A stretch of 64,000 nucleotides of DNA, taken from NCBI RefSeq assembly GCF_022387135.1, contig NZ_CP092462.1, positions 2,604,001 through 2,668,000 on the forward strand. The letters run 5' to 3'. Within the stretch, counting starts at the first letter, position 1. Every line of letters starts with the position of its first letter. This DNA is from Comamonas sp. B21-038. Its GTDB lineage: Bacteria > Pseudomonadota > Gammaproteobacteria > Burkholderiales > Burkholderiaceae_C. Below, piece after piece: positions 1-64,000 of this stretch. The notes under the pieces were generated by a model. The model was not told the DNA's origin. It ran no database searches and was given only the letters and a program-made list of their open reading frames with translations. A program made the translations under genes and the position numbers.

Positions 1-256
1 CCACATCAATGCCAGTCTTGAGGTTCGCCAGTCGATCGGCGTTGTAGATCGTTTCTTGGGCATGCTTGCTTTCCTTGATCGCGGTTTGGGTTTCGTCGGT
101 GCGGGCGGCTTTGGCGCGGGTGGCCTGGCCCTGGGATTGCTCGGCGCGCAGCTCGGCGATGGTCTTGCTGGCCTGCCAGCCTTTGACAACCCAGCCGGCG
201 GAGAAGGCCAGCGCGGTGATGACGGCGGCGAGAGTGGATTTGACCTGCCAGGTCAT
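1..256 (-). CDS. Rz-like inner-membrane spanin, 5' part only (runs off window)
   Basis: The first 85 codons of a lysis protein are visible; the rest lies beyond the window edge. The N-terminus has one hydrophobic segment (about residues 8-26) followed by a long charged, alanine- and glutamine-rich stretch that should be a periplasmic coiled coil. This is the form of an Rz-type i-spanin, which links inner and outer membranes to finish lysis. Its ATG overlaps the endolysin stop in an ATGA, so the two are translationally coupled, and its place after holin and endolysin is the usual one. Any embedded Rz1 gene cannot be judged because the 3' part is missing. Confidence 0.7.
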   Translation of the reverse strand, partial: MTWQVKSTLAAVITALAFSAGWVVKGWQASKTIAELRAEQSQGQATRAKAARTDETQTAIKESKHAQETIYNADRLANLKTGIDV

Positions 257-777
257 GATTGCTCCCCGAGGCACTTGGCCTGTCGCTCCAGCTGCCGGGT
301 CCATACCCCTTTGCAGCCTTTCGGGCCCCAGTTCTGAGGCAGTGAGCAATCCCGGCCCGCTTGCTTGCGCCAAGCAGGCAGAGCATTGCAGGCCTGCAGG
401 TACTCACCATTGAGGAGGTGCCGGCGCATGGAACTGGCCCGCCAGTTGGTGATGCCAAACTGGTAGGTGAAGTCCATGTACAGGTCATACTCGCCCTGTG
501 TGAGTTTCACCCCTGGCAGGCTGGCCCGGAACATGGCTTCGTCCTTGCTCTTGTGGTCACGCACGATTTGCAGGGCCCTTTCCTTGCTGATGGGCGGGTC
601 TGCCAGAGTCACGCGGGTGCCGTCTTCGTAGACCGTAGAGCCGTAGCCAATGGTCGGCACATCGCCCTGTGTGGGGATGTAGGGTGCAGAGCGGAAGCCC
701 TCCGCGCCGAACAAGCTCAGGATCGCCGCGGCAGAAACAGTAAGGGCCGCCACTGCGACCCGTTGCTTGTTGCTCAT
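253..777 (-). CDS. Phage endolysin, GH24 lysozyme with signal-anchor N-terminus
   Basis: This 174-residue muramidase cuts the peptidoglycan glycan strand at the end of infection. Residues 7-24 form a weakly hydrophobic, Ala/Ser-rich helix typical of a signal-arrest-release (SAR) anchor, as in phage P21 lysozyme. The catalytic glutamate (Glu26) follows directly, and the TIGYG motif (residues 42-46) matches the GH24 active-site loop. Four cysteines in the C-terminal half could form disulfides in the periplasm. It overlaps the holin stop by four bases upstream and the spanin start downstream, giving a compact holin-endolysin-spanin cassette. The SAR reading is an inference from composition. Confidence 0.9.
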   Translation of the reverse strand: MSNKQRVAVAALTVSAAAILSLFGAEGFRSAPYIPTQGDVPTIGYGSTVYEDGTRVTLADPPISKERALQIVRDHKSKDEAMFRASLPGVKLTQGEYDLYMDFTYQFGITNWRASSMRRHLLNGEYLQACNALPAWRKQAGRDCSLPQNWGPKGCKGVWTRQLERQAKCLGEQS

Positions 778-1115
778 GATAGGTCCGCCCTCTGCGTCTC
801 GCTCATCTGGCGGTACTCGTCCAGCGTGATGATGCGCGGGCCCAGTCGTGGCTTGACCCAGCCCCAGCGCTCAAACGCCGGCCGCCATAGCTTCTTCCAG
901 AACCACTCGCAGATGAGCAGCACCGTATAGAGCGCCGCCACGATAGAGGCAATGGTCCCCCACGGGATGGAGTTCACCCAGAACCAAGTCTCAAAGCTGG
1001 AATTGACCGTCGCCGCCTGGGCGATCTTGTCTGCCACATCGGCTTGCGCGGCCGTGGCCAATGTCACCGCACTGGTTGCCTTTGCGATCGGCATGCTGAT
1101 ATCTGTGCTCTGCAT
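774..1115 (-). CDS. Putative holin
   Basis: This 113-residue protein has one clear membrane segment at about residues 50-72, rich in Trp, Ile and Leu, and a charged C-terminal tail. Its position, immediately before the lysozyme with an ATGA overlap, is the main argument for a holin; sequence alone does not name a family. If the endolysin is a SAR type, this would be a pinholin-like protein that depolarises the membrane rather than forming large holes. A hairpin with a U-rich tail lies just upstream (1137-1158), so the lysis genes may be separated from the tail genes by regulated termination. Confidence 0.6.
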   Translation of the reverse strand: MQSTDISMPIAKATSAVTLATAAQADVADKIAQAATVNSSFETWFWVNSIPWGTIASIVAALYTVLLICEWFWKKLWRPAFERWGWVKPRLGPRIITLDEYRQMSETQRADLS

Positions 1116-1136
1116 TGAGACACTCCCTCAGAAATA

Positions 1137-1158
1137 AGAAAACCCGCCGAAGCGGGTT
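1137..1158 (-). terminator. Terminator-like hairpin between tail genes and lysis cassette
   Basis: Stem AACCCGC / GCGGGTT with a CGAA loop on the plus strand (UUCG on the transcript), followed on the minus strand by TTTTCTTATTT. It is a good intrinsic-terminator shape, located between the gene ending at 1181 and the holin start at 1115. Confidence 0.6.
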
Positions 1159-1180
1159 GTGTTGTGTGTTGTGGCGAGGG

Positions 1181-1723
1181 CTACAGGGTCTCGGCGTACC
1201 CGAACAGCTCGTGCAAATCGGCCTCGGTCAGGTTCAGGCCTGCCGCCAGCTTAAGCACGGTGGGACTGTCCGATTCGATGGCCGCCGATCCCTGCCAGTC
1301 CACCAGGGCCCGGTAGCGGTCGAACTCATCGGGGATCAGGTTGATCTGTGCCTCAATGTCCTCGTTCTTGATGCCCTTCATATCGAACAGCGCAAGCAAT
1401 GCCTGGCGCTTGGTCACGGTCACCCGTGCAGCGTCTCGTGCCGCTTGTTCTGCTGCTAGCCGATCGGCTTCCAGTTGAGCCAGCTCATCAGCGCTCAGCG
1501 GCACGACTTCCCACTGCTGCAGATAGCCTTCCTCTGTCTCCAGTGGGGCCAGCTCCACTGCTTTGTGGGTGGTCTGAACGAACGCGGGCGGGCTTGCCGG
1601 CTCTACCAGGGCATACTGCTCTGGCGCCTCAAACGGCACGGGAAAAGACATGTTGTGGGCGTGCCTGGAGATGATGTCAGCCTGGCTCAGCGGGTAGTCG
1701 CCTGTTTCTTTGTCGATGTACAT
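1181..1723 (-). CDS. Phage protein of unknown function, tail-fibre-assembly-like
   Basis: A 180-residue soluble protein. The N-terminal 75 residues are rich in aromatic residues and prolines. The middle (about 78-105) is a Glu/Ala-rich helix that could be a coiled coil. The C-terminal 70 residues hold two Asp-rich helical turns. Last gene before the lysis cassette and downstream of fibre genes, this is the normal place for tail-fibre assembly chaperones, and the N-terminal domain followed by a helical linker is like that class. No diagnostic motif was found, so the role is inferred from context. A good ribosome site (AAAGGA) precedes the ATG. Confidence 0.55.
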   Translation of the reverse strand: MYIDKETGDYPLSQADIISRHAHNMSFPVPFEAPEQYALVEPASPPAFVQTTHKAVELAPLETEEGYLQQWEVVPLSADELAQLEADRLAAEQAARDAARVTVTKRQALLALFDMKGIKNEDIEAQINLIPDEFDRYRALVDWQGSAAIESDSPTVLKLAAGLNLTEADLHELFGYAETL

Positions 1724-1732
1724 GCTGGTCCT

Positions 1733-2428
1733 TTAGATTGCGTTGCCCAGGCGCGTGCCCGTAGCTAGCCAGTTGATATAGGCGTTGCCGTCCACATAGT
1801 TGCCTGCGGCCTGCCCTGCACCTGGTGGGAAGACTTGAATCAGGTTGTAGTTGCCAGATGCAGTACCGGACTCGCCACTTGCGCCAGGCTGGCCAATGGC
1901 CCCTCCATTGCCCCCGCGTCCGCCTGTTGAGACGCCAATGCCACCGACCGAGGATCCTCCAAGCGTCTCGGATTGCCCAGAATCGCCGTTGCCCGCAGGC
2001 TGCAAAGTCAGTGTGCTGGTGGTAGTGAAGCCCGCACCTGCCCCTCCAGCTCCGCCATTACCTGCGGCGTAGTACGAAGGTGAGTTAGGGTTTTGAATGC
2101 GCAAGGATCCGCCGGTCCCGCCTGCGCCACCGGCGCCGAAGATCGTGCCGCCCGCATTGTCGATATTGATCAAGGTTCGGGTGTAGAGTCCAAAGGCGCC
2201 GCCAACCATTGCGCCAATTCGCCCGCGATTGATGATGGTGAGCAACCCGCTTGGGATATTTGCAATGCTGAGCGCCGCTACATCCACTCCCGCGTTGATG
2301 GTGCAGTAAAGAGGCTCGTAGCCAACCCAACCCGCAGAAATAGCAAGAGCCCGGATATCCGGGCTCCTGACGCTGGCTGTAATGGTGATGTACACCGGGC
2401 CTTTTAGAAGGAATGGTCTATGAGCCAT
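1733..2428 (-). CDS. Glycine-rich phage tail/receptor-binding protein
   Basis: The ATG at 2428 follows the previous stop by one base and has an AGGGGA ribosome site, so the longer in-frame extension upstream was not used. The 231-residue product has a beta-rich N-terminal half. From about residue 93 it is very glycine-rich, with repeated GGxGG and GxGG turns, and it ends in an Asn/Tyr/Trp-rich tip. Glycine-rich segments of this kind occur in receptor-binding tips of T-even adhesins (gp38) and in lambda-like tip proteins, where they form polyglycine sandwiches. A host-recognition role is therefore likely but unproved. Confidence 0.6.
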   Translation of the reverse strand: MAHRPFLLKGPVYITITASVRSPDIRALAISAGWVGYEPLYCTINAGVDVAALSIANIPSGLLTIINRGRIGAMVGGAFGLYTRTLINIDNAGGTIFGAGGAGGTGGSLRIQNPNSPSYYAAGNGGAGGAGAGFTTTSTLTLQPAGNGDSGQSETLGGSSVGGIGVSTGGRGGNGGAIGQPGASGESGTASGNYNLIQVFPPGAGQAAGNYVDGNAYINWLATGTRLGNAI

Positions 2429-2429
2429 T

Positions 2430-2759
2430 TCAATAGTTCCCCTGATAGGACCCGAGCCATTGATCGGTTCCAGTGGATTGGGGCCGCCTGAACTGGAAAA
2501 GATGAATCTTCGCAGTCTGGAGATTTTGAGGAAGCCCACCACCCCATACCCATCTCACATTTGCAGGCCAGGTCATTGTTCCAGAAACCAGATTTGCCTC
2601 CACTTCAAACATCATGCAGTCGGCCGGTCTGTTCACAAATGAGAAAACAATTGCACCTGATACTGTGTCAGCAAAGTAGGTCCTCTTAGACAGATCACAA
2701 ACTCCGCCTGTAAAGGGCGCTGCAAGGGTTGTTTGAGCAAGTTGTGCCGCATTAGCCAT
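2430..2759 (-). CDS. Small phage tail-region protein, unknown function
   Basis: A 109-residue protein, probably mainly beta-strand, with many aromatic residues and no membrane segment. It starts with a Met-Ala-Asn-Ala-Ala segment as small tail-tip proteins often do. It lies between the fibre gene (stop 2772) and the glycine-rich gene (start 2428) with spacings of 12 and 1 bases, so it belongs to the same transcript. A role in the adhesion tip is inferred only from position. Confidence 0.5.
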   Translation of the reverse strand: MANAAQLAQTTLAAPFTGGVCDLSKRTYFADTVSGAIVFSFVNRPADCMMFEVEANLVSGTMTWPANVRWVWGGGLPQNLQTAKIHLFQFRRPQSTGTDQWLGSYQGNY

Positions 2760-2771
2760 GTCATCCCCTAA

Positions 2772-3917
2772 TCAAAACCAATTGCCTTTTGCAAGGCACG
2801 ATATGTAATAGTTGGTCGCAGCACGAGACGCGCCAGAGGACACAAAGCAATTCCCCCAACTTGTAGTCGTCTGTGGTGTCGAGCCGCTAGTAATAAATGC
2901 ACCGGCGCCGCCTGAGACAGTCAAAGTTACAGACGGGGCCTGTGGCGAGAAAGCCCTGGCGAAAGAGCCAAGATTAACCGCAGGACTGTACAGAACACCA
3001 CCTCCGTCACTATTGGAAATCGCGGTATTTACAGTTTGGATTTTTGAGCAAAATTGCGTTCCATCTGCATACCTCACATATTCCCCATCCGAGTTACTAC
3101 CTCTCTCCACAATCGGGATGCTGTTCATATTCAGCCCGCCAGTAAAGTTTTGGGAGGCTGTCCAGATATTGGAGGTTCCGATAGCGGGCTGCGCGGCTGT
3201 AAATGCCGTCAGGCCAGAAACCCGCATCCAATCTCCGGATATGGAGTCGTACTGCAACACGATCTGGAAACCCAGAACATTCATCGTGAAGTTCTCAGCA
3301 TCACCGCAGATGGTTTTGCCGTTGCGCGAGATCACAGGCGTCAACGTGCCAGAGACATTGGCCGCCGCCACGACCATCCCGTGCCAAGGCGCAGCAGGAA
3401 GCAGCAGCACCGAAGTGCTGGAAGTCATCCGATACAAGCCACGGTCCGCCGCATTTGTCGTCCCAGCAGGACAAGGCAGTACCGTGAAATCGTTGCGGCT
3501 CACCTCACCCCAGTAGGTGGAACCCAGAGCCGGGGCCTGTGTGGTCACGTTGGCCAGGTTCAGCTTGAGATACCACAGGCGCCCAAGGTGGGTAACCGTG
3601 GCCGGCACGTTCAAAGATCCGGTGAGAGTGGACCACTCCCCTTTGTAGTTCGCTGCAGCAAAGGCGCCATTTGCTGCCGTTTGCACATCGACCAGGCGTG
3701 CGGCTGCCGCCTCCGCAGATCCTTCAGCTGCCAGGGCCTTCAGCCTTGCTTCCTCAGCATTGTTATAAACATTTTGGCCAATTACCGCGATTCGATTTCC
3801 GAAGCCAGGCATGGCCGAGCCCCAATCAAATGCCATATCGTCATATGCCGATTCGGGCGTGTTAGGCCCTGGGAACGGTGGCAATTGGGGGTCAATAGGA
3901 GGTACTGGAGTTGCCAT
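2772..3917 (-). CDS. Phage tail fibre protein
   Basis: This 381-residue protein has the modular form of a short tail fibre. The proline-rich N-terminus (1-22) leads to an Ala/Glu-rich helix around 50-80. A domain with an ANYKGEW motif (about 89-95) follows, typical of fibre stalks. The C-terminal part, from about residue 265, has Gly/Ser/Thr-rich beta repeats and phrases such as YVRYADGTQ seen in phage tip domains. It starts one base after the gene at 3918. It probably forms the trimeric receptor-contacting fibre. The local base composition is less GC-rich than the capsid genes, as is common in fibre genes exchanged between phages. Confidence 0.7.
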   Translation of the reverse strand: MATPVPPIDPQLPPFPGPNTPESAYDDMAFDWGSAMPGFGNRIAVIGQNVYNNAEEARLKALAAEGSAEAAAARLVDVQTAANGAFAAANYKGEWSTLTGSLNVPATVTHLGRLWYLKLNLANVTTQAPALGSTYWGEVSRNDFTVLPCPAGTTNAADRGLYRMTSSTSVLLLPAAPWHGMVVAAANVSGTLTPVISRNGKTICGDAENFTMNVLGFQIVLQYDSISGDWMRVSGLTAFTAAQPAIGTSNIWTASQNFTGGLNMNSIPIVERGSNSDGEYVRYADGTQFCSKIQTVNTAISNSDGGGVLYSPAVNLGSFARAFSPQAPSVTLTVSGGAGAFITSGSTPQTTTSWGNCFVSSGASRAATNYYISCLAKGNWF

Positions 3918-4847
3918 TTAGACAATCCCTTTCACAAAGATGTTGGCCTTGGTAATGGCCTGGTTCTCAGGCGACAGATCCGAAGTCACAAAACCGACCG
4001 AGCTGAGATAGCGAAACTTTTCCTGCCGGCTCGCAAACACTGAAACGGGCGTGTCCTTGAGCTGCACCAGCGCTGACCAGATGCGGTTTGCGTCCTCGGG
4101 ATTGATTGCAACGGGAAGCGTCAGATTCGTGGCACTGCCGCGCGGGACCTGCCGGTATCGCCCATCCACCCCTTCTGTCCTGGTGGTGTAGTTCACGACT
4201 TCTGCCCGCGCCGTGTACAGAACACCAGGCCGCCCCGTGAACAGGCCCATAGTCACCCATGAACCAATCGAGAAGAAACCCACGCCTACATCGTCTGTCG
4301 CACCGCCAGTCACCTCCAGCGTCACCAGCACTCGGGGGCGAAGTGTGATCCCATCCACCCGAAAGCTGGTTACTGGCGTTTTGGGACCATAGAGGTAGTT
4401 CCAGAGCGAAGGCCTTGAGGCGCGCAGCGAGCGGTCGATGGGCGGGCTCAAGTCCTCCCCAGTGTCCGCATCCTTGACGGTCAAGGTGAGCCGGTTGCCA
4501 ATAGGGTTGTGCACAGCTATTCCAGAGACAAAACGCATGAACAGCACATATTTGGCCGACCCCTTGCGCCCTACCCCTGCGGTCTGTACTTCGTTATCAA
4601 AAGGCGCCCAGCGATTACTGGGTCGCATATCCTCCCAGGCGCGCTGGTCGATGTTTGGCGGCACGGTCGCGTCAGCGGGAACCACTGCACACTTCCACAC
4701 TCGCCGCTGATAAACGCGCTCTGTACCCACTGCCACAACCTGACCCGATGTCCATGCCACCTCACCAGCTGTAGCGTCCACCTCAGGCACGGAGCCCGGG
4801 CGAAACGCTGCATCGGTGATGGGGATGGGGACTAAGACAATTGCCAT
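3918..4847 (-). CDS. Phage tail-tip / baseplate-like structural protein
   Basis: A 309-residue protein immediately downstream of the tape measure, where siphophages encode their distal-tail and tip proteins. Residues 25-75 contain several Trp and Tyr residues in a pattern seen in small carbohydrate-binding modules (WTSGQVVAVGTERVYQRRVW region). The rest is rich in beta-strand-forming residues without membrane segments. No match to lambda L, K, I or J is evident by eye. It probably forms part of the tail tip and may bind sugars, but both statements are inferences. Confidence 0.5.
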   Translation of the reverse strand: MAIVLVPIPITDAAFRPGSVPEVDATAGEVAWTSGQVVAVGTERVYQRRVWKCAVVPADATVPPNIDQRAWEDMRPSNRWAPFDNEVQTAGVGRKGSAKYVLFMRFVSGIAVHNPIGNRLTLTVKDADTGEDLSPPIDRSLRASRPSLWNYLYGPKTPVTSFRVDGITLRPRVLVTLEVTGGATDDVGVGFFSIGSWVTMGLFTGRPGVLYTARAEVVNYTTRTEGVDGRYRQVPRGSATNLTLPVAINPEDANRIWSALVQLKDTPVSVFASRQEKFRYLSSVGFVTSDLSPENQAITKANIFVKGIV

Positions 4848-4859
4848 GCCCCTTCCTTT

Positions 4860-7800
4860 CTATTGTTGAACGCGAATACGGTTCACAACCTCAGCGGTTA
4901 TGACCGATCCGCCATTGGTCACGCGATCCAGGTTGTCGGACAGCTTGCGGGCATGCTCATTGACCGAAACCACCACAGCTTCCACGCGCAAGAGAATGGC
5001 CTCTACACGCGCAGCCCCTGCAGCCGTATCTGGACCACGAGACTGGCCGTGAACTGCTTCCATCAGCGCGCGGTTTTCGGCCGCTGGAATGATCCGCTCG
5101 CCCTTGTGGATGTTCGCCGTCATGTCGTAGGGCACATAGTTCGTACCCACGGCAAATGACTTGCGCTTGACCCACAGGCCTTGCTTCGCATCCCAGTCCC
5201 AGCCGCTGCCGTAGACGTTCTGGCCGGCTTGCATGGCTGCCCACTGCTCGGCGGTCAAGTTGCCTGACCCGATCATCAAATGGCCGTCGTACTCGGACTG
5301 CCCTGCGGCATACTTTTCGACAGTGCCATCCGACCACATGGCTCGACCGTCTGCCGTGAAGCCGATTACTCTGCGCCCCACCGTGCCGGAGACCGTTCCA
5401 CCGAGTGCCGCGCCTGAGCCTCCACCCGAGCCGCTCCCGGTTGGTGTGACTGCGCCGCCCAGCCCAGCCTTTGCAGCCTCCTCCTTCTTAATCCGCTCCT
5501 GTTCCTTGGGGTCCAAGAGCTTATAGAGGGCATTGACGGCATCTGTAACGCTGAGCGTCGCATCCACCTGGTCTTCACCAAAGGTCTGCCAGAAGGTCTG
5601 GATATCGTCCAGGCGCTTAAGCTGCGAGGTTGCCAAGTCGATTTGCTTCTGCGCATCGGTCTTGGCCAACTCCGCGAACTCGCCCAACTCGTCCAACTGG
5701 CCAGCAAGAACCTTCTTGTCATAGTCCAGCTCCGCCTGGGTGGCGTAGTTGTCCATGACGAGGCCGCCAGTGGCTGCATTGATCGCGCTTTGCGTCTGGT
5801 CGTAGTCTCCAAAGCCAAGGCCTCGGCGCGCATTCTCGAGCGCTTGCTCGATGTACACCATGCCGGCCGCAGCCTGCGAGTTCGCCATGTCGTCCACGCT
5901 CGCCCGCAGAGACTTGGCACTGCCCTTGAACAGGTCCACATAGCTGGACGCCTTTGTGAAGGCATCCTTTGCGTCCGCTGCAAACTGGTTCCAGTACTCC
6001 TTTTCACGGGAGATGGCGGCTTGCAGGTTCTGCTGGGCCAGCGTCTTGGCGGCCTCATCGGCCTTGGCCTTGTCCTCGGTGTCCCAGATCTCAACCTGCA
6101 GTTTCACCAGCTCTGGATCGTTGAACTTCTCCAGCTCCTTAATCTGCTTGGCGCGCTCCAGGCGGGTTGCTTCCGCATCGTTGCCCTTGGCACGCAGCAG
6201 CTGAATCTGCAGATCGCCCTTGAGCGAGGCAATGTTCTCGGCAGAGGTGTAGATCATGTCGAACACATCCACGAGCCCCAGCAGGCTGGCAAAGAGCTTT
6301 TGGCCCTCTTCCGTGCTCTTGTCGATCCCGTTGATGTATTCCTTGAACGCCTCGCGGCTTGCCGGCATGGTCTCAATGCCCAGCTTTTTGAGCTGGTCGT
6401 TGAGCAGTCGCGTCTGGTTCTTCACCTTCTCTTGGTCGGTGTAGAACTTGTCGTAGTAGTTGCCGGTAGCTGCAGAGAACTTATCAGCGCCCCCAAAGGC
6501 ATCGATGATGTCCGAGGCCATATCAGCACCGGCCAGCGACGTATCCATGAGGGTGAGCCCAAGCATGTCGAAGACGGAGTTCACGCTAAAGAGCGAGTCA
6601 GAGAGGCGGGTAAGTGCCTGCACAGCCGTTTCACCTGCACGCACGTACTCGCTCATAACGAATACTTGCTCGGTGATCGTCTCTGTCACCTCGCGGCCAA
6701 CCATGCCGTATTGCTGGGTGTCGCCATCGGATGGCAGTTCGACCCTATCCCACTGCATGCGGGCCACTTCGCGGGTTTGCTCCTCCCATTTGCCAAGAAC
6801 CGAGCGCGCCAATTCCTCATTGGCCTCCGCCAGCGCTTGCTGCACCTTTGCCGATGCCTCCTCTTGCGAAAGCCCCGTCAGGTTCAGCCCCTTGCCGCCG
6901 GTGTCCGGGTGGATTTCGTCCAGCCCCAGGGTCACCTTCATGGCCCGAATCGCGTCGCCGTCAAGGCCCAAGCTATCGGCCCGAGAGGCTGTGTCCTCAC
7001 GCATGCCCTTGAAGGCATCCTGCAGAACCTTGATGGGTCCCTTAGAGCCTTCAATGGCTCCGTCGTACTGTGAGAGCATGTCCAAGCGGCTGTACTGCTG
7101 CTGGATTTGGCGCTCACGGTAAGCGTTTCGGGCATCGTTCGGGTTATCGGCGATCTCCTTTTTGAGGCGCTCGATCTCTGCCTTGGACTTCTCGATCTCC
7201 TTCTCTGCCACCAGGTAGCGGTACTTCGGACCGCCAAACAGGCTGCCGCTTTCTCGCATTAATTGGTAGCCGTAGAGGTCGCCACCCAACTCGCCAGTAA
7301 TGCCACTCCCGACTTGCTTTTCCTCCTTGAACATGCCACCCAGATAGGCTGCGATCAGCGGCACAGCCATGACCCAGCCGCCAGCCGCCACCCATTCGGA
7401 TGCACTGGAAGCCCAGGACGCCTCTGGAATTGCCGCTCCACCCGCACCTTCTGCAAAGCCGGCCCCTGCTGGTGCTGCGTAACCCGCTGCAGGCGCAGCT
7501 TCGGTGCCCCACCCCGCCAAGTTGGCCAAGTAGCGCGACCCCTGTCCCACAAGACCTTGGCCGGAGTACAGGCTGTAGCCAGTCGATCCAGCACTGATGA
7601 GGTTCCCAACATTGCCGCCGGCAGAACCTTCAGATCCGCCGCCAAACAAGCTTGCAAGGAAGCCTGCACCAGCACCTATCAAACCCGTGACGTTCGCGGC
7701 GATATTCATCACGAACTTCTGCGCGAATGCCTGGTAAAGGGCGTCGGACGCAGAAGTCAAGATGGTGGTCTTGAGCGACTTGCCAAAGGCCTTGAGGCCA

Positions 7801-10586
7801 TCAGCGCCGTTGTTCACGAAGTCAGCGAAGCCTTGACGGAAGATGTCGTTGTATTTCTCGGCGTTCTGCAGCGCATACTCTTCTTGTATCTTGCCGATAG
7901 CAATCTGGGTGTCCACCTCGGACTTCTCCCAGATCAGCTTGCGCCGCGCCGCCTTCTCGCGCTCGTTGTCATCGCTGTTGTCGCTGTATTTGGTCTTTTC
8001 CACTTCAGCGATCTGCTTGGCAACCTCCAGATCGATCTTGCGAACGGCCAGAATCTTGCGGCGGGCCACTTCATCCATCCCCAAAAGAGAAATTCCCTCC
8101 TGTTGAAGAGCCAACTCTTCTTTGGCGGCGTCCAGCGACTTGCCCATGGTCTCGCTGAATTTCTTGAAGTCCAGCTTCTCCAGGCCTGCAATCACAGCCT
8201 GTTGACTCGCAATCTGTTTGTCCAACGCGGCCATGTACTCAGGATTGGCGATCAAGCCCATGTCGGCTTTCTGCTGCTGCAGCTTAGCCAACGTCATGCG
8301 CTCGATCTCTACCCGGGCCTTGCCATAGACGCTCAACGATGCCTCCAAGCGAGCGGCTTCTTCTGAGGTCGCGTCAGCGCTCTTGTACATGCCCTTGATC
8401 AGAGCATCCTTGGCCTTCATCGACTCTTCGGAGGTCTCATTACTTCGCAGCTGCGCTCCCAGCTCGTCTGCAATCGCCTTGGCGTTTTTAAGCTTGGCGA
8501 CGGTTTTCGCATCGGTCGCTTTCTCCATCTCGGCGGAGATCTTCAGCGACTCGCGCTCGCCAGCATTCAGGTCCTTTGCCGCGAGACCCAGCTCCTGCAG
8601 CTGCTTGCCGTACTGGCGGGCCGCTTCTAGCTGAGCTTCAAGCCCAGACAGACGGGTGTCGCTCATGCTGACGCCGCCAGTCTTGCTCGGGCCTTTCTCC
8701 TTGTACTGGTCGCGCAGGCTGGCCTCGACCTTGGCGAGCTGTTGCGCCAATTCGCTGCGCTTCTTGAGGTCATCCTGAGGGACGAATGACAGCTTATTGT
8801 TGTACTCCTCCCGAGCGGCAGCCAGAGCCCGAGTCAGCTTTTCCGACTTAGTCAGATGCTGGTCGAGCGTTTCCTGCCACTTGATCGAAGCCTGGGTGGC
8901 TTTGGCGGATACCTCTTGCGCTGCGGCGTTCATCTGCTCAGCCGCGGCATTATTCTCAAGCTGCCACTCTTCAGCGCGCAGTGCCTCGATCCGCTCCTGC
9001 ACGCGGCGCTTAGTCTCCGCAGTCACGCGACCGGTTGCAGCTCCGCCCCCAGTCTCGCCCCAGCCCTGCTGATCGATCAGCGAGTTCAGCTCCTTGCGCA
9101 CAGCACCCAGTCGATCATTGATCGTATTGGGGCGGCCCACATTCAGCATTGCATCCCATGCGTCAGCAGCAGCGCCCTTGATGGCGTTCCACGCACGCTC
9201 TAGGTATCCCAGGCTTTCCTTGATGGTCTTGCTGCGATCGCGCATAGCGCTGTCCAGCGCATCCATCGCCACCGCTGAGGCCTGGGCAGACTTGCCTTGA
9301 TCGTTGAGGGCCTTGATCTGCTCGTACACATCAGCTGTGAGGAAATTCATCCCCTCATTGAGCTTGACGACAGCACTTAATGGGTCTTTCTGCAGGTCCG
9401 CAAATTGCTTTGCCGTGTCACCCACTGCCTGGCCGGTGGCCTTTTCCCATTCGATAGCGGTCTGCGCATACTTTCGCAGCTGGTCCGCACCGGTCACACC
9501 AGCCTGTGTGAAGGCCACAAGCGCTGCAGTCGCCTGCGCTTGAGTACCCACAATGGCGTCAATCTGGCGCGCATATTCCGTCAGTTGTGTGGTGGTCACG
9601 CCTGCCGCATTGCCCGACAGGGTGAGTGCCTTCACGAAGGCAATCTGCTCTTGGTGACCTTGATAGTACGCAAGGCCTAGGGTCGCAGCAGCAGCCGCTG
9701 CTACAGTGAAAGGATTCATCAGGCCCAACACATAGCCGCCCAATGCCTTTGCTGCAGCGCCAGCGCCGCCAAACATGTCCTTGAGCTGGCCACCCTGCTG
9801 CAGCAACACGGTAAGCGGCGCCTGGCCGGCCTGCAAGCTCACAACAATATCGGTGAACTGGGCGGGCACGTTGCGCAGCGCGGCATTCATGGCAGCCGCA
9901 CTCATTCCAACCTTCCCCACTCCGCTCTCAGCCTCACGCAGCTTTGCAATCATTGGCGCTGCTTGGGTAGCAACACCCAGTTGCGCTGCCTGCAGCTCCA
10001 GAAGATCGGCACGGGTCTTGCCGATGGCGCTCGACTGCTCGCGTAACGAGTTGAGAAAAGCGCTCTCACTGGCCGCACGCTTTTCAGCGGCCGACATGCG
10101 GTCCAACTCCTGATTCCAGAAGCGCACGTAATCTGCCGACTTCGCAAGCTGCTGTGCTTGGCGGTGCTTCTCAGCAAATACGTTCTGGCGGCCCACCTCC
10201 GCCTCAGCAGCCTTGAAAACCGACAGCTCACTCTCTGCATCGCGCAGAGCCTTGATGTAAGGCTGCAGGCGCGAGGCATCCATGCCCCGCATATCCATCT
10301 TGAGCTCGAAGCTGCCCGAGAGGCTCTTGGCAGCCTGAGCGGCCTGTAAAGTCTCCTCGGTGGCCTTGCGCATGGCAGAAGCGATGCGGCTCTCGGCGCG
10401 GGTGAGCTTTTCCGCTGCATTCTCAGCACCGTCGCCAATGGCGCCCACGCCCTCGGCGGCCTTCTGACCGGCTTGGTTGACCTTGGCGGCCATCTTGTCG
10501 GCGTCATTGCCAATCTGCTGGAAGGTCTGCGAGGCCTCGTTCTCAGCAGCAACAGTGAAGCCGAATTTTTGGTTTTCAGTTGACAT
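4860..10586 (-). CDS. Tail tape measure protein
   Basis: At 1908 residues this is by far the largest prophage gene and sits where tape measure genes are always found, directly after the tail chaperones. The ATG at 10586 is preferred over an in-frame TTG 30 bases upstream because that TTG lies inside a terminator-like hairpin. The N-terminal 250 residues are Ala/Gln/Glu-rich helices. A hydrophobic stretch follows at about 280-305. Long coiled-coil regions run to about 950, Gly/Ala-rich membrane-like segments lie around 960-1130, and a Ser/Gly linker precedes a C-terminal domain with the GTNYVPYDM and IHKGERIIP motifs common in lambda-type tape measures. It sets tail length and helps DNA entry. 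Confidence 0.92.
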   Translation of the reverse strand: MSTENQKFGFTVAAENEASQTFQQIGNDADKMAAKVNQAGQKAAEGVGAIGDGAENAAEKLTRAESRIASAMRKATEETLQAAQAAKSLSGSFELKMDMRGMDASRLQPYIKALRDAESELSVFKAAEAEVGRQNVFAEKHRQAQQLAKSADYVRFWNQELDRMSAAEKRAASESAFLNSLREQSSAIGKTRADLLELQAAQLGVATQAAPMIAKLREAESGVGKVGMSAAAMNAALRNVPAQFTDIVVSLQAGQAPLTVLLQQGGQLKDMFGGAGAAAKALGGYVLGLMNPFTVAAAAAATLGLAYYQGHQEQIAFVKALTLSGNAAGVTTTQLTEYARQIDAIVGTQAQATAALVAFTQAGVTGADQLRKYAQTAIEWEKATGQAVGDTAKQFADLQKDPLSAVVKLNEGMNFLTADVYEQIKALNDQGKSAQASAVAMDALDSAMRDRSKTIKESLGYLERAWNAIKGAAADAWDAMLNVGRPNTINDRLGAVRKELNSLIDQQGWGETGGGAATGRVTAETKRRVQERIEALRAEEWQLENNAAAEQMNAAAQEVSAKATQASIKWQETLDQHLTKSEKLTRALAAAREEYNNKLSFVPQDDLKKRSELAQQLAKVEASLRDQYKEKGPSKTGGVSMSDTRLSGLEAQLEAARQYGKQLQELGLAAKDLNAGERESLKISAEMEKATDAKTVAKLKNAKAIADELGAQLRSNETSEESMKAKDALIKGMYKSADATSEEAARLEASLSVYGKARVEIERMTLAKLQQQKADMGLIANPEYMAALDKQIASQQAVIAGLEKLDFKKFSETMGKSLDAAKEELALQQEGISLLGMDEVARRKILAVRKIDLEVAKQIAEVEKTKYSDNSDDNEREKAARRKLIWEKSEVDTQIAIGKIQEEYALQNAEKYNDIFRQGFADFVNNGADGLKAFGKSLKTTILTSASDALYQAFAQKFVMNIAANVTGLIGAGAGFLASLFGGGSEGSAGGNVGNLISAGSTGYSLYSGQGLVGQGSRYLANLAGWGTEAAPAAGYAAPAGAGFAEGAGGAAIPEASWASSASEWVAAGGWVMAVPLIAAYLGGMFKEEKQVGSGITGELGGDLYGYQLMRESGSLFGGPKYRYLVAEKEIEKSKAEIERLKKEIADNPNDARNAYRERQIQQQYSRLDMLSQYDGAIEGSKGPIKVLQDAFKGMREDTASRADSLGLDGDAIRAMKVTLGLDEIHPDTGGKGLNLTGLSQEEASAKVQQALAEANEELARSVLGKWEEQTREVARMQWDRVELPSDGDTQQYGMVGREVTETITEQVFVMSEYVRAGETAVQALTRLSDSLFSVNSVFDMLGLTLMDTSLAGADMASDIIDAFGGADKFSAATGNYYDKFYTDQEKVKNQTRLLNDQLKKLGIETMPASREAFKEYINGIDKSTEEGQKLFASLLGLVDVFDMIYTSAENIASLKGDLQIQLLRAKGNDAEATRLERAKQIKELEKFNDPELVKLQVEIWDTEDKAKADEAAKTLAQQNLQAAISREKEYWNQFAADAKDAFTKASSYVDLFKGSAKSLRASVDDMANSQAAAGMVYIEQALENARRGLGFGDYDQTQSAINAATGGLVMDNYATQAELDYDKKVLAGQLDELGEFAELAKTDAQKQIDLATSQLKRLDDIQTFWQTFGEDQVDATLSVTDAVNALYKLLDPKEQERIKKEEAAKAGLGGAVTPTGSGSGGGSGAALGGTVSGTVGRRVIGFTADGRAMWSDGTVEKYAAGQSEYDGHLMIGSGNLTAEQWAAMQAGQNVYGSGWDWDAKQGLWVKRKSFAVGTNYVPYDMTANIHKGERIIPAAENRALMEAVHGQSRGPDTAAGAARVEAILLRVEAVVVSVNEHARKLSDNLDRVTNGGSVITAEVVNRIRVQQ

Positions 10587-10601
10587 GCTGCGCCACCAAT
10601 A

Positions 10602-10626
10602 GAAAAGGCCCGCCAAAAGGCGAGCC
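10602..10626 (-). terminator. Terminator-like hairpin just upstream of the tape measure gene
   Basis: On the minus strand GGCTCGCC - TTTT - GGCGGGCC is followed by TTTTC, an almost perfect stem with a U-rich tail. It sits between the tail chaperone stop (10674) and the tape measure ATG (10586), inside what should be one late transcript. Confidence 0.55.
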
Positions 10627-10673
10627 CAAAATGAAAAGACGCCTTGATGGCGTCACACCTAATCGCGAGAAGC

Positions 10674-11021
10674 CTAGGCCTTGGCCCGCTTCTTCTCTTC
10701 AGCCTCACGCTCTTCCATCCAGATGGACAGAACTTCAGCCTCGATCACCCGGATGCCGTCAAACAGGTCTTGATGCTCGTCTGGCGGCAAGCCCATGCGG
10801 TCGAGTCGGTAGAACAGCACGTTGTAGTCCAGAGCATAGGCACCGACTGCGCCAGCACGCCACTGGTTGCGGATTTGCTCCCAGAGGCTCCAAACTGGCT
10901 CAGTCTCCGGCCAGAGCAGCACGATGTCTTTCGCATAGTCTGACCGTTTCATGCCGAAGGCCGCCATCTCTGCATCGCTGGGCGGCGCTTCGTACTTCGC
11001 CCGGGCTACGCTTCGGAGTTT
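10674..11021 (-). CDS. Tail assembly chaperone extension (GT-type, made by -1 frameshift)
   Basis: This 115-codon frame has no convincing start of its own and overlaps the end of the upstream chaperone gene. It is entered by a -1 shift at the heptamer GGGAAAC (11018-11024), giving a fusion of about 241 residues. The content (about 10 acidic residues followed by helices, a WPETEPVWSLW segment and a lysine-rich end) fits the DUF1799 type of tail assembly chaperone that follows gpG-like proteins. In lambda the G and GT products recruit tail tube protein to the tape measure. Independent initiation at an internal ATG is possible but would give a much shorter protein. Confidence 0.75.
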   Translation of the reverse strand, partial: KLRSVARAKYEAPPSDAEMAAFGMKRSDYAKDIVLLWPETEPVWSLWEQIRNQWRAGAVGAYALDYNVLFYRLDRMGLPPDEHQDLFDGIRVIEAEVLSIWMEEREAEEKKRAKA

Positions 11022-11398
11022 CCCAGGTAGCCCTCGGTGCAAGCTGCACGGTAGGCGCCCCACAGCGCGGCGCCGGCGGCTGGCTCTTCGTTGAAAAGCT
11101 GCGCCAGGTTGTCCTGGGTCAGCTCGATGTCCTCCAGATTCCAGCCTTTGAGGAATTCCAGTGCCCGGGCAGCATTGGATGCCATGCCCTTGACGGCCAG
11201 GCTCTCAAAGGTGATCTTCTCGCCGTCCGTGCCGACTTCTGGCTTGGCCTCGGCGTTCTCATCCAGGAACTTGGCAAACTCCTGGCGGGTGCGGTATTTG
11301 AACTGGCAAGAGACCTTGGCCTTCTCGCCGCTCATCAGCGGGATGTCAACGAATGCGGTGATGGTTTCGGGGCGCTTGCCCAGTACGATTTTTGCCAT
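11006..11398 (-). CDS. Tail assembly chaperone (gpG-like)
   Basis: A 130-residue protein between the tail tube and tape measure genes, which is the fixed position of the lambda gpG chaperone. It has a beta-rich N-terminal half, an Ala/Glu-rich helical centre and an acidic C-terminal helix. It ends five codons after a GGGAAAC slippery sequence, so a fraction of ribosomes should shift and add the downstream frame. The short product keeps tape measure protein soluble during tail assembly in lambda; the same job is inferred here. Confidence 0.8.
   Translation of the reverse strand: MAKIVLGKRPETITAFVDIPLMSGEKAKVSCQFKYRTRQEFAKFLDENAEAKPEVGTDGEKITFESLAVKGMASNAARALEFLKGWNLEDIELTQDNLAQLFNEEPAAGAALWGAYRAACTEGYLGNSEA
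11018..11024 (-). other. Programmed -1 frameshift heptamer GGGAAAC
   Basis: Read on the minus strand in the frame of the upstream gene the site is G GGA AAC, the standard X XXY YYZ form. Both tRNAs can re-pair one base back on GGG AAA. The zero-frame stop TAG lies only four codons beyond AAC (11006-11008), and the -1 frame stays open to 10674. Lambda uses GGGAAAG at the equivalent place. Confidence 0.8.
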
Positions 11399-11438
11399 GA
11401 TGTGTTCTTTTCAGTGGAGAGGAAAGATAAAGCCCGTG

Positions 11439-11478
11439 CCCAGCCGCCCGCCCCACTGAAAGGAGCGAAGCGGCTGGG
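11439..11478. other. Inverted repeat between tail tube and chaperone genes
   Basis: CCCAGCCGC (11439-11447) and GCGGCTGGG (11470-11478) form a perfect 9-bp stem with a 22-base loop in the 100-base gap 11399-11501. It has no U-tract, so it may be an mRNA-stabilising or processing structure rather than a terminator. Confidence 0.45.
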
Positions 11479-11501
11479 TCGGTGCAGAGGGTTGATGCCG
11501 C

Positions 11502-12143
11502 TTAGTAGCGGACTGGGCGACCGTTCAGGGAGAAAGTCGCAGTCACCTGCATCACTTGGCCCTTGGACAGGGTTGGGGTCTCGTTGAACGAAACGTAGCC
11601 GTTGTAGAGGATCGCCGATCCATCGGGCAGAGTTACTTTCAGCGCGCGAATGTCGCGGCGTTCACCTGCGAGCTTGAGCGCCTGGTAACCGGCCAGGGTT
11701 GGGTCATCACCAATGCCCAGGGTGATGGACTGGGCGCTGGTCACAGTCGGCAACTGGCGCTCGAAGTCGTCTTCCAGGAATGAGCCCGTCCAGAACTGCT
11801 GATCACCGCCAGAGGTCTGGAAGTCCAGAATCTGGGAGATCTGCGTCCAGGCCGTGATCTCGCGCAATGTGCTGCCGGTGGGGCCTGCAGGGAAGCGGTT
11901 CAGATCGGTAGTGTCAGCACCAACCATTTCGAGCGAATTGGCCGCGACATTGCCCGCCTTCCAGATACGCTCACTGACCTTTTGCCAAGGCGTCTTGAAC
12001 TCGAAAAACGAGTTGTTGGGCACTCCGTGCGCCGCCGAGGTCAGCACCGCAGGGTTTGCGTTGGAGATGGCCGTCACGGACTTGACGGCGCCGTAAGCGG
12101 TAGCGATTGCGACGGTCGAGCCGTCAGGGAGACGAATAGCCAT
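11502..12143 (-). CDS. Major tail tube protein
   Basis: The ATG at 12143 has a GAAAGG ribosome site seven bases upstream; longer in-frame extensions enter a terminator-like region. The 213-residue product is beta-rich with a long polar loop and an SKGQVMQVTATFSLNG C-terminal strand typical of lambda gpV-like and HK97-like tail tube subunits. It lies between the tail terminator-like DUF3168 gene and the gpG-like chaperone, as expected for tail tube genes of long non-contractile tails. It should form the hexameric rings of the tail. Confidence 0.8.
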   Translation of the reverse strand: MAIRLPDGSTVAIATAYGAVKSVTAISNANPAVLTSAAHGVPNNSFFEFKTPWQKVSERIWKAGNVAANSLEMVGADTTDLNRFPAGPTGSTLREITAWTQISQILDFQTSGGDQQFWTGSFLEDDFERQLPTVTSAQSITLGIGDDPTLAGYQALKLAGERRDIRALKVTLPDGSAILYNGYVSFNETPTLSKGQVMQVTATFSLNGRPVRY

Positions 12144-12216
12144 AATTGGGCCTTTCAAGAACGAAAAATCCCGCTCGGCCATTGCTTTGCGGGTGGGATC
12201 AGCCCATGACGGGCAC

Positions 12217-12236
12217 AAAAAACCGGCCTAAGCCGG
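12217..12236 (-). terminator. Terminator-like hairpin upstream of tail tube gene
   Basis: CCGGC - TTAG - GCCGG followed by six T residues on the minus strand, in the gap between the DUF3168 gene (ends 12252) and the tail tube ATG (12143). Confidence 0.6.
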
Positions 12237-12251
12237 AGTCTGGGTGGGTTG

Positions 12252-12605
12252 CTATCGCTTCCCGGTTATGGAGTAAGACTGCAGGTAGCCTGCAACGTCG
12301 TCCGCATCATCAAGCGCGGTAATGGGCTCGGACAATGGACTGGCGGCAAACTTGTCGGTCGCTGCCAGCACGGCGGCCTGAGCGGCCTGCAGGAGCCGCA
12401 GCGCATCCAGGCCGGTGCTGTCATAGGCATTGATCTGGATCTGCGCATTGCGCTTGTCTCCCTGGTTGTTGTCCAAGAAGATGATCGGATCGCCGCCGAG
12501 GTGCTGCCAGGTGATGTATTGCCCCTTGGTGCCCGATGGCGCAACGCGCATGAACACCTGGGGGCAAACCGTCTTCAAGACGGCCTGCAGATCAATTTCA
12601 AGCAC
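12252..12605 (-). CDS. DUF3168-type tail completion / tail terminator protein
   Basis: This 117-residue protein has the layout of the DUF3168 family, small head-tail or tail-end proteins of siphophages. It has an N-terminal amphipathic helix, a PSGTKGQYITW strand region, a conserved DNNQGDKRNAQIQI strand and a long C-terminal helix. Family members cap the tail tube and bind the head connector. It lies three bases after the HK97 gp10-like gene and before the tail tube gene, in the standard order. Confidence 0.75.
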   Translation of the reverse strand: MLEIDLQAVLKTVCPQVFMRVAPSGTKGQYITWQHLGGDPIIFLDNNQGDKRNAQIQINAYDSTGLDALRLLQAAQAAVLAATDKFAASPLSEPITALDDADDVAGYLQSYSITGKR

Positions 12606-12608
12606 TTT

Positions 12609-13205
12609 TTACCCCTTCCTGATGCGTGCGATAAGCGTCTCTTGCGCCGCAGCCAAGGCCGCCGGCATGGCGCTCGATGCGCTGCGCATGAACGCGGTCG
12701 CAGGATGCTGCTTAGGGCCGCCTGGCCGCAGAACGTAATAGGCATCCTTCTCTGCAAGCGATGCCCGGCGTTTGGGTTTGGGCGTGCCAACCTTTTCAGG
12801 TCGAACAAGCGTCACCCATTGCCCTCGCTTGTTTGTGATGGCGACATACCGCTGCGTCCAGCCGTACTCAAGCAGGTGGCCATGCGGCGCCTTCTTGTGG
12901 TTCCAGCTGATGTGATATTCGGCGCGATGGCCAGTCTTGGACTTCTCCGGGCTGAAGGCCTGGTAGATAGACCGGTCCAGATTGCCAGTCACCTTACCGA
13001 TGCCCTGCACGTTGAGCTTCACACGGTCGTACACCACCTGGGCCGCCGCTTGCGCAGCTGGCCGAATGGCTTCCTTCACCCCATCATCGAGCTGCTGCAA
13101 ATATTGCTTTAGCCCGGAGGTGTCCAAATCCATGGAGAAGGTGTTGCGCCCGCCAAGTTTGCGCTGACCGTTGCGGCTGAGCGTTGTATCGCTACGGCGC
13201 ACCAT
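12609..13205 (-). CDS. HK97 gp10-like head-tail joining protein
   Basis: A 198-residue protein whose central part (HLLEYGWTQRYVAITNK, and the later AFMRSA) matches the HK97 gp10 family, where residues around HLLEYG and PATAFMRSA are conserved. It is rich in Lys and Arg, as usual for connector proteins contacting DNA or the portal complex. The ATG at 13205 comes one base after the preceding stop; an ATG at 13133 is an alternative start without a better ribosome site. It should join head and tail during assembly. Confidence 0.75.
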   Translation of the reverse strand: MVRRSDTTLSRNGQRKLGGRNTFSMDLDTSGLKQYLQQLDDGVKEAIRPAAQAAAQVVYDRVKLNVQGIGKVTGNLDRSIYQAFSPEKSKTGHRAEYHISWNHKKAPHGHLLEYGWTQRYVAITNKRGQWVTLVRPEKVGTPKPKRRASLAEKDAYYVLRPGGPKQHPATAFMRSASSAMPAALAAAQETLIARIRKG

Positions 13206-13206
13206 G

Positions 13207-13527
13207 TCACACCACCAGTTTGCATGACAGATCAGTGAACTTGCGATCCAGGCCTGGCAACACCGCCTCAATGTCGTAGTTCTGGCCCAGGTGGACCATA
13301 CGCATGCCAGCGTTGACATCGGTTCGCCAGCGGATGCGCGCCGAGGCCTTGACCACCGAGGTGTCAGCGCCTGAGCGAATGGACTCAACGCCGGACGGGT
13401 GCCGCACATAAGCCCAGAGGGTGGCGAAGTCCTCCCATGCCTCAGGCAAGGGCTCACCCACCTCGTTAGCACCGCCAGTGCGGCGCTGGATCGTAACGCG
13501 GTCGCGAAGTTGGCCAATGGTTGTCAT
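13207..13527 (-). CDS. Head closure / head-tail adaptor protein
   Basis: The 106-residue product starts at 13527, where a GAGGAA ribosome site is well placed; in-frame sequence upstream lies inside the previous gene. It reads as a SPP1 gp16-like head closure protein: an N-terminal RDRVTIQRR strand, a central WEDFATLWAYVR strand, and a C-terminal pair of strands with GQNYDIEAV. These proteins plug the connector after DNA packaging. The neighbours (gp6-like connector upstream, gp10-like downstream) give the canonical order. Confidence 0.8.
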   Translation of the reverse strand: MTTIGQLRDRVTIQRRTGGANEVGEPLPEAWEDFATLWAYVRHPSGVESIRSGADTSVVKASARIRWRTDVNAGMRMVHLGQNYDIEAVLPGLDRKFTDLSCKLVV

Positions 13528-13534
13528 CGATTCC

Positions 13535-13885
13535 TCACGCAATAGTGGGTTTTCGCAACGAATACAGCAAGGCCGTAGCACCTCGGGGAAGTGGGTATCC
13601 ATGGCCGGTTTTCACCGCCTGCTCCATCGATCCGTCTCGGTCCTCATAGAACCATCCCACAGTGAGCAAAATGGCCTGCTGCACCCGGCGAGCGCCGCGA
13701 ACAACCTGGCCATCCTCTCCCGTTTTAGGCTCTCCATCCGCATCAAACAGATCACTCGCAGGAACGCTGATGTAATCCAACACCGCATCCGTGGCCGCAT
13801 CAATCTTCATATGCAGGTCAGCATCATCATCGTTTGTGTCGCTGCGCAAATGCTCTCGAGCCTGGGTTATCGTTATGATTTCCAT
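13535..13885 (-). CDS. Head-tail connector protein (gp6-like)
   Basis: A 116-residue, mainly helical acidic protein. The phrases ITQAREHLRSD and VQQAILLTVGWFYEDRDG are the two halves of the phage gp6-like head-tail connector family, which forms a ring below the portal. A GGGAGG ribosome site precedes the ATG at 13885; a TTG two codons earlier is in frame but less well placed. The gene starts three bases before the collagen-like gene ends. Confidence 0.85.
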   Translation of the reverse strand: MEIITITQAREHLRSDTNDDDADLHMKIDAATDAVLDYISVPASDLFDADGEPKTGEDGQVVRGARRVQQAILLTVGWFYEDRDGSMEQAVKTGHGYPLPRGATALLYSLRKPTIA

Positions 13886-13887
13886 CG

Positions 13888-14655
13888 TCAACCTCCCAGC
13901 TTGACTGGTGCTGATTTGTCGACTCCATCTCGCCCGTCTCGGCCATCACGCCCCTTCTTGACAGCCAGCGCCCATGCATCCTCATCGGTGCCGGGCTTGG
14001 CGGTCACTGCATCGTGCTTGGCGTGCCAGAGGCTGCCGCCGAAAGTCACACAGTCGCCTTTGTCGTAGCTCTTGGCCTCGGAGTAAATCCCCTGATAGAC
14101 CATGTGCGAGAGCTTGACGGCATGGGTGTACTTCCATGCATCGCCTTCGCGCTGGAACAGAATCTTGAGAGTCCGGCCATCGGCCTGCATCTCAAATGCC
14201 GCGTCTTCTAGCTGGAAGGCATCCAGTCCATCAGCGCCATTCTTGCCATCCGCACCATCGCGCCCGTCGCGTCCATCCTTGGGTATAGGCATCTTGGCAA
14301 TGGCTGCATCCAGCTTGTCGGCTGCTCGGCGCTCGAAATCCAGTTCCCACCGGGCCATCTTCTCGCTCAGCAGCGCGTCGGCGTCCTCGATGGTGAAGCT
14401 CCTGCCATCCACCCCATCCTTTCCGGGCTGGCCATCCTTACCATCTAGGCCGTCACGCCCATCTGTACCGGGTTCACCGTCCTTGCCGTCACGCCCGTCA
14501 GCTCCATCCTTGCCATCTCGGCCAGGTTGGCCAGGCTCTGCAGCCTTGGTGCGCAGCTCCTCCAGCGCTTTGAGGCGTTGAAGCACAGGCGCAAGGGACT
14601 CGGCTACCACCAGGGAGACCACCTCCGCGATTGAATCAAGTTGTTTTGTGTTCAT
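13888..14655 (-). CDS. Collagen-like Gly-X-Y phage protein with a C-terminal binding-module-like domain
   Basis: This 255-residue protein starts with a helical segment (1-38) that could trimerise. A Gly-X-Y tract at about 42-85 is dominated by GKDG, GRDG and GEPG units. A charged helix (87-124), a second Gly-X-Y tract (126-147) and a third short one near 235-248 follow. Between the last two tracts lies a domain with a YSEAKSYDKGDCVTFGGSLW segment that resembles small carbohydrate-binding (CBM5/12-type) modules. Collagen-like triple helices with such modules are known from phage fibres. Its place between portal and connector suggests a head or neck decoration rather than a tail fibre. It overlaps the portal gene by 20 bases. 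Confidence 0.65.
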   Translation of the reverse strand: MNTKQLDSIAEVVSLVVAESLAPVLQRLKALEELRTKAAEPGQPGRDGKDGADGRDGKDGEPGTDGRDGLDGKDGQPGKDGVDGRSFTIEDADALLSEKMARWELDFERRAADKLDAAIAKMPIPKDGRDGRDGADGKNGADGLDAFQLEDAAFEMQADGRTLKILFQREGDAWKYTHAVKLSHMVYQGIYSEAKSYDKGDCVTFGGSLWHAKHDAVTAKPGTDEDAWALAVKKGRDGRDGRDGVDKSAPVKLGG

Positions 14656-16012
14656 GGGCGTTTGCCTTGCGAATGCGGTCAGCCAAGTAGGCGACCTGTT
14701 CAGGGGTTAGCCCCTTGTCCTCTTGAGGTGGTGGCGCCACAGGTGGCAGAGGCGCTGGAGTTGTCGTACCCTGGTCGATCCGGTTCAAACGCACCTGCTC
14801 CAGCGGATAGTCCTGCTGCTGCATGTACACCGTGTCGCCACCCTTCAATGGAGGCAAGTTCACGCGCTTGCGGGCGTTGTTCGGCGCCAGGATCCGGCCC
14901 TTCACACCTTCAGAGAGCGTTTCCATCAGGGTCTTGGAGTCCATCCGCATCAGGCCATCAATATCGACCTCGATACCCTGCTTGATGCCGTCAAACCCCA
15001 TGCCGTCATCCATTACTGCCTCAAACTCCTCAATAGGCGACTGCAGGCAATCCGAGTAATAGGCCCGATCCAGCGCTTCAATGTTGTTGTAGGCGGGCGT
15101 CTCCCCAACCCCGACCTTGTACCCAGGAACATGGAATACTGAGCAGATTCGCTCATCCGTCCAGCGCAGGGTTTCGATCAACTGAGAATCGCTTGCCGTC
15201 TGGGCCATGGGCTCAAACTTCATGCCTTCACCCAGCACCGCCACCTTGCCAGCGTTCGCGCCCGAATAGCCCGACTGCCATTGTTCCTTGATGGAAGCTG
15301 CGTTTTCCGGCGAAATCGTCCCGGGCGCAATCAGAATCCCGCTGGGCGTTGCGCTGTTGGCGAAGAACTGCATAGTGTTGTTTTGGATCTTCACCCCAAT
15401 GCCCGCAGCGATTGCCGCTGCATACAGGGGCGCGACACCCACCAGCGGGTGATACAGGCAATTCATGCGGTCGTGGATGATCGCCTCTGCCGGCGCAATC
15501 ACCCCCTGCTGCAGGCCCGCCAAATTGTCTTGGCCAAGCTGGTAGAAAACCGTGCCGTCATCGGACACCAAAGGCGTCACCATGTCGGGGTTGAGTATGT
15601 AGATACTCTCAATCTCCCCCTTGGCATTGAGCTGCTTGAGGCCATAGGCGTTGCCCTTGGTCAGCTTGGAGGTCTGCCACCACTGCTTGAATTGCACCTG
15701 GTTCTGGTAGCGGTTCGGGCGGCGCAGCAGGCGATTGATCGCGTTGGCCGACTGATCTTCTGTCCAGATGCCATCTTTGTCACACACCACCTTGCGTGCG
15801 CGCAGCTTGCCGAAGTCGTTGGAAATCCGGGTCACACAGGCATACACGATGGGGGAAGAAAGCACATCCTCTTGGCTCAGCGCCTGATTGCGTTGCCAGG
15901 CGCCAGCAAACGATTCTTTGATGATCGAGCGCCATCCACCACTACCGCTATGCACAGGCGCTGCCGATGGACTCGCCGCCTTCGTGATTGCTGACGCCAG
16001 TGTTTTAGCCAT
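14636..16012 (-). CDS. Portal protein, HK97 family
   Basis: A 458-residue protein with the known portal landmarks: the SSPIVYACVTRISND helix near residue 55, a WWQTSKLTKGNAY segment, the PLVGVAPLYAA helix, and a long helix followed by a Pro/Gln-rich C-terminus. Portals form the dodecameric DNA channel at one capsid vertex. The ATG at 16012 is preferred; a GTG one codon earlier is possible. The start overlaps the small membrane-protein gene by eight bases. The C-terminal tail (PAPLPPVAPPPQ) is unusually proline-rich. Confidence 0.93.
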   Translation of the reverse strand: MAKTLASAITKAASPSAAPVHSGSGGWRSIIKESFAGAWQRNQALSQEDVLSSPIVYACVTRISNDFGKLRARKVVCDKDGIWTEDQSANAINRLLRRPNRYQNQVQFKQWWQTSKLTKGNAYGLKQLNAKGEIESIYILNPDMVTPLVSDDGTVFYQLGQDNLAGLQQGVIAPAEAIIHDRMNCLYHPLVGVAPLYAAAIAAGIGVKIQNNTMQFFANSATPSGILIAPGTISPENAASIKEQWQSGYSGANAGKVAVLGEGMKFEPMAQTASDSQLIETLRWTDERICSVFHVPGYKVGVGETPAYNNIEALDRAYYSDCLQSPIEEFEAVMDDGMGFDGIKQGIEVDIDGLMRMDSKTLMETLSEGVKGRILAPNNARKRVNLPPLKGGDTVYMQQQDYPLEQVRLNRIDQGTTTPAPLPPVAPPPQEDKGLTPEQVAYLADRIRKANAHEHKTT

Positions 16013-16214
16013 CACTCATCCCCTTCAACACGACAGCGCTGTAAAGCACCGCCAAAACACCGCCAGCAGCGCAGCCCAGGCCTACGCCGAACTGCATGCC
16101 CACGCCCACCGCGATCAGCGCGGCGCCGCCCACCGAGAACACCAGCAGCCAAAAGAATGCTGATACCAGGAGGGAGCCTAGGAAATTGGCCAACTTGGCG
16201 ATGCTCTGCTTCAT
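16005..16214 (-). CDS. Small two-helix membrane protein
   Basis: A 69-residue protein with two membrane segments, about 9-33 and 36-62, the second rich in Gly and Val. A GAGGAGG ribosome site precedes the ATG. It sits between a structural-module gene and the portal, overlapping the portal start. The function is unknown. A membrane protein at this place could act in superinfection exclusion or attach prohead assembly to the membrane; there is no direct evidence for either. Confidence 0.6.
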   Translation of the reverse strand: MKQSIAKLANFLGSLLVSAFFWLLVFSVGGAALIAVGVGMQFGVGLGCAAGGVLAVLYSAVVLKGMSDG

Positions 16215-16222
16215 GGGCCTCC

Positions 16223-16570
16223 TCAGTTGGCCAGAGCTGCATCGCGCAGTGCCGCGCGCACCTTGTCAGCCCCGGCGTTGTGGTGGACTTTGACACCGCG
16301 CTCCTTTGCCAAGGCATGCAGCGCTGCGGCATCCAGGCCGTCCAGCTCATCCATAGGGACAGAGGGTGGGGCCGCAGGGGCAGTGCCGTCCGGAGCCAGT
16401 GCGGGCTCTTGCGCAACAGGTGCAGTGGCTGCGGAAGGTGCAGGCGCTGGGGATGGAGCAGAGACGGCTTGCGCCTCATAGCGACCATGGCCCAGGAGCT
16501 GCAGCACTTCAGCTTCAGCGCGCGTCATGCGGCGCTCGCGGCCACTGTTGTAGGTGAATATCACATTCAT
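16223..16570 (-). CDS. Phage protein with Ala/Pro linker, unknown function (head region)
   Basis: The ATG at 16570 has an AGAGGA ribosome site. The 115-residue product has an N-terminal charged strand-helix part (1-36), a Pro/Ala-rich linker (37-74) and a C-terminal helical domain (75-113) with the LDALAALHALAKERGVK-like pattern of an LEM/SAP-type or Rho-N-like helix-extended-loop-helix. Such small domains bind nucleic acid in other proteins. It lies just after the major capsid gene, where head-completion or decoration genes are common. Confidence 0.5.
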   Translation of the reverse strand: MNVIFTYNSGRERRMTRAEAEVLQLLGHGRYEAQAVSAPSPAPAPSAATAPVAQEPALAPDGTAPAAPPSVPMDELDGLDAAALHALAKERGVKVHHNAGADKVRAALRDAALAN

Positions 16571-16590
16571 TGCGGATCCTCTTGTCTTGA

Positions 16591-16618
16591 AAAAGGGGGC
16601 TCCCATTAAGAAACCCCC
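16591..16618 (-). terminator. Terminator-like hairpin after the major capsid gene
   Basis: GGGGG (16614-16618) pairs with CCCCC (16595-16599 read on minus), followed by TTTTT on the minus strand. It lies between the capsid stop (16647) and the next ATG (16570). The 14-base loop makes the stem modest. Confidence 0.5.
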
Positions 16619-16646
16619 TATTGCCTGACCCCTGAGTTATGGCGCC

Positions 16647-18647
16647 TTATGGCGTTTCAGGCTGGCCCCACTTCACGCCGGTCAGCACCTGCACAGCGCC
16701 TGGGCGGCGCTTGGACCAGTTCAGCTCACGCTCTGCGCGGAATGCAACAGAGTTGGTCTGGAACATGGACACCAGTTCAGCAGGCGTTGGGGTCGTGCTG
16801 TCATGCGCTGGGTCGGTCTTCATCTCCAGCGATGCCTCGGTGGACATATCGACTTGGAAGCCGCCTTCGTCCGCGAAATACACGTCCTGGGCGTTGATCA
16901 GCGCCACCACACCCACAGGGGCGTAGTCGGAGACGATGGCAGGGAGGCCCTCGAAAATGCCACCGGTCATGGTCATGTCGGGGAATTCGCGGCCACCCAG
17001 CGCATTGCGCATCAGCGTCAGCGCCATGGCCGTCTCGCTACGCATCACCCACACACCAGCCGAAGGCACGTTGCCATCAGCCAGGAAGGCCGCAAAGACC
17101 TTCTGCACATCGGTGCGCACATCGGCAGCATCGTTGCCGCTGGAGGCAATGCCCGTCACGCCATTGGTGACAGAGGCAGGCGACACGCCAGCAACTGCAC
17201 CCTTGGTAGGCAGCAGGAAGTCGGTATCCATGCGCGATGCCAGGGCTGCAACCAGTTGATCGCGGATCATGGTGTCGGCTGGCAGACTGGCGCGCTTGAG
17301 CAGTTGATCGGTGATCACTGCGATGTTCGCCACCTTCAGGCGGGTCAGGGTTGCCGAACCGTAGCTGAACTTGGTCAGCGGCTTGGCCTTGCCCTCACCC
17401 ACCCAGTAGCCCTCACCGCCAGAGGTCTGGCCGATCAGGGGCACATCGAATGGAACAGTTCGCAGGGCAGGAATGCCACCCGTGCCGAACTTGCCCAGCA
17501 CGGTTGCAGGGCGCAAGAATTCCACGAAGTCACCGATCACACCACCTGGGGCAATCAGGTTGCCGCCCCACTCGGGAACACCGGTGCTGGCAGCCGGTAC
17601 AGCCGCTTTCACCAGGTCGATCACGCGGGGGTCGATGGCACCCTTCTGGCCTTCTGCAAGCTGCAGCGCGTAATGGGGGATGCCCTTGGACTGGTGCAGG
17701 ATACGGATGTACTGCGCCATGGCCAGTCCCTTTTCGGCATGGTTGTGCTTCACAGTGATGTGAGGCTGGCCAGCACCAGGGGTGCGCGAAGCTGCTGCAT
17801 CAGCAGTATTGCCACCGGCGACAGGCTTGGCGCTCTTGGCCAGGTCCTTGGCCATCACCTGCAGATCTTCCAGCTCGGTATCGATCGCCGAAATCTCCGC
17901 ATTCAGCGTGGTAAAGCGCTCGCGCTCGTCGGCGTCCTTGGTGCGGCCTTCGTCTGCGGCCTTGGTCTGGATAGACAGGCGCTCTGCTGCCAGTTCTTTG
18001 CGCTTGTCTTCCAGCGCCTTGATTTGATCTTGTACGTTCACGTTGTTGCCTCTCTGTGTTTGGGCGTAAAAAAACCCGCTTGGTGCGGGCTGCTTCTGGG
18101 TTCCCGAAACGCCGGGAGGTGCTTTGAACTTGTCAGGCGGTGTGCCAGACGCGGCGCGCTGTGACAGGTCCAGAGATTTGATGGCGGTAATGGTCGCCTC
18201 GGAGTTGGCCGGGATCGTGACGGCTGACAGCTCATGCCAATCCCAGCGCGTAAAGTGGATGCCGCCCGAGTCAAGGAAGGCATATTCCAGCGCGCGAAAG
18301 CCGATGGACAGGCCCCGCACCAGGCCGGACTTGATCGAGGCCCAGGCCTCATTCAAGCGCGCAACCATCTGGCTGGGCATGTCCGCAGTGGGCAGCGCCA
18401 GCTTGGCCTTGATCTCAATCCCCTCTGCCGTCACTTTGGCCGTCACGACTTGGCCAATAGGCTGGCTGCTGTCGTGCTGCCACAGCAGCGGGATCGGTAG
18501 CTTGAACTGCGCTCCCTGGGGGTCAACAATGTCCCCGTCCCGGTCGCTGCCAATGGTCGAGGCAATGCCCGTGATTTCCCGGGCATCCTCATCCACCGAC
18601 TTGACGCGCATGACGCCATAAATACGATCTGGCTGATTCATAAACAT
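16647..18647 (-). CDS. HK97-type prohead protease fused in frame to major capsid protein
   Basis: One open frame of 666 codons carries two proteins that most HK97-like phages encode separately. Residues 1 to about 165 are a serine-type prohead protease (S78): the DRDGDIVDPQGAQF segment, the LLWQHDSSQPIGQ motif with the catalytic His, and the GLSIGF motif with the catalytic Ser. Residues from about 203 on are the capsid subunit: a coiled-coil scaffolding (delta) domain at 205-272, then the HK97 fold with VPEWGGNLIAP and VWVMRSETAM motifs. The junction contains a terminator-like hairpin, a T7 run, a ribosome site and a GTG at 18041 that would begin a 464-residue capsid protein alone. The product may therefore be two proteins. 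Confidence 0.85.
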   Translation of the reverse strand: MFMNQPDRIYGVMRVKSVDEDAREITGIASTIGSDRDGDIVDPQGAQFKLPIPLLWQHDSSQPIGQVVTAKVTAEGIEIKAKLALPTADMPSQMVARLNEAWASIKSGLVRGLSIGFRALEYAFLDSGGIHFTRWDWHELSAVTIPANSEATITAIKSLDLSQRAASGTPPDKFKAPPGVSGTQKQPAPSGFFYAQTQRGNNVNVQDQIKALEDKRKELAAERLSIQTKAADEGRTKDADERERFTTLNAEISAIDTELEDLQVMAKDLAKSAKPVAGGNTADAAASRTPGAGQPHITVKHNHAEKGLAMAQYIRILHQSKGIPHYALQLAEGQKGAIDPRVIDLVKAAVPAASTGVPEWGGNLIAPGGVIGDFVEFLRPATVLGKFGTGGIPALRTVPFDVPLIGQTSGGEGYWVGEGKAKPLTKFSYGSATLTRLKVANIAVITDQLLKRASLPADTMIRDQLVAALASRMDTDFLLPTKGAVAGVSPASVTNGVTGIASSGNDAADVRTDVQKVFAAFLADGNVPSAGVWVMRSETAMALTLMRNALGGREFPDMTMTGGIFEGLPAIVSDYAPVGVVALINAQDVYFADEGGFQVDMSTEASLEMKTDPAHDSTTPTPAELVSMFQTNSVAFRAERELNWSKRRPGAVQVLTGVKWGQPETP
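18038..18089 (-). other. Protease/capsid junction: hairpin, T7 run, ribosome site and overlapping GTGA
   Basis: On the minus strand a stem CCCGC - ACCAA - GCGGG (18075-18089) is followed by seven T (18068-18074). The ribosome site AGAGAGG (18049-18055) comes next, and then GTG (18039-18041), the start of the capsid scaffolding domain. In the frame that would result from one fewer T, the protease ends at TGA (18038-18040), overlapping that GTG. This looks like an ordinary two-gene boundary converted to a fusion by one base. Confidence 0.75.
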
Positions 18648-18650
18648 TCC

Positions 18651-20351
18651 TCAGATGAAAAAGACTCCGTAGTTCTTTTCCGGTTCAGGCGGTAGGAGGA
18701 TGCGCCCCACGCCCATGATCAGGGACACTGCCCCGTCAATCTTGTTGTCATTGCCCTGCTTGATGGGTCTCACAATGTCGTCATTGCCAGGCAGGTACTT
18801 ACCAATGACGTTTGAGATGCACCAGGTCAGGATCGGATTGCCGTCATGGTGGAACCGCCCAGACGCAATAGCCGCCTCGATTTCCTTCATCGGGTCGGAC
18901 ATATTCATGTAGTTCTGGGTGATGGTGATGGGCGTGAGCCCTTCGTCATCCAGGTGGTGCCCCAAGTTGGTCGCTCCATGCGGATCCAGCGGAGCGCACT
19001 GCACGGGGTTGAGGCGGTTGGCCTCCTTGGCCTCCTCCAGAATCTCCCGGTAGTCGATCTCTGCACCATCGGTAGGGATCATCAATCCTGCATTCATCCA
19101 CTTTTGATAGCGCTCGGCCATACGCCGGTTGTCCATGTTGGCAATCGTGTCCTCGGGAACCCAGAACTTGGGAGCGACCGAGTAGTAATGCCGCTTGCCT
19201 GCAATGTCCCGCCAGAAAAGCCGCGCCATGCTGTTCATGTCCAGCTTGCGCGCCAGGTCGAATGCCAGCACACAAGACTGACCCTCGAACTGCTCCAGGG
19301 TCAGGGAGGTGTCTTTCGCCGCCTCCCACTGGGCCATATTGAAGAAACCCGCCTTTGCCGTCACCCACACGCCCAGATGCTTGGTCTTGAAGGTGTTGGT
19401 AAAGCGGGCCTGCTGTATGCCCCGGCGCTGCTGGCTCTCCAGGTACTCCTGATAGACCGACACGCCCATGTTCGGGTTGGCCTTGGCCAGCACCAGGGGA
19501 GATTTCCAATCGTCGCCTTCGTCAATGGTGAAGATCCACCCGAACAATTCATCATTCGGGACGGTTCCCTCCAGCATTTCGATCACTTCGCGGCGCTTGT
19601 CGTAGCACGGGCCCTCAATGTCGTAGCCTGCTGTCGTGATCATGAACATCAGCGGCTGTTTGCGCGCCCCCATGCCGGTCAGCATTGTGGTGTACAGCGC
19701 GTCAGAATCGTGTTCATGGTACTCATCCACGATGGCGCATGATGGGCTCGCACCGTCGCCAGGATCGCCAATGATCGGCTCGAACCGGCTGCCGTCGGCT
19801 GGCTTGTTCAGATTTGAAGCGTTTACCTCGATTCCCGCAGCCTCGACCAGCATCGGAGAGCGCTTGACCATCAGCCGGGCAGGCCGGAACACTTCCCAGG
19901 CCTGCTTTTCCGTGGTGGCACCTGAGTAGACCTCTGCGCCGAATTCGCCATCAGCGGCAAACATAGACAGGCCCACGCCAGCAGCAATCACGCTCTTGCC
20001 GTTCTTGCGGTTGACCTCCCAATAGCTCTCTCGGAAGCGGCGCATGCCGTCCTTCTTGCGCCTCCAGCCGAAGGTGCAAGCTATGCCGAACTTCTGCCAG
20101 GGCTCCAGGGTCACAAGCTGCCGCTTGAATGCCCATTCCCCCTTGGTGTGGGGAAGCAACTCGATAAAGGCGATTTTCTTGGCCGCTTCCTTCTCATCGA
20201 AGTAGTACGGGTAATCATCGCCCTTGCTGGCTTCCAGGTTGTCGAAATGTCGCTGGCAGGCCTGAACCACATAGCGGCAGGCCGGAAACTTCCCGGCGAT
20301 AACGTCCTTGGCCCACTTGTGCGCCAGCTCAATTGCGGGTTGTTTAGCCAT
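18651..20351 (-). CDS. Terminase large subunit
   Basis: This 566-residue DNA-packaging motor has an N-terminal ATPase and a C-terminal nuclease. The Walker A-type loop is at about residues 115-120 (RKNGKS) and the Walker B CAIVDE at 205-210. The nuclease part starts near 360 with the [14 protein letters not shown] strand carrying the first metal-binding Asp. The family is the HK97 / phage_terminase-1 group that works with P27-type small subunits and an HNH protein, all present here. It overlaps the small subunit by eight bases. Confidence 0.95.
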
Positions 20352-20820
20352 TGATCAACTCGGCAAACGGGTTGCCGCCTCCCTCTGGTGGCTTGCCGAT
20401 CAGGCGTTGACGGCTGGAAGGGTCCAGGCCCAGCATGCTGCCGTAGGTGGCCATCATTGCCGCCGCTTCCTTCAAAACCGTAGCTGCCGGGTTCTTGACC
20501 ACCCCGCCAGTCGCTCCAGCGACCGTCACTCCGTTGTTCTTGATCTCTTCCTGCGCCATGCGGAATTGGTCATAGGCGTTGCAGTAGACCTCCAGGTTCT
20601 GAATGTCAGTTGCCGCAAGCACACGCTCACGGCACAGCAGCGGGCAGACCGTGTCCCATAGCGCCCGACCGTTGTCGCCCATCCAGAACGGGCATTCCAC
20701 TGTCACGACCAGACCGAAATCAGGCTCATTGGTGTTCAATGCACGCTTGCCGGGGTTTCCCGCAAGCTGTTTCTTGGCCGTTGGTTTTGGGCGCCGGCCT
20801 GACCGCGTTGTTCCAGGCAT
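20344..20820 (-). CDS. Terminase small subunit, P27 family
   Basis: The ATG at 20820 has a GGAGGGG ribosome site. The 158-residue product shows the P27 small-terminase pattern: a basic N-terminus with [20 protein letters not shown], a WDTVCPLL helix, and a C-terminal [10 protein letters not shown] motif. The small subunit recognises the packaging site on viral DNA and loads the large subunit. The 209 bases upstream, up to the HNH gene, may contain that site. Confidence 0.9.
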
Positions 20821-20871
20821 AGCCCCTCCCCGGTTAAATCTCATATTTCGCGGGCGTAGAAATGTGACGAA

Positions 20872-20922
20872 CAGGTCGGTTTACGGTCGGATCGCCCCCG
20901 ACCTGACCTACTCCCCCCCCCC
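20872..20922. other. Candidate cos/packaging region between HNH nuclease and terminase genes
   Basis: The gap 20821-21029 contains an 8-bp inverted repeat CAGGTCGG (20872-20879) / CCGACCTG (20898-20905), a direct repeat CGGTCGG beside it, and a run of ten C residues (20913-20922). HK97-like phages with HNH nuclease and P27 small terminase usually carry their cos site next to these genes. This is a location guess, not a demonstrated site. Confidence 0.3.
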
Positions 20923-21029
20923 GTGTATGTCTGCCGGCTCACTTCGTTGAAGATGGCGCGTCACGCCTTTCACAGCCTCCACACGCGAACGAATGCATCC
21001 GGTCCATACCAAGGTAGCCACAGCCCTCT

Positions 21030-21392
21030 CTAACCTCTCCTGCCCCGCTTGATCGCTCTAAGCCGCTCCGCCTTGCTCTTCGCCTCATGGCATGAGAGGC
21101 ATAACCCTTGAACATTGCTTTCAATGTCTTCTCCCCCTTCCGAGAGAGGGATGATGTGATCGCGCTCAGTGGCCTCTGCCACACTCCCTTGCCGGGAGCA
21201 CTCGGCACACAGTGGCTCGGCGCTAAACAATCTTTCCCTCAGTCGTTGGAGTGTTCTGCCGGTGATCCGCTTTGTCGCATCTGACCTCTTCTCCCATTTG
21301 GGCTTCGGGTGTGCCGGGCATCTACCGCTACCATCAACCGAGAGCGCTTTGCATCCGGGCTGGGTGCAAGGCTTAGGCAGCTTCCTTGGCAT
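21030..21392 (-). CDS. HNH endonuclease
   Basis: A 120-residue nuclease with the full HNH layout: CTQPGCKAL near the N-terminus and a CAECSRQG zinc pair at about 61-64. The catalytic ERDHIIPLSEGG at 76-87 follows, then an SNVQGLCLSCHEAKS segment carrying the Asn, the second Cys pair and the final His. In HK97-type phages an HNH protein beside the terminase genes is needed for specific DNA cleavage during packaging; the same role is inferred here. Confidence 0.92.
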   Translation of the reverse strand: MPRKLPKPCTQPGCKALSVDGSGRCPAHPKPKWEKRSDATKRITGRTLQRLRERLFSAEPLCAECSRQGSVAEATERDHIIPLSEGGEDIESNVQGLCLSCHEAKSKAERLRAIKRGRRG

Positions 21393-21401
21393 CTCATCTC
21401 C

Positions 21402-21620
21402 TCAATCCTGCAGGTCCCATCCCTCTTGGGTCCGAGCAACTGCATCTACCTGGCGCAGCTGCCGAAACAGCCGGTTGCGCACACAGTAGGTGCAGACCAT
21501 TGCGGGTGCGCAGCCGCCGCCGTGCGGCCTACACGTCTTGTCATACCGGCCCGGCTTGCCTCGCTCTGCATATCCCTTGCGGTGTTCTTTACCGGAGGCG
21601 ATTGCTTTGTCCAGGCTCAT
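21402..21620 (-). CDS. Small phage protein with CxxC-like cysteines
   Basis: A 72-residue basic protein. The N-terminal MSLDKAIASGKEHRK pattern and the CRPHG...CTYCVRNR segment are like short phage proteins often found beside HNH or terminase genes. The cysteines and histidine could bind zinc. An AGGAGG ribosome site five bases before the ATG supports translation. No function is assigned. Confidence 0.65.
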   Translation of the reverse strand: MSLDKAIASGKEHRKGYAERGKPGRYDKTCRPHGGGCAPAMVCTYCVRNRLFRQLRQVDAVARTQEGWDLQD

Positions 21621-21632
21621 GTCCGCCTCCTG

Positions 21633-21890
21633 TCAGCGCGCCCCATAGCAGGTCAGCAGCGCTAAATCAAAGGTGTGCTTGCCTGTAGTACCGTCGCCAG
21701 CATCCCACCAGCACGTCACCTGATCCCCTGCTACATCCATCACGGTCATCTCCGGTCCACCGGATGCGAGCTGCACGCGGTTTCCAGGCCAGACCTTGGC
21801 CAACATAGGTGGGCGCTGCAACTTCACAAGGTCAGAAGCGAGGAATGCTCCGCTGCTCAGGCCCGTGCGACCATTGCTTGGGGCTGTCAA
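21633..21890 (-). CDS. DUF2158 / YodC-like small protein
   Basis: The part from about residue 29 (MLAKVWPGNRVQLASGG) to the end matches the short beta-barrel proteins of the DUF2158/YodC family, which carry a GDxVxLxSGGPxMTV pattern followed by a CxWW strand. The frame opens at a TTG at 21890 overlapping the stop of the membrane-protein gene upstream; an ATG at residue 29 would give a 57-residue protein closer to the family's normal size. The start is therefore uncertain. Function unknown; these proteins are common in phage accessory regions. Confidence 0.65.
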   Translation of the reverse strand: MTAPSNGRTGLSSGAFLASDLVKLQRPPMLAKVWPGNRVQLASGGPEMTVMDVAGDQVTCWWDAGDGTTGKHTFDLALLTCYGAR

Positions 21891-22027
21891 GGCTTACCCC
21901 CAAGGAACACAGCAGAGAGTGCAGCGAGCACTAAGCTCAGGCCACCGAGTACGGTCCGCTGGGAAGGCGTAATGTTGTGGGCTACACAGATCATCGTGAT
22001 CAAGCCGAAATACTGAACTGCGCTCAT
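21887..22027 (-). CDS. Very small membrane protein
   Basis: A 46-residue product with two short hydrophobic stretches (about 3-16 and 24-43). A GGAGAG ribosome site stands six bases before the ATG at 22027, and the stop overlaps the start of the DUF2158 gene. Size and coupling support a real gene; no family was recognised. Confidence 0.5.
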   Translation of the reverse strand: MSAVQYFGLITMICVAHNITPSQRTVLGGLSLVLAALSAVFLGGKP

Positions 22028-22091
22028 GGCTCTCTCCAAAATGAATGAGGCCAGCGCAATGGCTGGCTCCTGAATAGTTCGCCTCATCGGA

Positions 22092-22331
22092 CTACCCGGA
22101 CGGGCTGAGGATTGCCGCTCGCTCTTCAAGCACCCCTTGAGCTTGGCTCGGGTCCTTGTCGAAATCCAGACCACCATTGGTCAGCGCAACGATGTGGTCC
22201 AGCTGAGTCGCCAGGCTTACTCGCCCCTCGCGCTCACACATCACACACAAAGGGTTGGCCGCGAAGTGGCGATCCCTGAAGCGCAGCAGCCATCGGCCGC
22301 GTTTTCGCTCTGGCACAAGATGATTTGCCAT
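22092..22331 (-). pseudogene. C-terminally truncated HNH endonuclease
   Basis: The 79-codon frame begins as a good HNH protein: a basic N-terminus with RKRGRWLLRFRDRHF, the zinc pair CVMC at 29-32 and the catalytic DHIVALTNGG at 45-54, then DFDKDPSQAQG. Here a complete family member would have the second cysteine pair and final histidine (LCxxCHxxK). Instead the frame runs into an unrelated tail and stops. A one-base change after QAQG restores only a single cysteine. It is probably a decayed second HNH gene, though a short active form cannot be excluded. Confidence 0.6.
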
Positions 22332-22367
22332 ATAGAATTTCCAGAACTACCACCCCCAGGAGCCAGC

Positions 22368-22757
22368 TTGTTCCGCTACATCGCGCTTTCTCTAGCCCTC
22401 TTAATTCAAGGGCCTGCGCTCGCCAACCGAGCGTCCATCCCCTTCTCAGGCTATGAACTAGCAGAGGCTTTAGCTGAACTTCAAAAGGTAAATAAGGGGG
22501 TCGCGGCAGATCAATTTCAAGCTGGAGCAGCTTTCGGATACATGAGAGCAATGGCCGATGAACTTACAGCCCATGGCAGGATCTGCGTTCCAAAATCACG
22601 CACTTTGCTAGATCTTGCTGACGTTGTTTCCCGAGATCTGCGCTCTCGGCCGCAAGACCACTCCAAGAGTCTTTCTGCAAATGTTTTTGTTCTTCTAGCG
22701 CTGCATAAAGAATTCCCATGTGACGCTAAAGGACAGCCGGCCACAAAGCGGAATTGA
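22368..22757 (+). CDS. Secreted Rap1a/Tai-type immunity-like protein (moron candidate)
   Basis: This is the only plus-strand gene inside the leftward late/middle region. A TTG at 22368 with AGGAG six bases upstream gives a 129-residue protein with a signal peptide (about 1-18, cleavage after ALA). The mature part shows the Rap1a/Tai pattern: an FSGYELAEAL start, a GYMRAMAD helix with preceding Gly, a CVP loop, an LADVV helix, and a final LALHKEFPC. The two conserved cysteines fit a disulfide. Family members neutralise type VI secretion effectors in the periplasm (Serratia Rap1a, Tai4). The sequence is less GC-rich than neighbouring genes. It may protect the lysogen from competitors; that use is inferred. 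Confidence 0.7.
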   Translation: MFRYIALSLALLIQGPALANRASIPFSGYELAEALAELQKVNKGVAADQFQAGAAFGYMRAMADELTAHGRICVPKSRTLLDLADVVSRDLRSRPQDHSKSLSANVFVLLALHKEFPCDAKGQPATKRN

Positions 22758-22872
22758 CGGCACCCCGATACATTTCAATTTGTGCGAGTGCGAGCCTTCT
22801 GTACTGGAGTCTGAGTCTTGAGGGTTGCCAGTCTGCTACTGGTGTGAGTCTGTAGCCTGGGCTTGAGTGTCT

Positions 22873-23061
22873 TCAATCCCATTCTGCTCGCCTCGTCGCT
22901 GCGCCTTGGTATCCCAGCAGCTTGCGGTCGAACATCACAACCCAAGCAGCGCGCCTGGCTCCCACTGGACGCCGGTACAGCCATCTGCATGCTGTCAAGA
23001 CGAAGGCGCTGAATCGAGCAGCCAACACCGTGCGCTCATGCAGATACTGCTGGTCGGTCAT
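22873..23061 (-). CDS. Small basic phage protein, unknown function
   Basis: A 62-residue protein with an Arg/Trp-rich composition and a hydrophobic central stretch (about 15-26). An AGGAGAG ribosome site lies five bases upstream of the ATG, which is the main support for expression. No family recognised. Confidence 0.4.
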   Translation of the reverse strand: MTDQQYLHERTVLAARFSAFVLTACRWLYRRPVGARRAAWVVMFDRKLLGYQGAATRRAEWD

Positions 23062-23142
23062 CGCTCTCTCCTATCGGGTCGCAGGGGCTAGGCTCCAAGT
23101 GTGTAGGTCGCGTGTGCGGAGAGCCTGCCCTGCGGTAACTGG

Positions 23143-23403
23143 TTAGCGCTTGATCTCGGCCCCGATCTGGATTGCAAAGTGAGGCTCATCACCTCGAATG
23201 CTCTGCATGAAACCCATGATCCAATGGCCAAGTGAAATGAAATGCCCCATAGGGCCCCACTTCGTGGCAACCATCGGACCCATTGAGTCCACGTCACCAA
23301 TCCAACAAGGCACGCCATACATAGCGCCCTCATTGGTGAACCCTTGAGCGAGCGCCTCGCGCGCCGTCATGTAGTCGATCAGCCTTGCAATTCGCTCTTT
23401 CAT
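23143..23403 (-). CDS. Small phage protein, unknown function
   Basis: The ATG at 23403 has TTGGAG as ribosome site, so the 49-codon in-frame extension upstream, which overlaps a hairpin and the tRNA-like element, was not used. The 86-residue product is Met- and Gly-rich with a KERIARLIDYM N-terminal helix and a hydrophobic GHFISLGHWIMGFM segment. No family recognised. Confidence 0.5.
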   Translation of the reverse strand: MKERIARLIDYMTAREALAQGFTNEGAMYGVPCWIGDVDSMGPMVATKWGPMGHFISLGHWIMGFMQSIRGDEPHFAIQIGAEIKR

Positions 23404-23411
23404 TCGCTTGC

Positions 23412-23440
23412 TCCAAAAGAAAAGCCAGCACTTGGCTGGC
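23412..23440 (-). terminator. Strong terminator-like hairpin after the tRNA-like element
   Basis: GCCAGC - CAAGT - GCTGGC followed by TTTTCTTTT on the minus strand. It lies between the tRNA-like 3' end (23452) and the next ATG (23403), as if ending a short RNA transcript. Confidence 0.6.
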
Positions 23441-23451
23441 CTTGGAATAGT

Positions 23452-23550
23452 TGCTGTGCCCGGACTCGAACCGGGGAAGCACACACGCATTGGCTCCATT
23501 CGCCCCGTGCATCCTCTTGATATGGTCACCCTTCCACTCGGGCACACAGC
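23452..23550 (-). tRNA. Degenerate tRNA or tRNA-like element (possible class II)
   Basis: Read on the minus strand, the 3' part has a perfect T-arm (CCCGG - TTCGAGT - CCGGG) followed by CACAGCA. About 90 bases upstream GCTGTG can pair with CACAGC as an acceptor stem, and CCCGAGTGGAAGGG resembles the D-arm of tRNA-Ser/Leu. No acceptable anticodon stem-loop with a U33 could be folded by eye. The element is therefore either a decayed phage tRNA, a tRNA-mimic, or coincidence around a T-arm. A terminator-like hairpin follows it directly. Confidence 0.35.
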
Positions 23551-23686
23551 GTAAATGTCACCACATCAGACAACCCTCATGGGCTGGGGTTGCTGTTTGC
23601 TTCTTCAAGCACTGGGAAACTCTCAGTAGGAGATGCCGCACCTTCATACCGCTCGGGTGCGGGCCGCGCTTGCTGCAGCTGACATG

Positions 23687-23711
23687 AAAAAGCCCCGCAC
23701 TTGGCGAGGCT
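23687..23711 (-). terminator. Terminator-like hairpin after the 23739-23972 gene
   Basis: AGCCTCGC - CAAGT - GCGGGGCT followed by TTTT on the minus strand, 28 bases past the stop of the membrane-protein gene. The loop CAAGT is the same as in the hairpin at 23412-23440. Confidence 0.65.
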
Positions 23712-23738
23712 GGGTAGATGTTGGCTACAGCGCGGGAT

Positions 23739-23972
23739 CTATGCCTGCGGAAAAAATCCTCGGTAAATCCATCGCACAACGTACTTAAAAATGAGTGGCC
23801 CCAAGACTGAGGAAACTAACACCAAGAGAAATTTTGACCACTCAGGACTCTCCTCAAAACTGTATGCGTCACTAATAGCAAAACCAATCAGTACCAGCAA
23901 TGAAAGAATGCCAAAGACCCATACCACATGGTAAAGGCGCCACACTCCGAGTTCAAAGTTCTGTCTTGTCAT
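23739..23972 (-). CDS. Two-helix membrane protein, unknown function
   Basis: A 77-residue protein with membrane segments at about 15-36 and 47-66 joined by an acidic loop (SFEESPEW), and a short basic end. The start at 23972 is the first ATG in a plausible position, though its ribosome site is weak. Hairpin terminators flank the gene on both sides (23687-23711 and 24034-24057), so it looks like a separate transcription unit. Its function is unknown. Confidence 0.5.
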   Translation of the reverse strand: MTRQNFELGVWRLYHVVWVFGILSLLVLIGFAISDAYSFEESPEWSKFLLVLVSSVLGPLIFKYVVRWIYRGFFPQA

Positions 23973-24033
23973 GCAGCAAATGTAACACCTTGTCGCACAC
24001 CGGTGCCGCGTAAATGGATGCTCAGGCAGAAAC

Positions 24034-24057
24034 AAAAAGCGCCCCTGTTGGAGCGCT
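24034..24057 (-). terminator. Terminator-like hairpin between 24125 gene and membrane protein
   Basis: AGCGCTCC - AACA - GGGGCGCT followed by TTTT on the minus strand, 68 bases after the stop at 24125. The transcript of the gene pair 24125-24995 should end here unless antiterminated. Confidence 0.65.
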
Positions 24058-24124
24058 CAATCACTGAGCTTTAAAGACACCGCCGCCTCCTTCCAGGGAT
24101 GCCGCGATTCTTGTGCGTCTGCGC

Positions 24125-24568
24125 TCAATCGATGGGTAGGACGATACCACATCCATAGTGGGTAAACAAGCCCCCGCGAACTATTTTTGCAGCGACCTGC
24201 ACAATGGCTTCATTTCTTGATGCGCAGACCTCAGATTGCAGCCGCTCACCGGCCCGTTGCGCAATGCACCGAAAGCGCACTCCGTCTCGCTGGAAGTGCA
24301 TGACGGTCCAACCCTGAGCTGACAACCTGCGCACCACATGATTGGCGTTGATGGGGTTGTGCGCCGGCCGGATCTGGTTGCGGCGCCACTCGTTGCTGAC
24401 TTCCTCACGGCTGGGCCTACCCTTGAGATAGATCATCTTTTGGCAAATCGGGCACACGCTGTAGAGCAGTGACTCATCCCGGCAAATCTTGAAGCCGGGG
24501 TGCATGCACTGTTCGAGGATGTGCTCATTCACCAGCATCTCTTCAATGGATGGGTAAGGCCCTTGCAT
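24125..24568 (-). CDS. Phage protein with a possible zinc site, unknown function
   Basis: A 147-residue protein. The N-terminal part has CMHPGFKIC and a CPIC pair (about residues 21-42), which could form a treble-clef or ribbon zinc site. The C-terminal half is a strand-rich domain with VRFRCIAQRAGERL, ending in a Gly-rich strand. It starts two bases after the stop of the regulator-like gene upstream, so the two share a transcript. No family recognised. Confidence 0.5.
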   Translation of the reverse strand: MQGPYPSIEEMLVNEHILEQCMHPGFKICRDESLLYSVCPICQKMIYLKGRPSREEVSNEWRRNQIRPAHNPINANHVVRRLSAQGWTVMHFQRDGVRFRCIAQRAGERLQSEVCASRNEAIVQVAAKIVRGGLFTHYGCGIVLPID

Positions 24569-24569
24569 T

Positions 24570-24995
24570 TCACACCCCCTTGGTCAGCAGCATGTTGCGG
24601 CTGTCGGTGAGCAGTCGGCCCAGCTCCACCAGACTTGTCCCGATGACCTGGCACGCCTTCTTCGGTGTCATCCAGGGCTTCACATAAACCCAGTTCAGAA
24701 CGCCGCGATGCTGCAGAGGCAGATGGATCACAGCAGCATGAATCTTGGCGGCGTCCAGGTGGTCAATCCGCTCGCCAGTCTCGATGCGCGCCTGTGCGCT
24801 GTCCTTCGGCTCTGGGGGCACCATGCGGAACATCGGCGAGACCTGGCGAGCCACGGAGCCATGGCACCAGCGCCCCCAGTTGACCAGGCGAGCATCGATT
24901 TGCCGGTGTTCCGCTGGCACCGCGTTGAAGTCCACATAGCCCCGGGCGCTGCGGCGCGCTGGGGTGGATAGTGCTGCTGTCTCTGCAAAGTTCAT
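24570..24995 (-). CDS. Putative late-gene regulator (antiterminator/sigma region 4-like)
   Basis: The ATG at 24995 has GGAAGG seven bases upstream. The 141-residue product starts with a YVDFNAVPAEHRQIDARLVNWGRW block typical of phage antitermination-type proteins in this genomic position. It ends with an HLPLQHRGVLNWVYVK segment followed by PKKACQVIGTSLVELGRLL, a helix-turn-helix resembling sigma factor region 4. Located between the replication genes and the terminase/lysis transcript, it fits a Q-like activator of late transcription. The many terminator-like hairpins downstream would make such a function useful. This is an inference from position and motif. Confidence 0.45.
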   Translation of the reverse strand: MNFAETAALSTPARRSARGYVDFNAVPAEHRQIDARLVNWGRWCHGSVARQVSPMFRMVPPEPKDSAQARIETGERIDHLDAAKIHAAVIHLPLQHRGVLNWVYVKPWMTPKKACQVIGTSLVELGRLLTDSRNMLLTKGV

Positions 24996-25093
24996 TGTTT
25001 GGCCTTCCATCTGATCAAAATTCGTTTCGGTTCAAAAATGAGCCGTTGTGCCCATCGCCGCGGCGCAAATTGCTTAATTGCCTCTCCTATCTT

Positions 25094-25405
25094 TTAGAAG
25101 TGGCTCCAGCCAATAGCCCCCCTACCCCCAAGGGGCGGGAGACTCTCCAGCATGTATCCGTTCTTTCCATGGGTATCGGCTCTCTTTCCCCACAGTCCCC
25201 AGGTAGAACGGCCCCGAAGGTCAGCCAGCACCTGCCGAGAGTCTGGAATTGCACCTAAGACCTCGGTAGCGGTTTTTTGAAGGGGTCGCTGCCCTTGTCT
25301 TTCTTGTCCTGCTGGCCGATACAAGCCCAATACATTTGCGCGGGACCCACGCTTGCACTCACGGCACTGCTGAGGGCTGTTTACGTGCGGGTTCGGTCCC
25401 GGCAT
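25094..25405 (-). CDS. Possible small phage protein (weak support)
   Basis: A 103-residue frame with an N-terminal PGPNPHVNSPQQCRECKRG segment holding a CxxC pair; the remainder is basic and low in hydrophobic residues. It overlaps the 25359-25574 gene by 47 bases and has no clear ribosome site. It is kept because otherwise about 360 bases between two operon genes would be empty, but it could be a chance frame. Confidence 0.3.
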   Translation of the reverse strand: MPGPNPHVNSPQQCRECKRGSRANVLGLYRPAGQERQGQRPLQKTATEVLGAIPDSRQVLADLRGRSTWGLWGKRADTHGKNGYMLESLPPLGGRGAIGWSHF

Positions 25406-25574
25406 TGAGCAGGCACATCTGACACAAGGAGCGGCCCATAGGCGTAGGCGAAGTAATCCAGCCCGGGCGGCTTTGTTTAATCCCGCCAGTGCTCCAGAGG
25501 CGGCATGTGGTGTCCGAGCCGAACCACAGGTGGGCCATCGACTTCGACTTGCGTTCGTTGAACAGGTAGATCAT
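25359..25574 (-). CDS. Small cysteine-containing phage protein
   Basis: A 71-residue protein that starts in an ATGA overlap with the primase-like gene, so it is very probably translated. The segment AHLWFGSDTTCRLWSTGG and the later CQMC pair could bind zinc. Similar short proteins lie beside replication genes of other phages, where their role is unknown. Confidence 0.55.
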   Translation of the reverse strand: MIYLFNERKSKSMAHLWFGSDTTCRLWSTGGIKQSRPGWITSPTPMGRSLCQMCLLNAGTEPARKQPSAVP

Positions 25575-26476
25575 TTGCGGCGCACCTCCATCAGCAGCTG
25601 TGCCACGGCAAACAAGCCAGCGCGCAGATGCAAGTCGTTGGCGTCCTCGCCAAGAACAGGGCTCATGCAGTACGGCAGGCCGGTATGAACCGCCGCCAGT
25701 TCACCAGGGCCTCGGGCCTCGAAGGGCTCGCCGCGGTCGCGCTTCTCGCGCTCGGGCTTGGTGGTTTCATCGTGATCGGCGAACACGAATGCCCTACCCT
25801 TCATCAGGCGTGCAACGTGCTCCAGGTTGTGGGCGCTGAAACAGACGATCACTGCGGCAGACAGGCCCACGGAGCGCGCTGCGCTCGCAATCGAGAGGCC
25901 GGTGGCGTAGCCTTCGCAGAGGATCGACTCGCGGCCTGTGCCAATGCGGAACACGGCGCCCTTGGCGCGCATCCCGGGCTGCATCTTCTTTTCAAACTTG
26001 CGCTCGTCTTCCAACCAGCGGATGGTCTGGACCCCGCTCACGTTGCCAGTCTGGAAGTCACGCATGGGCACCAATAACGCACCGTCCTCAGCGATCAAGC
26101 CTTTTGCCTCTGGGAAGCCTTTGCGATGCAAGTACGCGTGCTGATCTGGCTTAGTCGCCTTCATCAGCTCCTGTGCGCGTATCGAGGCCTTCGCATAGTT
26201 CTGCTCCTGGGAGGCCTGCGCGGCATTCTTGCGCTGGCGCCATGCGGCCTTCTCTTCCTCCGTCCATGGCTTCGCGTTGGAATCGCTGTACCACTGCACC
26301 CGCGCTTCTGCGGACCAGTTGAACACCCAGCCCCGCTCACCATCCCAGAAGTAGGCGCCGTTGCTTGATTTGGGCTTGTCCACAGTTCCGCAGCGCTGCA
26401 CCTTGTCTCGGGCACAGAACTTTGTCGGGTTGATGTCCACTCCATGGGCCCGGGCGAATGTGATGAAGTCGCTCAT
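25571..26476 (-). CDS. Toprim-domain DNA primase-like protein
   Basis: This 301-residue protein resembles the primase part of phage/plasmid primase-helicases. The first 60 residues include CARDKVQRCGT and a DGERGWVFNW strand, possibly the remains of a zinc-binding region. The Toprim core runs from about 180: ILCEGYATGLSIASA (catalytic Glu), VIVCFSAHNLEHVA, and AFVFADHDE (the DxD metal site). The C-terminus has DANDLHLRAG. It overlaps the helicase by four bases, so primase and helicase activities are encoded as a coupled pair. Confidence 0.85.
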   Translation of the reverse strand: MSDFITFARAHGVDINPTKFCARDKVQRCGTVDKPKSSNGAYFWDGERGWVFNWSAEARVQWYSDSNAKPWTEEEKAAWRQRKNAAQASQEQNYAKASIRAQELMKATKPDQHAYLHRKGFPEAKGLIAEDGALLVPMRDFQTGNVSGVQTIRWLEDERKFEKKMQPGMRAKGAVFRIGTGRESILCEGYATGLSIASAARSVGLSAAVIVCFSAHNLEHVARLMKGRAFVFADHDETTKPEREKRDRGEPFEARGPGELAAVHTGLPYCMSPVLGEDANDLHLRAGLFAVAQLLMEVRRK

Positions 26477-28020
26477 GATTTGCGCGCCTTCACGAATGCC
26501 AGGTCCATGCTTTTGATCTTGTTGCGCACGTTTGCGGTGACCTCAGCGCTGGGCGTGCTGTCAAAGTCCCATGTGCTGGGTGGCTGCTGGCCCGTGATCT
26601 TCTGGAACAGGTGCCAGGCGCGGCCGCGCTGTTTGCTGGGCAGGCTGTGAGCGCGAGCGTAGGCACACAACTGCGCCCACAAGTGGCGCTGATCGTCTGC
26701 CAGCTTCTTCTTGCCCAGCATCACCACTTCTTCCATGACCCCTGCTACAGCTTCCTGCAGCACCGGCTCATTTCTCTCAAATCCGCAGGACATGCAGCGC
26801 TTGTGGAAGGGCTTGTAGCCACACGAGGGGCAGCCTTTGGCCTCTCGATCTTCGTCGTCGTGACGGACCTTCTTATCCAGTTTTTCGCCCATATCCAGAG
26901 CTTCCAGGCCGTGGAAATAGACCTCTGAAAAGTCTTCTGCAAAGCGCGTGATGTTGCCGCTGTGGTCAAGCAGGATGCAATCCTTTTTGCCTGTCTCCGG
27001 CGATGCGCGCAAGCCGCGCCCCCACATCTGGATTGCCGTGGATAGAGATTTACGCAGCGGTCGGCAGTCCACCACGCAGCCCACATCGCGCACGTCAAAG
27101 CCCTTGGCCAACGCTTCCACGCTGATCAAAACTCGTAGCGTTGCGTCTGGCTTCTTGAATTCAGCCCGCAGCATCTCCCGCTCAACCTCTGTTGTCTCGC
27201 TGGTGAAAACTGCGGCCATCACTCCGGCGTCAACAAATTGCCTGGCCAATTCCTTGCAGTGGTTGATAGTGGCGCCAAAGACGATGGTCTTGCGATGCTG
27301 GCCGTGGGCAATCCACTCTTTGACTACATCGCCGACGATCTGCATGCCCCGCTCTTCCGCGGCAGAATCGGTCCACTCGCCCCCTGAGGTAGCGGCGCCA
27401 TTCATATCAGCACGCTTGCAAGAGAGCACGCGCATAGGCACCAGTACGCCCGACTGCGTGAGGTCGTGCATAGTGGTAGCGTTGATCAAGTTCGTGAAGA
27501 GCTTGCCCAGGCCGGGTGAGAACGGCGTTGCGGACAGGCCAATGCAAGCCGCCTTGGTTTGGTTCACGAATTCCGTCCAGACCTTCAGCTGCGTGTGCGC
27601 CTCATCGATGATGATTACATCCGCTTCGGGCCAGTAGCCACGTTTGGCGATGGTCTGCGCGCTGGCGATCTGGTAAGGCATATCGACCGCTCGGCGCCAG
27701 TGATTTGCCTGGACAACTCCGTGCGCGGACAGCCCATACTCGTCTGCTGCTTCGCTGGTCTGATTGATCAAAGTGGTGCGATCACAGACGAACACAACCT
27801 TCTTGTGCTTCACCAGTGCCTCATGGGCAATGCGGTGGCCCAGGTAGGTTTTACCTGCACCGGTGGGAGCCATGATCAACTGGTTCTTGTGGCCTTCGCG
27901 GAAGCCCTGGCGGAGGGCATCGTGAGCTGCCTGCTGGAACGGGCGCGGTGGTGGGAATGAGGTGTTAGCGTACCGTGGGGCATCGTCAAACAGTCGCTGC
28001 ATCATTGCGTAAGCGGTCAT
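26473..28020 (-). CDS. DEAD/DEAH-box superfamily II helicase
   Basis: The ATG at 28020 has an AGGGGGC ribosome site and overlaps the preceding stop as ATGA, so a longer upstream extension was dropped. The 515-residue product carries APTGAGKT (motif I, about 51-58), VIIIDEAH (II), SATPF (III), and the second RecA domain with VLISVEALAKGFDV and QMWGRGLRAS (VI). A zinc ribbon (CPSCGYKPFHKRCMSCGF) follows near residue 400. It is probably the replicative or recombination helicase of the phage, working with the Toprim protein encoded next. Confidence 0.92.
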   Translation of the reverse strand: MTAYAMMQRLFDDAPRYANTSFPPPRPFQQAAHDALRQGFREGHKNQLIMAPTGAGKTYLGHRIAHEALVKHKKVVFVCDRTTLINQTSEAADEYGLSAHGVVQANHWRRAVDMPYQIASAQTIAKRGYWPEADVIIIDEAHTQLKVWTEFVNQTKAACIGLSATPFSPGLGKLFTNLINATTMHDLTQSGVLVPMRVLSCKRADMNGAATSGGEWTDSAAEERGMQIVGDVVKEWIAHGQHRKTIVFGATINHCKELARQFVDAGVMAAVFTSETTEVEREMLRAEFKKPDATLRVLISVEALAKGFDVRDVGCVVDCRPLRKSLSTAIQMWGRGLRASPETGKKDCILLDHSGNITRFAEDFSEVYFHGLEALDMGEKLDKKVRHDDEDREAKGCPSCGYKPFHKRCMSCGFERNEPVLQEAVAGVMEEVVMLGKKKLADDQRHLWAQLCAYARAHSLPSKQRGRAWHLFQKITGQQPPSTWDFDSTPSAEVTANVRNKIKSMDLAFVKARKS

Positions 28021-28952
28021 GCTGCCCCCTTCTTCAAGCGATCGACCTGCCGCTGCAAGCTCTTGCAAAGCTTGATGGCTTCGTTCTTTTCGTTCATCAA
28101 CCCCTGCAGACGACTCTCTAGGACAGAGTTGATGCCGTTGAGGCGCTTGACCTCTGCATATGCCGCTGCAAGCTTGTCGTCCGCCAGGAGCAAGGCATTG
28201 AACGCAGCTTGGTCTGCCGCCTCCTGCATCTGAGCGGCTCGGATTTCCTCGTCGCTGGGGCCGTCGTATTCGGGAATGTCTTGTGCCAAGGTGCGGTCCA
28301 CGGCTGCCTTGGCCTGAATCAATTCCGCCTTGGACATCTCAGCCAGCGAGGGGCCGGCAGCCTTGCGTGCTGCCTCGACTTTTTCCTGGGGTGAGGCCTT
28401 CGACTTGATTTCAGACAGGGGCTTGTCAATTGCGGCAGCCTGCTCTGCCTCGGGCAATTGCGCGATTGCCGCAGCCTTGGGCAGGCCGATCGCACCCGAC
28501 TTCACCGCCTCCACCACTGCAGGGGATCCCTTGGCTTGCACTGCCTGGGCCTGCACAATCGTGTTGCGATGCACTCCAGCAATGCCCGCCATTTCGCTGG
28601 CTGTCTTAACTGCACATTCAGTGTGCAGTTTGGGTTTTCCTGCAGGCGCCCATGCATAAACCGCTGTAGTGGCCATAGCCAATTGCGCCTGCGTCACATG
28701 CCTGCGGGCTTTGTTCTGCGCCAGCACGAAGTCCCGAGGGTCAACACTATCTGCCAGCTCGACGCTTGGGCAAGACATGACTGCCTCATGCGCTGCGCGG
28801 TAGCGGTTCCACCCATCCAGGACCATCCCCTCAAACAAGGTGATAGGGTTTTGGACGCCGATCTCCTCGATGCTGGCCTTTAAGGTCTGAAACTCCTCAT
28901 CGCTCATTGCTGGAAATGCGGCGGAGAGGGGATGCTGCTGGTACTGATTCAT
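28017..28952 (-). CDS. ParB-like nuclease-domain protein
   Basis: The ATG at 28952 overlaps the stop of a 43-codon gene. The 311-residue product has a ParB N-terminal domain: MSDEEFQTLKASIEEIG, then QNPITLFEGMVLDGWNRYRAA, and DFVLAQNKARRHVT, which correspond to ParB boxes 1 and 2. A KorB-like helix-turn-helix with TASEMAGIAGVHRNTI follows. The C-terminal 100 residues are an Ala/Glu/Lys-rich coiled coil. Integrated phages do not need partition, so this is more likely a DNA-binding replication or regulatory protein. Confidence 0.8.
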   Translation of the reverse strand: MNQYQQHPLSAAFPAMSDEEFQTLKASIEEIGVQNPITLFEGMVLDGWNRYRAAHEAVMSCPSVELADSVDPRDFVLAQNKARRHVTQAQLAMATTAVYAWAPAGKPKLHTECAVKTASEMAGIAGVHRNTIVQAQAVQAKGSPAVVEAVKSGAIGLPKAAAIAQLPEAEQAAAIDKPLSEIKSKASPQEKVEAARKAAGPSLAEMSKAELIQAKAAVDRTLAQDIPEYDGPSDEEIRAAQMQEAADQAAFNALLLADDKLAAAYAEVKRLNGINSVLESRLQGLMNEKNEAIKLCKSLQRQVDRLKKGAA

Positions 28953-29080
28953 GCCTGTGCTTCGGTATATTCCTTGATCCATTTCGCGTGCTCCAGCTGC
29001 TCACGCAGCCCGGCAGCGATGCGCTCTGCCTCAGCCAACTCAGCTTCGAGTTGCTCGACAGTCTTCGCGGGAGTGGTCAT
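28949..29080 (-). CDS. 43-residue coiled-coil protein
   Basis: A very short gene with ATGA overlaps at both ends: its start overlaps the CII-like gene stop and its stop overlaps the ParB-like start. The product is almost entirely a heptad-rich helix (VEQLEAELAEAERIAAGL). The exact coupling on both sides makes it a convincing gene. It could dimerise with the coiled-coil tail of the ParB-like protein; that is a guess. Confidence 0.65.
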   Translation of the reverse strand: MTTPAKTVEQLEAELAEAERIAAGLREQLEHAKWIKEYTEAQA

Positions 29081-29595
29081 GCCGACTCCATCCCTGCAGC
29101 GCGGCAGATATTGCGGCGCAAGCGCAGCAGCAGCTCGACCTCGGCCATGATCTGGGCCGACATTTCCTCGGCTTCGCGGGGGCTGATCGACAGGTCATCA
29201 GTGACCTTCATCCCCAGCGCTGTGAGCGATCCGCCCTCCACGTTCAGCTGCAGCAGCTTTTGCCTGATGGCGCTGACCTCGCAGGCCCAGCCACCCTCTG
29301 GAGCTGGCGGCAGCTCCATGGAGACCATGCCAAAGCGGTGACTCAGGGCCTTGAGCCAGTCCAAAGGTTTGGATCCGGTCTTCTCCTGCATCCACTCGGT
29401 CAGCAGCTCCAGCATTTCGAGGTTGATAAATTCCGAATCGATGCCGCGCAGCCGAGCGCGCAAAGTCTCTGGATGTATCGAACGACCGCGGCGCTCGGTA
29501 AGGAAGCGGGCTGCATCCACAACGCCGCCTGAGGTGCTGCGGACCGTGTTGTAGACAACATCGCGCCAGTCGGTTTGAGAGAGGTGGCAAGTCAT
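29077..29595 (-). CDS. CII-like phage regulatory protein (CP76 family)
   Basis: The ATG at 29595 has AAGGGA seven bases upstream and is preferred over an ATG nine codons earlier. The 172-residue protein shows the pattern of the phage regulatory CII / CP76 family: a helix-turn-helix (GGVVDAARFLTERRGRSI), an HPETLRARLRG motif, an INLEMLELLTEWM helix and a C-terminal acidic helix-rich part. In related phages these proteins control early transcription and the lysis-lysogeny choice. Its place right after cro supports that role. Confidence 0.75.
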   Translation of the reverse strand: MTCHLSQTDWRDVVYNTVRSTSGGVVDAARFLTERRGRSIHPETLRARLRGIDSEFINLEMLELLTEWMQEKTGSKPLDWLKALSHRFGMVSMELPPAPEGGWACEVSAIRQKLLQLNVEGGSLTALGMKVTDDLSISPREAEEMSAQIMAEVELLLRLRRNICRAAGMESA

Positions 29596-29879
29596 TTTTC
29601 TATCCCTTGAAAGTGAGTTCATTTCAGGCTGGCGGGCCTGGCTTTGATTTCAGATACTGGCTGCATGAAAATGCAAAACACCTCCGCCACCGCCCGCCGC
29701 CAACCCTTGCTTGGTAAGCAGGTACACAGCAGCACCCAAACCCGATTCGCCCAAAACGTCGATGCATCCGGCCACTCCACCCGCACTCTGCAAACTTCTT
29801 GCTTGGAGTTGAACTGGGTGAGCGGTGAGCTTCTGATCCGGTTTTCGGGCTCGACCATAGAGTTGGCGAAGGTTGGGGC
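29596..29879. other. Gap between CII-like and cro-like genes; no gene assigned
   Basis: Two overlapping opposite frames occupy this stretch: plus strand 29644-29883 (79 codons) and minus strand 29619-29858 (79 codons). Neither has a ribosome site and both show similar codon bias, so they cannot be told apart. The plus-strand frame contains ELNWVSGELLIRFSGS, which looks protein-like, but this is not enough to call it. Confidence 0.4.
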
Positions 29880-30080
29880 CTAAGCGGTGGCTCGCTGGCT
29901 TGCCGCAGGCTTCGAGCGGCGCGCGACATGAGTGCGCCAAAGTGCGGCCTGTACCCGGTCAACCAACCTTGGCGTCAGCACCTCGGGCCATTGAGAAATC
30001 GCCTGAGACTTAATGCCCATGGCCTTGGCGGCGGAACTAACTGAACCGCCGAGGAGTTGGATTGCGTCATGCTTGTTCAT
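29880..30080 (-). CDS. Cro/YdaS-like repressor
   Basis: The ATG at 30080 gives a 66-residue protein with an N-terminal helix-turn-helix (DAIQLLGGSVSSAAKAMGI followed by SQAISQWPEVL), the form of lambda-type Cro and of YdaS-type antitoxin-like regulators. It is transcribed leftward, divergent from CI, as Cro always is. The ribosome site is weak, possibly because the leader is short. It should bind the operators between it and CI to shut off CI and early genes during lytic growth. Confidence 0.75.
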   Translation of the reverse strand: MNKHDAIQLLGGSVSSAAKAMGIKSQAISQWPEVLTPRLVDRVQAALWRTHVARRSKPAASQRATA

Positions 30081-30090
30081 ATGCGACCGC

Positions 30091-30119
30091 ATGTTAGCAC
30101 TCTTACTAGCACTCGGCAA
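30091..30119 (-). promoter_or_regulatory. pR-like leftward promoter with embedded operator
   Basis: On the minus strand TTGCCG (30114-30119) is followed after 17 bases by TAACAT (30091-30096). The spacer contains GTAAGAGTGCTAAC (30093-30106 as GTTAGCACTCTTAC on plus), nearly identical to the operator at 30932. Further half-sites GCTAAC (30124-30129) and GTAAGCTAAC (30141-30150) lie toward cI. Confidence 0.65.
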
Positions 30120-30153
30120 GCACGCTAACCAAAACAACAAGTAAGCTAACGTT

Positions 30154-30837
30154 ATGAGCACGCTTCAAGAACGCATCGCGGAAATCATGGCGACCGCCGG
30201 CCTATCGGTTGGGGACATTGCAGACATCGCAGGGGTGTCTTCGTCGGCTGTCACTCAATGGAAGGAGGGCCCGACTAAGACGATCAAGACTGCACCAGCG
30301 ACACGTTTGTCCGAAAAGACTGGCTACCGAGCCATGTGGATCGCAACTGGGGACGGTCCCAAGAAAATGCAGGATGATGGGCTGACTTCTCTCACGCCTA
30401 TTGATTTAGAGAACAATCCCGATTACCCGGCGATTCAGCGTGTGCGATTCAAGCTGTCTGCGGGCGCCTCTGGCTTCAGTGTTGAATACGACAAGGGTCG
30501 GGGTGCTCCAATCGTGTTCCAGCGCGAATGGTTTGAGCGCAATGGCTACAGGCCTAACAAACTCTTTGCGACTGATGTGGCGAATGGCAGTATGGAACCT
30601 GGCCTTTATGACGGGGACACTGTGATCGTGAATACAGAGCAATCCGAGCCTAAGGATGGGCGGGTTTTTGCCGTGAACTACGAGGGGGAACTTGTCATTA
30701 AGCGCCTGATTCGAGATGAGGGGCAATGGTGGCTGTCTTCAGACAATCCTGACCAGCGTCGCTATCCGCGCAAAGCGTGTCATGCGGACGTTCACCTCAT
30801 CGGAGAAATCATCCATAAACAGAGTGAGAGACTCTGA
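30154..30837 (+). CDS. CI-type repressor with S24/LexA-like autoprotease domain
   Basis: A 227-residue repressor. The N-terminal helix-turn-helix is at 17-37 (LSVGDIADIAGVSSSAVTQW). The C-terminal half is a peptidase S24 domain with the nucleophile Ser146 in ANGSMEPGLY and the base Lys183 in LVIKRL; an Ala-Gly cleavage site lies near 103-104. It maintains lysogeny and should cleave itself after RecA activation. No ribosome site is seen before the ATG, so translation may be leaderless or inefficient, as for lambda cI from its maintenance promoter. A strong terminator follows. Confidence 0.92.
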   Translation: MSTLQERIAEIMATAGLSVGDIADIAGVSSSAVTQWKEGPTKTIKTAPATRLSEKTGYRAMWIATGDGPKKMQDDGLTSLTPIDLENNPDYPAIQRVRFKLSAGASGFSVEYDKGRGAPIVFQREWFERNGYRPNKLFATDVANGSMEPGLYDGDTVIVNTEQSEPKDGRVFAVNYEGELVIKRLIRDEGQWWLSSDNPDQRRYPRKACHADVHLIGEIIHKQSERL

Positions 30838-30856
30838 GATCAATCCACGCATCCAG

Positions 30857-30879
30857 CCCGCCCTTAGGCGGGTTTTTTT
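30857..30879 (+). terminator. Terminator of the cI transcript
   Basis: CCCGCC - CTTA - GGCGGG followed by seven T residues on the plus strand, 19 bases after the cI stop. It is a textbook intrinsic terminator. Confidence 0.9.
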
Positions 30880-30895
30880 CGCCCGAATGCAGCAT

Positions 30896-30948
30896 GCTTA
30901 CTTCAAGATGTAAGTATGCTTGACAATTTAAGTTAGCACACTTACATT
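30896..30948 (+). promoter_or_regulatory. pL-like rightward promoter with operator
   Basis: TTGACA (30920-30925), a 17-base spacer and TACATT (30943-30948) form a good sigma-70 promoter on the plus strand. The operator GTTAGCACACTTAC (30932-30945) lies inside the spacer and matches the pR-like operator in 13 of 14 positions. An upstream inverted pair CTTAC (30898-30902) / GTAAG (30910-30914) may be a second operator. It probably starts the rightward early transcript. Confidence 0.7.
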
Positions 30949-30949
30949 A

Positions 30950-31366
30950 CATTCCATCGTAGCAACGAAGCGATCCAGCCACCCCGAAGCGATTGGTATG
31001 CGTAGGGGCCTAAGCCGGTGAATCACCGCCGGCAGCTGGAGGCCAGGCCCAACACACCGGGATGGCCACGCAGCAGTTGCACCAGGCGATGGGTGCCAGT
31101 GATCGAGCGAGCCCCCTCCAGGTCTTTAAAAAGTCAGCAGCCGATGTTGCCTGCCCCGCCAGTGGGGCATTCGTCCGGCCAATTGCACCAGCGGGCACGG
31201 CCGCTGCTCTGCGCGGTGCCCAGCCGTAGCCCTGCAAGGCTCAACTGGTGAGGTGAATGCGACCAAGAACAGGAACGGCAACGCTGGTTGGAATGCCAGC
31301 GCGCCTACCCGGAGCGTATCCGGGCGGGAAACCCAAGCCTTGTGACAGAGGGCTTAGGTTTCCGCT
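30950..31366. other. Leader region of the early transcript; no gene assigned
   Basis: About 415 bases between the pL-like promoter and the opposite gene ending at 31367. Several short overlapping frames exist on both strands (for example plus strand 31062-31232, 56 codons), none with a ribosome site or recognisable motif. A nut-like antitermination site or a small RNA would be at home here, but none could be identified. Confidence 0.5.
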
Positions 31367-32092
31367 TTATAACGGAAGAATTTGCCAAGCTGAACCGATT
31401 CCAAAGGCAGCTTTGCATTTCGGGCATGACTCGGAAATCACCGGGATGACGCTCCCGCAGTTTGGACAGGATCCTTTAGGGGCACTATCGAGAAGCGCTT
31501 GGTCACTGGCCTCTTTGAGGGCCTTTAAATCCCGCATCTCAAGAACGGGGTCCTTCCAATCAGAGGCAACGCTCAATCTGCGCATAGCAGCTACGTACGA
31601 TTCTCGATCTATTACACCAGCTGCGCATTGCTGATCCAGGACGCTTGTTCTCTGAGCAATCCAGGCAGGGTCCAAACGTCGTAACTTTACGAAGACGGGA
31701 GCCAACGCGATGCGGAGAGCACTTGGCTCCATGCCCGAATAGTGAAGATGAATCTCTCCAAAGTTGGTGATGAGAGTCAAAAAGGTGTGGATTTTGGTAC
31801 GTGTAGATATCAGATTGAGTACCGTCGCAATTGCCATTCCTTGAAGCGCTCCTTCAACCCCAAAGCCACCCCCAACAAAGCCACCCCCCGTGGTCACAGA
31901 TCCAGGACCGGAAATATCTAGCTCGGCAAGCTCGGCATAGCTGAATGATGCCGTTCTACCTGGCCCGATGAAATTGACAGATTTCTCTTCAAACTGCACG
32001 CTCAACGTGCCTCCAGCTGCAAACGGAAATCCGTTCGCGCCCAGCACAGTACACCCCTCCAAGCGAAGCTGACCCTCAGCAGACATTGACAT
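31367..32092 (-). CDS. PH-like / zinc-ribbon protein (moron candidate)
   Basis: An AGGAGG ribosome site directly before the ATG at 32092 fixes the start. The 241-residue protein has three parts. Residues about 8-125 are strand-rich with a glycine-rich loop (GGGFVGGGFGVEGAL) and end in a helix, a layout like bacterial PH domains. A short helical hairpin at about 155-180 (QQCAAGVIDRESYVAAMRRL) resembles SHOCT. The C-terminal zinc ribbon is CPNCGS...CPKCKA at about 213-231. It is encoded against the early operon between pL and the early genes and is less GC-rich than its surroundings, the usual signs of a gene expressed in the lysogen. The function is unknown; superinfection exclusion or defence is a reasonable guess. 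Confidence 0.6.
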   Translation of the reverse strand: MSMSAEGQLRLEGCTVLGANGFPFAAGGTLSVQFEEKSVNFIGPGRTASFSYAELAELDISGPGSVTTGGGFVGGGFGVEGALQGMAIATVLNLISTRTKIHTFLTLITNFGEIHLHYSGMEPSALRIALAPVFVKLRRLDPAWIAQRTSVLDQQCAAGVIDRESYVAAMRRLSVASDWKDPVLEMRDLKALKEASDQALLDSAPKGSCPNCGSVIPVISESCPKCKAAFGIGSAWQILPL

Positions 32093-32196
32093 TCGTAACC
32101 TCCTGTATCTGGAGATTATTAATCGGTTTTCGCCGGTCCATGCGCGTCCTCCTCCGCGTTTGGTTCGCCCTTTGGGGCCCGGCACCCTTCAACCCA

Positions 32197-32225
32197 GCCC
32201 GCCACCTGAGCGGGCGCTTTCTTTT
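32197..32225 (+). terminator. Terminator-like hairpin in the early leader
   Basis: GCCCGC - CACCTGA - GCGGGC followed by GCTTTCTTTT on the plus strand, 13 bases before the first early ATG (32238). It may be a control point for early antitermination. Confidence 0.5.
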
Positions 32226-32237
32226 CTGGAGCCCAAC

Positions 32238-32339
32238 ATGGCTGAAAACAACTCTTCCGCTCCCTTCCGCTGCGGCAGCTGCGGTGCTCCCGTTGAACGC
32301 GAACCACAGCCAGGCGAAGGCCTGCCCTGCGGCCACTGA
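32238..32339 (+). CDS. 33-residue zinc-finger-like protein
   Basis: A very short gene with TGGAG seven bases before the ATG. The product has a CGSC pair (12-15) and a terminal CGH (31-33), so it could fold around one zinc ion. It is the first gene after the early leader hairpin. Tiny zinc-binding proteins that modify host RNA polymerase are known from early regions of other phages; here that remains a guess. Confidence 0.45.
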   Translation: MAENNSSAPFRCGSCGAPVEREPQPGEGLPCGH

Positions 32340-32376
32340 TAACCCCGCCCACTTGGGCACTGACAACGGAGCCGCT

Positions 32377-32514
32377 ATGGCCGAACAAATCACCCTCGCC
32401 TATCGCCTCTTCAACATGCGCCGCTGGGCCGGCGCCAGCTGGTTCAAAGCTGCTGCCTGGGCCCTCGGCCTGGTGTGGCGCAACGCGCGCACCGAATTGC
32501 GCGCACGCCTTTAA
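32377..32514 (+). CDS. 45-residue basic, Trp-rich protein
   Basis: A short product with an amphipathic helix rich in Trp, Ala and Arg (RRWAGASWFKAAAWALGLVWR) and a basic end. The gene sits 37 bases after the zinc-finger-like gene and before a better supported gene. It might be membrane-associated. No family recognised. Confidence 0.4.
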   Translation: MAEQITLAYRLFNMRRWAGASWFKAAAWALGLVWRNARTELRARL

Positions 32515-32547
32515 CCCGTCACCACTTAACCGAGAAGGAGCCGATAC

Positions 32548-32829
32548 ATGGCACAGACTAAGACCCTGGAAGAGATTGGATTGATTGCCGTCGAGTTGCA
32601 CCAATGCACCAAGCGCCGGAAGGAGGCCAGCGACAACCTCAAAGCGGCTTATGTGCGCTGGGCCCACGGCACGGGTACTTTTCATCGCATAGAACGAGAC
32701 AGCGATGAATGGGACCGGATGATGGTTGCGACCGATCCGGAGTACCAGCTGCAGGAAGCCGCAAAGCGCAAGGAGCGCAACGCGCTGCGCCGGCTGCACA
32801 GCGCAATTGCGAGAGGGGTGCAGCTTTGA
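32548..32829 (+). CDS. Early phage protein, unknown function
   Basis: A 93-residue, highly charged, mainly helical protein with an IERDSDEWDRMM centre and a C-terminal KRKERNALRRLHSAIARG helix. The sequence AGAAGGAGCC precedes the ATG by a few bases, a good ribosome site. Its TGA overlaps the TTG start of the next gene. No family recognised. Confidence 0.6.
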   Translation: MAQTKTLEEIGLIAVELHQCTKRRKEASDNLKAAYVRWAHGTGTFHRIERDSDEWDRMMVATDPEYQLQEAAKRKERNALRRLHSAIARGVQL

Positions 32830-33428
32830 AAGCGCTGGAAATAACGGGCGAAGAGACAGCCGCCGATCTGGTCAAACAATTGGTGGCGCTGCGCATGCTG
32901 GCCCGGCAAAACGTGCGAACCCGCAGGCAATCCGGTGAGCTGCTGGCGGGATACAGGGCAAAACTGGCGCTCACAGCCGTAGGGTCTGATGACTGGACCC
33001 TAACAAACCACTTGATCGCGGCAATCGAAGAAAACCGTCTCGCCTGCGAATTCCATGAAATTGAAATTGGCAAGTACTTGATGTTCCTTTGCCATGAAAT
33101 GGATCAGAAGGTGCCCCGGGCGCTGATTTTTGACGCCATCAACACCAGCCATGCAGACCGAGACACCGAGGATGTGCGCAAGTATGGCGATAAATCTCAC
33201 CACTTGATCTGCATCCTGGACCTTGAAAACTCCGCGACCCAAGATGATGACATCGAGATCCGGCCGCTGAAGTGGTGCCACACGATGGCATTTATGAACG
33301 CCATGCAGACCAACGGGAAGCTGAGCAAGGCTGTGCACGACATAGCCAATGAAACCTTTGGTGGCGCGTTTGGCGAGTTTCGGGAAACGCCGCTTATGGA
33401 TCGTCTGGCAGGAACATCTGTTCAATGA
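32826..33428 (+). CDS. Early phage protein, unknown function
   Basis: Starts at TTG 32826, overlapping the previous stop (TTGA), with GAGAGGGG as ribosome site; frames further upstream lie inside the previous gene. The 200-residue product has an N-terminal helical part, a central EENRLACEFHEIEIGKYLMFLCHEMDQK helix and a region with three His and several acidic residues (HADRDTEDVRKYGDKSHH). It might bind metal, but no family is recognised. A bidirectional terminator (33444-33465) follows. Confidence 0.6.
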   Translation: MKALEITGEETAADLVKQLVALRMLARQNVRTRRQSGELLAGYRAKLALTAVGSDDWTLTNHLIAAIEENRLACEFHEIEIGKYLMFLCHEMDQKVPRALIFDAINTSHADRDTEDVRKYGDKSHHLICILDLENSATQDDDIEIRPLKWCHTMAFMNAMQTNGKLSKAVHDIANETFGGAFGEFRETPLMDRLAGTSVQ

Positions 33429-33443
33429 CGCTGCTAAAAACAG

Positions 33444-33465
33444 AAAACGGCACCTCACCGTTTTT
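33444..33465. terminator. Bidirectional terminator between converging genes
   Basis: AAAACGG - CACCTCA - CCGTTTT with a T run on both strands, between the plus-strand gene ending at 33428 and the minus-strand gene ending at 33487. Confidence 0.8.
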
Positions 33466-33486
33466 GACTACGCCGTCGTAGAGAGA

Positions 33487-33945
33487 TCAGTTCTTTTTAC
33501 TACTGACGCGACCCTTCGCCTTTCGGCCGTAGCTAGTTATAGCGGAGTCGATGAATTGCTCCATGAATGAAAGCTGCTTGGCCCGCTCGTCATCAGTAGC
33601 GCCGTCGGAAATCTTGGTTAACCCCAGGGCCACTTGCGGTTTAGCCTTCTCAACTTCTTCCTTGAGGCTTTGAATCAATGCTTTTTCATCAGGCTTCAAT
33701 TCGCCAATCAAAGCCGCCGCCTCCGCCATAGCCATGAGGTTGAAAGCTAGTTGTCGGCGCAAATCGTAAATCTGCTTCGCTTGATCAACGATTAAGTCCG
33801 GTGAGGCGCCGGCCTCAAAGCTACCTTGAAGTCGATCAACAACTTCAGCATTGAGCGTTCGAGTGCTTGCCGTGGCAGCAGCTTCAATGCGCGCCTTCAA
33901 CTCAGCGGGCAAGCGGATCTTCATCTGTGGGTCTTCACGGCTCAT
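33487..33945 (-). CDS. Ribbon-helix-helix repressor with C-terminal extension (Mnt/Arc-like)
   Basis: The 152-residue protein begins with a complete Arc-type ribbon-helix-helix: strand MKIRLPAELKARI, then the helices AAATASTRTLNAEVVDRL. A long C-terminal helical part (about 60-152) rich in Glu and Lys follows, probably for oligomerisation, as in the larger Mnt protein of P22. It is divergent from a second, 57-residue RHH gene. One of three identical palindromes (33959-33969) lies 14 bases before its start. It should repress the antirepressor and/or itself. Confidence 0.8.
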   Translation of the reverse strand: MSREDPQMKIRLPAELKARIEAAATASTRTLNAEVVDRLQGSFEAGASPDLIVDQAKQIYDLRRQLAFNLMAMAEAAALIGELKPDEKALIQSLKEEVEKAKPQVALGLTKISDGATDDERAKQLSFMEQFIDSAITSYGRKAKGRVSSKKN

Positions 33946-33958
33946 GACGCAATCATAG

Positions 33959-34047
33959 ACCACGGTGGTGCAAAGACCACATCATCAAGCAAGGAATTAT
34001 AGAAATGGACCACGGTGGTGTACATTTAGTTAACGGACCACGGTGGT
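33959..34047. promoter_or_regulatory. Three identical operator palindromes (ACCACGGTGGT)
   Basis: The palindrome ACCAC-G-GTGGT occurs at 33959-33969, 34009-34019 and 34037-34047; the third is extended to GGACCACGGTGGTCC (34035-34049). A half-site GACCAC lies at 33975-33980. All are in the 120-base gap between two divergent RHH repressor genes, whose products bind such short palindromes as dimers of dimers. Confidence 0.85.
33996..34024 (-). promoter_or_regulatory. Promoter of the Mnt-like gene
   Basis: On the minus strand TGTACA (34019-34024), a 17-base spacer and a consensus TATAAT (33996-34001). The middle operator overlaps the spacer and -35 edge, so binding there must block this promoter. 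The first operator lies in the resulting leader. Confidence 0.75.
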
Positions 34048-34065
34048 CCAAAGAAGGAGCAGCAA

Positions 34066-34239
34066 ATGCTTAAGAACGCAGACACCGGACAGTTCAAAGT
34101 GCGGCTGCCTCTAGAGCTTAAGCAATGGCTCCAAGGGCAAGCCGAAGCCCAACGCCGAAGCCTCACCGCTGAAGTGATTATTAGGCTTGAATCAACCCGC
34201 CCCCAAGCGCCAGACGCGCAGAAAGGAACCCCGCCATGA
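34066..34239 (+). CDS. Arc-like ribbon-helix-helix repressor
   Basis: A 57-residue protein too small for many gene finders. It has AAGGAG ten bases before the ATG, and the RHH fold is plain: strand GQFKVRLPLELKQWL, helix AEAQRRSLTAEVIIRL. Size and pattern are those of P22 Arc (53 residues). It starts the antirepressor operon, overlapping the antirepressor start (ATGA). As in P22, it probably limits transcription of its own operon. Confidence 0.8.
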   Translation: MLKNADTGQFKVRLPLELKQWLQGQAEAQRRSLTAEVIIRLESTRPQAPDAQKGTPP

Positions 34240-35051
34240 GCACCATCCTTCTCCACCGACTGGAGAACATCACCGTTCGCACAGTCCAGATCGACGGCAA
34301 GACCTACTTTGTCGGCAAGGACGCAGCCGCATCGTTGGGCTACGCAAATGAATCGGACGCGCTGAACACGCATTGCCGTGGGGTCGCCAAACGCTACCCC
34401 ATCCCCGATGCGCTCGGCCGGCTGCAGGACACTCGAATCATTGACGAGCCGGATCTGATGCGCCTCATCGTTAACAGCACCCTACCCACCGCCGAACGGG
34501 TTGAGCGCTGGGTGTTTGAGGAGGTGCTGCCAAGCATCCGCCAGACCGGCGGCTACCAAGCTGCCCCGCGCACCCCCGGCGAGATGCTGCTGGCCAGCGC
34601 GCAGGCCCTGCTGGCTGTTGAGCAAAAGCAGGCCGAGATTAAAGCTGATGTTGCGCGCCTGGAGGGGCAAGTGCAGGACCTGGCCGAATCCCGAGTTTGG
34701 GACCACTGCCCGCAAAACTGCGAGCCCATCAGCAAGATCGTGGACAGGATGAACAAGCGCTATGCCCTGCCGGATTGGGTTATCCACCGGGTCATGCGCG
34801 AGCTGCCAACGAGCCCCAAGCCGCATGCCATGGTGCGCAACCACCGCGAAGAGGCGCGGGGCTCCCAGTATGTGGTTTACGCCGTGGCTGACATCACCCG
34901 GCTCTTTGCCCAGTTCGTGAAGGACTGCGTGCAGGAGACGCCTACCCTCTGGTCGCACCGCGACATTGAGAAGCGCTTTCAGCTCATGCCTGACGGCCGC
35001 AAGCCAAAGCCCCTCAAGGCACACGCCAAAGCCGAGATGGCTGCAGCGTGA
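34236..35051 (+). CDS. BRO-N type antirepressor
   Basis: A 271-residue protein with an N-terminal BRO domain (about 10-105): the VQIDGKTYFVGKDAAASLGYAN segment, an LMRLIVNSTLPTAERVERWVFEEVLPSIRQTG block and other conserved positions. It continues into a helical linker and a C-terminal winged-helix-like part around 180-255. Phage antirepressors of this form (P22 Ant) bind and disable CI-type repressors. Translational coupling to an Arc-like gene and the palindromic operators give the P22 immI arrangement. Confidence 0.88.
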   Translation: MSTILLHRLENITVRTVQIDGKTYFVGKDAAASLGYANESDALNTHCRGVAKRYPIPDALGRLQDTRIIDEPDLMRLIVNSTLPTAERVERWVFEEVLPSIRQTGGYQAAPRTPGEMLLASAQALLAVEQKQAEIKADVARLEGQVQDLAESRVWDHCPQNCEPISKIVDRMNKRYALPDWVIHRVMRELPTSPKPHAMVRNHREEARGSQYVVYAVADITRLFAQFVKDCVQETPTLWSHRDIEKRFQLMPDGRKPKPLKAHAKAEMAAA

Positions 35052-35062
35052 CCCACCAAAGC

Positions 35063-35098
35063 GAAACCCCTGAGCGCTCTGACCTGCTCAAGGGTTTC
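35063..35098 (+). other. Long hairpin after the antirepressor gene
   Basis: GAAACCCCTGAGC (35063-35075) and GCTCAAGGGTTTC (35086-35098) form a 13-pair stem with one mismatch, 11 bases past the antirepressor stop. It has no U-tract; it may be an mRNA end, a processing site or a sRNA target like sar in P22. Confidence 0.6.
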
Positions 35099-35129
35099 TA
35101 GATCCGAAACCATTCCAAGGAAACGAACC

Positions 35130-35927
35130 ATGTCCGAGATTATCCCTCGTTCGACGGAAAACGCCACTGAGGCGCGTGCCAACCCCAAGCAAGGCCGCAA
35201 CCCTCGCCCTCAGCCTCCGATGCGCTGCAATGCGCCAGCGCTACCAGAGCCACTGGACGCCGAAGACTTGCGCACTCGAGCACATGAGATTGGGATTCAC
35301 TGGTGGTCGATCATCGATAGCATCTTGATGACCCATCGGAATCACGATCGCATCTACCCAGAGCCACTTGAGCCGTTGCCACAGTGGGCGGTTGAGCGAC
35401 TGCAGGACCAGGGGCGGCACCGCAGCAGCGAAGAGGAGTTCTCTCGCACCGGCCGCCTGTTGAAAGAATGGCTGCGTTTGACCTCGGGGGAAGGCTCAGA
35501 GCATTTCTTTGAAATCTGGACCAGCAATGGCGCCAGGCTGTCTGTTCGCCACGAGTCTTGGGTAAAAGCGGCAGATGTTCTGATCGAGCTTAAAAAGGAG
35601 CACCCCACGGCCTTCATAGCGCGCGTCCACAAGCTTTCTGGGCCACCACGCGGACAAATCCTGCAGCCGGAGCTGCTGGACACCCTCATAGGCGCTGTCG
35701 ATCACATCGGAACTGGTTTCGCGGATGACGAGGAAGAGTACACCGTTCAGGATGAAACTGGCCGGCAGGTGTCCGTCTTGGCTACCACTCTGCGCCAGCA
35801 CCCCATCTACGAGCGCCTCAACACTCGCGGCAAGGAATCGCTGGACCATTACCTGAATGAAGACAAACCCCGCAAGGACGCTATCCGCAAGGCGGCAGCT
35901 GAGCGCGATGCCGGGGCAGCGCCATGA
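35130..35927 (+). CDS. Early phage protein, unknown function
   Basis: A 265-residue acidic protein without membrane segments. The first 50 residues are Pro/Asn/Arg-rich and probably flexible; the rest is helical, with aromatic-rich patches (HWWSIIDSILM, WAVERLQDQG) and a strand pair around 205-230. The stop overlaps the next start (ATGA), so it is the first gene of a run of six coupled genes. No family recognised. Confidence 0.55.
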   Translation: MSEIIPRSTENATEARANPKQGRNPRPQPPMRCNAPALPEPLDAEDLRTRAHEIGIHWWSIIDSILMTHRNHDRIYPEPLEPLPQWAVERLQDQGRHRSSEEEFSRTGRLLKEWLRLTSGEGSEHFFEIWTSNGARLSVRHESWVKAADVLIELKKEHPTAFIARVHKLSGPPRGQILQPELLDTLIGAVDHIGTGFADDEEEYTVQDETGRQVSVLATTLRQHPIYERLNTRGKESLDHYLNEDKPRKDAIRKAAAERDAGAAP

Positions 35928-36364
35928 CCGCGGTTGCAGCCTTCAAAACCACGGCCACGCCTGAGCGCACGGTTCCCAGAGGGGTCGAGGCAACCGCCGT
36001 GACACCGATGGGCGCCCGGGAGCAGCTGACCCAGTGCAGAGGGCTCCACCTCCTGCAGACGCACTGTCAGTTGTTCGGCGACTTCATCTGCGCCCACGAT
36101 GTGATCGAGGTGGATTTCGACCAGCGCCGCATCAAAGGGGATGCCGGATACATGATCGCCTTTCGCCATTCAGACGACTACAGCTGGTACGGGGTACGGC
36201 GCTTTCAGTCCCTCCCCAATTGCGAACTCTGGATGGCTGATCCCACCATCCACGGTGATGGGCAAGCCTGGCGCATGGTCACCCCCGAGCTGATGGCGAA
36301 TATCGAAGTTCTCGGCATGGTGCGCGAGGTCTACAAGCCGCGCAGCAAGTTGCTGAGGAGGTAA
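35924..36364 (+). CDS. S24/LexA C-domain-like protein without DNA-binding domain or catalytic pair
   Basis: A 146-residue protein whose second half can be aligned by eye to the C-terminal domain of the CI encoded at 30154. DVIEVDFDQRRIKGDAGYMI corresponds to CI DTVIVNTEQSEPKDGRVFAV, YGVRRFQ to VIKRLIR, and IEVLGMVREVYK to VHLIGEIIHK. The nucleophile Ser region is absent and the catalytic Lys is replaced. There is no helix-turn-helix. It is coupled to both neighbours. The resemblance is visual and unscored; a CI-binding decoy is one possible role. Confidence 0.5.
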   Translation: MTAVAAFKTTATPERTVPRGVEATAVTPMGAREQLTQCRGLHLLQTHCQLFGDFICAHDVIEVDFDQRRIKGDAGYMIAFRHSDDYSWYGVRRFQSLPNCELWMADPTIHGDGQAWRMVTPELMANIEVLGMVREVYKPRSKLLRR

Positions 36365-36367
36365 TCC

Positions 36368-37000
36368 ATGGATGCAGTAATCACAAGGCCGCGTAAAGCG
36401 GTCAAAGCGACAGCGCGCCCAGTTGAACCCATCCCGCAGGACGAAGCGAGAGCAGCGCCTGGCGGCCATGCCAGTGGCATCCACCTGGTGAAGGACTCGG
36501 AGCGTCTGGCCTGGCCGTATGCGGATCGAGACGATGTGCTGGAAATTGATTTCGATGTGCGTGAGTACCGTGGTGAAGGGCTCTATCTGATCCATCGCCG
36601 TGCGCCGGTAGGCGAAGTTGTTGGGCCACCCGGTCGCTTCCCATTCACCTCGGCCTTTACCGGCGTGCGCAATCTGCACCGCCACAACGGCCAGTTGGAG
36701 GCGCTCACAACTACTGCAGAAGGCCGCGAGTGGAAGCCGATACCTCCTGACGAATGGGCGCGCACCACCGTGCATGGCTACGTGAAGAACATTTACCGGC
36801 GCCACGTTGTCGGCTGTGCTGAAGGCCTGTTTCTGGTGGGCCAGTTGGCGGCCGTCGGTGAGCAAGAGGACGGGAGCGCCTTTGCGCAGTTCCGCCACTC
36901 CAAGGACCGGACCATTACCGTCTCCGGCTTCACGCCCGAGGAGGCCCGCGCCCTGACGCCGCATTTCTTGAACGCCATGCGCCTGGAGCTGAAGCCATGA
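36368..37000 (+). CDS. Second S24 C-domain-like protein, paralogue of the preceding gene
   Basis: A 210-residue protein that repeats the pattern of its neighbour. DVLEIDFDVREYRGEGLYLI matches DVIEVDFDQRRIKGDAGYMI, GVRNL matches GVRRF, and VHGYVKNIYRR matches VLGMVREVYK. The N-terminal 40 residues are basic and proline-rich. A C-terminal extension from about 155 adds FRHSKDRTITVSGFTPEEARAL, which resembles a small strand-helix domain. It begins three bases after the previous stop. The two genes are probably an old tandem duplication. Function unknown. Confidence 0.5.
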   Translation: MDAVITRPRKAVKATARPVEPIPQDEARAAPGGHASGIHLVKDSERLAWPYADRDDVLEIDFDVREYRGEGLYLIHRRAPVGEVVGPPGRFPFTSAFTGVRNLHRHNGQLEALTTTAEGREWKPIPPDEWARTTVHGYVKNIYRRHVVGCAEGLFLVGQLAAVGEQEDGSAFAQFRHSKDRTITVSGFTPEEARALTPHFLNAMRLELKP

Positions 37001-37515
37001 ATGCCACCCTGGACACAAAGACGATCCCCAAAAGCCTGATCGCACCCACCTTGGCCAAGCTGGTCGAAGATTCAGTGGCAGAGGGCTGGGCACCGATCAC
37101 CAAGCCTGTGTTGCGCAAGCAGCCTCCCGCTAAGTCCAAAAAGACCGCGCCAGCACGCAAGGCCGGCAAACAGATCCTGGCCCTTGTGGAAGCCGCCTCG
37201 CTCACAACGCACCTTGCGGCAGCCGAAGCGAATGAGGACTATGCATATGGCGCCCATCACCTCACCGATTGGCTGTACGAAAAGTGCGCCAGGGAGGTGG
37301 CCGCGATCAAGGATGACCTCTCTGAAGCGGTCAGTCTCATGGCGATCATTCAGGCTGACATCGTGTCTGTAGCGGATGTCCTGGAAAAGCTGCCGGAGCC
37401 ATTAGCGGCGCCAGTGTTCAAGGTGATAGTGGCCGCCCTCCGGCATGCAATGGAGATTGCGCTTGCTGTGGAAGATCCGCCAGTTGTACCAGTGAAGGCA
37501 CGGAGGCTTAAATGA
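36997..37515 (+). CDS. Early phage protein, unknown function
   Basis: A 172-residue protein with a basic, proline/lysine-rich segment (about 35-58) separating an N-terminal helix from a helical C-terminal domain containing DYAYGAHHLTDWLYEK and long Ala/Val/Ile helices. ATGA overlaps at both ends. No family recognised; a helical-bundle fold is likely. Confidence 0.55.
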   Translation: MNATLDTKTIPKSLIAPTLAKLVEDSVAEGWAPITKPVLRKQPPAKSKKTAPARKAGKQILALVEAASLTTHLAAAEANEDYAYGAHHLTDWLYEKCAREVAAIKDDLSEAVSLMAIIQADIVSVADVLEKLPEPLAAPVFKVIVAALRHAMEIALAVEDPPVVPVKARRLK

Positions 37516-37673
37516 CGCGCCACTACAGCCCACCACCCCCACCACGGCCGCAGCGCACCGGCTCGCCCTTTGACATCCTTAAAGAGATTGCGGAGCGCCG
37601 GGCCCGCGCCGCCCAGCCGCCCACCATCCAGACCCAACCACAGAAGGATGGGAACACGAAGGAAAAACTATGA
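37512..37673 (+). CDS. 53-residue proline-rich protein
   Basis: A short gene with ATGA overlaps at both ends. The product starts with a Tyr-Ser-Pro-rich stretch including five prolines in a row, then a helix (FDILKEIAERRARAA) and a polar end. It is too small for many annotations but its coupling on both sides supports expression. Function unknown. Confidence 0.5.
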   Translation: MTRHYSPPPPPRPQRTGSPFDILKEIAERRARAAQPPTIQTQPQKDGNTKEKL

Positions 37674-38077
37674 CCAAGACGATGATCTTGACCGGGGACA
37701 ACAACATTCCCGCCCTACCGATGACCGAGGCCCAGGTAAACCACCTGCGCCGGCTGCTGGCCTGGCTGCGCTGCGAGTACATGCTGGATGGAGACATGCA
37801 GCGCGGATTTATCAATGCCGTGGTCAAGTGCCACGAAACGGGCATCGCTACAGGCCGAAATGCTCAAGACCTTCTGCAGGAGAAGGCGGAGCAGATCAAC
37901 CAGGTGCCCGCATACGTGCGCCAGGCCCACAAGATGCTCAGCAAGGCCCTGCTGGAGCATGACAAGCGATCCGGCGTTGTCGAAGGCTGCAGGTCAGACG
38001 AAAACCTGCAGGCCATGCCGGTGAGCGAGAAACCTGCAGGTGCATTGATTTCGATCAGAACCAGAAAGGAGCCATGA
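37670..38077 (+). CDS. Early phage protein, unknown function
   Basis: A 135-residue helical protein with a LRRLLAWLRCEYMLD helix and HETGIATGRNAQDLLQEKAEQI. It overlaps the gene before it and the excisionase after it, so it belongs to the int/xis transcript. No family recognised. Confidence 0.5.
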   Translation: MTKTMILTGDNNIPALPMTEAQVNHLRRLLAWLRCEYMLDGDMQRGFINAVVKCHETGIATGRNAQDLLQEKAEQINQVPAYVRQAHKMLSKALLEHDKRSGVVEGCRSDENLQAMPVSEKPAGALISIRTRKEP

Positions 38078-38289
38078 TGGCCGCACGATTTGTACGCATT
38101 GTCAAATTCTGCGCAGAGACTGGATACTCGGATCGCGCAGTTGAGACGAAGATTCACCGGGGAGTTTGGATTGAAGGCAAGGAATACGTCCGCGCCCCGG
38201 ACAATAATATTTTGATCGATATGGAAGGTTACAACCAATGGGCCGCAAAGCAACGACAGGAGGTGTTAGACCGCGAGGCGACCGCATAG
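38074..38289 (+). CDS. Excisionase (Xis)
   Basis: A 71-residue protein with a winged-helix/MerR-like start (VRIVKFCAETGYSDRAVETKIHRGVWIEGKEYVRAPDNNILID) that matches the DUF1233-type phage excisionases. It directs integrase to excise the prophage. Its last 52 bases overlap the integrase gene, which links the two at translation. Confidence 0.85.
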   Translation: MMAARFVRIVKFCAETGYSDRAVETKIHRGVWIEGKEYVRAPDNNILIDMEGYNQWAAKQRQEVLDREATA

Positions 38290-39449
38290 AGGTTCGTTTC
38301 ACCTGGAATGGAAAACAGGTCTCCCCTACGCTTGATCTTCGCCCCACTGCCGCAAACCTCAAACATGCGGCTCGGGTGCGAGCCACCATAGTCGAAGAAA
38401 TAAAGCATGGCACCTTCAGCTTTGCAGCACATTTCCCCGACTACAAGCACCTGCAGCAACACCAGCCAGAGAGCGAGGCTGGCATGCGAACCTTTCTAGA
38501 GTGGTCGAAGGTATGGGTTACCCTCTCCGCTCGGAGCTTGGAGCATTCCACGCATGCCATTTATGTCCGTCATCTAAATGCATATTGGGTGCCTGCATTC
38601 GGAAACCTACGGCCAGAGAAAATAAGCCATGAAATGGTATTAACTCACTTGGCAACATTGAGCAAAGACCGAATGGACTTGGAAACCGGGCGCAAAATGA
38701 AAGGACTATCGCGGAAAACTCAGAATAATATTCTGATCCCACTGCGTGGAGTTTTCGACCTGATATGCAAACCACCAAGCCGAGTTAGCAACCCAGTTGA
38801 AGGAATAGATAATCAGAAGATCCAAAAAGCCAACCCTGACCCTTTTGCACCTGATGAGGTCGAATTGATCCTAAAGGAGATGCAAAAGCGTTTTGGGGAG
38901 GTAATGACAGATTATTTTGAATTCTCATTCTTTGCTGGGTTACGGGCAAGCGAGCATATCGCGCTGAGGTGGGAGGATGTGGACTTACGGAAGTCCACTG
39001 TGCTGGTTCGCCGCTCCAAGGTGATGACTATGGAAAAAGACCGCACCAAAACCAACGTTGAACGCACGGTGGAGCTTAACCAGCGCGCCGCCAGTGTGAT
39101 CCAGCGCCAGCGCGCAAGGACTGCAGCAATGAATGCGGAGGTGTTCTATAACCCGAACACGGGAGCGCCCTATCACGACGAGCAGTCGCAGCGCAGAGCC
39201 TGGCGCATCACCTTGCGCGCCATCGGCGTGCGATACAGGGCGCCCAAGGAATGCCGGGACACCAGCGTAACCCTGGCGCTCATGGCCGGCGCGAATCCCA
39301 TGTGGGTGGCCATGCAGCACGGGCACTCTGTGCAGGTGATGATGCGCGACTATGCAAAGTGGATTCCGTCAGCAGATCGAGGCGCCAACCTCGCAGCGGT
39401 CAATGCTGCGATCACCAACCAGGCCACACCCCGAAAAGAAGCGATTTAG
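38238..39449 (+). CDS. Tyrosine integrase
   Basis: A 403-residue site-specific recombinase. Residues 1-60 are an arm-DNA-binding domain of the DUF3596 type, 80-180 the core-binding helices. The catalytic domain has Arg236 (AGLRASEHIALRW), Arg340 (ECRDTSVTL), His363 (MQHGHS) and the nucleophile Tyr372 (RDYAKW). The usual His before the second Arg is not obvious. It lies next to the tRNA-Ser 3' end, the presumed attachment site. The start ATG has GGAAGG nine bases upstream inside xis. Confidence 0.95.
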   Translation: MGRKATTGGVRPRGDRIEVRFTWNGKQVSPTLDLRPTAANLKHAARVRATIVEEIKHGTFSFAAHFPDYKHLQQHQPESEAGMRTFLEWSKVWVTLSARSLEHSTHAIYVRHLNAYWVPAFGNLRPEKISHEMVLTHLATLSKDRMDLETGRKMKGLSRKTQNNILIPLRGVFDLICKPPSRVSNPVEGIDNQKIQKANPDPFAPDEVELILKEMQKRFGEVMTDYFEFSFFAGLRASEHIALRWEDVDLRKSTVLVRRSKVMTMEKDRTKTNVERTVELNQRAASVIQRQRARTAAMNAEVFYNPNTGAPYHDEQSQRRAWRITLRAIGVRYRAPKECRDTSVTLALMAGANPMWVAMQHGHSVQVMMRDYAKWIPSADRGANLAAVNAAITNQATPRKEAI

Positions 39450-39495
39450 GGATGGATTAGGGATGACTTGAGAGCGCACCACCCATGCATAGAAA

Positions 39496-39534
39496 AAGCC
39501 CCAAGTGAATCAATCACTTGGGGCTTATCTTTTT
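39496..39534. terminator. Bidirectional terminator between integrase and tRNA-Ser
   Basis: AAGCCCCAAGTGA - ATCAA - TCACTTGGGGCTT, a perfect 13-bp stem with ATCTTTTT on one side and AAAAAG (TTTTTC on minus) on the other. It can end both the integrase and the tRNA transcripts. Confidence 0.9.
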
Positions 39535-39626
39535 GGCGGAAACGGAGGGATTCGAACCCTCGATGAGGCTCTACACCCCATACTCCCTTAGCAGGGGAGC
39601 ACCTTCGGCCACTCGGTCACGTTTCC
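39534..39626 (-). tRNA. tRNA-Ser (anticodon GCU), CCA encoded
   Basis: Class II tRNA on the minus strand: acceptor GGAAACG / CGTTTCC, D-arm ACCGAGTGGCCGAAGGT, anticodon arm CTCCC - CTGCTAA - GGGAG (GCT anticodon), a long variable arm, T-arm GAGGG - TTCGAAT - CCCTC and an encoded CCA. Its 3' end faces the prophage, and integrases of this type commonly use such tRNA ends; a duplicate of the 3' part would be expected at the missing left end. Confidence 0.97.
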
Positions 39627-39651
39627 AATACAGCTATTCTAACCTGAAAAA

Positions 39652-40932
39652 TCAGGCCGATTTGGAAACTTCTGCAGAATCCAGACCAAAAGCGGTGTGC
39701 AGCGCGCGAACGGCCAGTTCCAGGTACTTCTCATCGATCACGACCGAGGTCTTGATTTCGGAGGTGGAAATCATCTGGATGTTGATGCCCTCTTCGGCCA
39801 GTGCGCGGAACATCGTCGATGCGACGCCCACGTGGCTGCGCATGCCGATGCCGACAATGCTCACCTTGCAGATGTTGGGGTTGCCGATGACTTCGTCAGC
39901 GCCGAGCTTGGGCACCACTTCGTCGCGCAGCAGCTCAACGGTGCGGTTGAAGTCGCCCTGGTTCACGGTGAAGCTGAAGTCGGTCTTGCCGTCCTTGCCG
40001 ATGTTTTGCAGGATCACATCCACATCGATGTTGGCGTCTGCCACCGGACCCAGGATCTGGTAGGCGATGCCGGGGGTGTCAGGCACGCCACGGACAGAGA
40101 TTTTGGCTTCGCTACGGTTGAAAGCGATACCGGATACGACGGCCTTTTCCATCTTTTCGTCTTCCTCAAATGTGATCAGAGTGCCCGATTTGGCCTCTTC
40201 ATCCAATGCAATATCCCAGGGCGTGAAGCTCGACAGCACACGCATTGGCACTTTGTACTTGCCGGCAAATTCCACCGAGCGGATCTGCAGCACCTTGGAG
40301 CCCAGGCTCGCCATCTCCAGCATTTCCTCAAAGCTCACGGTCTTGAGGCGCTGTGCGGCCGACACCACACGCGGGTCGGTGGTGTAGACACCATCAACAT
40401 CGGTATAAATCAGGCACTCGGCAGCCTTGAGGGCGGCTGCCACGGCGACGGCCGAGGTGTCCGAGCCGCCACGGCCCAGGGTCGTGATGTTGCCGTTCGG
40501 GTCAATGCCCTGGAAACCGGTGACGATCACCACGCGGCCGGCGTCCAGATCGGCCCGCACGCGCTGGTCATCGATCGATTCAATACGCGCCTTGGTGTAG
40601 CTGTCGTCGGTGCGCACCGGCACCTGCCAGCCGGTGTAGCTGACCGAAGGAACGCCCTCGGCCTGCAGCGCAATGGCCAGCAGGGCCGACGAGGCCTGCT
40701 CGCCAGTGGCGGCCAGCATGTCCAGCTCACGGTAATAGGACTTGTCTGCGCGGCTGGGTGCCAGCTCACTGGCCAGACCCAACAGACGGTTGGTTTCGCC
40801 ACTCATGGCGCTGGGCACCACCACCATCTGGTGGCCAGCCCTTGCCCACTTGGCGACGCGTTTGGCGACATTGCGGATGCGCTCGGAAGAGCCCATCGAC
40901 GTGCCGCCGTACTTATGAACGATCAGTGCCAT
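39652..40932 (-). CDS. lysC: Aspartate kinase
   Basis: This 426-residue enzyme phosphorylates aspartate, the first step to lysine, methionine, threonine and diaminopimelate. The kinase domain (1 to about 245) has KYGGTS at 7-12, the GFQGIDPNGNITTLGRGGSD segment and the YTDVDGVYTTDPR loop. Two ACT domains at about 260-420 bind regulatory amino acids; the MRSHVGVA segment is typical. The length fits the alpha-type, lysine/threonine-inhibited enzyme. It may also be initiated internally to give a separate regulatory subunit, as in Bacillus and Corynebacterium; this cannot be seen here. Confidence 0.97.
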   Translation of the reverse strand: MALIVHKYGGTSMGSSERIRNVAKRVAKWARAGHQMVVVPSAMSGETNRLLGLASELAPSRADKSYYRELDMLAATGEQASSALLAIALQAEGVPSVSYTGWQVPVRTDDSYTKARIESIDDQRVRADLDAGRVVIVTGFQGIDPNGNITTLGRGGSDTSAVAVAAALKAAECLIYTDVDGVYTTDPRVVSAAQRLKTVSFEEMLEMASLGSKVLQIRSVEFAGKYKVPMRVLSSFTPWDIALDEEAKSGTLITFEEDEKMEKAVVSGIAFNRSEAKISVRGVPDTPGIAYQILGPVADANIDVDVILQNIGKDGKTDFSFTVNQGDFNRTVELLRDEVVPKLGADEVIGNPNICKVSIVGIGMRSHVGVASTMFRALAEEGINIQMISTSEIKTSVVIDEKYLELAVRALHTAFGLDSAEVSKSA

Positions 40933-41009
40933 TGAATATCACGATGACGAAACACGAAGCTCGGCGTTGATGCAAAGTGTTTTGGCACGCCGTCGGAATC
41001 GTACATTAG

Positions 41010-41981
41010 TCAGACCAAAACTGGCGGATTGTACCAATCGATGACATCTCTGTGGCGCTGTATATACCCATGGCCCACTTTTATATGGATTTGGTGGCCC
41101 CGCGTGGTGCAGCACTGCAGCTGCAGCAGCAGTTGCGCCAACTGCGCGGCACTGGGCGTTTGGCCATGGGCTGTGCGCAACCAGTAGCGCAAGACATTGG
41201 CCATGCGGGCCTCGGTCAGCGCCTGCAGCGCGCGGATGCGCGGTGGCGAGCCAGTGGCCTGCAGATCGATCTGCGCCAGGTCATCGAGCAGTTCGGCCGC
41301 CTGCGCCGCATGGGCGCTGCTGCGTGCCACCGTCTGCGCGATCTGCGGAAAGGCCTGCACCAGTGCGGGCATGACCTGCTGGCGGATGCGGTTGCGTGTG
41401 TAGCGCGTGTTGGTGTTGCTGGGGTCTTCCACCCAGGCAATGCCCAACGCAGCCAGATCAGCGCGGATCTGCGCACTGCCCAGCGCCAGATAGGGCCGCG
41501 CCCACTGCAGGCCTGCGCGCTGCCACTGCGGGCGCATGCCTGCCAGCCCGGCCACCCCGGCACCGCGCGACAGTGCCAGCACCACGGTCTCGACCTGGTC
41601 ATCGGCATGCTGGGCCAGCGCAATGGTCTGGATGGCGCCCTGCCCTGCATCAGCGGCAGCCAGCACGGCCTCGGTCAACGCCCGGTAGCGCGCAATGCGT
41701 GCCGCATCCTCCGGGCTTTGGCCAGGTTGCGCATGCGCGTTCACCGCCGCCACCTGCAAAGGCACTGCCCAGGCAGTGCATTGGGCACGGCAATGGGCCT
41801 CAAACACAGCCGCCGCCGCCTGCAGCCCGTGGTTGATGTGGATGGCATGCACCTGGCCGGGAAAGCGCTGCAGGCAAGCCCAGAGCAACGCCGTGGAATC
41901 CGCCCCGCCGCTGTAGGCTACCGCCAATGGCAGTACGGGCTGCCAGCCGTTCAGCGCAGCAACAATGGCGGGCTCAGCCAT
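41010..41981 (-). CDS. tilS: tRNA(Ile)-lysidine synthetase
   Basis: The enzyme converts cytidine 34 of tRNA-Ile(CAU) to lysidine, needed to read AUA codons. The PP-loop SGGADSTAL is at about residues 25-33, followed by the HINHGL strand. The AQHADDQVETVVLALSRGAGVAGLAGM block and the ARPYL motif are typical. At 323 residues it is at the short end of the family and ends soon after the linker domain. An ATG at 41981 was chosen over a GTG three codons earlier. It is followed by lysC in the same direction. Confidence 0.93.
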   Translation of the reverse strand: MAEPAIVAALNGWQPVLPLAVAYSGGADSTALLWACLQRFPGQVHAIHINHGLQAAAAVFEAHCRAQCTAWAVPLQVAAVNAHAQPGQSPEDAARIARYRALTEAVLAAADAGQGAIQTIALAQHADDQVETVVLALSRGAGVAGLAGMRPQWQRAGLQWARPYLALGSAQIRADLAALGIAWVEDPSNTNTRYTRNRIRQQVMPALVQAFPQIAQTVARSSAHAAQAAELLDDLAQIDLQATGSPPRIRALQALTEARMANVLRYWLRTAHGQTPSAAQLAQLLLQLQCCTTRGHQIHIKVGHGYIQRHRDVIDWYNPPVLV

Positions 41982-41998
41982 GGCACGCACTCCACAGC

Positions 41999-42022
41999 AA
42001 AAAGCCTCCGCAACGGGAGGCT
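41999..42022 (-). terminator. Terminator after accA
   Basis: AGCCTCC - CGTTGC - GGAGGCT followed by TTTT on the minus strand, between accA (ends 42068) and tilS (starts 41981). Confidence 0.8.
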
Positions 42023-42067
42023 TGGCAGCAGCAGCGGCGCAGCATCAGCAGCGGCCGGCAGCGGGCA

Positions 42068-43041
42068 TCAATGTTCTGCCTTGGTGTCCGAGAAACGGCC
42101 ATAGCTTTGCAGGCGCTCATAGCGGCGGTCCAGCAGCTCGGCGGGCTTGAGGTCAGCCAGCTGGCGGAAGGCATCGCTCAGGCCGCGCTTGAGCAGTGCC
42201 GCCATTTGCTTGTGGTCACGGTGGGCACCGCCTACAGGCTCGTGGATGATCTTGTCGATCAGACCCAAGGCCTTGAGGCGGTGCGCGGTGATGCCCATCG
42301 CATCGGCCGCTTCCTGGGCCTTGTCGCTGGTCTTCCACAGGATGGAGGCGCAGCCTTCGGGGCTGATGGTCGAGTACACCGAGTACTGCAGCATCAGCAC
42401 CTGGTCGGCCACCGAGATACCCAGCGCGCCGCCGGAGCCGCCTTCACCGATGATGGTGGAGATGATCGGCACTTCCAGCTGCGCCATTTCATAGATGTTG
42501 CGGCCAATGGCTTCGGACTGGCCGCGCTCTTCGGCATCAATGCCGGGGTAGGCGCCAGGCGTGTCGACAAAGGTGAACACCGGCAGCTTGAATTTCTCGG
42601 CGGTCTTCATCAGGCGCAGCGCCTTGCGGTAGCCCTCGGGCTTGCTCATGCCGAAGTTGCGCAGGGTGCGCTCCTTGGTGTCGCGCCCCTTTTGGTGGCC
42701 CACCACCATGCAGGGGTTGCCATTGAAGCGTGCCAGGCCGCCTACGATGGACAGGTCGTCGGCAAAGTGGCGGTCACCATGCATTTCAACGAAATCGGTG
42801 AAGATCTCGTTCACATAGTCCAGGGTGTAGGGGCGCTCGGGATGGCGTGCGATCTTGGTGATCTGCCAGGGGAGAGCTCGCTGTAGATGTCCTTGGTCAG
42901 CTGCTGGCTTTTCTTGCTGAGCTGATCGATCTCTTCAGAGATATCGACTGCGCTTTCGCTTTGCACATAGCGCAGTTCATCAATTTTGGTTTCCAGCTCC
43001 GCAATCGGTTGCTCGAAATCCAGGAATGTTCTTTTCGCCAA
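42068..43041 (-). pseudogene. accA: Acetyl-CoA carboxylase carboxyltransferase subunit alpha, frameshifted
   Basis: AccA forms the carboxyltransferase with AccD and makes malonyl-CoA for fatty acid synthesis; it is essential in bacteria. Here the gene is split into two frames. The first 60 or so codons (TTG start at 43041 with AGGAG upstream) read the normal N-terminus up to DIYSELSP, then run out of frame to a TGA at 42811. The rest, from [20 protein letters not shown] on, is in the next frame and is complete, including the EGGSGGALG and [11 protein letters not shown] active-site regions. A run of four G (42869-42872) in place of five would cause exactly this. The joined product would have 324 residues, the normal length. 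Confidence 0.9.
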
Positions 43042-43118
43042 AATGATTCTCCTCGAGAAAAGCCGCAGGCAGCCTTCTCATAACGACCGACAGTGTAACC
43101 GCATGCGGCCAAACCAGA

Positions 43119-43769
43119 TCAATCTGCATCCTGCCCCAGTGGCATGGCATTCTGGGATCGCCAGATCAGCCAGGCCGCCACACTGGCCCAGGGTTGCCAG
43201 GCCTGGGCCACCTCGCGCGCATCGCTGCGGCTGACGGCCTCGCCCGAAAAATAATGGTCGCTGATGCCCTGCAGCAGCGCTGCGTCGTCGATGGCCAGCA
43301 CATTGGGCCGCCCCAGATGGAACAGCAGAAACATCTCCGCGCCCCAGCGTGCGATGCCGCGCTGCGCCAGCAGCTGATCAATGACGGCATCATCGTCGAC
43401 ATGCACCCAGGACAGCGCATCCTTGGGCTCCTGCACAAACCACTGGGCGAGATCGCGCAGATAGCCCAGCTTGCGCTGCGGCAGGCGGATGGCCTTGGCG
43501 GCCTCGTCCGTCAGCGCCAGCATGGCCTTGGGCGTGGCTGCGCCCAGCGCTGCCACCAGCCGCTTCCACAGCTGGCGCGCCGAATTGTCCGAGAGTTGCT
43601 GCCAGACCACCGAGCGCATCAGCAGCGCAAAGCCGTCCGCCTCGCGGCGCAGCATCTCACCGGCATACAGCGGCGCGAGCCGGCGCATCACCCGGTCCTT
43701 GCGGGCCAGGTGTTTGCAGGCGGCAGCCCAGTCTTCCGCTGACAGCGGTTTATTGCTGATACCAGGCAT
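43119..43769 (-). CDS. DNA-3-methyladenine glycosylase II-like (HhH-GPD)
   Basis: A 216-residue base-excision repair protein that removes alkylated purines. It has the AlkA-type helix-hairpin-helix core: RRLAPLYAGEML, the SVVWQQLSDNSARQLWKRLV helices, a RKLGYLRDLAQWFV helix, and the RWGAEMFLLFHLGRPNVLAIDDAALLQGI segment holding the catalytic Asp. It lacks the N-terminal domain of E. coli AlkA, as the shorter Mag-type enzymes do. It lies between accA and cysS with short gaps. Confidence 0.85.
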   Translation of the reverse strand: MPGISNKPLSAEDWAAACKHLARKDRVMRRLAPLYAGEMLRREADGFALLMRSVVWQQLSDNSARQLWKRLVAALGAATPKAMLALTDEAAKAIRLPQRKLGYLRDLAQWFVQEPKDALSWVHVDDDAVIDQLLAQRGIARWGAEMFLLFHLGRPNVLAIDDAALLQGISDHYFSGEAVSRSDAREVAQAWQPWASVAAWLIWRSQNAMPLGQDAD

Positions 43770-43826
43770 AGGGCTAGACGGACCGCGTCAACGCCAGGGA
43801 CAAAGTCAGACTACCCACAGCGCGCA

Positions 43827-45212
43827 TCAGGCCCCTGCCTGCACGACCGTCCAGGTCGTGCCTTGGGCGGAGTCCTTGAGCTCCACCCCTTGGGCCAGCA
43901 GCTCGGCGCGGATGCGGTCAGATTCCGCATAGTTCTTGGCCGCCTTGGCTGCAGCTCGCAGTGCAATCTGCGCCTCTACATAAGCGGCATCCACGCTAGC
44001 ACCCGCCTGCAGGTAGGCGGCAGGGTCGGCCTGCAGCAAACCCAAGGTAGCGGCCAAGGCCTTGAGCAGCCCCGCCACCGCAGGCGATTTGCTGCGGTTG
44101 ACTTCGGCAGCTAGCTCAAACAGCACCGCCACCGCCTCGGGTGTGCCAAAGTCCTCGTCCATCGCCGCCTTGAAGCGCGCTGCGCTCGGCTGGCTCCAGT
44201 CGATGGTCACAGGCTCTGCCGGCACCAGGCTCAGCGCGGTGTAGAGGCGCTTCAGGGCATTGCGGGCATCGTCCAGATGCACATCGCTGTAATTGAGCGG
44301 GCTGCGGTAATGGGTGCGCACCACAAAGAAGCGGATGGTTTCTGCATCGTAGCGCTTGAGCACATCGCGGATCGTGAAGAAATTGCCCAGGGACTTGGAC
44401 ATCTTCTCGTTGTCGACGTTGATGAAGCCGTTGTGCATCCACATCCTGGCCAGCGGCTGGCCGTGTGCGCCTTCGCTCTGCGCAATTTCGTTTTCGTGGT
44501 GGGGGAACTGCAGGTCAGCGCCGCCGCCATGGATGTCGAAAGTCTCGCCCAGCAGGGCGCAGCTCATCGCCGAGCACTCGATGTGCCAGCCCGGCCGGCC
44601 CGTGCCATAGCTGCTTTGCCATTTGGCCTCGTCCGGCTCGGTGGGTTTGGCGCTCTTCCACAGCACAAAATCCAGTGGGTCATCCTTGCCGTCCTGCACG
44701 GCCACGCGTTCACCGGCATTGAGCTCATCGAGCGACTTGCCCGACAGCTTGCCGTAGCCCGGGAACTTGCGCACGGCGTAGTTCACATCGCCGCCCTCGG
44801 TGCGGTAGGCCAGGCCTTTTTCCTCCAGCTGCGAGATGATGGACAGCATCTGCGGCACGTACTCGGTCGCACGGGGCTCATGGGTGGGGCGCTCGATGCC
44901 CAGTGCATCGGCGTCCTGGTGCAGGGCCTCGATCATGCGGTCGGTCAGGCTGCGGATGGTCTCGCCGTTCTCCACAGCGCGGCGGATGATCTTGTCCTCG
45001 ATGTCGGTGACATTGCGCACATAGGTCACCTTGAGGCCGCTGACACGCAACCAGCGCTGCACCACATCGAACGCCAGCATCGAGCGCGCATGTCCCAGAT
45101 GACAGAGGTCATAGACCGTCATGCCGCATACATACATGCGGACATGGCCCTGCTCGATCGGAACAAATGACTCCAGCGCACGCGAAAGCGTGTTGTAGAT
45201 GCGCAAACTCAT
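43827..45212 (-). CDS. cysS: Cysteinyl-tRNA synthetase
   Basis: This 461-residue class I synthetase charges tRNA-Cys. Zinc-ligand Cys29 stands in MYVCGMT, the HIGH-type signature HLGHAR is at 38-43, GWHIECSAM contains the second zinc cysteine, and [11 protein letters not shown] is near 266-275. The C-terminal helical domain is normal. No truncation is seen. Confidence 0.97.
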
Positions 45213-45492
45213 GAAAAATTAGCGTGGTTGTGGTTGAGAGGGAAGGACGCCTGGCGCCCCACGCCGGTCCGCACCCACCCTCTGCAAAGAGACTGGTGTG
45301 CGGGTTGTGCAGAGCCTGCTTGGGGCAGAGCCGCCCGGCAGGAACCGCCGAACCATGTATGGTAGCTGATGCCGACACCATGCCCTGCAAACCATGGCCG
45401 CCCGCCGTTCCGGGGCGCCAGCCCCCTCAGCTACAATGCGCTGCAGTATAAGCCTGCAGGCCACTTGCACGCGCCCAGCGTGCCCGAACCCT
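45213..45492. promoter_or_regulatory. Divergent intergenic region, cysS / TPR gene
   Basis: This 280-base gap holds promoters of two divergent genes. A TACAAT -10-like box stands at 45432-45437 for the plus strand; no good -35 is clear. An inverted repeat CTCTGCA (45282-45288) / TGCAGAG (45309-45315) lies nearer cysS. No further gene is seen. Confidence 0.4.
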
Positions 45493-46095
45493 ATGAAGTT
45501 AGTCAGTTGCCTTTTCTCCCCCCTGATGCCTCGTGCTGCCTTGCTGGCGCTCGCACTGAGCTGCGGTGCCGCCTATGCGGACGATTACGCAGCCGTGGAA
45601 AAGCTGATTCAGTCCGGCCAGACCGCATTGGCCCTGGAGCAGCTGGAGCCCAAGATCCAGCAAGCGCCGCGTGACCCGCAATGGCGCTTTTTGCAAGGCG
45701 TGGCCCAGATGAATGCCGGCCAGCGCGATGAAGCCACGGCCACCTTCGAAAAGCTGGTGCAGGAATACCCCGAGCTGCCCGAGCCCTACAACAACCTGGC
45801 CGTGCTCTACGCCCAGAACAACCAGCTGGAAAAAGCCAGCCGTGCGCTGCAGGATGCCGTGCGGGCCAACCCCGGCTATGCCACCGCTTATGAGAACCTG
45901 GGCGACATCTATATCCGCCTGGCCGAGCAATCGCTGAGCAAGGCCAGCAGCCTGGCGCCCGCCCAGCAGGCGCGGCTGCAGCCCAAGATCAGCAGCCTGC
46001 GTCTGCTGGTGACGCGGGCCCAGCCTTCAGCAGCCGCAGCGCCAGCCACTGCCGCACCGGCGGCACCGGCAGCGGCGCCTGACGCAAAAAAGTAA
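45493..46095 (+). CDS. Exported TPR-repeat protein
   Basis: The ATG at 45493 begins a signal peptide (about 1-30, ending SCGAAYA) ahead of the mature DDYAAVEKLIQSG start. Residues about 31-155 hold three to four TPR units, for example ALEQLEPKIQQAPRDPQWRFLQGVAQMNAG and PEPYNNLAVLYAQNNQLEKASRAL. The C-terminal 35 residues are an Ala/Pro-rich tail. TPR proteins serve as assembly scaffolds; a periplasmic location is expected. It is upstream of two cyclophilin genes, which may point to a role in envelope protein folding. Confidence 0.75.
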   Translation: MKLVSCLFSPLMPRAALLALALSCGAAYADDYAAVEKLIQSGQTALALEQLEPKIQQAPRDPQWRFLQGVAQMNAGQRDEATATFEKLVQEYPELPEPYNNLAVLYAQNNQLEKASRALQDAVRANPGYATAYENLGDIYIRLAEQSLSKASSLAPAQQARLQPKISSLRLLVTRAQPSAAAAPATAAPAAPAAAPDAKK

Positions 46096-46246
46096 AGGCC
46101 TTGCCTTGAATCTTGCACCGTTGGCCCTCAACTCGGTGCAACGCCCACGCTGCAACGCCGATGACTTGCGCGCAGCGCAGCATGCATTGCGGACAGCGCA
46201 GTGCCCTGTGCTGGCCATCTACCGTAATTGACCACAGAGGAAACCG

Positions 46247-46831
46247 ATGCCTACCAAACGACACACTCTTTCCATTCTGGGCGGCCTGGCACTGGCCGGC
46301 GGCATGTTGCTGACCAGCGCTGCACAGGCGGCTGACCAGCCCCGCGTGAAACTGGCCACCTCGATGGGCGACATCGTTGTGGAACTCAACCCAGAAAAAG
46401 CGCCCAAGACGGTGGCCAACTTCCTGCAGTACGTGAACGACAAGTTCTACGACGGCACGATCTTCCACCGCGTGATCGGCAACTTCATGATCCAGGGCGG
46501 TGGCTTTACCCCCGACATGCAGCAAAAGCCTGCGCGCTCGCCCATCCCGCTGGAGGCCAACAACGGCCTCAAGAACAACACCTACACCATTGCAATGGCC
46601 CGCACGGCTGTGCCCGATTCGGCCACCGCGCAGTTCTTCATCAATGTGCAGAACAACGATTCGCTGAACGCCCCCAATCCCGATGGCCACGGCTACGCAG
46701 TGTTTGGCAAGGTGGTCAGCGGCAATGATGTGGTCGACAAGATCAAGGCGGTGCAAACCGGCAATGCCGGCCCGCACCAGAACGTGCCCAAGACCCCGGT
46801 CATCATCAAGTCGGCTACCGTCGTCAAGTAA
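46247..46831 (+). CDS. ppiA: Periplasmic cyclophilin-type peptidyl-prolyl isomerase
   Basis: A 194-residue enzyme with a signal peptide (about 1-28, cleaved after QAA), so it works in the periplasm on outer-membrane and secreted proteins. The cyclophilin core has [17 protein letters not shown] and [13 protein letters not shown]. The active-site Arg and Phe/Met positions are present. The AGAGGAAACCG ribosome site is good. It is followed by a cytoplasmic paralogue with very similar core sequence. Confidence 0.9.
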
Positions 46832-46899
46832 ATGGCTATGCCGCCTGCCTCAACCCGGCCAGCGGCGCCCTTCCCACCTTTCTCAACAGGAAACACACC

Positions 46900-47406
46900 A
46901 TGAGCAATCCACAAGTTGAACTGCATATCAAAGACTACGGCGTGATCACGCTGGAACTCGACGCAGACAAAGCCCCCAAGTCCACCGAGAACTTCCTGAG
47001 CTACGTCAAGAGCGGCCACTATGACGGCACGATCTTCCACCGCGTGATCAACAGCTTCATGATCCAGGGCGGCGGCTTTGCTTCGGGCATGGACCAGAAG
47101 TCCACCCAGACCCCCATCCAGAACGAAGCCCAGAACGGCCTGAAGAACGACCAGTACACCGTGGCCATGGCCCGCACCAGCGATCCGCACTCGGCCACCG
47201 CCCAGTTCTTCATCAACGTCGCCAAGAACGACTTCCTGAACCACACCTCGCCCACCCCCAGCGGCTGGGGCTATGCCGTGTTCGGCAAGGTGGTCAAGGG
47301 CAACGATGTGGTCGACAAGATCAAGGCCGTCAAGACCGGCTCCAAGGGCATGCACCAAGACGTGCCCAAGGAAGAAGTGCTGATCGAAAAGGCTGTGGCG
47401 CTGTAA
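46900..47406 (+). CDS. ppiB: Cytoplasmic cyclophilin-type peptidyl-prolyl isomerase
   Basis: A 168-residue cyclophilin without signal peptide, beginning [16 protein letters not shown], with [17 protein letters not shown] and [18 protein letters not shown]. It catalyses prolyl isomerisation in the cytoplasm. The tandem periplasmic/cytoplasmic pair is typical for this bacterial group. Confidence 0.93.
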
Positions 47407-47424
47407 CAGGCCGCCACCATCTGC

Positions 47425-48285
47425 ATGGACAGCCCGACCGACACCCGAGCCGCAGACCCCGATGAGGCGCTGCGCGCCCAGTTGGCCACCACGGCAGTCC
47501 ATGCCTTCGCTGCGCCCCCCGCCTGGCGCAGCATCGAATTCATCTCCGATCTGCATCTGCAACCCCAGCTGCCTCTGACCTGGCGCAGCTGGCAGCGGTA
47601 CCTGCAAGCCAGTACGGCCGATGCGATCTTCATGCTGGGCGACCTGTTCGAAGCCTGGGTCGGCGACGATGCGCTCGACGAGGCAGACAGCTTTGAAGCG
47701 GCCTGCGCCCAGACCCTGCGCGAGGCCAGTGGCCAGCGCGCCCTTTTCTTCATGCACGGCAACCGCGACTTTCTGATTGGCGCGCAGTTTGCCCAACGCA
47801 GCGGCATGCAATTGCTGCCCGATCCCAGTTGCCTGGCGTTTCTGGGCCAGCGCTGGCTGCTCAGCCATGGCGATGCGCTGTGCGTCGAAGACAGCGAGTA
47901 CCAGCGTTTTCGTGCGGTGGCACGCAGCCCCGCCTGGCAGCAGCAAATTCTGGCCCAGCCGCTGGCCCAGCGCCGCCAGCTGGCAGGCGCCATGCGCAGC
48001 CAGAGCGAGGCGCGCCGCATGCGTGAGGTCATCACCGCCGATGTGGATACGAAGGCCGCCCTGGCCTGGTTGCAGCAGGCCCAGGCGCCCACGCTGATCC
48101 ACGGCCACACCCACCGCCCTGCCAGCCACCCCTTGGATGCAGACCACCAGCGCGTGGTACTGACCGATTGGGACACCGACCTGGAGCCGGCACGCGCCGA
48201 AGTGCTGCGCATCGATGCCGCAGGCCTGCAGCGCATCGCGCTGGACGACTACCTGGCCCGGCCGCCACAGCCGGGCGCGCGCTGA
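47425..48285 (+). CDS. lpxH: UDP-2,3-diacylglucosamine diphosphatase
   Basis: This metallophosphatase makes lipid X from UDP-2,3-diacylglucosamine, the fourth step of lipid A synthesis. The calcineurin-like motifs are complete: SDLHL (41-45), LGDLFEAW (about 71-78), MHGNRDF, LLSHGDAL and LIHGHTHRPA. The first 33 residues form a longer N-terminus than in E. coli LpxH. It lies 18 bases after ppiB and is followed directly by mtfA. Confidence 0.95.
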   Translation: MDSPTDTRAADPDEALRAQLATTAVHAFAAPPAWRSIEFISDLHLQPQLPLTWRSWQRYLQASTADAIFMLGDLFEAWVGDDALDEADSFEAACAQTLREASGQRALFFMHGNRDFLIGAQFAQRSGMQLLPDPSCLAFLGQRWLLSHGDALCVEDSEYQRFRAVARSPAWQQQILAQPLAQRRQLAGAMRSQSEARRMREVITADVDTKAALAWLQQAQAPTLIHGHTHRPASHPLDADHQRVVLTDWDTDLEPARAEVLRIDAAGLQRIALDDYLARPPQPGAR

Positions 48286-48289
48286 TCCC

Positions 48290-49114
48290 ATGGCCTGGCT
48301 GCACCGCACCTGGTCACGCCTGCGCGCACTGGCGCGCCCCGTGCCCGAGATACCTGCCACCCTGTGGCTGCAGGTGCTGCAAAAATACCCTTTTCTGCAA
48401 GCGCTGTCGCTCGAAGAAAAAGCCAAGCTGCGCGCCCTCAGCGCGCTGTTTCTGCGCCAAAAGCAGTTCTCGGGTGCGCATGGTCTGGTGGTGAGCGATG
48501 CGATGGCGCTGACCATTGCCGCACAGGCCTGCGTGCCGCTGCTGCACCGGGGCGAGGCGCAGCAGGCCATTGCGCTCTACGATGATTTTGTCGGCATCGT
48601 TGTACACCCTGGCACCATGGTGGCTGCGCGCGACATGCATGACGAGGCGGGCCTTATCTCGCACCGGCGCATGATGCTCGAAGGCGAAGCCATGCAGCAT
48701 GGGCCCGTCACCTTGAGCTGGGCGGCCATTGCGCAAGACCCGCTGCAGCAAAACGAGCGCGGCACCAGCGTCGTCATCCACGAGTTCTGCCACAAGATCG
48801 ATATGCGCAACGGCGGAGCCGATGGCTACCCGTCGCTGCCCGGCCATTTTCTGGGCCTGGCCAGCGCGGCCGAAGCACGCCAGACCTGGGAGCGCACCTG
48901 GGCATCGGCCTTTGATGCCTTTCGCCATGCGATTGCCAAATCCCAGCGCTTTGGCGAGCCCGCACCCTGGCTGGACAGCTATGGCGCCACCGCCCCGGCC
49001 GAATTTTTTGCGGTCGCCTGCGAGGCCTTTTTTGTCAACCGCCGCCACTTTGCCGAGGAATGGCCGCAGCTCGACCGCATGCTCGCCGGGCTGTTCCGCC
49101 CGGATGCCGGCTAA
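48290..49114 (+). CDS. mtfA: MtfA-type zinc metallopeptidase
   Basis: The ATG at 48290 comes four bases after the lpxH stop. The 274-residue protein matches MtfA: the LSLEEKAKLRALSALFL N-terminal helices, YDDFVGIVVHPG, and the zinc motif VIHEFCHKIDMRNG with a downstream Glu in AEFFAVACEAFF. In E. coli MtfA (peptidase family M90) binds the repressor Mlc and so affects glucose uptake; whether this holds here is unknown. Confidence 0.9.
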   Translation: MAWLHRTWSRLRALARPVPEIPATLWLQVLQKYPFLQALSLEEKAKLRALSALFLRQKQFSGAHGLVVSDAMALTIAAQACVPLLHRGEAQQAIALYDDFVGIVVHPGTMVAARDMHDEAGLISHRRMMLEGEAMQHGPVTLSWAAIAQDPLQQNERGTSVVIHEFCHKIDMRNGGADGYPSLPGHFLGLASAAEARQTWERTWASAFDAFRHAIAKSQRFGEPAPWLDSYGATAPAEFFAVACEAFFVNRRHFAEEWPQLDRMLAGLFRPDAG

Positions 49115-49126
49115 ACATTCAAGACG

Positions 49127-49795
49127 TTAAACGCGCTGCGCCCCGGTCAGTGCCTGCAGCCAGGCGATGCTGTCCTGCAGCTCTTGCGGGTGCAGCTCAT
49201 GGCGGCAGGGGTACTCGTGGTAGCTCAGATCCACAGGCGTGGCCTGCAGGGCCGCGCGAATCGCATGGGCCTGCGCCAGCGGAATCACATTGTCGGCCGT
49301 GCCATGGCTGATCCAGGCTTTGCGGCCGGCCAGCTGACCGGGAGCCACCTGCTCGGCGGCCATCTCGGGCAAGAGGCGGCTGTGCCACACCAGGATGGCC
49401 TGCAGCAGCTGCGGCTCGGTCAGCAGCGCCGACAGCGCCATGATGCCGCCCTGGCTGAAGCCGCCCACCACCACCCGCTCGGCAGGAATCTGCAAGGCCT
49501 GGGCCGCCTGGGCACAGGTCTGGGCGACGAGCGCACGGCTGGCTTTCTCCTGCGCAGTATCGATGGTGCGGCTGCCGTCGGGGTTCACCCCAAACTGGAA
49601 CCAGGCATAGCTGCCGGGGCCCAAGGTATAAGGCGCGCGCAGGCTCAGCACATGGAACGCCGGTGGCACCATGCCCGCCAGGCCAAACAGATCCTGCTCG
49701 TTGCTGCCCACGCCATGCATCAGCACCAGCAACCAGGGTGCGCGGGTATCCGGCGCAGCGGCACGGTACAGGTGGTCAAGGGGAAGTTTCAACAT
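49127..49795 (-). CDS. Carboxylesterase / phospholipase-like alpha/beta hydrolase
   Basis: The ATG at 49795 was chosen; sequence upstream does not look protein-like. The 222-residue product has the compact alpha/beta-hydrolase core: LLVLMHGVGSNEQDL oxyanion loop, nucleophile Ser in VVGGFSQGGIMAL, the Asp in ISHGTADNVIPL, and the His in YHEYPCRHELHP. These enzymes cleave short-chain esters or lysophospholipids. It converges with mtfA. Confidence 0.85.
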   Translation of the reverse strand: MLKLPLDHLYRAAAPDTRAPWLLVLMHGVGSNEQDLFGLAGMVPPAFHVLSLRAPYTLGPGSYAWFQFGVNPDGSRTIDTAQEKASRALVAQTCAQAAQALQIPAERVVVGGFSQGGIMALSALLTEPQLLQAILVWHSRLLPEMAAEQVAPGQLAGRKAWISHGTADNVIPLAQAHAIRAALQATPVDLSYHEYPCRHELHPQELQDSIAWLQALTGAQRV

Positions 49796-49926
49796 GGCAG
49801 CCCTGGTCAAAAAATTGGCTGCATCGTACCGCAGCCTTGGCAACCATGGCGGGAAGCACAGCAAAACGCCTTGCGGCGGCTGAGGCCGGTGCACCGCCGC
49901 TGGCACCCCAGCCCGCCACAGATGGC

Positions 49927-50490
49927 TTATTTCTTCTGGTGCACAGCCACCCAGGCCAGAAAGCGCTCCATGTAGTTGCGCAAGAACTTTTCGCTGGCCT
50001 CGGCCACCTTGCCATCGGCGCTGACCAGGCCATCGGTCCAGCGGATAAAGCCTTCAGGCTGCGCCATCGCAGGCATGTCCAGAAACACCAGAATGTTGCG
50101 CAGGTGCTGCTGAGCCATCGACGTGGCCGGACCACCCGTCGAGGTGCCGATGATGCCGGCGGGAATGCCGTTCCACGCGCCACTGCCATAAGGGCGGCTG
50201 GCGCCGTCGAGTGCATTTTTCAAATAAGCCGGCACCGAGCGGTTGTGCTCGGGCGTCACGAACAGGATGCCGTTCTTGCTGCGCACCTTGTCTTTGAAAG
50301 CGGTAAACGCTGCCGGGTAGGCGTCGGCGTCGTCGTCGCGGTTGTAGAACGGCAGCGCGCTCAGGTCGAGGAACTCGAAGTCCGCCTGGTCCTGCACCAG
50401 GTTCACCAGGCCATGCGCCAGTTGCTTGTTGATCGAGGTCTTGCTGTTGCTGCCAACGATGATGCCAATTTGGGGTTTTGCCACAGTCAT
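49927..50490 (-). CDS. NAD(P)H-dependent FMN reductase
   Basis: A 187-residue flavodoxin-fold enzyme: IGIIVGSNSKTSINKQLA binds the FMN phosphate, FVTPEHNRSVPAYLKNALD and the PAGIIGTSTGGPATSM loop follow. Such NADPH-dependent reductases supply reduced FMN or reduce quinones and azo or chromate compounds. Monocistronic in this context. Confidence 0.88.
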   Translation of the reverse strand: MTVAKPQIGIIVGSNSKTSINKQLAHGLVNLVQDQADFEFLDLSALPFYNRDDDADAYPAAFTAFKDKVRSKNGILFVTPEHNRSVPAYLKNALDGASRPYGSGAWNGIPAGIIGTSTGGPATSMAQQHLRNILVFLDMPAMAQPEGFIRWTDGLVSADGKVAEASEKFLRNYMERFLAWVAVHQKK

Positions 50491-50596
50491 TCTCACTTTC
50501 AGGACATGCAGAGGATGAAAGCCTCTGGTTATACCCCTGGTTTGTGACCGCCGATGTAGGCCAACGCGAACTGCGCTGCCCTACCGGCGCTGTGAA

Positions 50597-52213
50597 TCAC
50601 TGCGCCGTGCCCCTGCCGCAGGCCTGGCCCGCCTGCAGCTGCCAGACCTGGGTGCTGCCCAGGTGCAGTGCTGGTGCAGCCGACGCCAACGGCGGCATCT
50701 GGCGTTGGGCCGCCTCGGTGCTGCCCACGACCCACAGGCGCTGCTGCGGATGCGCGCAGGCGTACGCCTGCAAGGCCTGCGCATCCAGCAGCAGGCTATT
50801 GCCCCGCTGCGGCGCAAACTGCGCTGCATCGCTCAGCTCCTTCGTCCAGTTGTCGGCCTGCTGGCCCTCGGTGGTCCAGTCATCCACGACCAGCGGAGCT
50901 GCCATCGCAGGCAGGTAAAAAGGCACTTCGTAGTACAGGTGCTCCAGCATCACCAAGCGGTCGGCCGGCTGCACCGGCAGGCTGCGCAGTGCGCGCCACT
51001 GGGCCTTGGCAGGCACGGCCACCGTGCCCAGCACCACGGCCAAGGCCACACACAACAGCGCGGCCAGCGCGGCCGCGTGCCGGCCCCAGCGCTGCCAGCC
51101 AGCGGCCTGCACCAGGCGCACCACCGCATAAGCCAGTGGCGGCAGCGCGGGCAGCACATAGCCTACGATCTTGCTGTGCGGCACCGAGAAGAACAGCACG
51201 ATGACGGCAAACCAGACCAGCATCAGCCGGTCCAGGCTCTGCACCAAGGGCTGCGCGGCGGGCCGTGCCGCCTGCGGTGGCTGCGATCCGGCAACGGCCT
51301 TGCGCCGCCCACTGCGCCAGCCAGCGGCCAGCGCCCAGCCCGTCCAGGGCAACGCGGCCAGCGCGATCACGGCAACATAGAACCACCTGGGCTGGGGGTT
51401 GTTGAAGCTGCTGCCGGTGTAGCGCTGAAAGTGCTGGGTCACAAAAAAGTAGTGGAAAAAGCCGCTGTGCCGTGCCTGCGCCATCCAGACCCAGGGGCCG
51501 GCAATCAGCAGCACCGGCAGCCATGCCGCTGCATGCAAAGGCAGCCACCATTGGCGCCAGCGCCGCTCCCACACCAGCCAGAGGGCCCAGACCATGCCGG
51601 GCAGCACCAGCGCAATCAAGCCCTTGGCCAGAAAACCCAGCCCGGCCCAGACGCCGGCCGCAGCCAGCCAGCCCATCCAGGCCATGCCGCGGATGCGGCC
51701 CGTGGCCGGGCGCGCCTCCAGGGTCGCCATCGCGGCGCTGCAAATGCAGGCGGTCAGGCAGCCGGCCAACAGCATGTCCATATTGGCGTACTGCGCGGCC
51801 ATATAGGTATAGGGCATCGTCACCAGCACCACCGCCGCAGCGACAGCCACCGACAGGCTGGCATAGCGCTTGAGCAACACCAACAAGGACATGGCCGCCA
51901 GCCATGCGCCCAGCAGCGATGGCAGGCGCGCCACCCATTCATGCACACCCGCAACCTGGAAGCCGGTGGCCGCCAGCCAGTAGTACAGCGGCGGCTTGTG
52001 GAAAAACGGCAGGCCGTTGAGTGCCGGCGTCACCCAGTCGCCACTGCGCAGCATCTGCAGCGCGGCAACGGCGTACCGCCCCTCATCCGGATCGCTGAGC
52101 GGCCGCAGCCAGGCCAGCGCCAGCAGCCACACTGCCACCAGGACCGCCATGCTGGCCTCGGTCGTCCAGGCAAAGCGGGCAGGCACCGCGCGTGCAGAAG
52201 CAAGACTGTGCAT
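50597..52213 (-). CDS. ArnT-like glycosyltransferase (GT39/GT83 type)
   Basis: A 538-residue inner-membrane protein with about 11-12 hydrophobic segments. The first loop contains the DPDEGRYA pattern, the aspartate-glutamate site typical of ArnT and protein-O-mannosyltransferase-like enzymes that use undecaprenyl-phosphate sugars, followed by the HKPPLYYWLAA region. It ends in a periplasmic domain of about 150 residues. The gene starts three bases past the stop of the PAP2 phosphatase; together the pair suggests lipid A or envelope sugar modification. Confidence 0.85.
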   Translation of the reverse strand: MHSLASARAVPARFAWTTEASMAVLVAVWLLALAWLRPLSDPDEGRYAVAALQMLRSGDWVTPALNGLPFFHKPPLYYWLAATGFQVAGVHEWVARLPSLLGAWLAAMSLLVLLKRYASLSVAVAAAVVLVTMPYTYMAAQYANMDMLLAGCLTACICSAAMATLEARPATGRIRGMAWMGWLAAAGVWAGLGFLAKGLIALVLPGMVWALWLVWERRWRQWWLPLHAAAWLPVLLIAGPWVWMAQARHSGFFHYFFVTQHFQRYTGSSFNNPQPRWFYVAVIALAALPWTGWALAAGWRSGRRKAVAGSQPPQAARPAAQPLVQSLDRLMLVWFAVIVLFFSVPHSKIVGYVLPALPPLAYAVVRLVQAAGWQRWGRHAAALAALLCVALAVVLGTVAVPAKAQWRALRSLPVQPADRLVMLEHLYYEVPFYLPAMAAPLVVDDWTTEGQQADNWTKELSDAAQFAPQRGNSLLLDAQALQAYACAHPQQRLWVVGSTEAAQRQMPPLASAAPALHLGSTQVWQLQAGQACGRGTAQ

Positions 52214-52216
52214 GGC

Positions 52217-52813
52217 TTACTCCACCGGTGCGGGCTGCGGCGATGGGCGGGGCGCTGCGGCGTCTGGCAGCGCCAGCGCAGCAGGCTCTTGCACCACCGG
52301 ACCGGCATGCCGCCACAGCCAGCCATACAACAGCGCGATCACCCCGCCCAGCGCTGCGCCGGCAGTGATATCGAATGGAAAGTGCACACCGCAGTAGACA
52401 CGGCCCCAGCTCACTGCCAGCGCCACCGCCACCACTGCCACGCCACCCAGGCGCAGCTGGCGCAGCCACAGCAGGCAAAAACCCAAGGTAAACAGTGCGC
52501 TGGCATGCGCGCTCGGGAGTGAGCCCCGGGCGGCATGTTCAATATAGGCGGGGCTCAGCCCCATCACGAAGGGGCGCGGATGCCCCACCCAGATGGCGAG
52601 CTGGTGCGCCAGCAGCACCGCAGCGGCGCAGCACAGCATGCTGCCCAGCAGGTACAGGCGGTCCGCCGGCCGCTTCCACCACAGCCACAGCAGCGCCGCG
52701 CCTGCCAGCGCAACGCCGTCCATGCCCAGCCAACGGGCCAGCTCCAGCACCCAAGCCGTCGGTGCAAAGCCCCCGGCCATCCATGCAAACCACTGCAGAT
52801 TCCATGCATCCAT
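52217..52813 (-). CDS. PAP2-family membrane phosphatase
   Basis: A 198-residue, five- to six-helix membrane protein. The PAP2 signature is present in parts: the first conserved block near PRPFVMGL, SLPSAHASALFTLGF (the SxxxH motif) and SWGRVYCGVHFPFDITAGAALG with the final His and Asp. It dephosphorylates lipid pyrophosphates such as undecaprenyl-PP or phosphatidate. Its coupling to the ArnT-like gene suggests it recycles lipid carriers or acts on lipid A. Confidence 0.88.
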   Translation of the reverse strand: MDAWNLQWFAWMAGGFAPTAWVLELARWLGMDGVALAGAALLWLWWKRPADRLYLLGSMLCCAAAVLLAHQLAIWVGHPRPFVMGLSPAYIEHAARGSLPSAHASALFTLGFCLLWLRQLRLGGVAVVAVALAVSWGRVYCGVHFPFDITAGAALGGVIALLYGWLWRHAGPVVQEPAALALPDAAAPRPSPQPAPVE

Positions 52814-52915
52814 CGCAAACCCCTCACACAGAAGGCCGCTCTGGATAGGTGTTCACCCGGCAACCGCGCATTCTGTAGGTTGGCACTGTGGCGGGCGGAA
52901 CTTACCGATGTCTTA
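52814..52915. other. Intergenic region left of the first repeat element
   Basis: About 100 bases between the PAP2 start and the repeat element. It should contain the promoter for the PAP2/ArnT-like operon, but no clear -35/-10 pair was found. Confidence 0.4.
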
Positions 52916-53078
52916 AGGATCCTCTGCAAAACTCCCTGCCGTGGTCTGAACGCGGGCTCGGGCGATCCGCTGCGTTGTCTTCCTTGTCAATAGCTACGGC
53001 TATTGACTGCAAAAGACGCCTTGCGCCTCATCCCGATCCGCGTCCATCCCGCTTGGCGAGGGTTTTGCAGAGGATCCT
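52916..53078. repeat. Short inverted-repeat element, copy 1 (MITE-like)
   Basis: A 163-bp non-coding element with perfect 17-bp terminal inverted repeats, AGGATCCTCTGCAAAAC at 52916-52932 and its complement at 53062-53078. Inside are CCCTGCCGTGGTCTGAACGC and CGCTTGGCGAGGG, shared with copy 2 at 54561. It contains an extra segment of about 70 bases, bounded by GATCCGC repeats, with the palindrome GTCAATAG-CTACGG-CTATTGAC. No transposase is encoded. Confidence 0.75.
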
Positions 53079-53105
53079 AAATGCATGGAAAAAGCGATAA
53101 CGAAT

Positions 53106-53819
53106 TTAAATTCGGCTGTCCTGCACGACCGCGCCGGCGGCAATCGTGATTACGCGCTGGCACTGGGCGGCAATGGCCCGGTCGTGCGTGACCATGACCA
53201 AGGTCGTGCCCGCCTCGCGGTTCAGGTCCATCACCAGCTGCATCACCGCCTCGCCGGTGGCAAAGTCCAGGCTGCCGGTGGGCTCGTCGGCCAGCAGCAC
53301 GGCAGGCTGCACCACAAAGGCGCGCGCCAATGCCACGCGTTGCTGCTCGCCACCCGACAGCAGCTTGGGATAGTGCGACAGGCGCTGGCCCAGGCCCACG
53401 CGCTCGAGCATCGCAGTCGCCTGCTTGCGGGCATCGCGCTGTCCGGCCAGCTCCAGGGGCAGCATCACGTTCTCCAGCGCTGTCAAATTGCCCATCAATT
53501 GAAAGTTCTGAAACACAAAGCCCATCGTGCGCGCACGCAGCGCGGCCCGGTCATCTTCGCTCAGCGCAAACAGGTCCTGCCCAGCAATGCGCACCGTGCC
53601 CACGCTGGGCGTATCCAGGCCCGCCAGGATCGACAGCAAGGTGCTTTTGCCCGAGCCCGATGCACCGACAATCGCTACGGTTTCCCCTTGGGCGATGCTA
53701 AAGTCCACATCACGCAGAATGGTCAGACTGCCGGTCGAATCCGAGACCGATTTGCCCAGGCCCTGGGCCACCAACACCGCTTCAGGCGCCTGCGATTGAG
53801 AAAGCACTGCATCTGTCAT
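53106..53819 (-). CDS. ABC transporter ATP-binding protein (LolD / YbbA type)
   Basis: A 237-residue ATPase: GASGSGKSTLL (Walker A, about 51-61), FVFQNFQLMGNLTALENVMLPLEL Q-loop region, LLSGGEQQRVALARA signature and VLLADEPTGSLD (Walker B). The NLTALENV and PTGSLD phrases are typical of the MacB/LolD/YbbA group that works with FtsX-type permeases. The start at 53819 shares its codon bases with the start of the opposite TesA-like gene; in E. coli ybbA is likewise divergent from tesA. No permease gene follows it here: the next gene downstream is beyond the repeat element. Confidence 0.9.
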   Translation of the reverse strand: MTDAVLSQSQAPEAVLVAQGLGKSVSDSTGSLTILRDVDFSIAQGETVAIVGASGSGKSTLLSILAGLDTPSVGTVRIAGQDLFALSEDDRAALRARTMGFVFQNFQLMGNLTALENVMLPLELAGQRDARKQATAMLERVGLGQRLSHYPKLLSGGEQQRVALARAFVVQPAVLLADEPTGSLDFATGEAVMQLVMDLNREAGTTLVMVTHDRAIAAQCQRVITIAAGAVVQDSRI

Positions 53820-54513
53820 GACAACCAATCTTTCCTCCAATGGTCGAGCACCCGTCACACGACGCCGGTGTCTGCGCAGCATCGTAACGGGGGCAATGAT
53901 GACCTCCATCGCTATAGGTTTTACAGCACAGGCGGCTGCACCACAGGCGCCTGCCACAATTTTGGTCGTGGGCGACTCGATCAGCGCCGAATACGGCATC
54001 GCACGCGGAACGGGCTGGGTGGCGCTGCTGCAGGACAAGCTGGAAAAAAGCAAAACCGCCAACGCCTACCAGGTGCACAACGCCAGCATCAGCGGCGACA
54101 CCACCGCCGGCGGCCGGGCCCGTTTTGGCCAGCTGCTGACGCAGCACAAGCCCGGCATCGTCGTGCTGGAGCTGGGCGCCAACGATGCGCTGCGCGGCCT
54201 GCCGCTGGCCAGCACCCAGGCCAACCTGGCAGCGATGGTGGACAGCGCGCAAAAGGCCGGCGCCCAGGTGCTGCTGCTGGGCATGCAGGTGCCCCCCAAC
54301 TACGGCACCAAGTACACCACGGACTTTGCCCAGGTCTTCACCACCTTGGCGCGCGAGAAGAAAACCGCTGTCGTGCCCTTCTTGCTGCACGGCGTGGCCG
54401 ATGTGCCCAACGCCGAGAAGAACTTCCAGGCCGACCGCATCCACCCGCTGGCCTGCGCCCACCCGCAGCTGCTCGCCAATGTCTGGCCCGAGCTGCAAAA
54501 GCTGATGAAATAA
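53818..54513 (+). CDS. TesA-like arylesterase / thioesterase (SGNH hydrolase)
   Basis: A 231-residue exported hydrolase. The N-terminus (about 1-40) has a TRRRCLRS stretch and a hydrophobic run ending AQAA, a signal peptide possibly of the Tat type. The SGNH blocks are VVGDSISAEYG (block I), ASISGDTTAGG (II), VVLELGANDALRG (III) and DRIHPLACAH (V). E. coli TesA is a periplasmic multifunctional thioesterase/esterase/lysophospholipase. It is divergent from the ABC ATPase gene, and both ATGs overlap in CATG. Confidence 0.88.
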   Translation: MTTNLSSNGRAPVTRRRCLRSIVTGAMMTSIAIGFTAQAAAPQAPATILVVGDSISAEYGIARGTGWVALLQDKLEKSKTANAYQVHNASISGDTTAGGRARFGQLLTQHKPGIVVLELGANDALRGLPLASTQANLAAMVDSAQKAGAQVLLLGMQVPPNYGTKYTTDFAQVFTTLAREKKTAVVPFLLHGVADVPNAEKNFQADRIHPLACAHPQLLANVWPELQKLMK

Positions 54514-54544
54514 AAAATGCCGCCAGCGCGATGCGGGCGGCATT
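54512..54544 (-). terminator. Terminator downstream of metC (overlaps the TesA-like stop)
   Basis: AATGCCGCC (54516-54524) / GGCGGCATT (54536-54544) is followed on the minus strand by a run of six T. It lies between the TesA-like stop and the second repeat element, and fits the end of the metC transcript. Confidence 0.7.
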
Positions 54545-54560
54545 CATGGGTTTGGCTCCA

Positions 54561-54652
54561 GGGATCCTCTGCATGACCCTCGCCAAGCGGGATGGACGCG
54601 GATCGCCCGAGACCGCGTTCAGACCACGGCAGGGCGTTCTGCAGAGGGTCCC
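54561..54652. repeat. Short inverted-repeat element, copy 2, opposite orientation
   Basis: A 92-bp relative of the 52916 element in reverse orientation. Its ends GGGATCCTCTGCATGAC and GTTCTGCAGAGGGTCCC are imperfect inverted repeats (14 of 17 positions). The core matches copy 1 but lacks the roughly 70-base segment between the GATCCGC repeats. It ends seven bases from the metC stop. Confidence 0.75.
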
Positions 54653-54658
54653 TTGCGT

Positions 54659-55900
54659 TCAGCCAAAGGCTTTTTGCAGCGCCTGGGCCAAATCCTGCTG
54701 CAGGTCATTGGCATCCTCCAGCCCGATCGCAAAGCGCACCACCATACCGGGCTGCAACTGCGACTCACCGAGCGCGCGCATGCTGCCGATCTTGTAGGGC
54801 ACGACCAGGCTCACCGGGCCGCCCCAGCTGTAGGCCAGCTTGAACAGACGCAGGCTTTCGCAGAACAGGTCGATCTGCTTCTGGCCGTAGCGCGGATCGA
54901 TCACCACGCTGAAAAGACCGGCTGCCGTGCCCTGCTTGCCGGCCACCGCACCAGCGCCGCACAGCTGCTGCCAATGCGCGTGGCCGGGCGATCCAGCAAA
55001 CGCCGGGTGCAGCAGTTGCACGACGGCGGGATGCTCGGCCATGAAGGCGGCCAGCTGCCGGGCAGCGGCATCTTGCGCGTGGTAGCGCAGCGCGATGCTG
55101 GGCAGGCTGCGCAGCACGGTTTCGATATCGTTCACCCCCACGCCCAGGCCCAGGTGCATATGCGTGGCCTGCACCTTGCGGTGCACGGCGGCATCACGGG
55201 TCACGATGGAGCCCATCAGCACATCGCCACCGCCGCTGGGGTACTTGGTGAGCGCATGCGCCGAGACATCCACGCCCAGGCGGTAGCTGCCATCGCCATC
55301 CAGGTCAAAGCAGTTGAAGGCCAGGCCCGCGCCCCAGGTGTTGTCCAGCGCCGTGGCAATGCCTTTTTGCCGGCACAGGCGCACGAGGCCCACCAGATCG
55401 GGGAACTCCATGCTGACCGAGCCGGCCGCTTCCAGCCACACCAGCCGCGTGTTGTCCTGGATCAGGCTGGCGCAGTGGTCCACACGCATCGGGTCGTAGT
55501 AGCCGACACTGACGCCATAGCGCTGCAGCTCGCTCTCGGCAAAGCCCTTGCTTGGGCCGTAGACGTTGTCTGGCAGCAGCACATGGTCACCGCTCTTGAG
55601 CAGCGCCAACCCGATCACCGAGACCGATGCCAGGCCACTGGGCACCAGCACGCAGTGGGTGCCGCCTTCCAACGTGGCAATGCGCTCTTCCAGGATATAG
55701 GTGGTGGGCGTGCCGTGCAGGCCATAGGTGAAGGCGCTCTTGTCCTTCCATTCCCAGTTGCGCATCGCCGCCACGTTCGGGAAGAACACGCTCGAAGCCT
55801 TGAACACGCCGGGCTGCGGCGCGGCAAAGGGTGCATCGACCGTGTAGGGGTGGTGGATGATGCCGGTGATCGGCGCCTGGTTTTTGGGGGTGGAGCTCAT
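54659..55900 (-). CDS. metC: Cystathionine beta-lyase (Cys/Met metabolism PLP enzyme)
   Basis: This 413-residue PLP enzyme splits cystathionine to homocysteine, pyruvate and ammonia in methionine synthesis. The cofactor-binding Asp186 is in ALDNTWGAG and the Schiff-base Lys219 in AHALTKYPSGGGDVLMG. The N-terminal Tyr-rich loop is FTYGLHGTPTTYILE. Other members of the family (cystathionine gamma-synthase or gamma-lyase) are close; the DNTWGAG form and length favour MetC. Confidence 0.88.
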   Translation of the reverse strand: MSSTPKNQAPITGIIHHPYTVDAPFAAPQPGVFKASSVFFPNVAAMRNWEWKDKSAFTYGLHGTPTTYILEERIATLEGGTHCVLVPSGLASVSVIGLALLKSGDHVLLPDNVYGPSKGFAESELQRYGVSVGYYDPMRVDHCASLIQDNTRLVWLEAAGSVSMEFPDLVGLVRLCRQKGIATALDNTWGAGLAFNCFDLDGDGSYRLGVDVSAHALTKYPSGGGDVLMGSIVTRDAAVHRKVQATHMHLGLGVGVNDIETVLRSLPSIALRYHAQDAAARQLAAFMAEHPAVVQLLHPAFAGSPGHAHWQQLCGAGAVAGKQGTAAGLFSVVIDPRYGQKQIDLFCESLRLFKLAYSWGGPVSLVVPYKIGSMRALGESQLQPGMVVRFAIGLEDANDLQQDLAQALQKAFG

Positions 55901-55958
55901 AGCAAAAAATGTCGGTCAGAAAACGGAACAGCTGCGGGCTATTGTGCAGCAGATAGGC

Positions 55959-57473
55959 TCAGCGCAAAGCCGCTGCCGCCAAGCCCAGTGCTGCGGGCTG
56001 CGCACCGGCGTCAAAGAAGCGGCTGGCCTGCAGCAGTGCGGTGCTGTTTTGCAAGGGCAGCCAGTCGCCGCCAGCGCAACGCCGCCAGGCCAGCGGCCCG
56101 GTGCCGCCCGCTTTGGTAGCAACATCCGCCAGCCAGGCACCCAGTCCATCCACCGGTGCAGGCCACCAGCGGGCTTGCTCGCCCAGGCTGACCAGCACAG
56201 GCAGCGCTTGCACTGATGCGGCCGGCGCCATAGCCGGGGCATCCAGGGCGGCCAACGCATCACGCGCCCAGGCACGCAGGCCGGCGCGGTAGCCCTTGTC
56301 AGGAAACTGCGCCGCCCATTGCTGGCGGTCCGCATCCATCTCGGCACCGATAGCGCTGCTGCCCAGCGCGGCGGCCATATCCAGCGCCGGCTTGCGCGCC
56401 AGCTGCTCCAGCCAGAGCCGGTAGTCCGCACTCGGCACTGCGGCATTGGGCGGGTTGACCAGCCACAGCCCTTGTACCGGCCGGCCCAGTGCCGCCAGCT
56501 GCGCCACCAGGGCCTGGGCCAGGCGCGCGGCATCGCCATGGGCGACGACGACCAGCCCCTGCTCGCCATCCAGATGCAAATGCTCGATGAGGTCCTGCAG
56601 CATCGCCAGCTGCTGCGCATCGCCCAGGCGCTGGTCCTTTTTGGGCTTGTCGCTGCGTCCCAGGCCCAGCCAATCCGGGGCCACGACGCGATCTCCCCGC
56701 GCGGCCAGGCCTGCCGCCAATTCACGAAAAAGCCCTTGATGGGCCGGCATGCCGGGCAACAGCAGCCATTGCCGGGCTGCGGCGGCTGGCAGGGGGTTCT
56801 GGCCCGCGCTGTCTTTGACATGCAGGCGCAGACCCGCCAATGCGGGCCAATCGCTGTAGAAGCAGCTGGGGCAGCCACAATCCAGCGCCGCTGCAAACAG
56901 CGTGTCGGAGGTGCGCAGTGCGTCGTCGCGCAGCGGGTGGCTGGCCAGCGCCTGCTGCCTTTGCTGCACGCGGCGTTTGCCAAAAAATGCGGTCAGCAGC
57001 GCTGCGGCCTCGTCCGCCAACACCCCCGGGGTCACCGCGGTGTGGTGGTTCAGCGCGGCCTGCGCAAACAGGTCCAGCACCGATCCGCCGGCACCGGTGC
57101 GCGGCTCGGCAGCGCCCCAGACCACGCGGTCCAGGCGCGCGTGCAGGATGGCGCCTGCACACATGGCGCAGGGCTCCAGGGTCACATACAAGGTGCAGCC
57201 CTCAAGCCGGTAATTGCCCAGGCGCTGGGCCGCATCGCGCAGGGCCTCGATCTCGGCATGGGCACTGGGGTCATGGGCGCCAATCGGGTGGTTGAAGCCC
57301 CGGCCTACGATCTGGCCATCACGCACCACCACGGCCCCCACCGGCACTTCACCCGCCTCAGCCGCAGCGCGCGCCTGCTCCAGCGCAGCGCGCATCCAGT
57401 GCGCATCGCCAGGCTGGTGGGCCAGCTGGCTGCCGGTGGCGGTGGGGACGATGCTGCCGGCCATTGCGGTCAT
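55959..57473 (-). CDS. tadA: Fusion of tRNA adenosine(34) deaminase (TadA) with an alpha/beta-hydrolase-like domain
   Basis: The ATG at 57473 overlaps the upstream stop in ATGA. Residues about 25-175 are a complete TadA: HAEIEAL (zinc His and catalytic Glu, about 72-78) and PCAMCAG (101-107), the enzyme that makes inosine at tRNA-Arg position 34. After a linker a second domain (about 235-500) resembles an alpha/beta hydrolase: LLLPGMPAHQGLF, RVVAPDWLGLGRSD, and LVVVAHGDAARLA where the nucleophile elbow should be. The usual Ser is replaced by Gly, so this half is probably not an active hydrolase. A frameshift between two genes is unlikely because both parts are in one frame. Confidence 0.88.
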   Translation of the reverse strand: MTAMAGSIVPTATGSQLAHQPGDAHWMRAALEQARAAAEAGEVPVGAVVVRDGQIVGRGFNHPIGAHDPSAHAEIEALRDAAQRLGNYRLEGCTLYVTLEPCAMCAGAILHARLDRVVWGAAEPRTGAGGSVLDLFAQAALNHHTAVTPGVLADEAAALLTAFFGKRRVQQRQQALASHPLRDDALRTSDTLFAAALDCGCPSCFYSDWPALAGLRLHVKDSAGQNPLPAAAARQWLLLPGMPAHQGLFRELAAGLAARGDRVVAPDWLGLGRSDKPKKDQRLGDAQQLAMLQDLIEHLHLDGEQGLVVVAHGDAARLAQALVAQLAALGRPVQGLWLVNPPNAAVPSADYRLWLEQLARKPALDMAAALGSSAIGAEMDADRQQWAAQFPDKGYRAGLRAWARDALAALDAPAMAPAASVQALPVLVSLGEQARWWPAPVDGLGAWLADVATKAGGTGPLAWRRCAGGDWLPLQNSTALLQASRFFDAGAQPAALGLAAAALR

Positions 57474-57715
57474 TCTTCGGCCTGTTTCAGACGCTGGGCA
57501 TCCTGCTGCAGCGCCTGGTTCAGCTGGTCCTGCACCTGCTGCTGGATCTGCCGGCTTTGTGCATTCACATCCTTGCTGGTGTCGATCTGCGGCACGGGTA
57601 CGCCTTCCACGGCAGCGGGCGCGGGCGCCTTGGTCACGCCCATGTTCTGTTTCATCAACAGCGCGACAATCGCCATCACCACCAGCAACCCTGCCAAACC
57701 CAATACAGCCCGCAT
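57470..57715 (-). CDS. Small membrane-anchored protein, unknown function
   Basis: An 81-residue protein with one N-terminal membrane segment (about 3-21), a Pro/Val-rich linker and a Gln-rich coiled-coil end (SRQIQQQVQDQLNQAL). It is translationally coupled to tadA. No family recognised. Confidence 0.65.
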   Translation of the reverse strand: MRAVLGLAGLLVVMAIVALLMKQNMGVTKAPAPAAVEGVPVPQIDTSKDVNAQSRQIQQQVQDQLNQALQQDAQRLKQAEE

Positions 57716-57748
57716 AGCATCCTCCCTCAGTTCCGCATGCGGGTCTGA

Positions 57749-58684
57749 TTATCGCGCGGCATCGCAGCCCGTGGCCGGCAGGCCCTGGTTGGCCTGCCAC
57801 AGCTGCCCAGCCAGCGCCCGGATGTCATCGGCCAGGTGCAGGCGCTGCAACCAGTGGCTTGGTATGCCCTGCTCGCCCCAGAAGGCGCCCGCTATCTGCC
57901 CGGTGATGGCCGCCGTGGTGTCGGCGTCATCGCCCAGATTTGCGGCCTCCAGCACGGCATCCTCAAAGCAGCCATGCCGGGCAAAGCACCACAGCGCCGC
58001 CTCCAGGCTGCGCACCACATAGCCCGAACCGCTGATGTCCTCCCGGCTTTTGGCCAGGTAATGGCCCTGCGCAATTTGCTGCAGTTGGGGGCTGGCCAGC
58101 CGCAGATCCGCCAGCGCCAGCACCTCGTGTTTGGAGCTGCCCTGCAGCGCGCGGGCAATCGCCACGGCCAATAGGCGGCAGGCATCCAGGCACTCCGCGG
58201 CGCCGTGGGTGGTTTGCGAGCTGAGTGCCGCCTGGTCCTGCAATCGCTGCGCATCACCGCAAAAGCGCAGCGCCACAGGTGCCAGCCGCATGATCGAGCC
58301 ATTGCCAGCGCTGTGCGGGTCGGAGCTGCCCGCCAGCGGATTGCCGGTGAGCAAGAACCGCTGCAAAGCTTCACGCGTGGCCATGCCAATGTCAAAGCAA
58401 TGGCCGGTGGAACTCCAGTAGCCCCACTGGTACCAGTTCGCATAGCGCGCCATCTGGTCTGCCGGGTCGCAGCCGCCCTTGGTGACCAGGCTCTCGGCCA
58501 GGCACAGCGCCATCGAGGTGTCGTCGGTCCACTGCCCCGCCCGCAGCGAGAACGGGCCCCCGCCCACCATGTCGGTCAGCGGCACAAAGCTGCCGCGCGG
58601 CTGAAACTCGACCGTGGTGCCCACCGCATCGCCACAGGCCAGGCCCAGCAATGCGCCTTGAAAGCGGTCCAGACTGGGCGGCAT
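57749..58684 (-). CDS. ADP-ribosylglycohydrolase (DraG family)
   Basis: This 311-residue enzyme removes ADP-ribose from modified proteins, nucleic acids or small molecules. The metal-binding motifs are in place: GALLGLACGDAVG at the start, GQWTDDTSMALCLAESL, AGNGSIMRLAPVAL, and LGDDADTTAAITGQIAGAFWG. The ATG at 58684 overlaps the stop of a 28-codon gene (TGATG). The operon (DUF4291, microprotein, this enzyme) faces a NrtR-type Nudix regulator, a context for NAD/ADP-ribose metabolism. Confidence 0.92.
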   Translation of the reverse strand: MPPSLDRFQGALLGLACGDAVGTTVEFQPRGSFVPLTDMVGGGPFSLRAGQWTDDTSMALCLAESLVTKGGCDPADQMARYANWYQWGYWSSTGHCFDIGMATREALQRFLLTGNPLAGSSDPHSAGNGSIMRLAPVALRFCGDAQRLQDQAALSSQTTHGAAECLDACRLLAVAIARALQGSSKHEVLALADLRLASPQLQQIAQGHYLAKSREDISGSGYVVRSLEAALWCFARHGCFEDAVLEAANLGDDADTTAAITGQIAGAFWGEQGIPSHWLQRLHLADDIRALAGQLWQANQGLPATGCDAAR

Positions 58685-58770
58685 CACTGGCCTCCGGCGC
58701 GCAGCTGCGCGCGCGCCGCCATCAGCGCAAAGCCCAGCCGGATGCTATGGGCTTCATGAATTTCTTGCAT
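58684..58770 (-). CDS. 28-residue microprotein between DUF4291 and ADP-ribosylglycohydrolase genes
   Basis: A tiny gene with AAAGG before its ATG, starting four bases after the DUF4291 stop and ending in a TGATG overlap with the next start. The product is one amphipathic helix (HSIRLGFALMAARAQLRAG). It may serve mainly to couple translation. Support is from spacing only. Confidence 0.35.
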   Translation of the reverse strand: MQEIHEAHSIRLGFALMAARAQLRAGGQ

Positions 58771-58774
58771 GGTT

Positions 58775-59386
58775 TCAGCCTTTCAAAGGCTCATAGACAC
58801 GCTCACGCGGCGTGAGCAGCGCCAGCGAGTCATCCTGCGCATGGAGGCGCTGTTCGGCCACCAACGAGCGCATATCGATCACTTCCAGCAACTCCTCGGT
58901 TGCAAAGGCATCCAGGGTCTGGCCACGTAAACCCAGTTGCACGGCTCTGCGCTCACACCGGGCACCGCTGGGGGCATGGTCCGGATCCCACTGCAGACGT
59001 ACGTCGGAGCTTTCCACCGCCGCCTGCCAATCCTCCATCGAGCCAAACTGCGAGGCCCCGAAGCTCGAAGGCACCGCGTCACGCAGCAGCGCGTCAAAAA
59101 AGCTGCGTCGCACGCGCAGGCCCAGTACATACTCCTGCCCGGGCTGGGTACCCCAGCCGCTGCGGTACATCATCCATAGAAAATTCGGCTTGATCCAGCT
59201 CATGCGGGAAAAGCTGAAATCCGTTCCGCCCAGACGGCCGTGCTCCAGCGCATAACGCCCTATCGAGGCACGGTAGGCCTGGTAGACCACAATGCTGTGC
59301 TCGTCGTAATTGGCGAGTATGTGTTGGCCCGCCGCAGGCCATTGCTGTAGCTGCTGGCTATATCGTTCGGTTTCTAAAGTCATCAT
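58775..59386 (-). CDS. DUF4291 protein
   Basis: A 203-residue protein that matches the DUF4291 pattern: HSIVVYQAYRASIGRYAL, the invariant RMSWIKPNFLWMMYRSGWG block (about residues 61-79), and VLGLRVRRSFFDALL. The family's function is not established. Its operon with an ADP-ribosylglycohydrolase and a NrtR-type regulator makes an NAD- or ADP-ribose-linked role attractive. Start ATG at 59386 or 59383 (tandem ATGs). Confidence 0.85.
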   Translation of the reverse strand: MMTLETERYSQQLQQWPAAGQHILANYDEHSIVVYQAYRASIGRYALEHGRLGGTDFSFSRMSWIKPNFLWMMYRSGWGTQPGQEYVLGLRVRRSFFDALLRDAVPSSFGASQFGSMEDWQAAVESSDVRLQWDPDHAPSGARCERRAVQLGLRGQTLDAFATEELLEVIDMRSLVAEQRLHAQDDSLALLTPRERVYEPLKG

Positions 59387-59447
59387 TCATCCTTCTTGTT
59401 GTTATGAATCGCTCCAAGCGCAGGTATAGACCCGCGACACCTGCGAC

Positions 59448-59491
59448 ATATAAGTTGTATTAGGCAACTTATATGAGTTGTACAATACAAC
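59448..59491. promoter_or_regulatory. Operator-like palindromes between DUF4291 and NrtR-type genes
   Basis: Two inverted repeats lie in the 130-base divergent gap: ATATAAGTTG - 7 bases - CAACTTATAT (59448-59457 and 59465-59474), and the palindrome GTTGTA-CAA-TACAAC (59477-59491). They contain the same half-site GTTGTA/GTTG. A Nudix-winged-helix regulator binding here would control both genes. Confidence 0.7.
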
Positions 59492-59519
59492 TAGCTTTTC
59501 CATCCGTCAAGGTTTTTCT

Positions 59520-60248
59520 ATGGCTTCCAGCGCTGCCAGCCTCCAACCCGTTGATTTTGAACGCCCCTACACCACGGTGGATGTGGTGATCTTCAGCGTG
59601 GTGGACGGGGCCTTGAAGGTTTTGCTGGTGCAGCGTCCGGCGTCCGGCTCGGAGCCGTTCCCGGGGCTGTGGGCGCTGCCCGGTGGCTTCGTCGATGTGG
59701 CGCAGGACAGCGATCTGCAGGCCTGCGCCCACCGCAAGCTGCGCGAGAAGACCAATGTCGCCAGCCCCTACCTGGAGCAGCTGGGCAGCTGGGGCGGCCG
59801 CAGCCGGGACCCGCGTGGCTGGTCGGCCACCCATGTCTACTTTGCGTTGGTTGCTGCGCAGCCGCTGACTCTGGCCAAGGGCGCCAATGCGGCCGATGTG
59901 GCCTGGTTCGAGGTCGATGCGCTCGGCGGCGAGCCGGCACTCGCCTTTGACCACAGCGAGATCCTGCGCGCTGCGGTCGAACGCCTGCGCGGCAAGGTGG
60001 AGTACACCTCGCTGCCTGCCTTTTTGCTGCCCGAGCCCTTTACGCTGCCCCAGCTGCAGCAGGTGTACGAGACGGTGCTGGGCCGGCCGGTGGACAAGAG
60101 CGGCTTTCGCACCCGCATGCTGGCGGCACAGTTTCTGCATGAGGCCGGGCATGTTGCGGGCCCCTCCAACCGCCCGGCGATGGGCTACCGCCTGGCCGAC
60201 CGCAGTGCGCCGGTGGTGTTTCCGCGCACCTTCAGCCCGCGCGGATGA
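59520..60248 (+). CDS. NrtR-type regulator: degenerate Nudix domain plus winged helix
   Basis: The ATG at 59520 begins a 242-residue protein. The N-terminal Nudix domain (about 20-150) keeps GGFVD and WALPGGF but its Nudix box is changed: RKLREKTNV in place of the catalytic RExxEExG, so hydrolysis is unlikely. The C-terminal part has the winged helix typical of NrtR (FTLPQLQQVYETVLGRPVDKSGFRTRML). NrtR proteins sense ADP-ribose or related NAD products and repress NAD genes. Two palindromes just upstream support local control. Confidence 0.88.
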   Translation: MASSAASLQPVDFERPYTTVDVVIFSVVDGALKVLLVQRPASGSEPFPGLWALPGGFVDVAQDSDLQACAHRKLREKTNVASPYLEQLGSWGGRSRDPRGWSATHVYFALVAAQPLTLAKGANAADVAWFEVDALGGEPALAFDHSEILRAAVERLRGKVEYTSLPAFLLPEPFTLPQLQQVYETVLGRPVDKSGFRTRMLAAQFLHEAGHVAGPSNRPAMGYRLADRSAPVVFPRTFSPRG

Positions 60249-60338
60249 ACGGGGGCCTGGTGCTTGGGCTGGCGCGGCAGTCAGCTTATCTCCCAGTGCA
60301 GCGGCCGTGCTGCAGCGACCTGAGATAATCCGGCCCCT

Positions 60339-62342
60339 ATGTCCCTCCTGCCACACCAGCTCGAACTGCTCTCCCCGGCCCGTGATGCCGATATCGGTAT
60401 GGAAGCCATCAACCATGGCGCCGATGCCGTCTATATCGGAGGTCCGGCCTTTGGCGCACGCGCCACGGCGGGCAATGACATCCGCGACCTGGAGCGCCTG
60501 ATCAACCACGCGCACCGCTTTGGCAGCCGCATCTTCATCACGCTCAACACCATCCTGCGCGATGATGAGCTCGAAGGCGCGCGCCAGATGGCCTGGCAGG
60601 TGTATGAGGCCGGCGCCGATGCGCTGATCATCCAGGACATGGGCCTGCTGGAGCTGGACCTGCCCCCGATCCAGCTGCATGCCTCCACCCAGAGCGATAT
60701 CCGCACGCCCGAGAAAGCCCGCTTTCTGCAGGATGCCGGCCTGTCGCAGCTCGTGGTGGCGCGTGAGCTGGATCTGAAACAGATTGCCGCCGTGCGTGCC
60801 GCGACCGACCCGGCGCGCACGACGATAGAATTCTTTGTCCATGGCGCCTTGTGCGTGGCCTATTCGGGCCAGTGCTACATCACCCACGCCCACACGGGCC
60901 GCAGCGCCAACCGGGGCGATTGCAACCAGGCCTGCCGCCTGCCCTATGAGGTGCTGGACGCCCAGGGCCGCATCATTGCGCATGAAAAGCATGTGCTGTC
61001 GATGAAGGACAACAACCAGAGCGACAACCTGCGCGCGCTGATCGATGCCGGTGTGCGCAGCTTCAAGATCGAGGGGCGCTACAAGGACATGGGCTATGTG
61101 AAGAACATCACCGCCCACTACCGCAAGCTGCTCGACGAGATCATCGAAGAGCGCGAATTCTCGGATGCGCCACTGGCGCGCTCGTCTTCGGGGCGCACCA
61201 GCTTCAGCTTCACGCCCGACCCGGACCAGAACTTCAACCGCGAGTTCACCGACTACTTCGTCAATGGCCGCAAGGACGATATCGGCGCCTTTGACACCCC
61301 CAAGACGCCGGGCCGTGCGATCGGCTGGGTCACCAAGGTGGGCGAGAACTTTGTTGAGCTCGAAGCCTCCAGCCGCGACACCGTGCTGCACAACGGCGAT
61401 GGCCTGTGCTACTACGACCTGCAAAAAGAGCTGGTCGGCATGCAGATCAACCGCGCCGAATCGGTGGATGCGAAGAAATCGCTGTGGCGCGTATTCCCCA
61501 AGGACCCGATCGCCGGCTTCAAGGACCTGCGCAAGGGCCTGGAAGTGAACCGCAACCGCGACATGGCCTGGGTGCGCACGCTGGACAAGAAATCCAGCGA
61601 GCGCCGCATTGGCCTGTGGGCCCAGCTCAACCAGACCCCGGACGGCTTTGCACTGACCCTGACCGACGAGGACGGCTTTGTCGGCAGCGCCAGCCTGGTG
61701 CAGCCGCACCAGCCCGCCACCGACAGCGAACGGGCCGAGGCGACCTTGCGCGACCAGCTCGGCCGTTTTGGCGCAACGATCTTCTCGGTGCATGACATCA
61801 GCCTGCAGCTGGACCAGCCCTGGTTCATTCCGGCTTCGGCGCTGAACCAGCTGCGCCGCGATGCGGTGGCCGCGCTGGAAGCGGCCCGCGAGGCCGGCTT
61901 TGTGCGCCTGCCGCGCGCGCTGCCGGTGGAGCCACCGGTACCCTTCCCGGAAGACACCTTGACCTACCTGTCCAACGTGTTCAACCAGAAGGCGCATGAC
62001 TTCTATGTGAAGCATGGCGTCAAGGTGATCGACGCGGCCTACGAGAGCAAGGAAGAGGAAGGCGAAGTCTCGCTGATGATCACCAAGCACTGCGTGCGCT
62101 TCTCAATGAGCCTCTGCCCCAAGCAGGCCAAGGGTGTCATCGGCGTCAAGGGCACCATCAAGGCCGAGCCGCTGCAGCTGATCAATGGCAAGGAAAAGCT
62201 GACCCTGCGCTTTGACTGCAAGCCCTGCGAGATGCATGTGGTGGGCAAGATGAAGCGCTCGGTGATCAACCAGCATGCCAAGGAGATGCAGGAGTTTCCG
62301 ATGCAGTTCTACCGCACCCGGCCTGCGGTGGTGCGCAGCTGA
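60339..62342 (+). CDS. U32-family protein, RlhA (YdcP)-like 23S rRNA hydroxylation enzyme
   Basis: A 667-residue protein of the U32 peptidase family. The start LLSPARDADIGMEAINHGADAVYIGGPAFGARATAGN and the length correspond to E. coli RlhA (YdcP), needed for hydroxylation of C2501 of 23S rRNA, rather than the 450-residue TrhP/YegQ. A cysteine cluster near SGQCYITHAHTGRSANRGDCNQACRLPYE and the later CKPCEMHV could bind an Fe-S cluster. It ends near a strong terminator. Confidence 0.85.
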   Translation: MSLLPHQLELLSPARDADIGMEAINHGADAVYIGGPAFGARATAGNDIRDLERLINHAHRFGSRIFITLNTILRDDELEGARQMAWQVYEAGADALIIQDMGLLELDLPPIQLHASTQSDIRTPEKARFLQDAGLSQLVVARELDLKQIAAVRAATDPARTTIEFFVHGALCVAYSGQCYITHAHTGRSANRGDCNQACRLPYEVLDAQGRIIAHEKHVLSMKDNNQSDNLRALIDAGVRSFKIEGRYKDMGYVKNITAHYRKLLDEIIEEREFSDAPLARSSSGRTSFSFTPDPDQNFNREFTDYFVNGRKDDIGAFDTPKTPGRAIGWVTKVGENFVELEASSRDTVLHNGDGLCYYDLQKELVGMQINRAESVDAKKSLWRVFPKDPIAGFKDLRKGLEVNRNRDMAWVRTLDKKSSERRIGLWAQLNQTPDGFALTLTDEDGFVGSASLVQPHQPATDSERAEATLRDQLGRFGATIFSVHDISLQLDQPWFIPASALNQLRRDAVAALEAAREAGFVRLPRALPVEPPVPFPEDTLTYLSNVFNQKAHDFYVKHGVKVIDAAYESKEEEGEVSLMITKHCVRFSMSLCPKQAKGVIGVKGTIKAEPLQLINGKEKLTLRFDCKPCEMHVVGKMKRSVINQHAKEMQEFPMQFYRTRPAVVRS

Positions 62343-62370
62343 TCGCTGCTGCTGGCCCGCGCCCATAAAA

Positions 62371-62400
62371 AAAGCTGCAAGAGCTTCGCTCTGCAGCTTT
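62371..62400. terminator. Bidirectional terminator between the U32 and MFS genes
   Basis: AAAGCTGC - A - AGAGC - TTC - GCTCT - GCAGCTTT, with A and T runs on either side, between converging genes. Confidence 0.9.
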
Positions 62401-62477
62401 ATTTTCACCAAGGTCCAGGCACCGAGGTCAATCCTTGGCCTGGCTACCCGCAATGGGCAGTCCCTTGATAAAACCGG

Positions 62478-63830
62478 TCACGCGCCGGACTCGGCGCTCT
62501 CGCGCGACTCCAGCGCGCGATTGATCCCCAGCGCAGCCAACGTACAGATGGCACCCGACAGCAGGTACAGGCAGACGGCGATCAGGCCGAACTTGGCCGA
62601 CAGCCCCAGCGCCACCAGCGGTGCAAACGCAGCACCCACCAGCCAGGCCATGTCGGTGGACAGCGCGGCCCCGGTGTAGCGGTAACGGGCGGAGAAATTG
62701 GCAGTGACCGTGCCCGAGGACTGGCCGTAGGACAGGCCCAGCAGCACAAAGCCGACAATGATGAAGATGTTGTTACCGGTGACGCCGCTGGACAGCAGCT
62801 TCGGTGTGGCCAGGCTGAACAGCGCAATCAACACGGCCATCGCACCCAAGGTATTGCGCCTGCCAAAGCGGTCTGCCAGCGTGCCCGAGGCCACAATCGC
62901 CAGTGCCGCACAGAAGGCGCCCAGTATCTGCACGCCCAGCACATGCGTGATGGGCTGCTGGGAGTACAGCGAAATCCAGGACAGCGGAAACACCGTGACC
63001 AGATGGAACAGCGCAAAGCTGGCCAGCGCGGCAAACGCACCGATGGCCACGTGGCTGCCTTCCTCATCGATCAGGCGGGTGACGCTGACAGGCTCCAGCT
63101 CCCGCTCCTGCATGGCCTGGGTGTAGGTCTGGCCCAGCACCAGCTGCAGCCGCGCAAACAAGGCCACCACGTTCACCGCAAAGGCGACATAGAACGGATA
63201 GCGCCAGCCGAAGCTGAGGAACTCGGCCTTCGACAGCGCGCTGTACAGGTAGGCAAACAGACCGGCCGCCAGCACAAAGCCCAGCGGCGCACCCAGCTGC
63301 CCAATCATCGCGTACCAGCCGCGGCGGTTGCTGGGGGCATTCATCGCCAGCAGCGATGGCAGCCCGTCCCAGGAGCCGCCCAGCGCCAGCCCCTGGGCAA
63401 AGCGAAACAGCGCCAGCAGCCAGATGGCCGTACGGCCCAGCACGTCATACCCGGGTAAAAAGGCGATGCCGACCGTGGAGACACCGAGCAGGAACAAAGC
63501 CACGGTCATTTTGGCGGCCCGGCCCCAGCGGCGCTGGATAGCCATCGAAATCGCAGTGCCCACCGGTCGGGCAATGAAGGCGATTGCAAAGACCGCAAAC
63601 GACAGCAAAGTGCCGTTCAGCTGAGAGAAATTGGGGAAGAAAACGCTTGGAAAGACCAAGACGGCCGCTATACCAAATACGAAAAAGTCAAAGTACTCCG
63701 ACGAACGGCCGATAATAACGCCGACCGCGATCTCGCCAGGTGTTACATCTTCGTCAGAATGGGCACGGGAATGGGGATCAGCACCGGGGGTGCCGCCGAC
63801 AGGAGATGCTGTGTAACCGAGACTACTCAT
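62478..63830 (-). CDS. MFS transporter, metabolite:H+ symporter (MHS) type
   Basis: A 450-residue transporter with about 12 membrane segments. The RSSEYFDFFVFGIAAVLVFPSVFFP first helix and the GxxxDRxGRR-like loops (RPVGTAISMAIQRRWGRAAK, GTLADRFGRRNTLG) are typical of the MHS group that includes ProP, KgtP and ShiA. The first 30 residues are a soluble extension. The substrate cannot be told from sequence; organic acids or osmolytes are usual. Confidence 0.88.
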   Translation of the reverse strand: MSSLGYTASPVGGTPGADPHSRAHSDEDVTPGEIAVGVIIGRSSEYFDFFVFGIAAVLVFPSVFFPNFSQLNGTLLSFAVFAIAFIARPVGTAISMAIQRRWGRAAKMTVALFLLGVSTVGIAFLPGYDVLGRTAIWLLALFRFAQGLALGGSWDGLPSLLAMNAPSNRRGWYAMIGQLGAPLGFVLAAGLFAYLYSALSKAEFLSFGWRYPFYVAFAVNVVALFARLQLVLGQTYTQAMQERELEPVSVTRLIDEEGSHVAIGAFAALASFALFHLVTVFPLSWISLYSQQPITHVLGVQILGAFCAALAIVASGTLADRFGRRNTLGAMAVLIALFSLATPKLLSSGVTGNNIFIIVGFVLLGLSYGQSSGTVTANFSARYRYTGAALSTDMAWLVGAAFAPLVALGLSAKFGLIAVCLYLLSGAICTLAALGINRALESRESAESGA

Positions 63831-64000
63831 ACAAAAGCTCCTTCCTCAAGCTGTTACCGGCCTGCTGAGACCGTACCTTCACCAGGAGCCTAGCTGGGTA
63901 CTTTCTGAGAGGGCGTAGGACAAAATGTCCAATCGACAGGCCTGCCTCTAGCATTTACATTTGGGGGGATTTTGCAATCCATGTTTATACCTAAGCGCGC
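63831..64000. other. Upstream region of the MFS gene at window edge
   Basis: About 170 bases ahead of the MFS start. No gene and no clear promoter pair could be identified; AAGGAG (complement of CTCCTT at 63839-63844) lies in the expected ribosome-site position. Confidence 0.5.

Follow-up and report, generated by a model that had tools for sequence, protein, structure and literature searches.

A basic question of capsid assembly is how the right number of protease molecules is brought into the prohead without a separate scaffold protein. A prophage gene in Comamonas sp. B21-038 raises this question anew: within the 64,000-nucleotide stretch of DNA analyzed here (hereinafter the window), a single open frame of 666 codons on the minus strand (18647..16650, with its stop codon at 16649–16647) codes for both a prohead protease and a major capsid protein. 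If one such gene yielded two forms of the shell protein, one carrying the protease and one free of it, this would be a simple answer to the problem of protease dosing. The features of the locus, all on the minus strand, are as follows:

16647..18647, minus strand: fused gene for a prohead protease, a linker, a scaffold-like domain and an HK97-type capsid (ORF list, profiles, phrog_617)
18207..18647, minus strand: S78-type prohead protease domain, approximately residues 1–147 (Pfam, residue conservation, AlphaFold2)
18042..18206, minus strand: linker, residues 148–202, predicted to be disordered from pLDDT, containing both hairpins, the T run and the ribosome site
18102..18117, minus strand: hairpin 1, TCCCG-GCGTTT-CGGGA, conserved with compensatory changes (family alignment)
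18073..18091, minus strand: hairpin 2, AGCCCGC-ACCAA-GCGGGTT, of terminator-like form and merging into the T run (terminator scan, synonymous draws)
18068..18074, minus strand: T7 run, read TTT TTT T, kept in seven of the eight clusters with this type of joint and replaced by G4T6 in the eighth
18049..18055, minus strand: AGAGAGG, resembling a Shine-Dalgarno sequence and separated from the GTG by 7 nt (duplex of −6.5 kcal/mol)
18039..18041, minus strand: GTG, codon 203, proposed internal start of a free capsid protein (sequence, 16S duplex, conservation)
17778..18041, minus strand: helical scaffold-like (delta) domain, approximately residues 203–290, with approximate borders (NCBIfam, AlphaFold2)
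16680..17441, minus strand: HK97-fold capsid domain, residues 403–656 by Pfam (Pfam, Foldseek)
16594..16619, minus strand: strong hairpin just past the stop of the capsid frame and leading into a T5 run (family scoring)

The fused gene and its relatives

Profiles from Pfam, NCBIfam and PHROGs agree on the nature of the product, bearing out the first-pass annotation, which had read the frame as an S78 prohead protease joined to an HK97-type capsid protein. Peptidase_S78 (PF04586) matches residues 52–156 with 38.9 bits (cut-off 21), Phage_capsid (PF05065) scores 72.4 bits (cut-off 24.2), and the NCBIfam model major_cap_HK97 (TIGR01554) matches from residue 212 onwards with 52.7 (cut-off 27.5). 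The PHROGs family of fused major head proteins, phrog_617, likewise covers both domains, with residues 7–660 of the product matching positions 10–626 of the 626 in the profile (E 2.2e-154). The fusion protein scores 45.5 against TIGR01543 of NCBIfam, under the cut-off of 59, and 51.3 bits against NF045541 (prohead protease/major capsid fusion), whose curated cut-off of 525 is not reached. Across 25 sequences H58 and S114 are invariant and E139 nearly so; we take these to be the catalytic residues of the S78-type protease domain. In an AlphaFold2 model of the fusion protein made with 30 sequences (mean pLDDT 71, pTM 0.43), strands and a helix extend to about residue 147, and the capsid part resembles HK97-fold capsids (for HK97 itself, 1ohg, Foldseek gives E 1.2e-11). 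The best 50 of the 311 Foldseek matches at E ≤ 0.001 are capsids of phages, satellites or GTAs, including Bxb1 and HK97, and a sequence search of the PDB returned two matches, both capsid proteins, and no solved protease. Since the Foldseek matches listed and those in the PDB are capsids, the protease fold is assigned from Pfam and PHROGs.

The capsid module is ordinary in content. The fused gene follows the large terminase gene (which ends at 18651), and two small ORFs and then the portal gene lie downstream, the same order as in Pseudomonas phage PAJU2. Further along the window, a collagen-like protein with Gly-x-x repeats is encoded between the portal and the head-tail adaptor (13888–14655, minus strand); in its C-terminal part it aligns with the end of a PHROG that carries the label portal protein. 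Two HNH-endonuclease-like ORFs (21030–21392 and 22092–22331, minus strand), the second of them short, lie upstream of the gene for the small terminase.

Relatives were drawn from genome contigs (6 loci), viral contigs, phage records and whole genomes at three ranks; at the limits set, 5 of 53 genomes from the genus, 7 of 399 from the family and 3 of 399 from the order gave matches, with the window's own genome counted each time. This yielded 370 loci, of which 236 have both domains in order and fall into 128 clusters by shared 12-mers. Left out were 132 loci without both domains (12 earlier ones and 120 from a pattern scan), as well as L065, with its domains on opposite strands, and L091, on account of its domain order. 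The pattern in question, GCGGGTTTTTTTAYGCC, occurs in at least 120 stretches of the viral contigs, and none of these 120 loci has both domains. L091 (Stenotrophomonas phage SOVA965) has its capsid annotated as two overlapping ORFs behind a separate protease.

The two domains are fused in frame in 109 of the 128 clusters and are separate genes in 19, a fused share that is biased upwards, with the query itself being fused and two viral scans having taken the best 80 only; as the clusters are related, counts across them are not independent. Switches between the fused and separate states number 15 on the capsid tree and 12 on the protease tree (FastTree, with many weak forks). In this sample of sequences the protease–capsid fusion is plainly common and, as the related phages show, an old, working arrangement.

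This distribution tells against a reading on which the real pair is separate and coupled, the fusion stemming from a private one-base mutation or a miscounted T. The first-pass annotation had entertained both a single-base insertion and a sequencing error, and such a pair does have parallels in the 19 clusters with separate genes, in one of which (L080) the TGA of the protease overlaps the ATG of the capsid. It had also suggested looking for relatives with six T and separate genes at the joint. The eight clusters with this type of joint are, however, all fused, seven of them with T7 (the window, L003, L008, L216, L217, L300 and L313) and the eighth, L297, with G4T6, which has the same total length and keeps the frame. 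Relatives at 70 and 62% identity are also fused with T7. On the strength of these fused relatives we reject a recent frameshift and consider a private mutation or a miscount highly improbable. The accompanying remark that one T fewer would end the protease at a TGA overlapping the GTG is correct, as the base following the GTG (18041–18039) is an A, but it is no evidence for such a pair: a start codon followed by A always yields TGA in that frame. Moreover, when 2000 synonymous-codon draws were made for each of the eight loci, the minus-one-T frame stayed open up to this TGA with a printed share of 1.00.

The proposed internal start and the two putative products of the gene

The elements that had been described at the joint, namely the CCCGC/GCGGG hairpin, the T7 run, AGAGAGG and a GTG at the domain border, are all present as claimed. 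In the AlphaFold2 model residues 148–203 have a pLDDT below 50 and a long helix begins at 205, followed by the capsid part, which places the GTG (codon 203) at the domain border, where the disordered linker ends. The ribosome site before it, at −6.5 kcal/mol, ranks fifth among the 41 in-frame ATG/GTG sites of the gene. Across the family an in-frame ATG or GTG lies within 6 codons of the expected start of the capsid domain in 108 of the 109 fused clusters, L316 being the one without. At the joint, base pairing with the 16S end reaches −5.3 kcal/mol or better in 71 of 78 fused clusters, as compared to 18.4% of 2169 other in-frame internal ATG/GTG codons, and the joint holds the best internal ribosome site in 27 of these 78, against 2.8 expected. 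The GG core of the site falls in different codon phases (40, 33 and 4 of 77), indicating that it is conserved as RNA and not as one peptide. Weak sites are seen in L003 (−3.0) and L008 (−3.2), both with the T7 joint, and in L039 (−0.4). Judged against synonymous codons, the ribosome site stands out weakly (p < 0.05 in 6 of 78, median 0.18). In openness the start region exceeds about 81% of other windows in the same genes, yet it is no more open than synonymous codons give (mean 0.50). One hallmark of a nested two-start gene, an in-frame internal start with a ribosome site, is found here.

Four features are observed, namely the open frame, a fusion and a start with ribosome site that are both conserved, and the conserved hairpin 1 discussed below; from these we infer a two-start gene from which the fusion and a free capsid protein are most likely both made. 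Initiation at the ATG at 18647 would give a protease–scaffold–capsid protein of 666 aa, and initiation at the in-frame GTG at 18041 the scaffold–capsid part alone, of 464 aa and probably in excess. As the scaffold and capsid domains would be common to both forms, the long form is predicted to co-assemble with the short one, carrying the protease into the prohead in a set dose. The protease would then remove the scaffold domains and probably free itself. The first-pass annotation had raised the idea that the protease might be dosed by being attached to a small minority of the capsid subunits. The conserved internal start lends this idea good support; of the other readings in that annotation, mutation and miscount do not hold up.

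A polyprotein that lacks an internal start, with the fusion alone being translated and the protease cutting itself out, would also be compatible with the open frame and with a flexible linker between the domains, and the fusion of phage MD8 has been described as one gene for all three parts (PMC8508860). Yet every capsid subunit would then bear a protease, and the conserved start (108 of 109) and ribosome site (71 of 78) would be left unexplained. We deem such a polyprotein improbable; two products fit better.

Hairpins of the linker and the capsid segment

Hairpin 1, which the first-pass annotation did not mention, overlaps the codons for Pro-Pro-Gly-Val-Ser-Gly or equivalents, and lies 21–60 nt upstream of the start in the family (median 36 in 103 clusters) and 60 nt upstream in the window. 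The alignment used for scoring it was made by protein, not by structure, and allowed scoring in 121 of the 128 clusters, 104 of them fused and 17 with separate genes. At one stem pair these 121 have C-G in 70, G-C in 41, T-A in 3, T-G in 2, A-T in 2 and no pair in 3, with the amino acids changing along with it (mostly Pro/Gly, Ala/Ala, Thr/Val and Ser/Glu). The pair made of two third codon positions is formed in 101 of the 104 fused clusters, as against 41.9 (sd 4.9) expected from the codon usage of each gene, and the four inner pairs together in 96 of the 104, as against 33–34 on the same expectation. Both variable pairs have the highest mutual information among the 153 column pairs of the stretch, and the pair types at these two positions, unpaired included, change 15–16 and 28 times on the trees. 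When 240 codon windows were scanned in the same register, hairpin 1 came out best (z 13.4), with the next at 5.4. Pairing at the outermost position is poorly maintained (64 of 121). The hairpin is not specific to the fusion: the four inner pairs are also complete in six of the 17 clusters with separate genes, of which L004, L005, L080 and L081 have the same peptide and the other two are L012 and L294. Among the fused clusters with the four inner pairs are those of named phages of Escherichia, Salmonella and Pseudomonas (L087, L088, L089), and Rfam has no match to the joint up to E 1 (16000–19000, both strands). We present hairpin 1 as a candidate new RNA control element within a coding linker. 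A second, similar candidate hairpin, with the pattern GCC GCG NCN GGC, was seen by eye further upstream; in the window a possible small one with a similar GCG loop lies over the Ala-Ala-Ser-Gly codons GCC GCG TCT GGC (18144–18155, minus strand).

Hairpin 2 has the core CCCGC (18089–18085, minus strand), the loop ACCAA and GCGGG (18079–18075). Of the 15 Phe codons at this joint (two per cluster, except for L297 with a single one) all 15 are TTT, as compared to 31 of 156 Phe codons (about 20%, pooled) elsewhere in the same frames, and an equally good stem and T run arises in no more than 0.4% of synonymous-codon draws at each of the eight loci. These two results indicate that the hairpin 2–T7 element is kept as nucleic acid. 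Terminator-like matches in 8000–26000 number 17 against 15.0 expected, which is not above chance; it is the conservation, not the scan match, that argues for hairpin 2 being real. The T7 joint changes five times on the capsid tree and three times on the protease tree (both with many weak forks), and by sitting with different capsid lineages it looks like a recombining border. Second hairpins are also present before the protease stop in L004 (GCCC-TCAAGAA-GGGC) and L005 (GCCC-GCAA-GGGC), the former of which resembles a lambda boxB site. In L082 a terminator-like hairpin lies between the separate protease and capsid genes, with a T6 run beginning 25 nt before the capsid start.

An intrinsic terminator is laid out as a GC-rich stem followed by a T run, and a slippage site as a hairpin directly before a homopolymer run; hairpin 2–T7 has both layouts. 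As a conditional terminator it might stop transcripts that lack ribosomes or antitermination, such that no capsid is made in the lysogen, and be read through in lytic growth. The terminator layout, the selection as nucleic acid and the similar hairpin between the separate genes of L082 speak for this, but the site lies within a translated stretch and is present in only 8 of the 109 fused clusters, and we hold the idea as a tentative one. Programmed transcriptional slippage would instead have one U lost in some transcripts, yielding a free protease that ends at the TGA, with full-length transcripts giving the fusion and both kinds giving capsid from the internal start. There is a model for it in an insertion sequence of Roseiflexus, where slippage at T5C5 is stimulated by a GC-rich nascent stem-loop directly 5′ of the T run (PMC5009743), as hairpin 2 directly precedes T7. 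The preservation of T7 in seven of eight clusters, the exclusive use of TTT and the rarity of such a stem and run among synonymous draws at all eight loci are also what slippage would lead one to expect. Against it, efficient slippage is given for runs of 9 (PMC5009743), the run here being of 7, L297 has G4T6, the overlapping stop is automatic, the signals are identical to those of an intrinsic terminator, and a +1 ribosomal shift on UUU-U would yield the same product. Slippage also cannot be the general explanation, since 101 of the 109 fused clusters are without the T7 joint. We regard it as unlikely, though somewhat less so than the polyprotein.

Under the two-start arrangement that we favor, hairpin 1 and, in its type of joint, hairpin 2–T7 may be taken as cis-acting adjusters of the ratio between the two forms. 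In a more specific version, hairpin 1 would be a new cis-acting element (a 4–5 bp stem with a GCG-type hexaloop) that determines, across the family, how many capsid subunits bear a protease relative to plain ones, with the T7 joint adding slippage to give the fusion, free protease and free capsid; we put this forward as a possibility of about the same standing as the conditional terminator. Our first guess is that the hairpins might delimit a capsid mRNA segment on its 5′ side, with the strong hairpin after the stop on its other side. A hairpin of −8 kcal/mol or better within 73 nt past the capsid stop is found in 91 of 104 scored fused clusters, as against 13% of base shuffles. The hairpins on both sides of the capsid segment suggest, without proving it, that the capsid mRNA may have ends or a stability of its own. 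A promoter scan of 8000–26000 for the sigma-70 type gave two matches, both on the plus strand, and hence does not support a promoter of this type for the capsid.

Relation to known systems

The fusion of a protease to a capsid protein is in itself nothing new. The closest described case, ORF003 of Pseudomonas phage PAJU2, is 50% identical over 98% of the length and is annotated as 'prohead protease fused capsid protein'. Like the window, PAJU2 (cluster L087) has the start with a ribosome site and hairpin 1; unlike in the window, its capsid start is not preceded by a run of six T or longer, and its annotation mentions no internal start. Protease and capsid are also fused in one gene in Arthrobacter phages of clusters AM, AU and AN (PMC5513430), and gp5 of Pseudomonas phage MD8 combines protease, scaffold and MCP (PMC8508860). 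The protease domain of MD8 is ClpP-like, in contrast to the S78 type of the window, pointing to a separate fusion. The available parts of these two papers mention no internal start for the Arthrobacter-phage and MD8 fusions (PMC5513430, PMC8508860). In Pseudomonas phage F10, a relative of MD8 (L371), the fusion gene (4387–6468) has a candidate start at codon 220 with AGGAG (−6.9 kcal/mol), which is only its second best in-frame site. In the open-access literature, as far as its text was available, we found no report of an internal start or of a covarying RNA hairpin in protease–capsid fusions; a paper on the AH14a prophage (PMC4936722) proved, in its available part, irrelevant to this family. 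What appears new here is the conserved two-start design and the covarying hairpin 1 upstream of the internal start.

In HK97, genes 4 and 5 place a protease beside a capsid protein with an N-terminal scaffold (delta) domain (PMC8508860), as in the window; HK97 uses two genes where the window has one, and the HK97 fold is common to both. In lambda, a single gene supplies both protease and scaffold (PMC8508860), and the proposed two-start fusion parallels these nested protease–scaffold genes. As is proposed for the window, the overlapping lambda genes C and Nu3 pair a long protease-bearing form with a plain short one; the short form is a scaffold in lambda, whereas in the window it would be scaffold plus major capsid protein. 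We take the C/Nu3 overlap to be in frame. The herpesviruses offer a further parallel to the two-start fusion, as UL26 and UL26.5 are likewise nested protease–scaffold genes.
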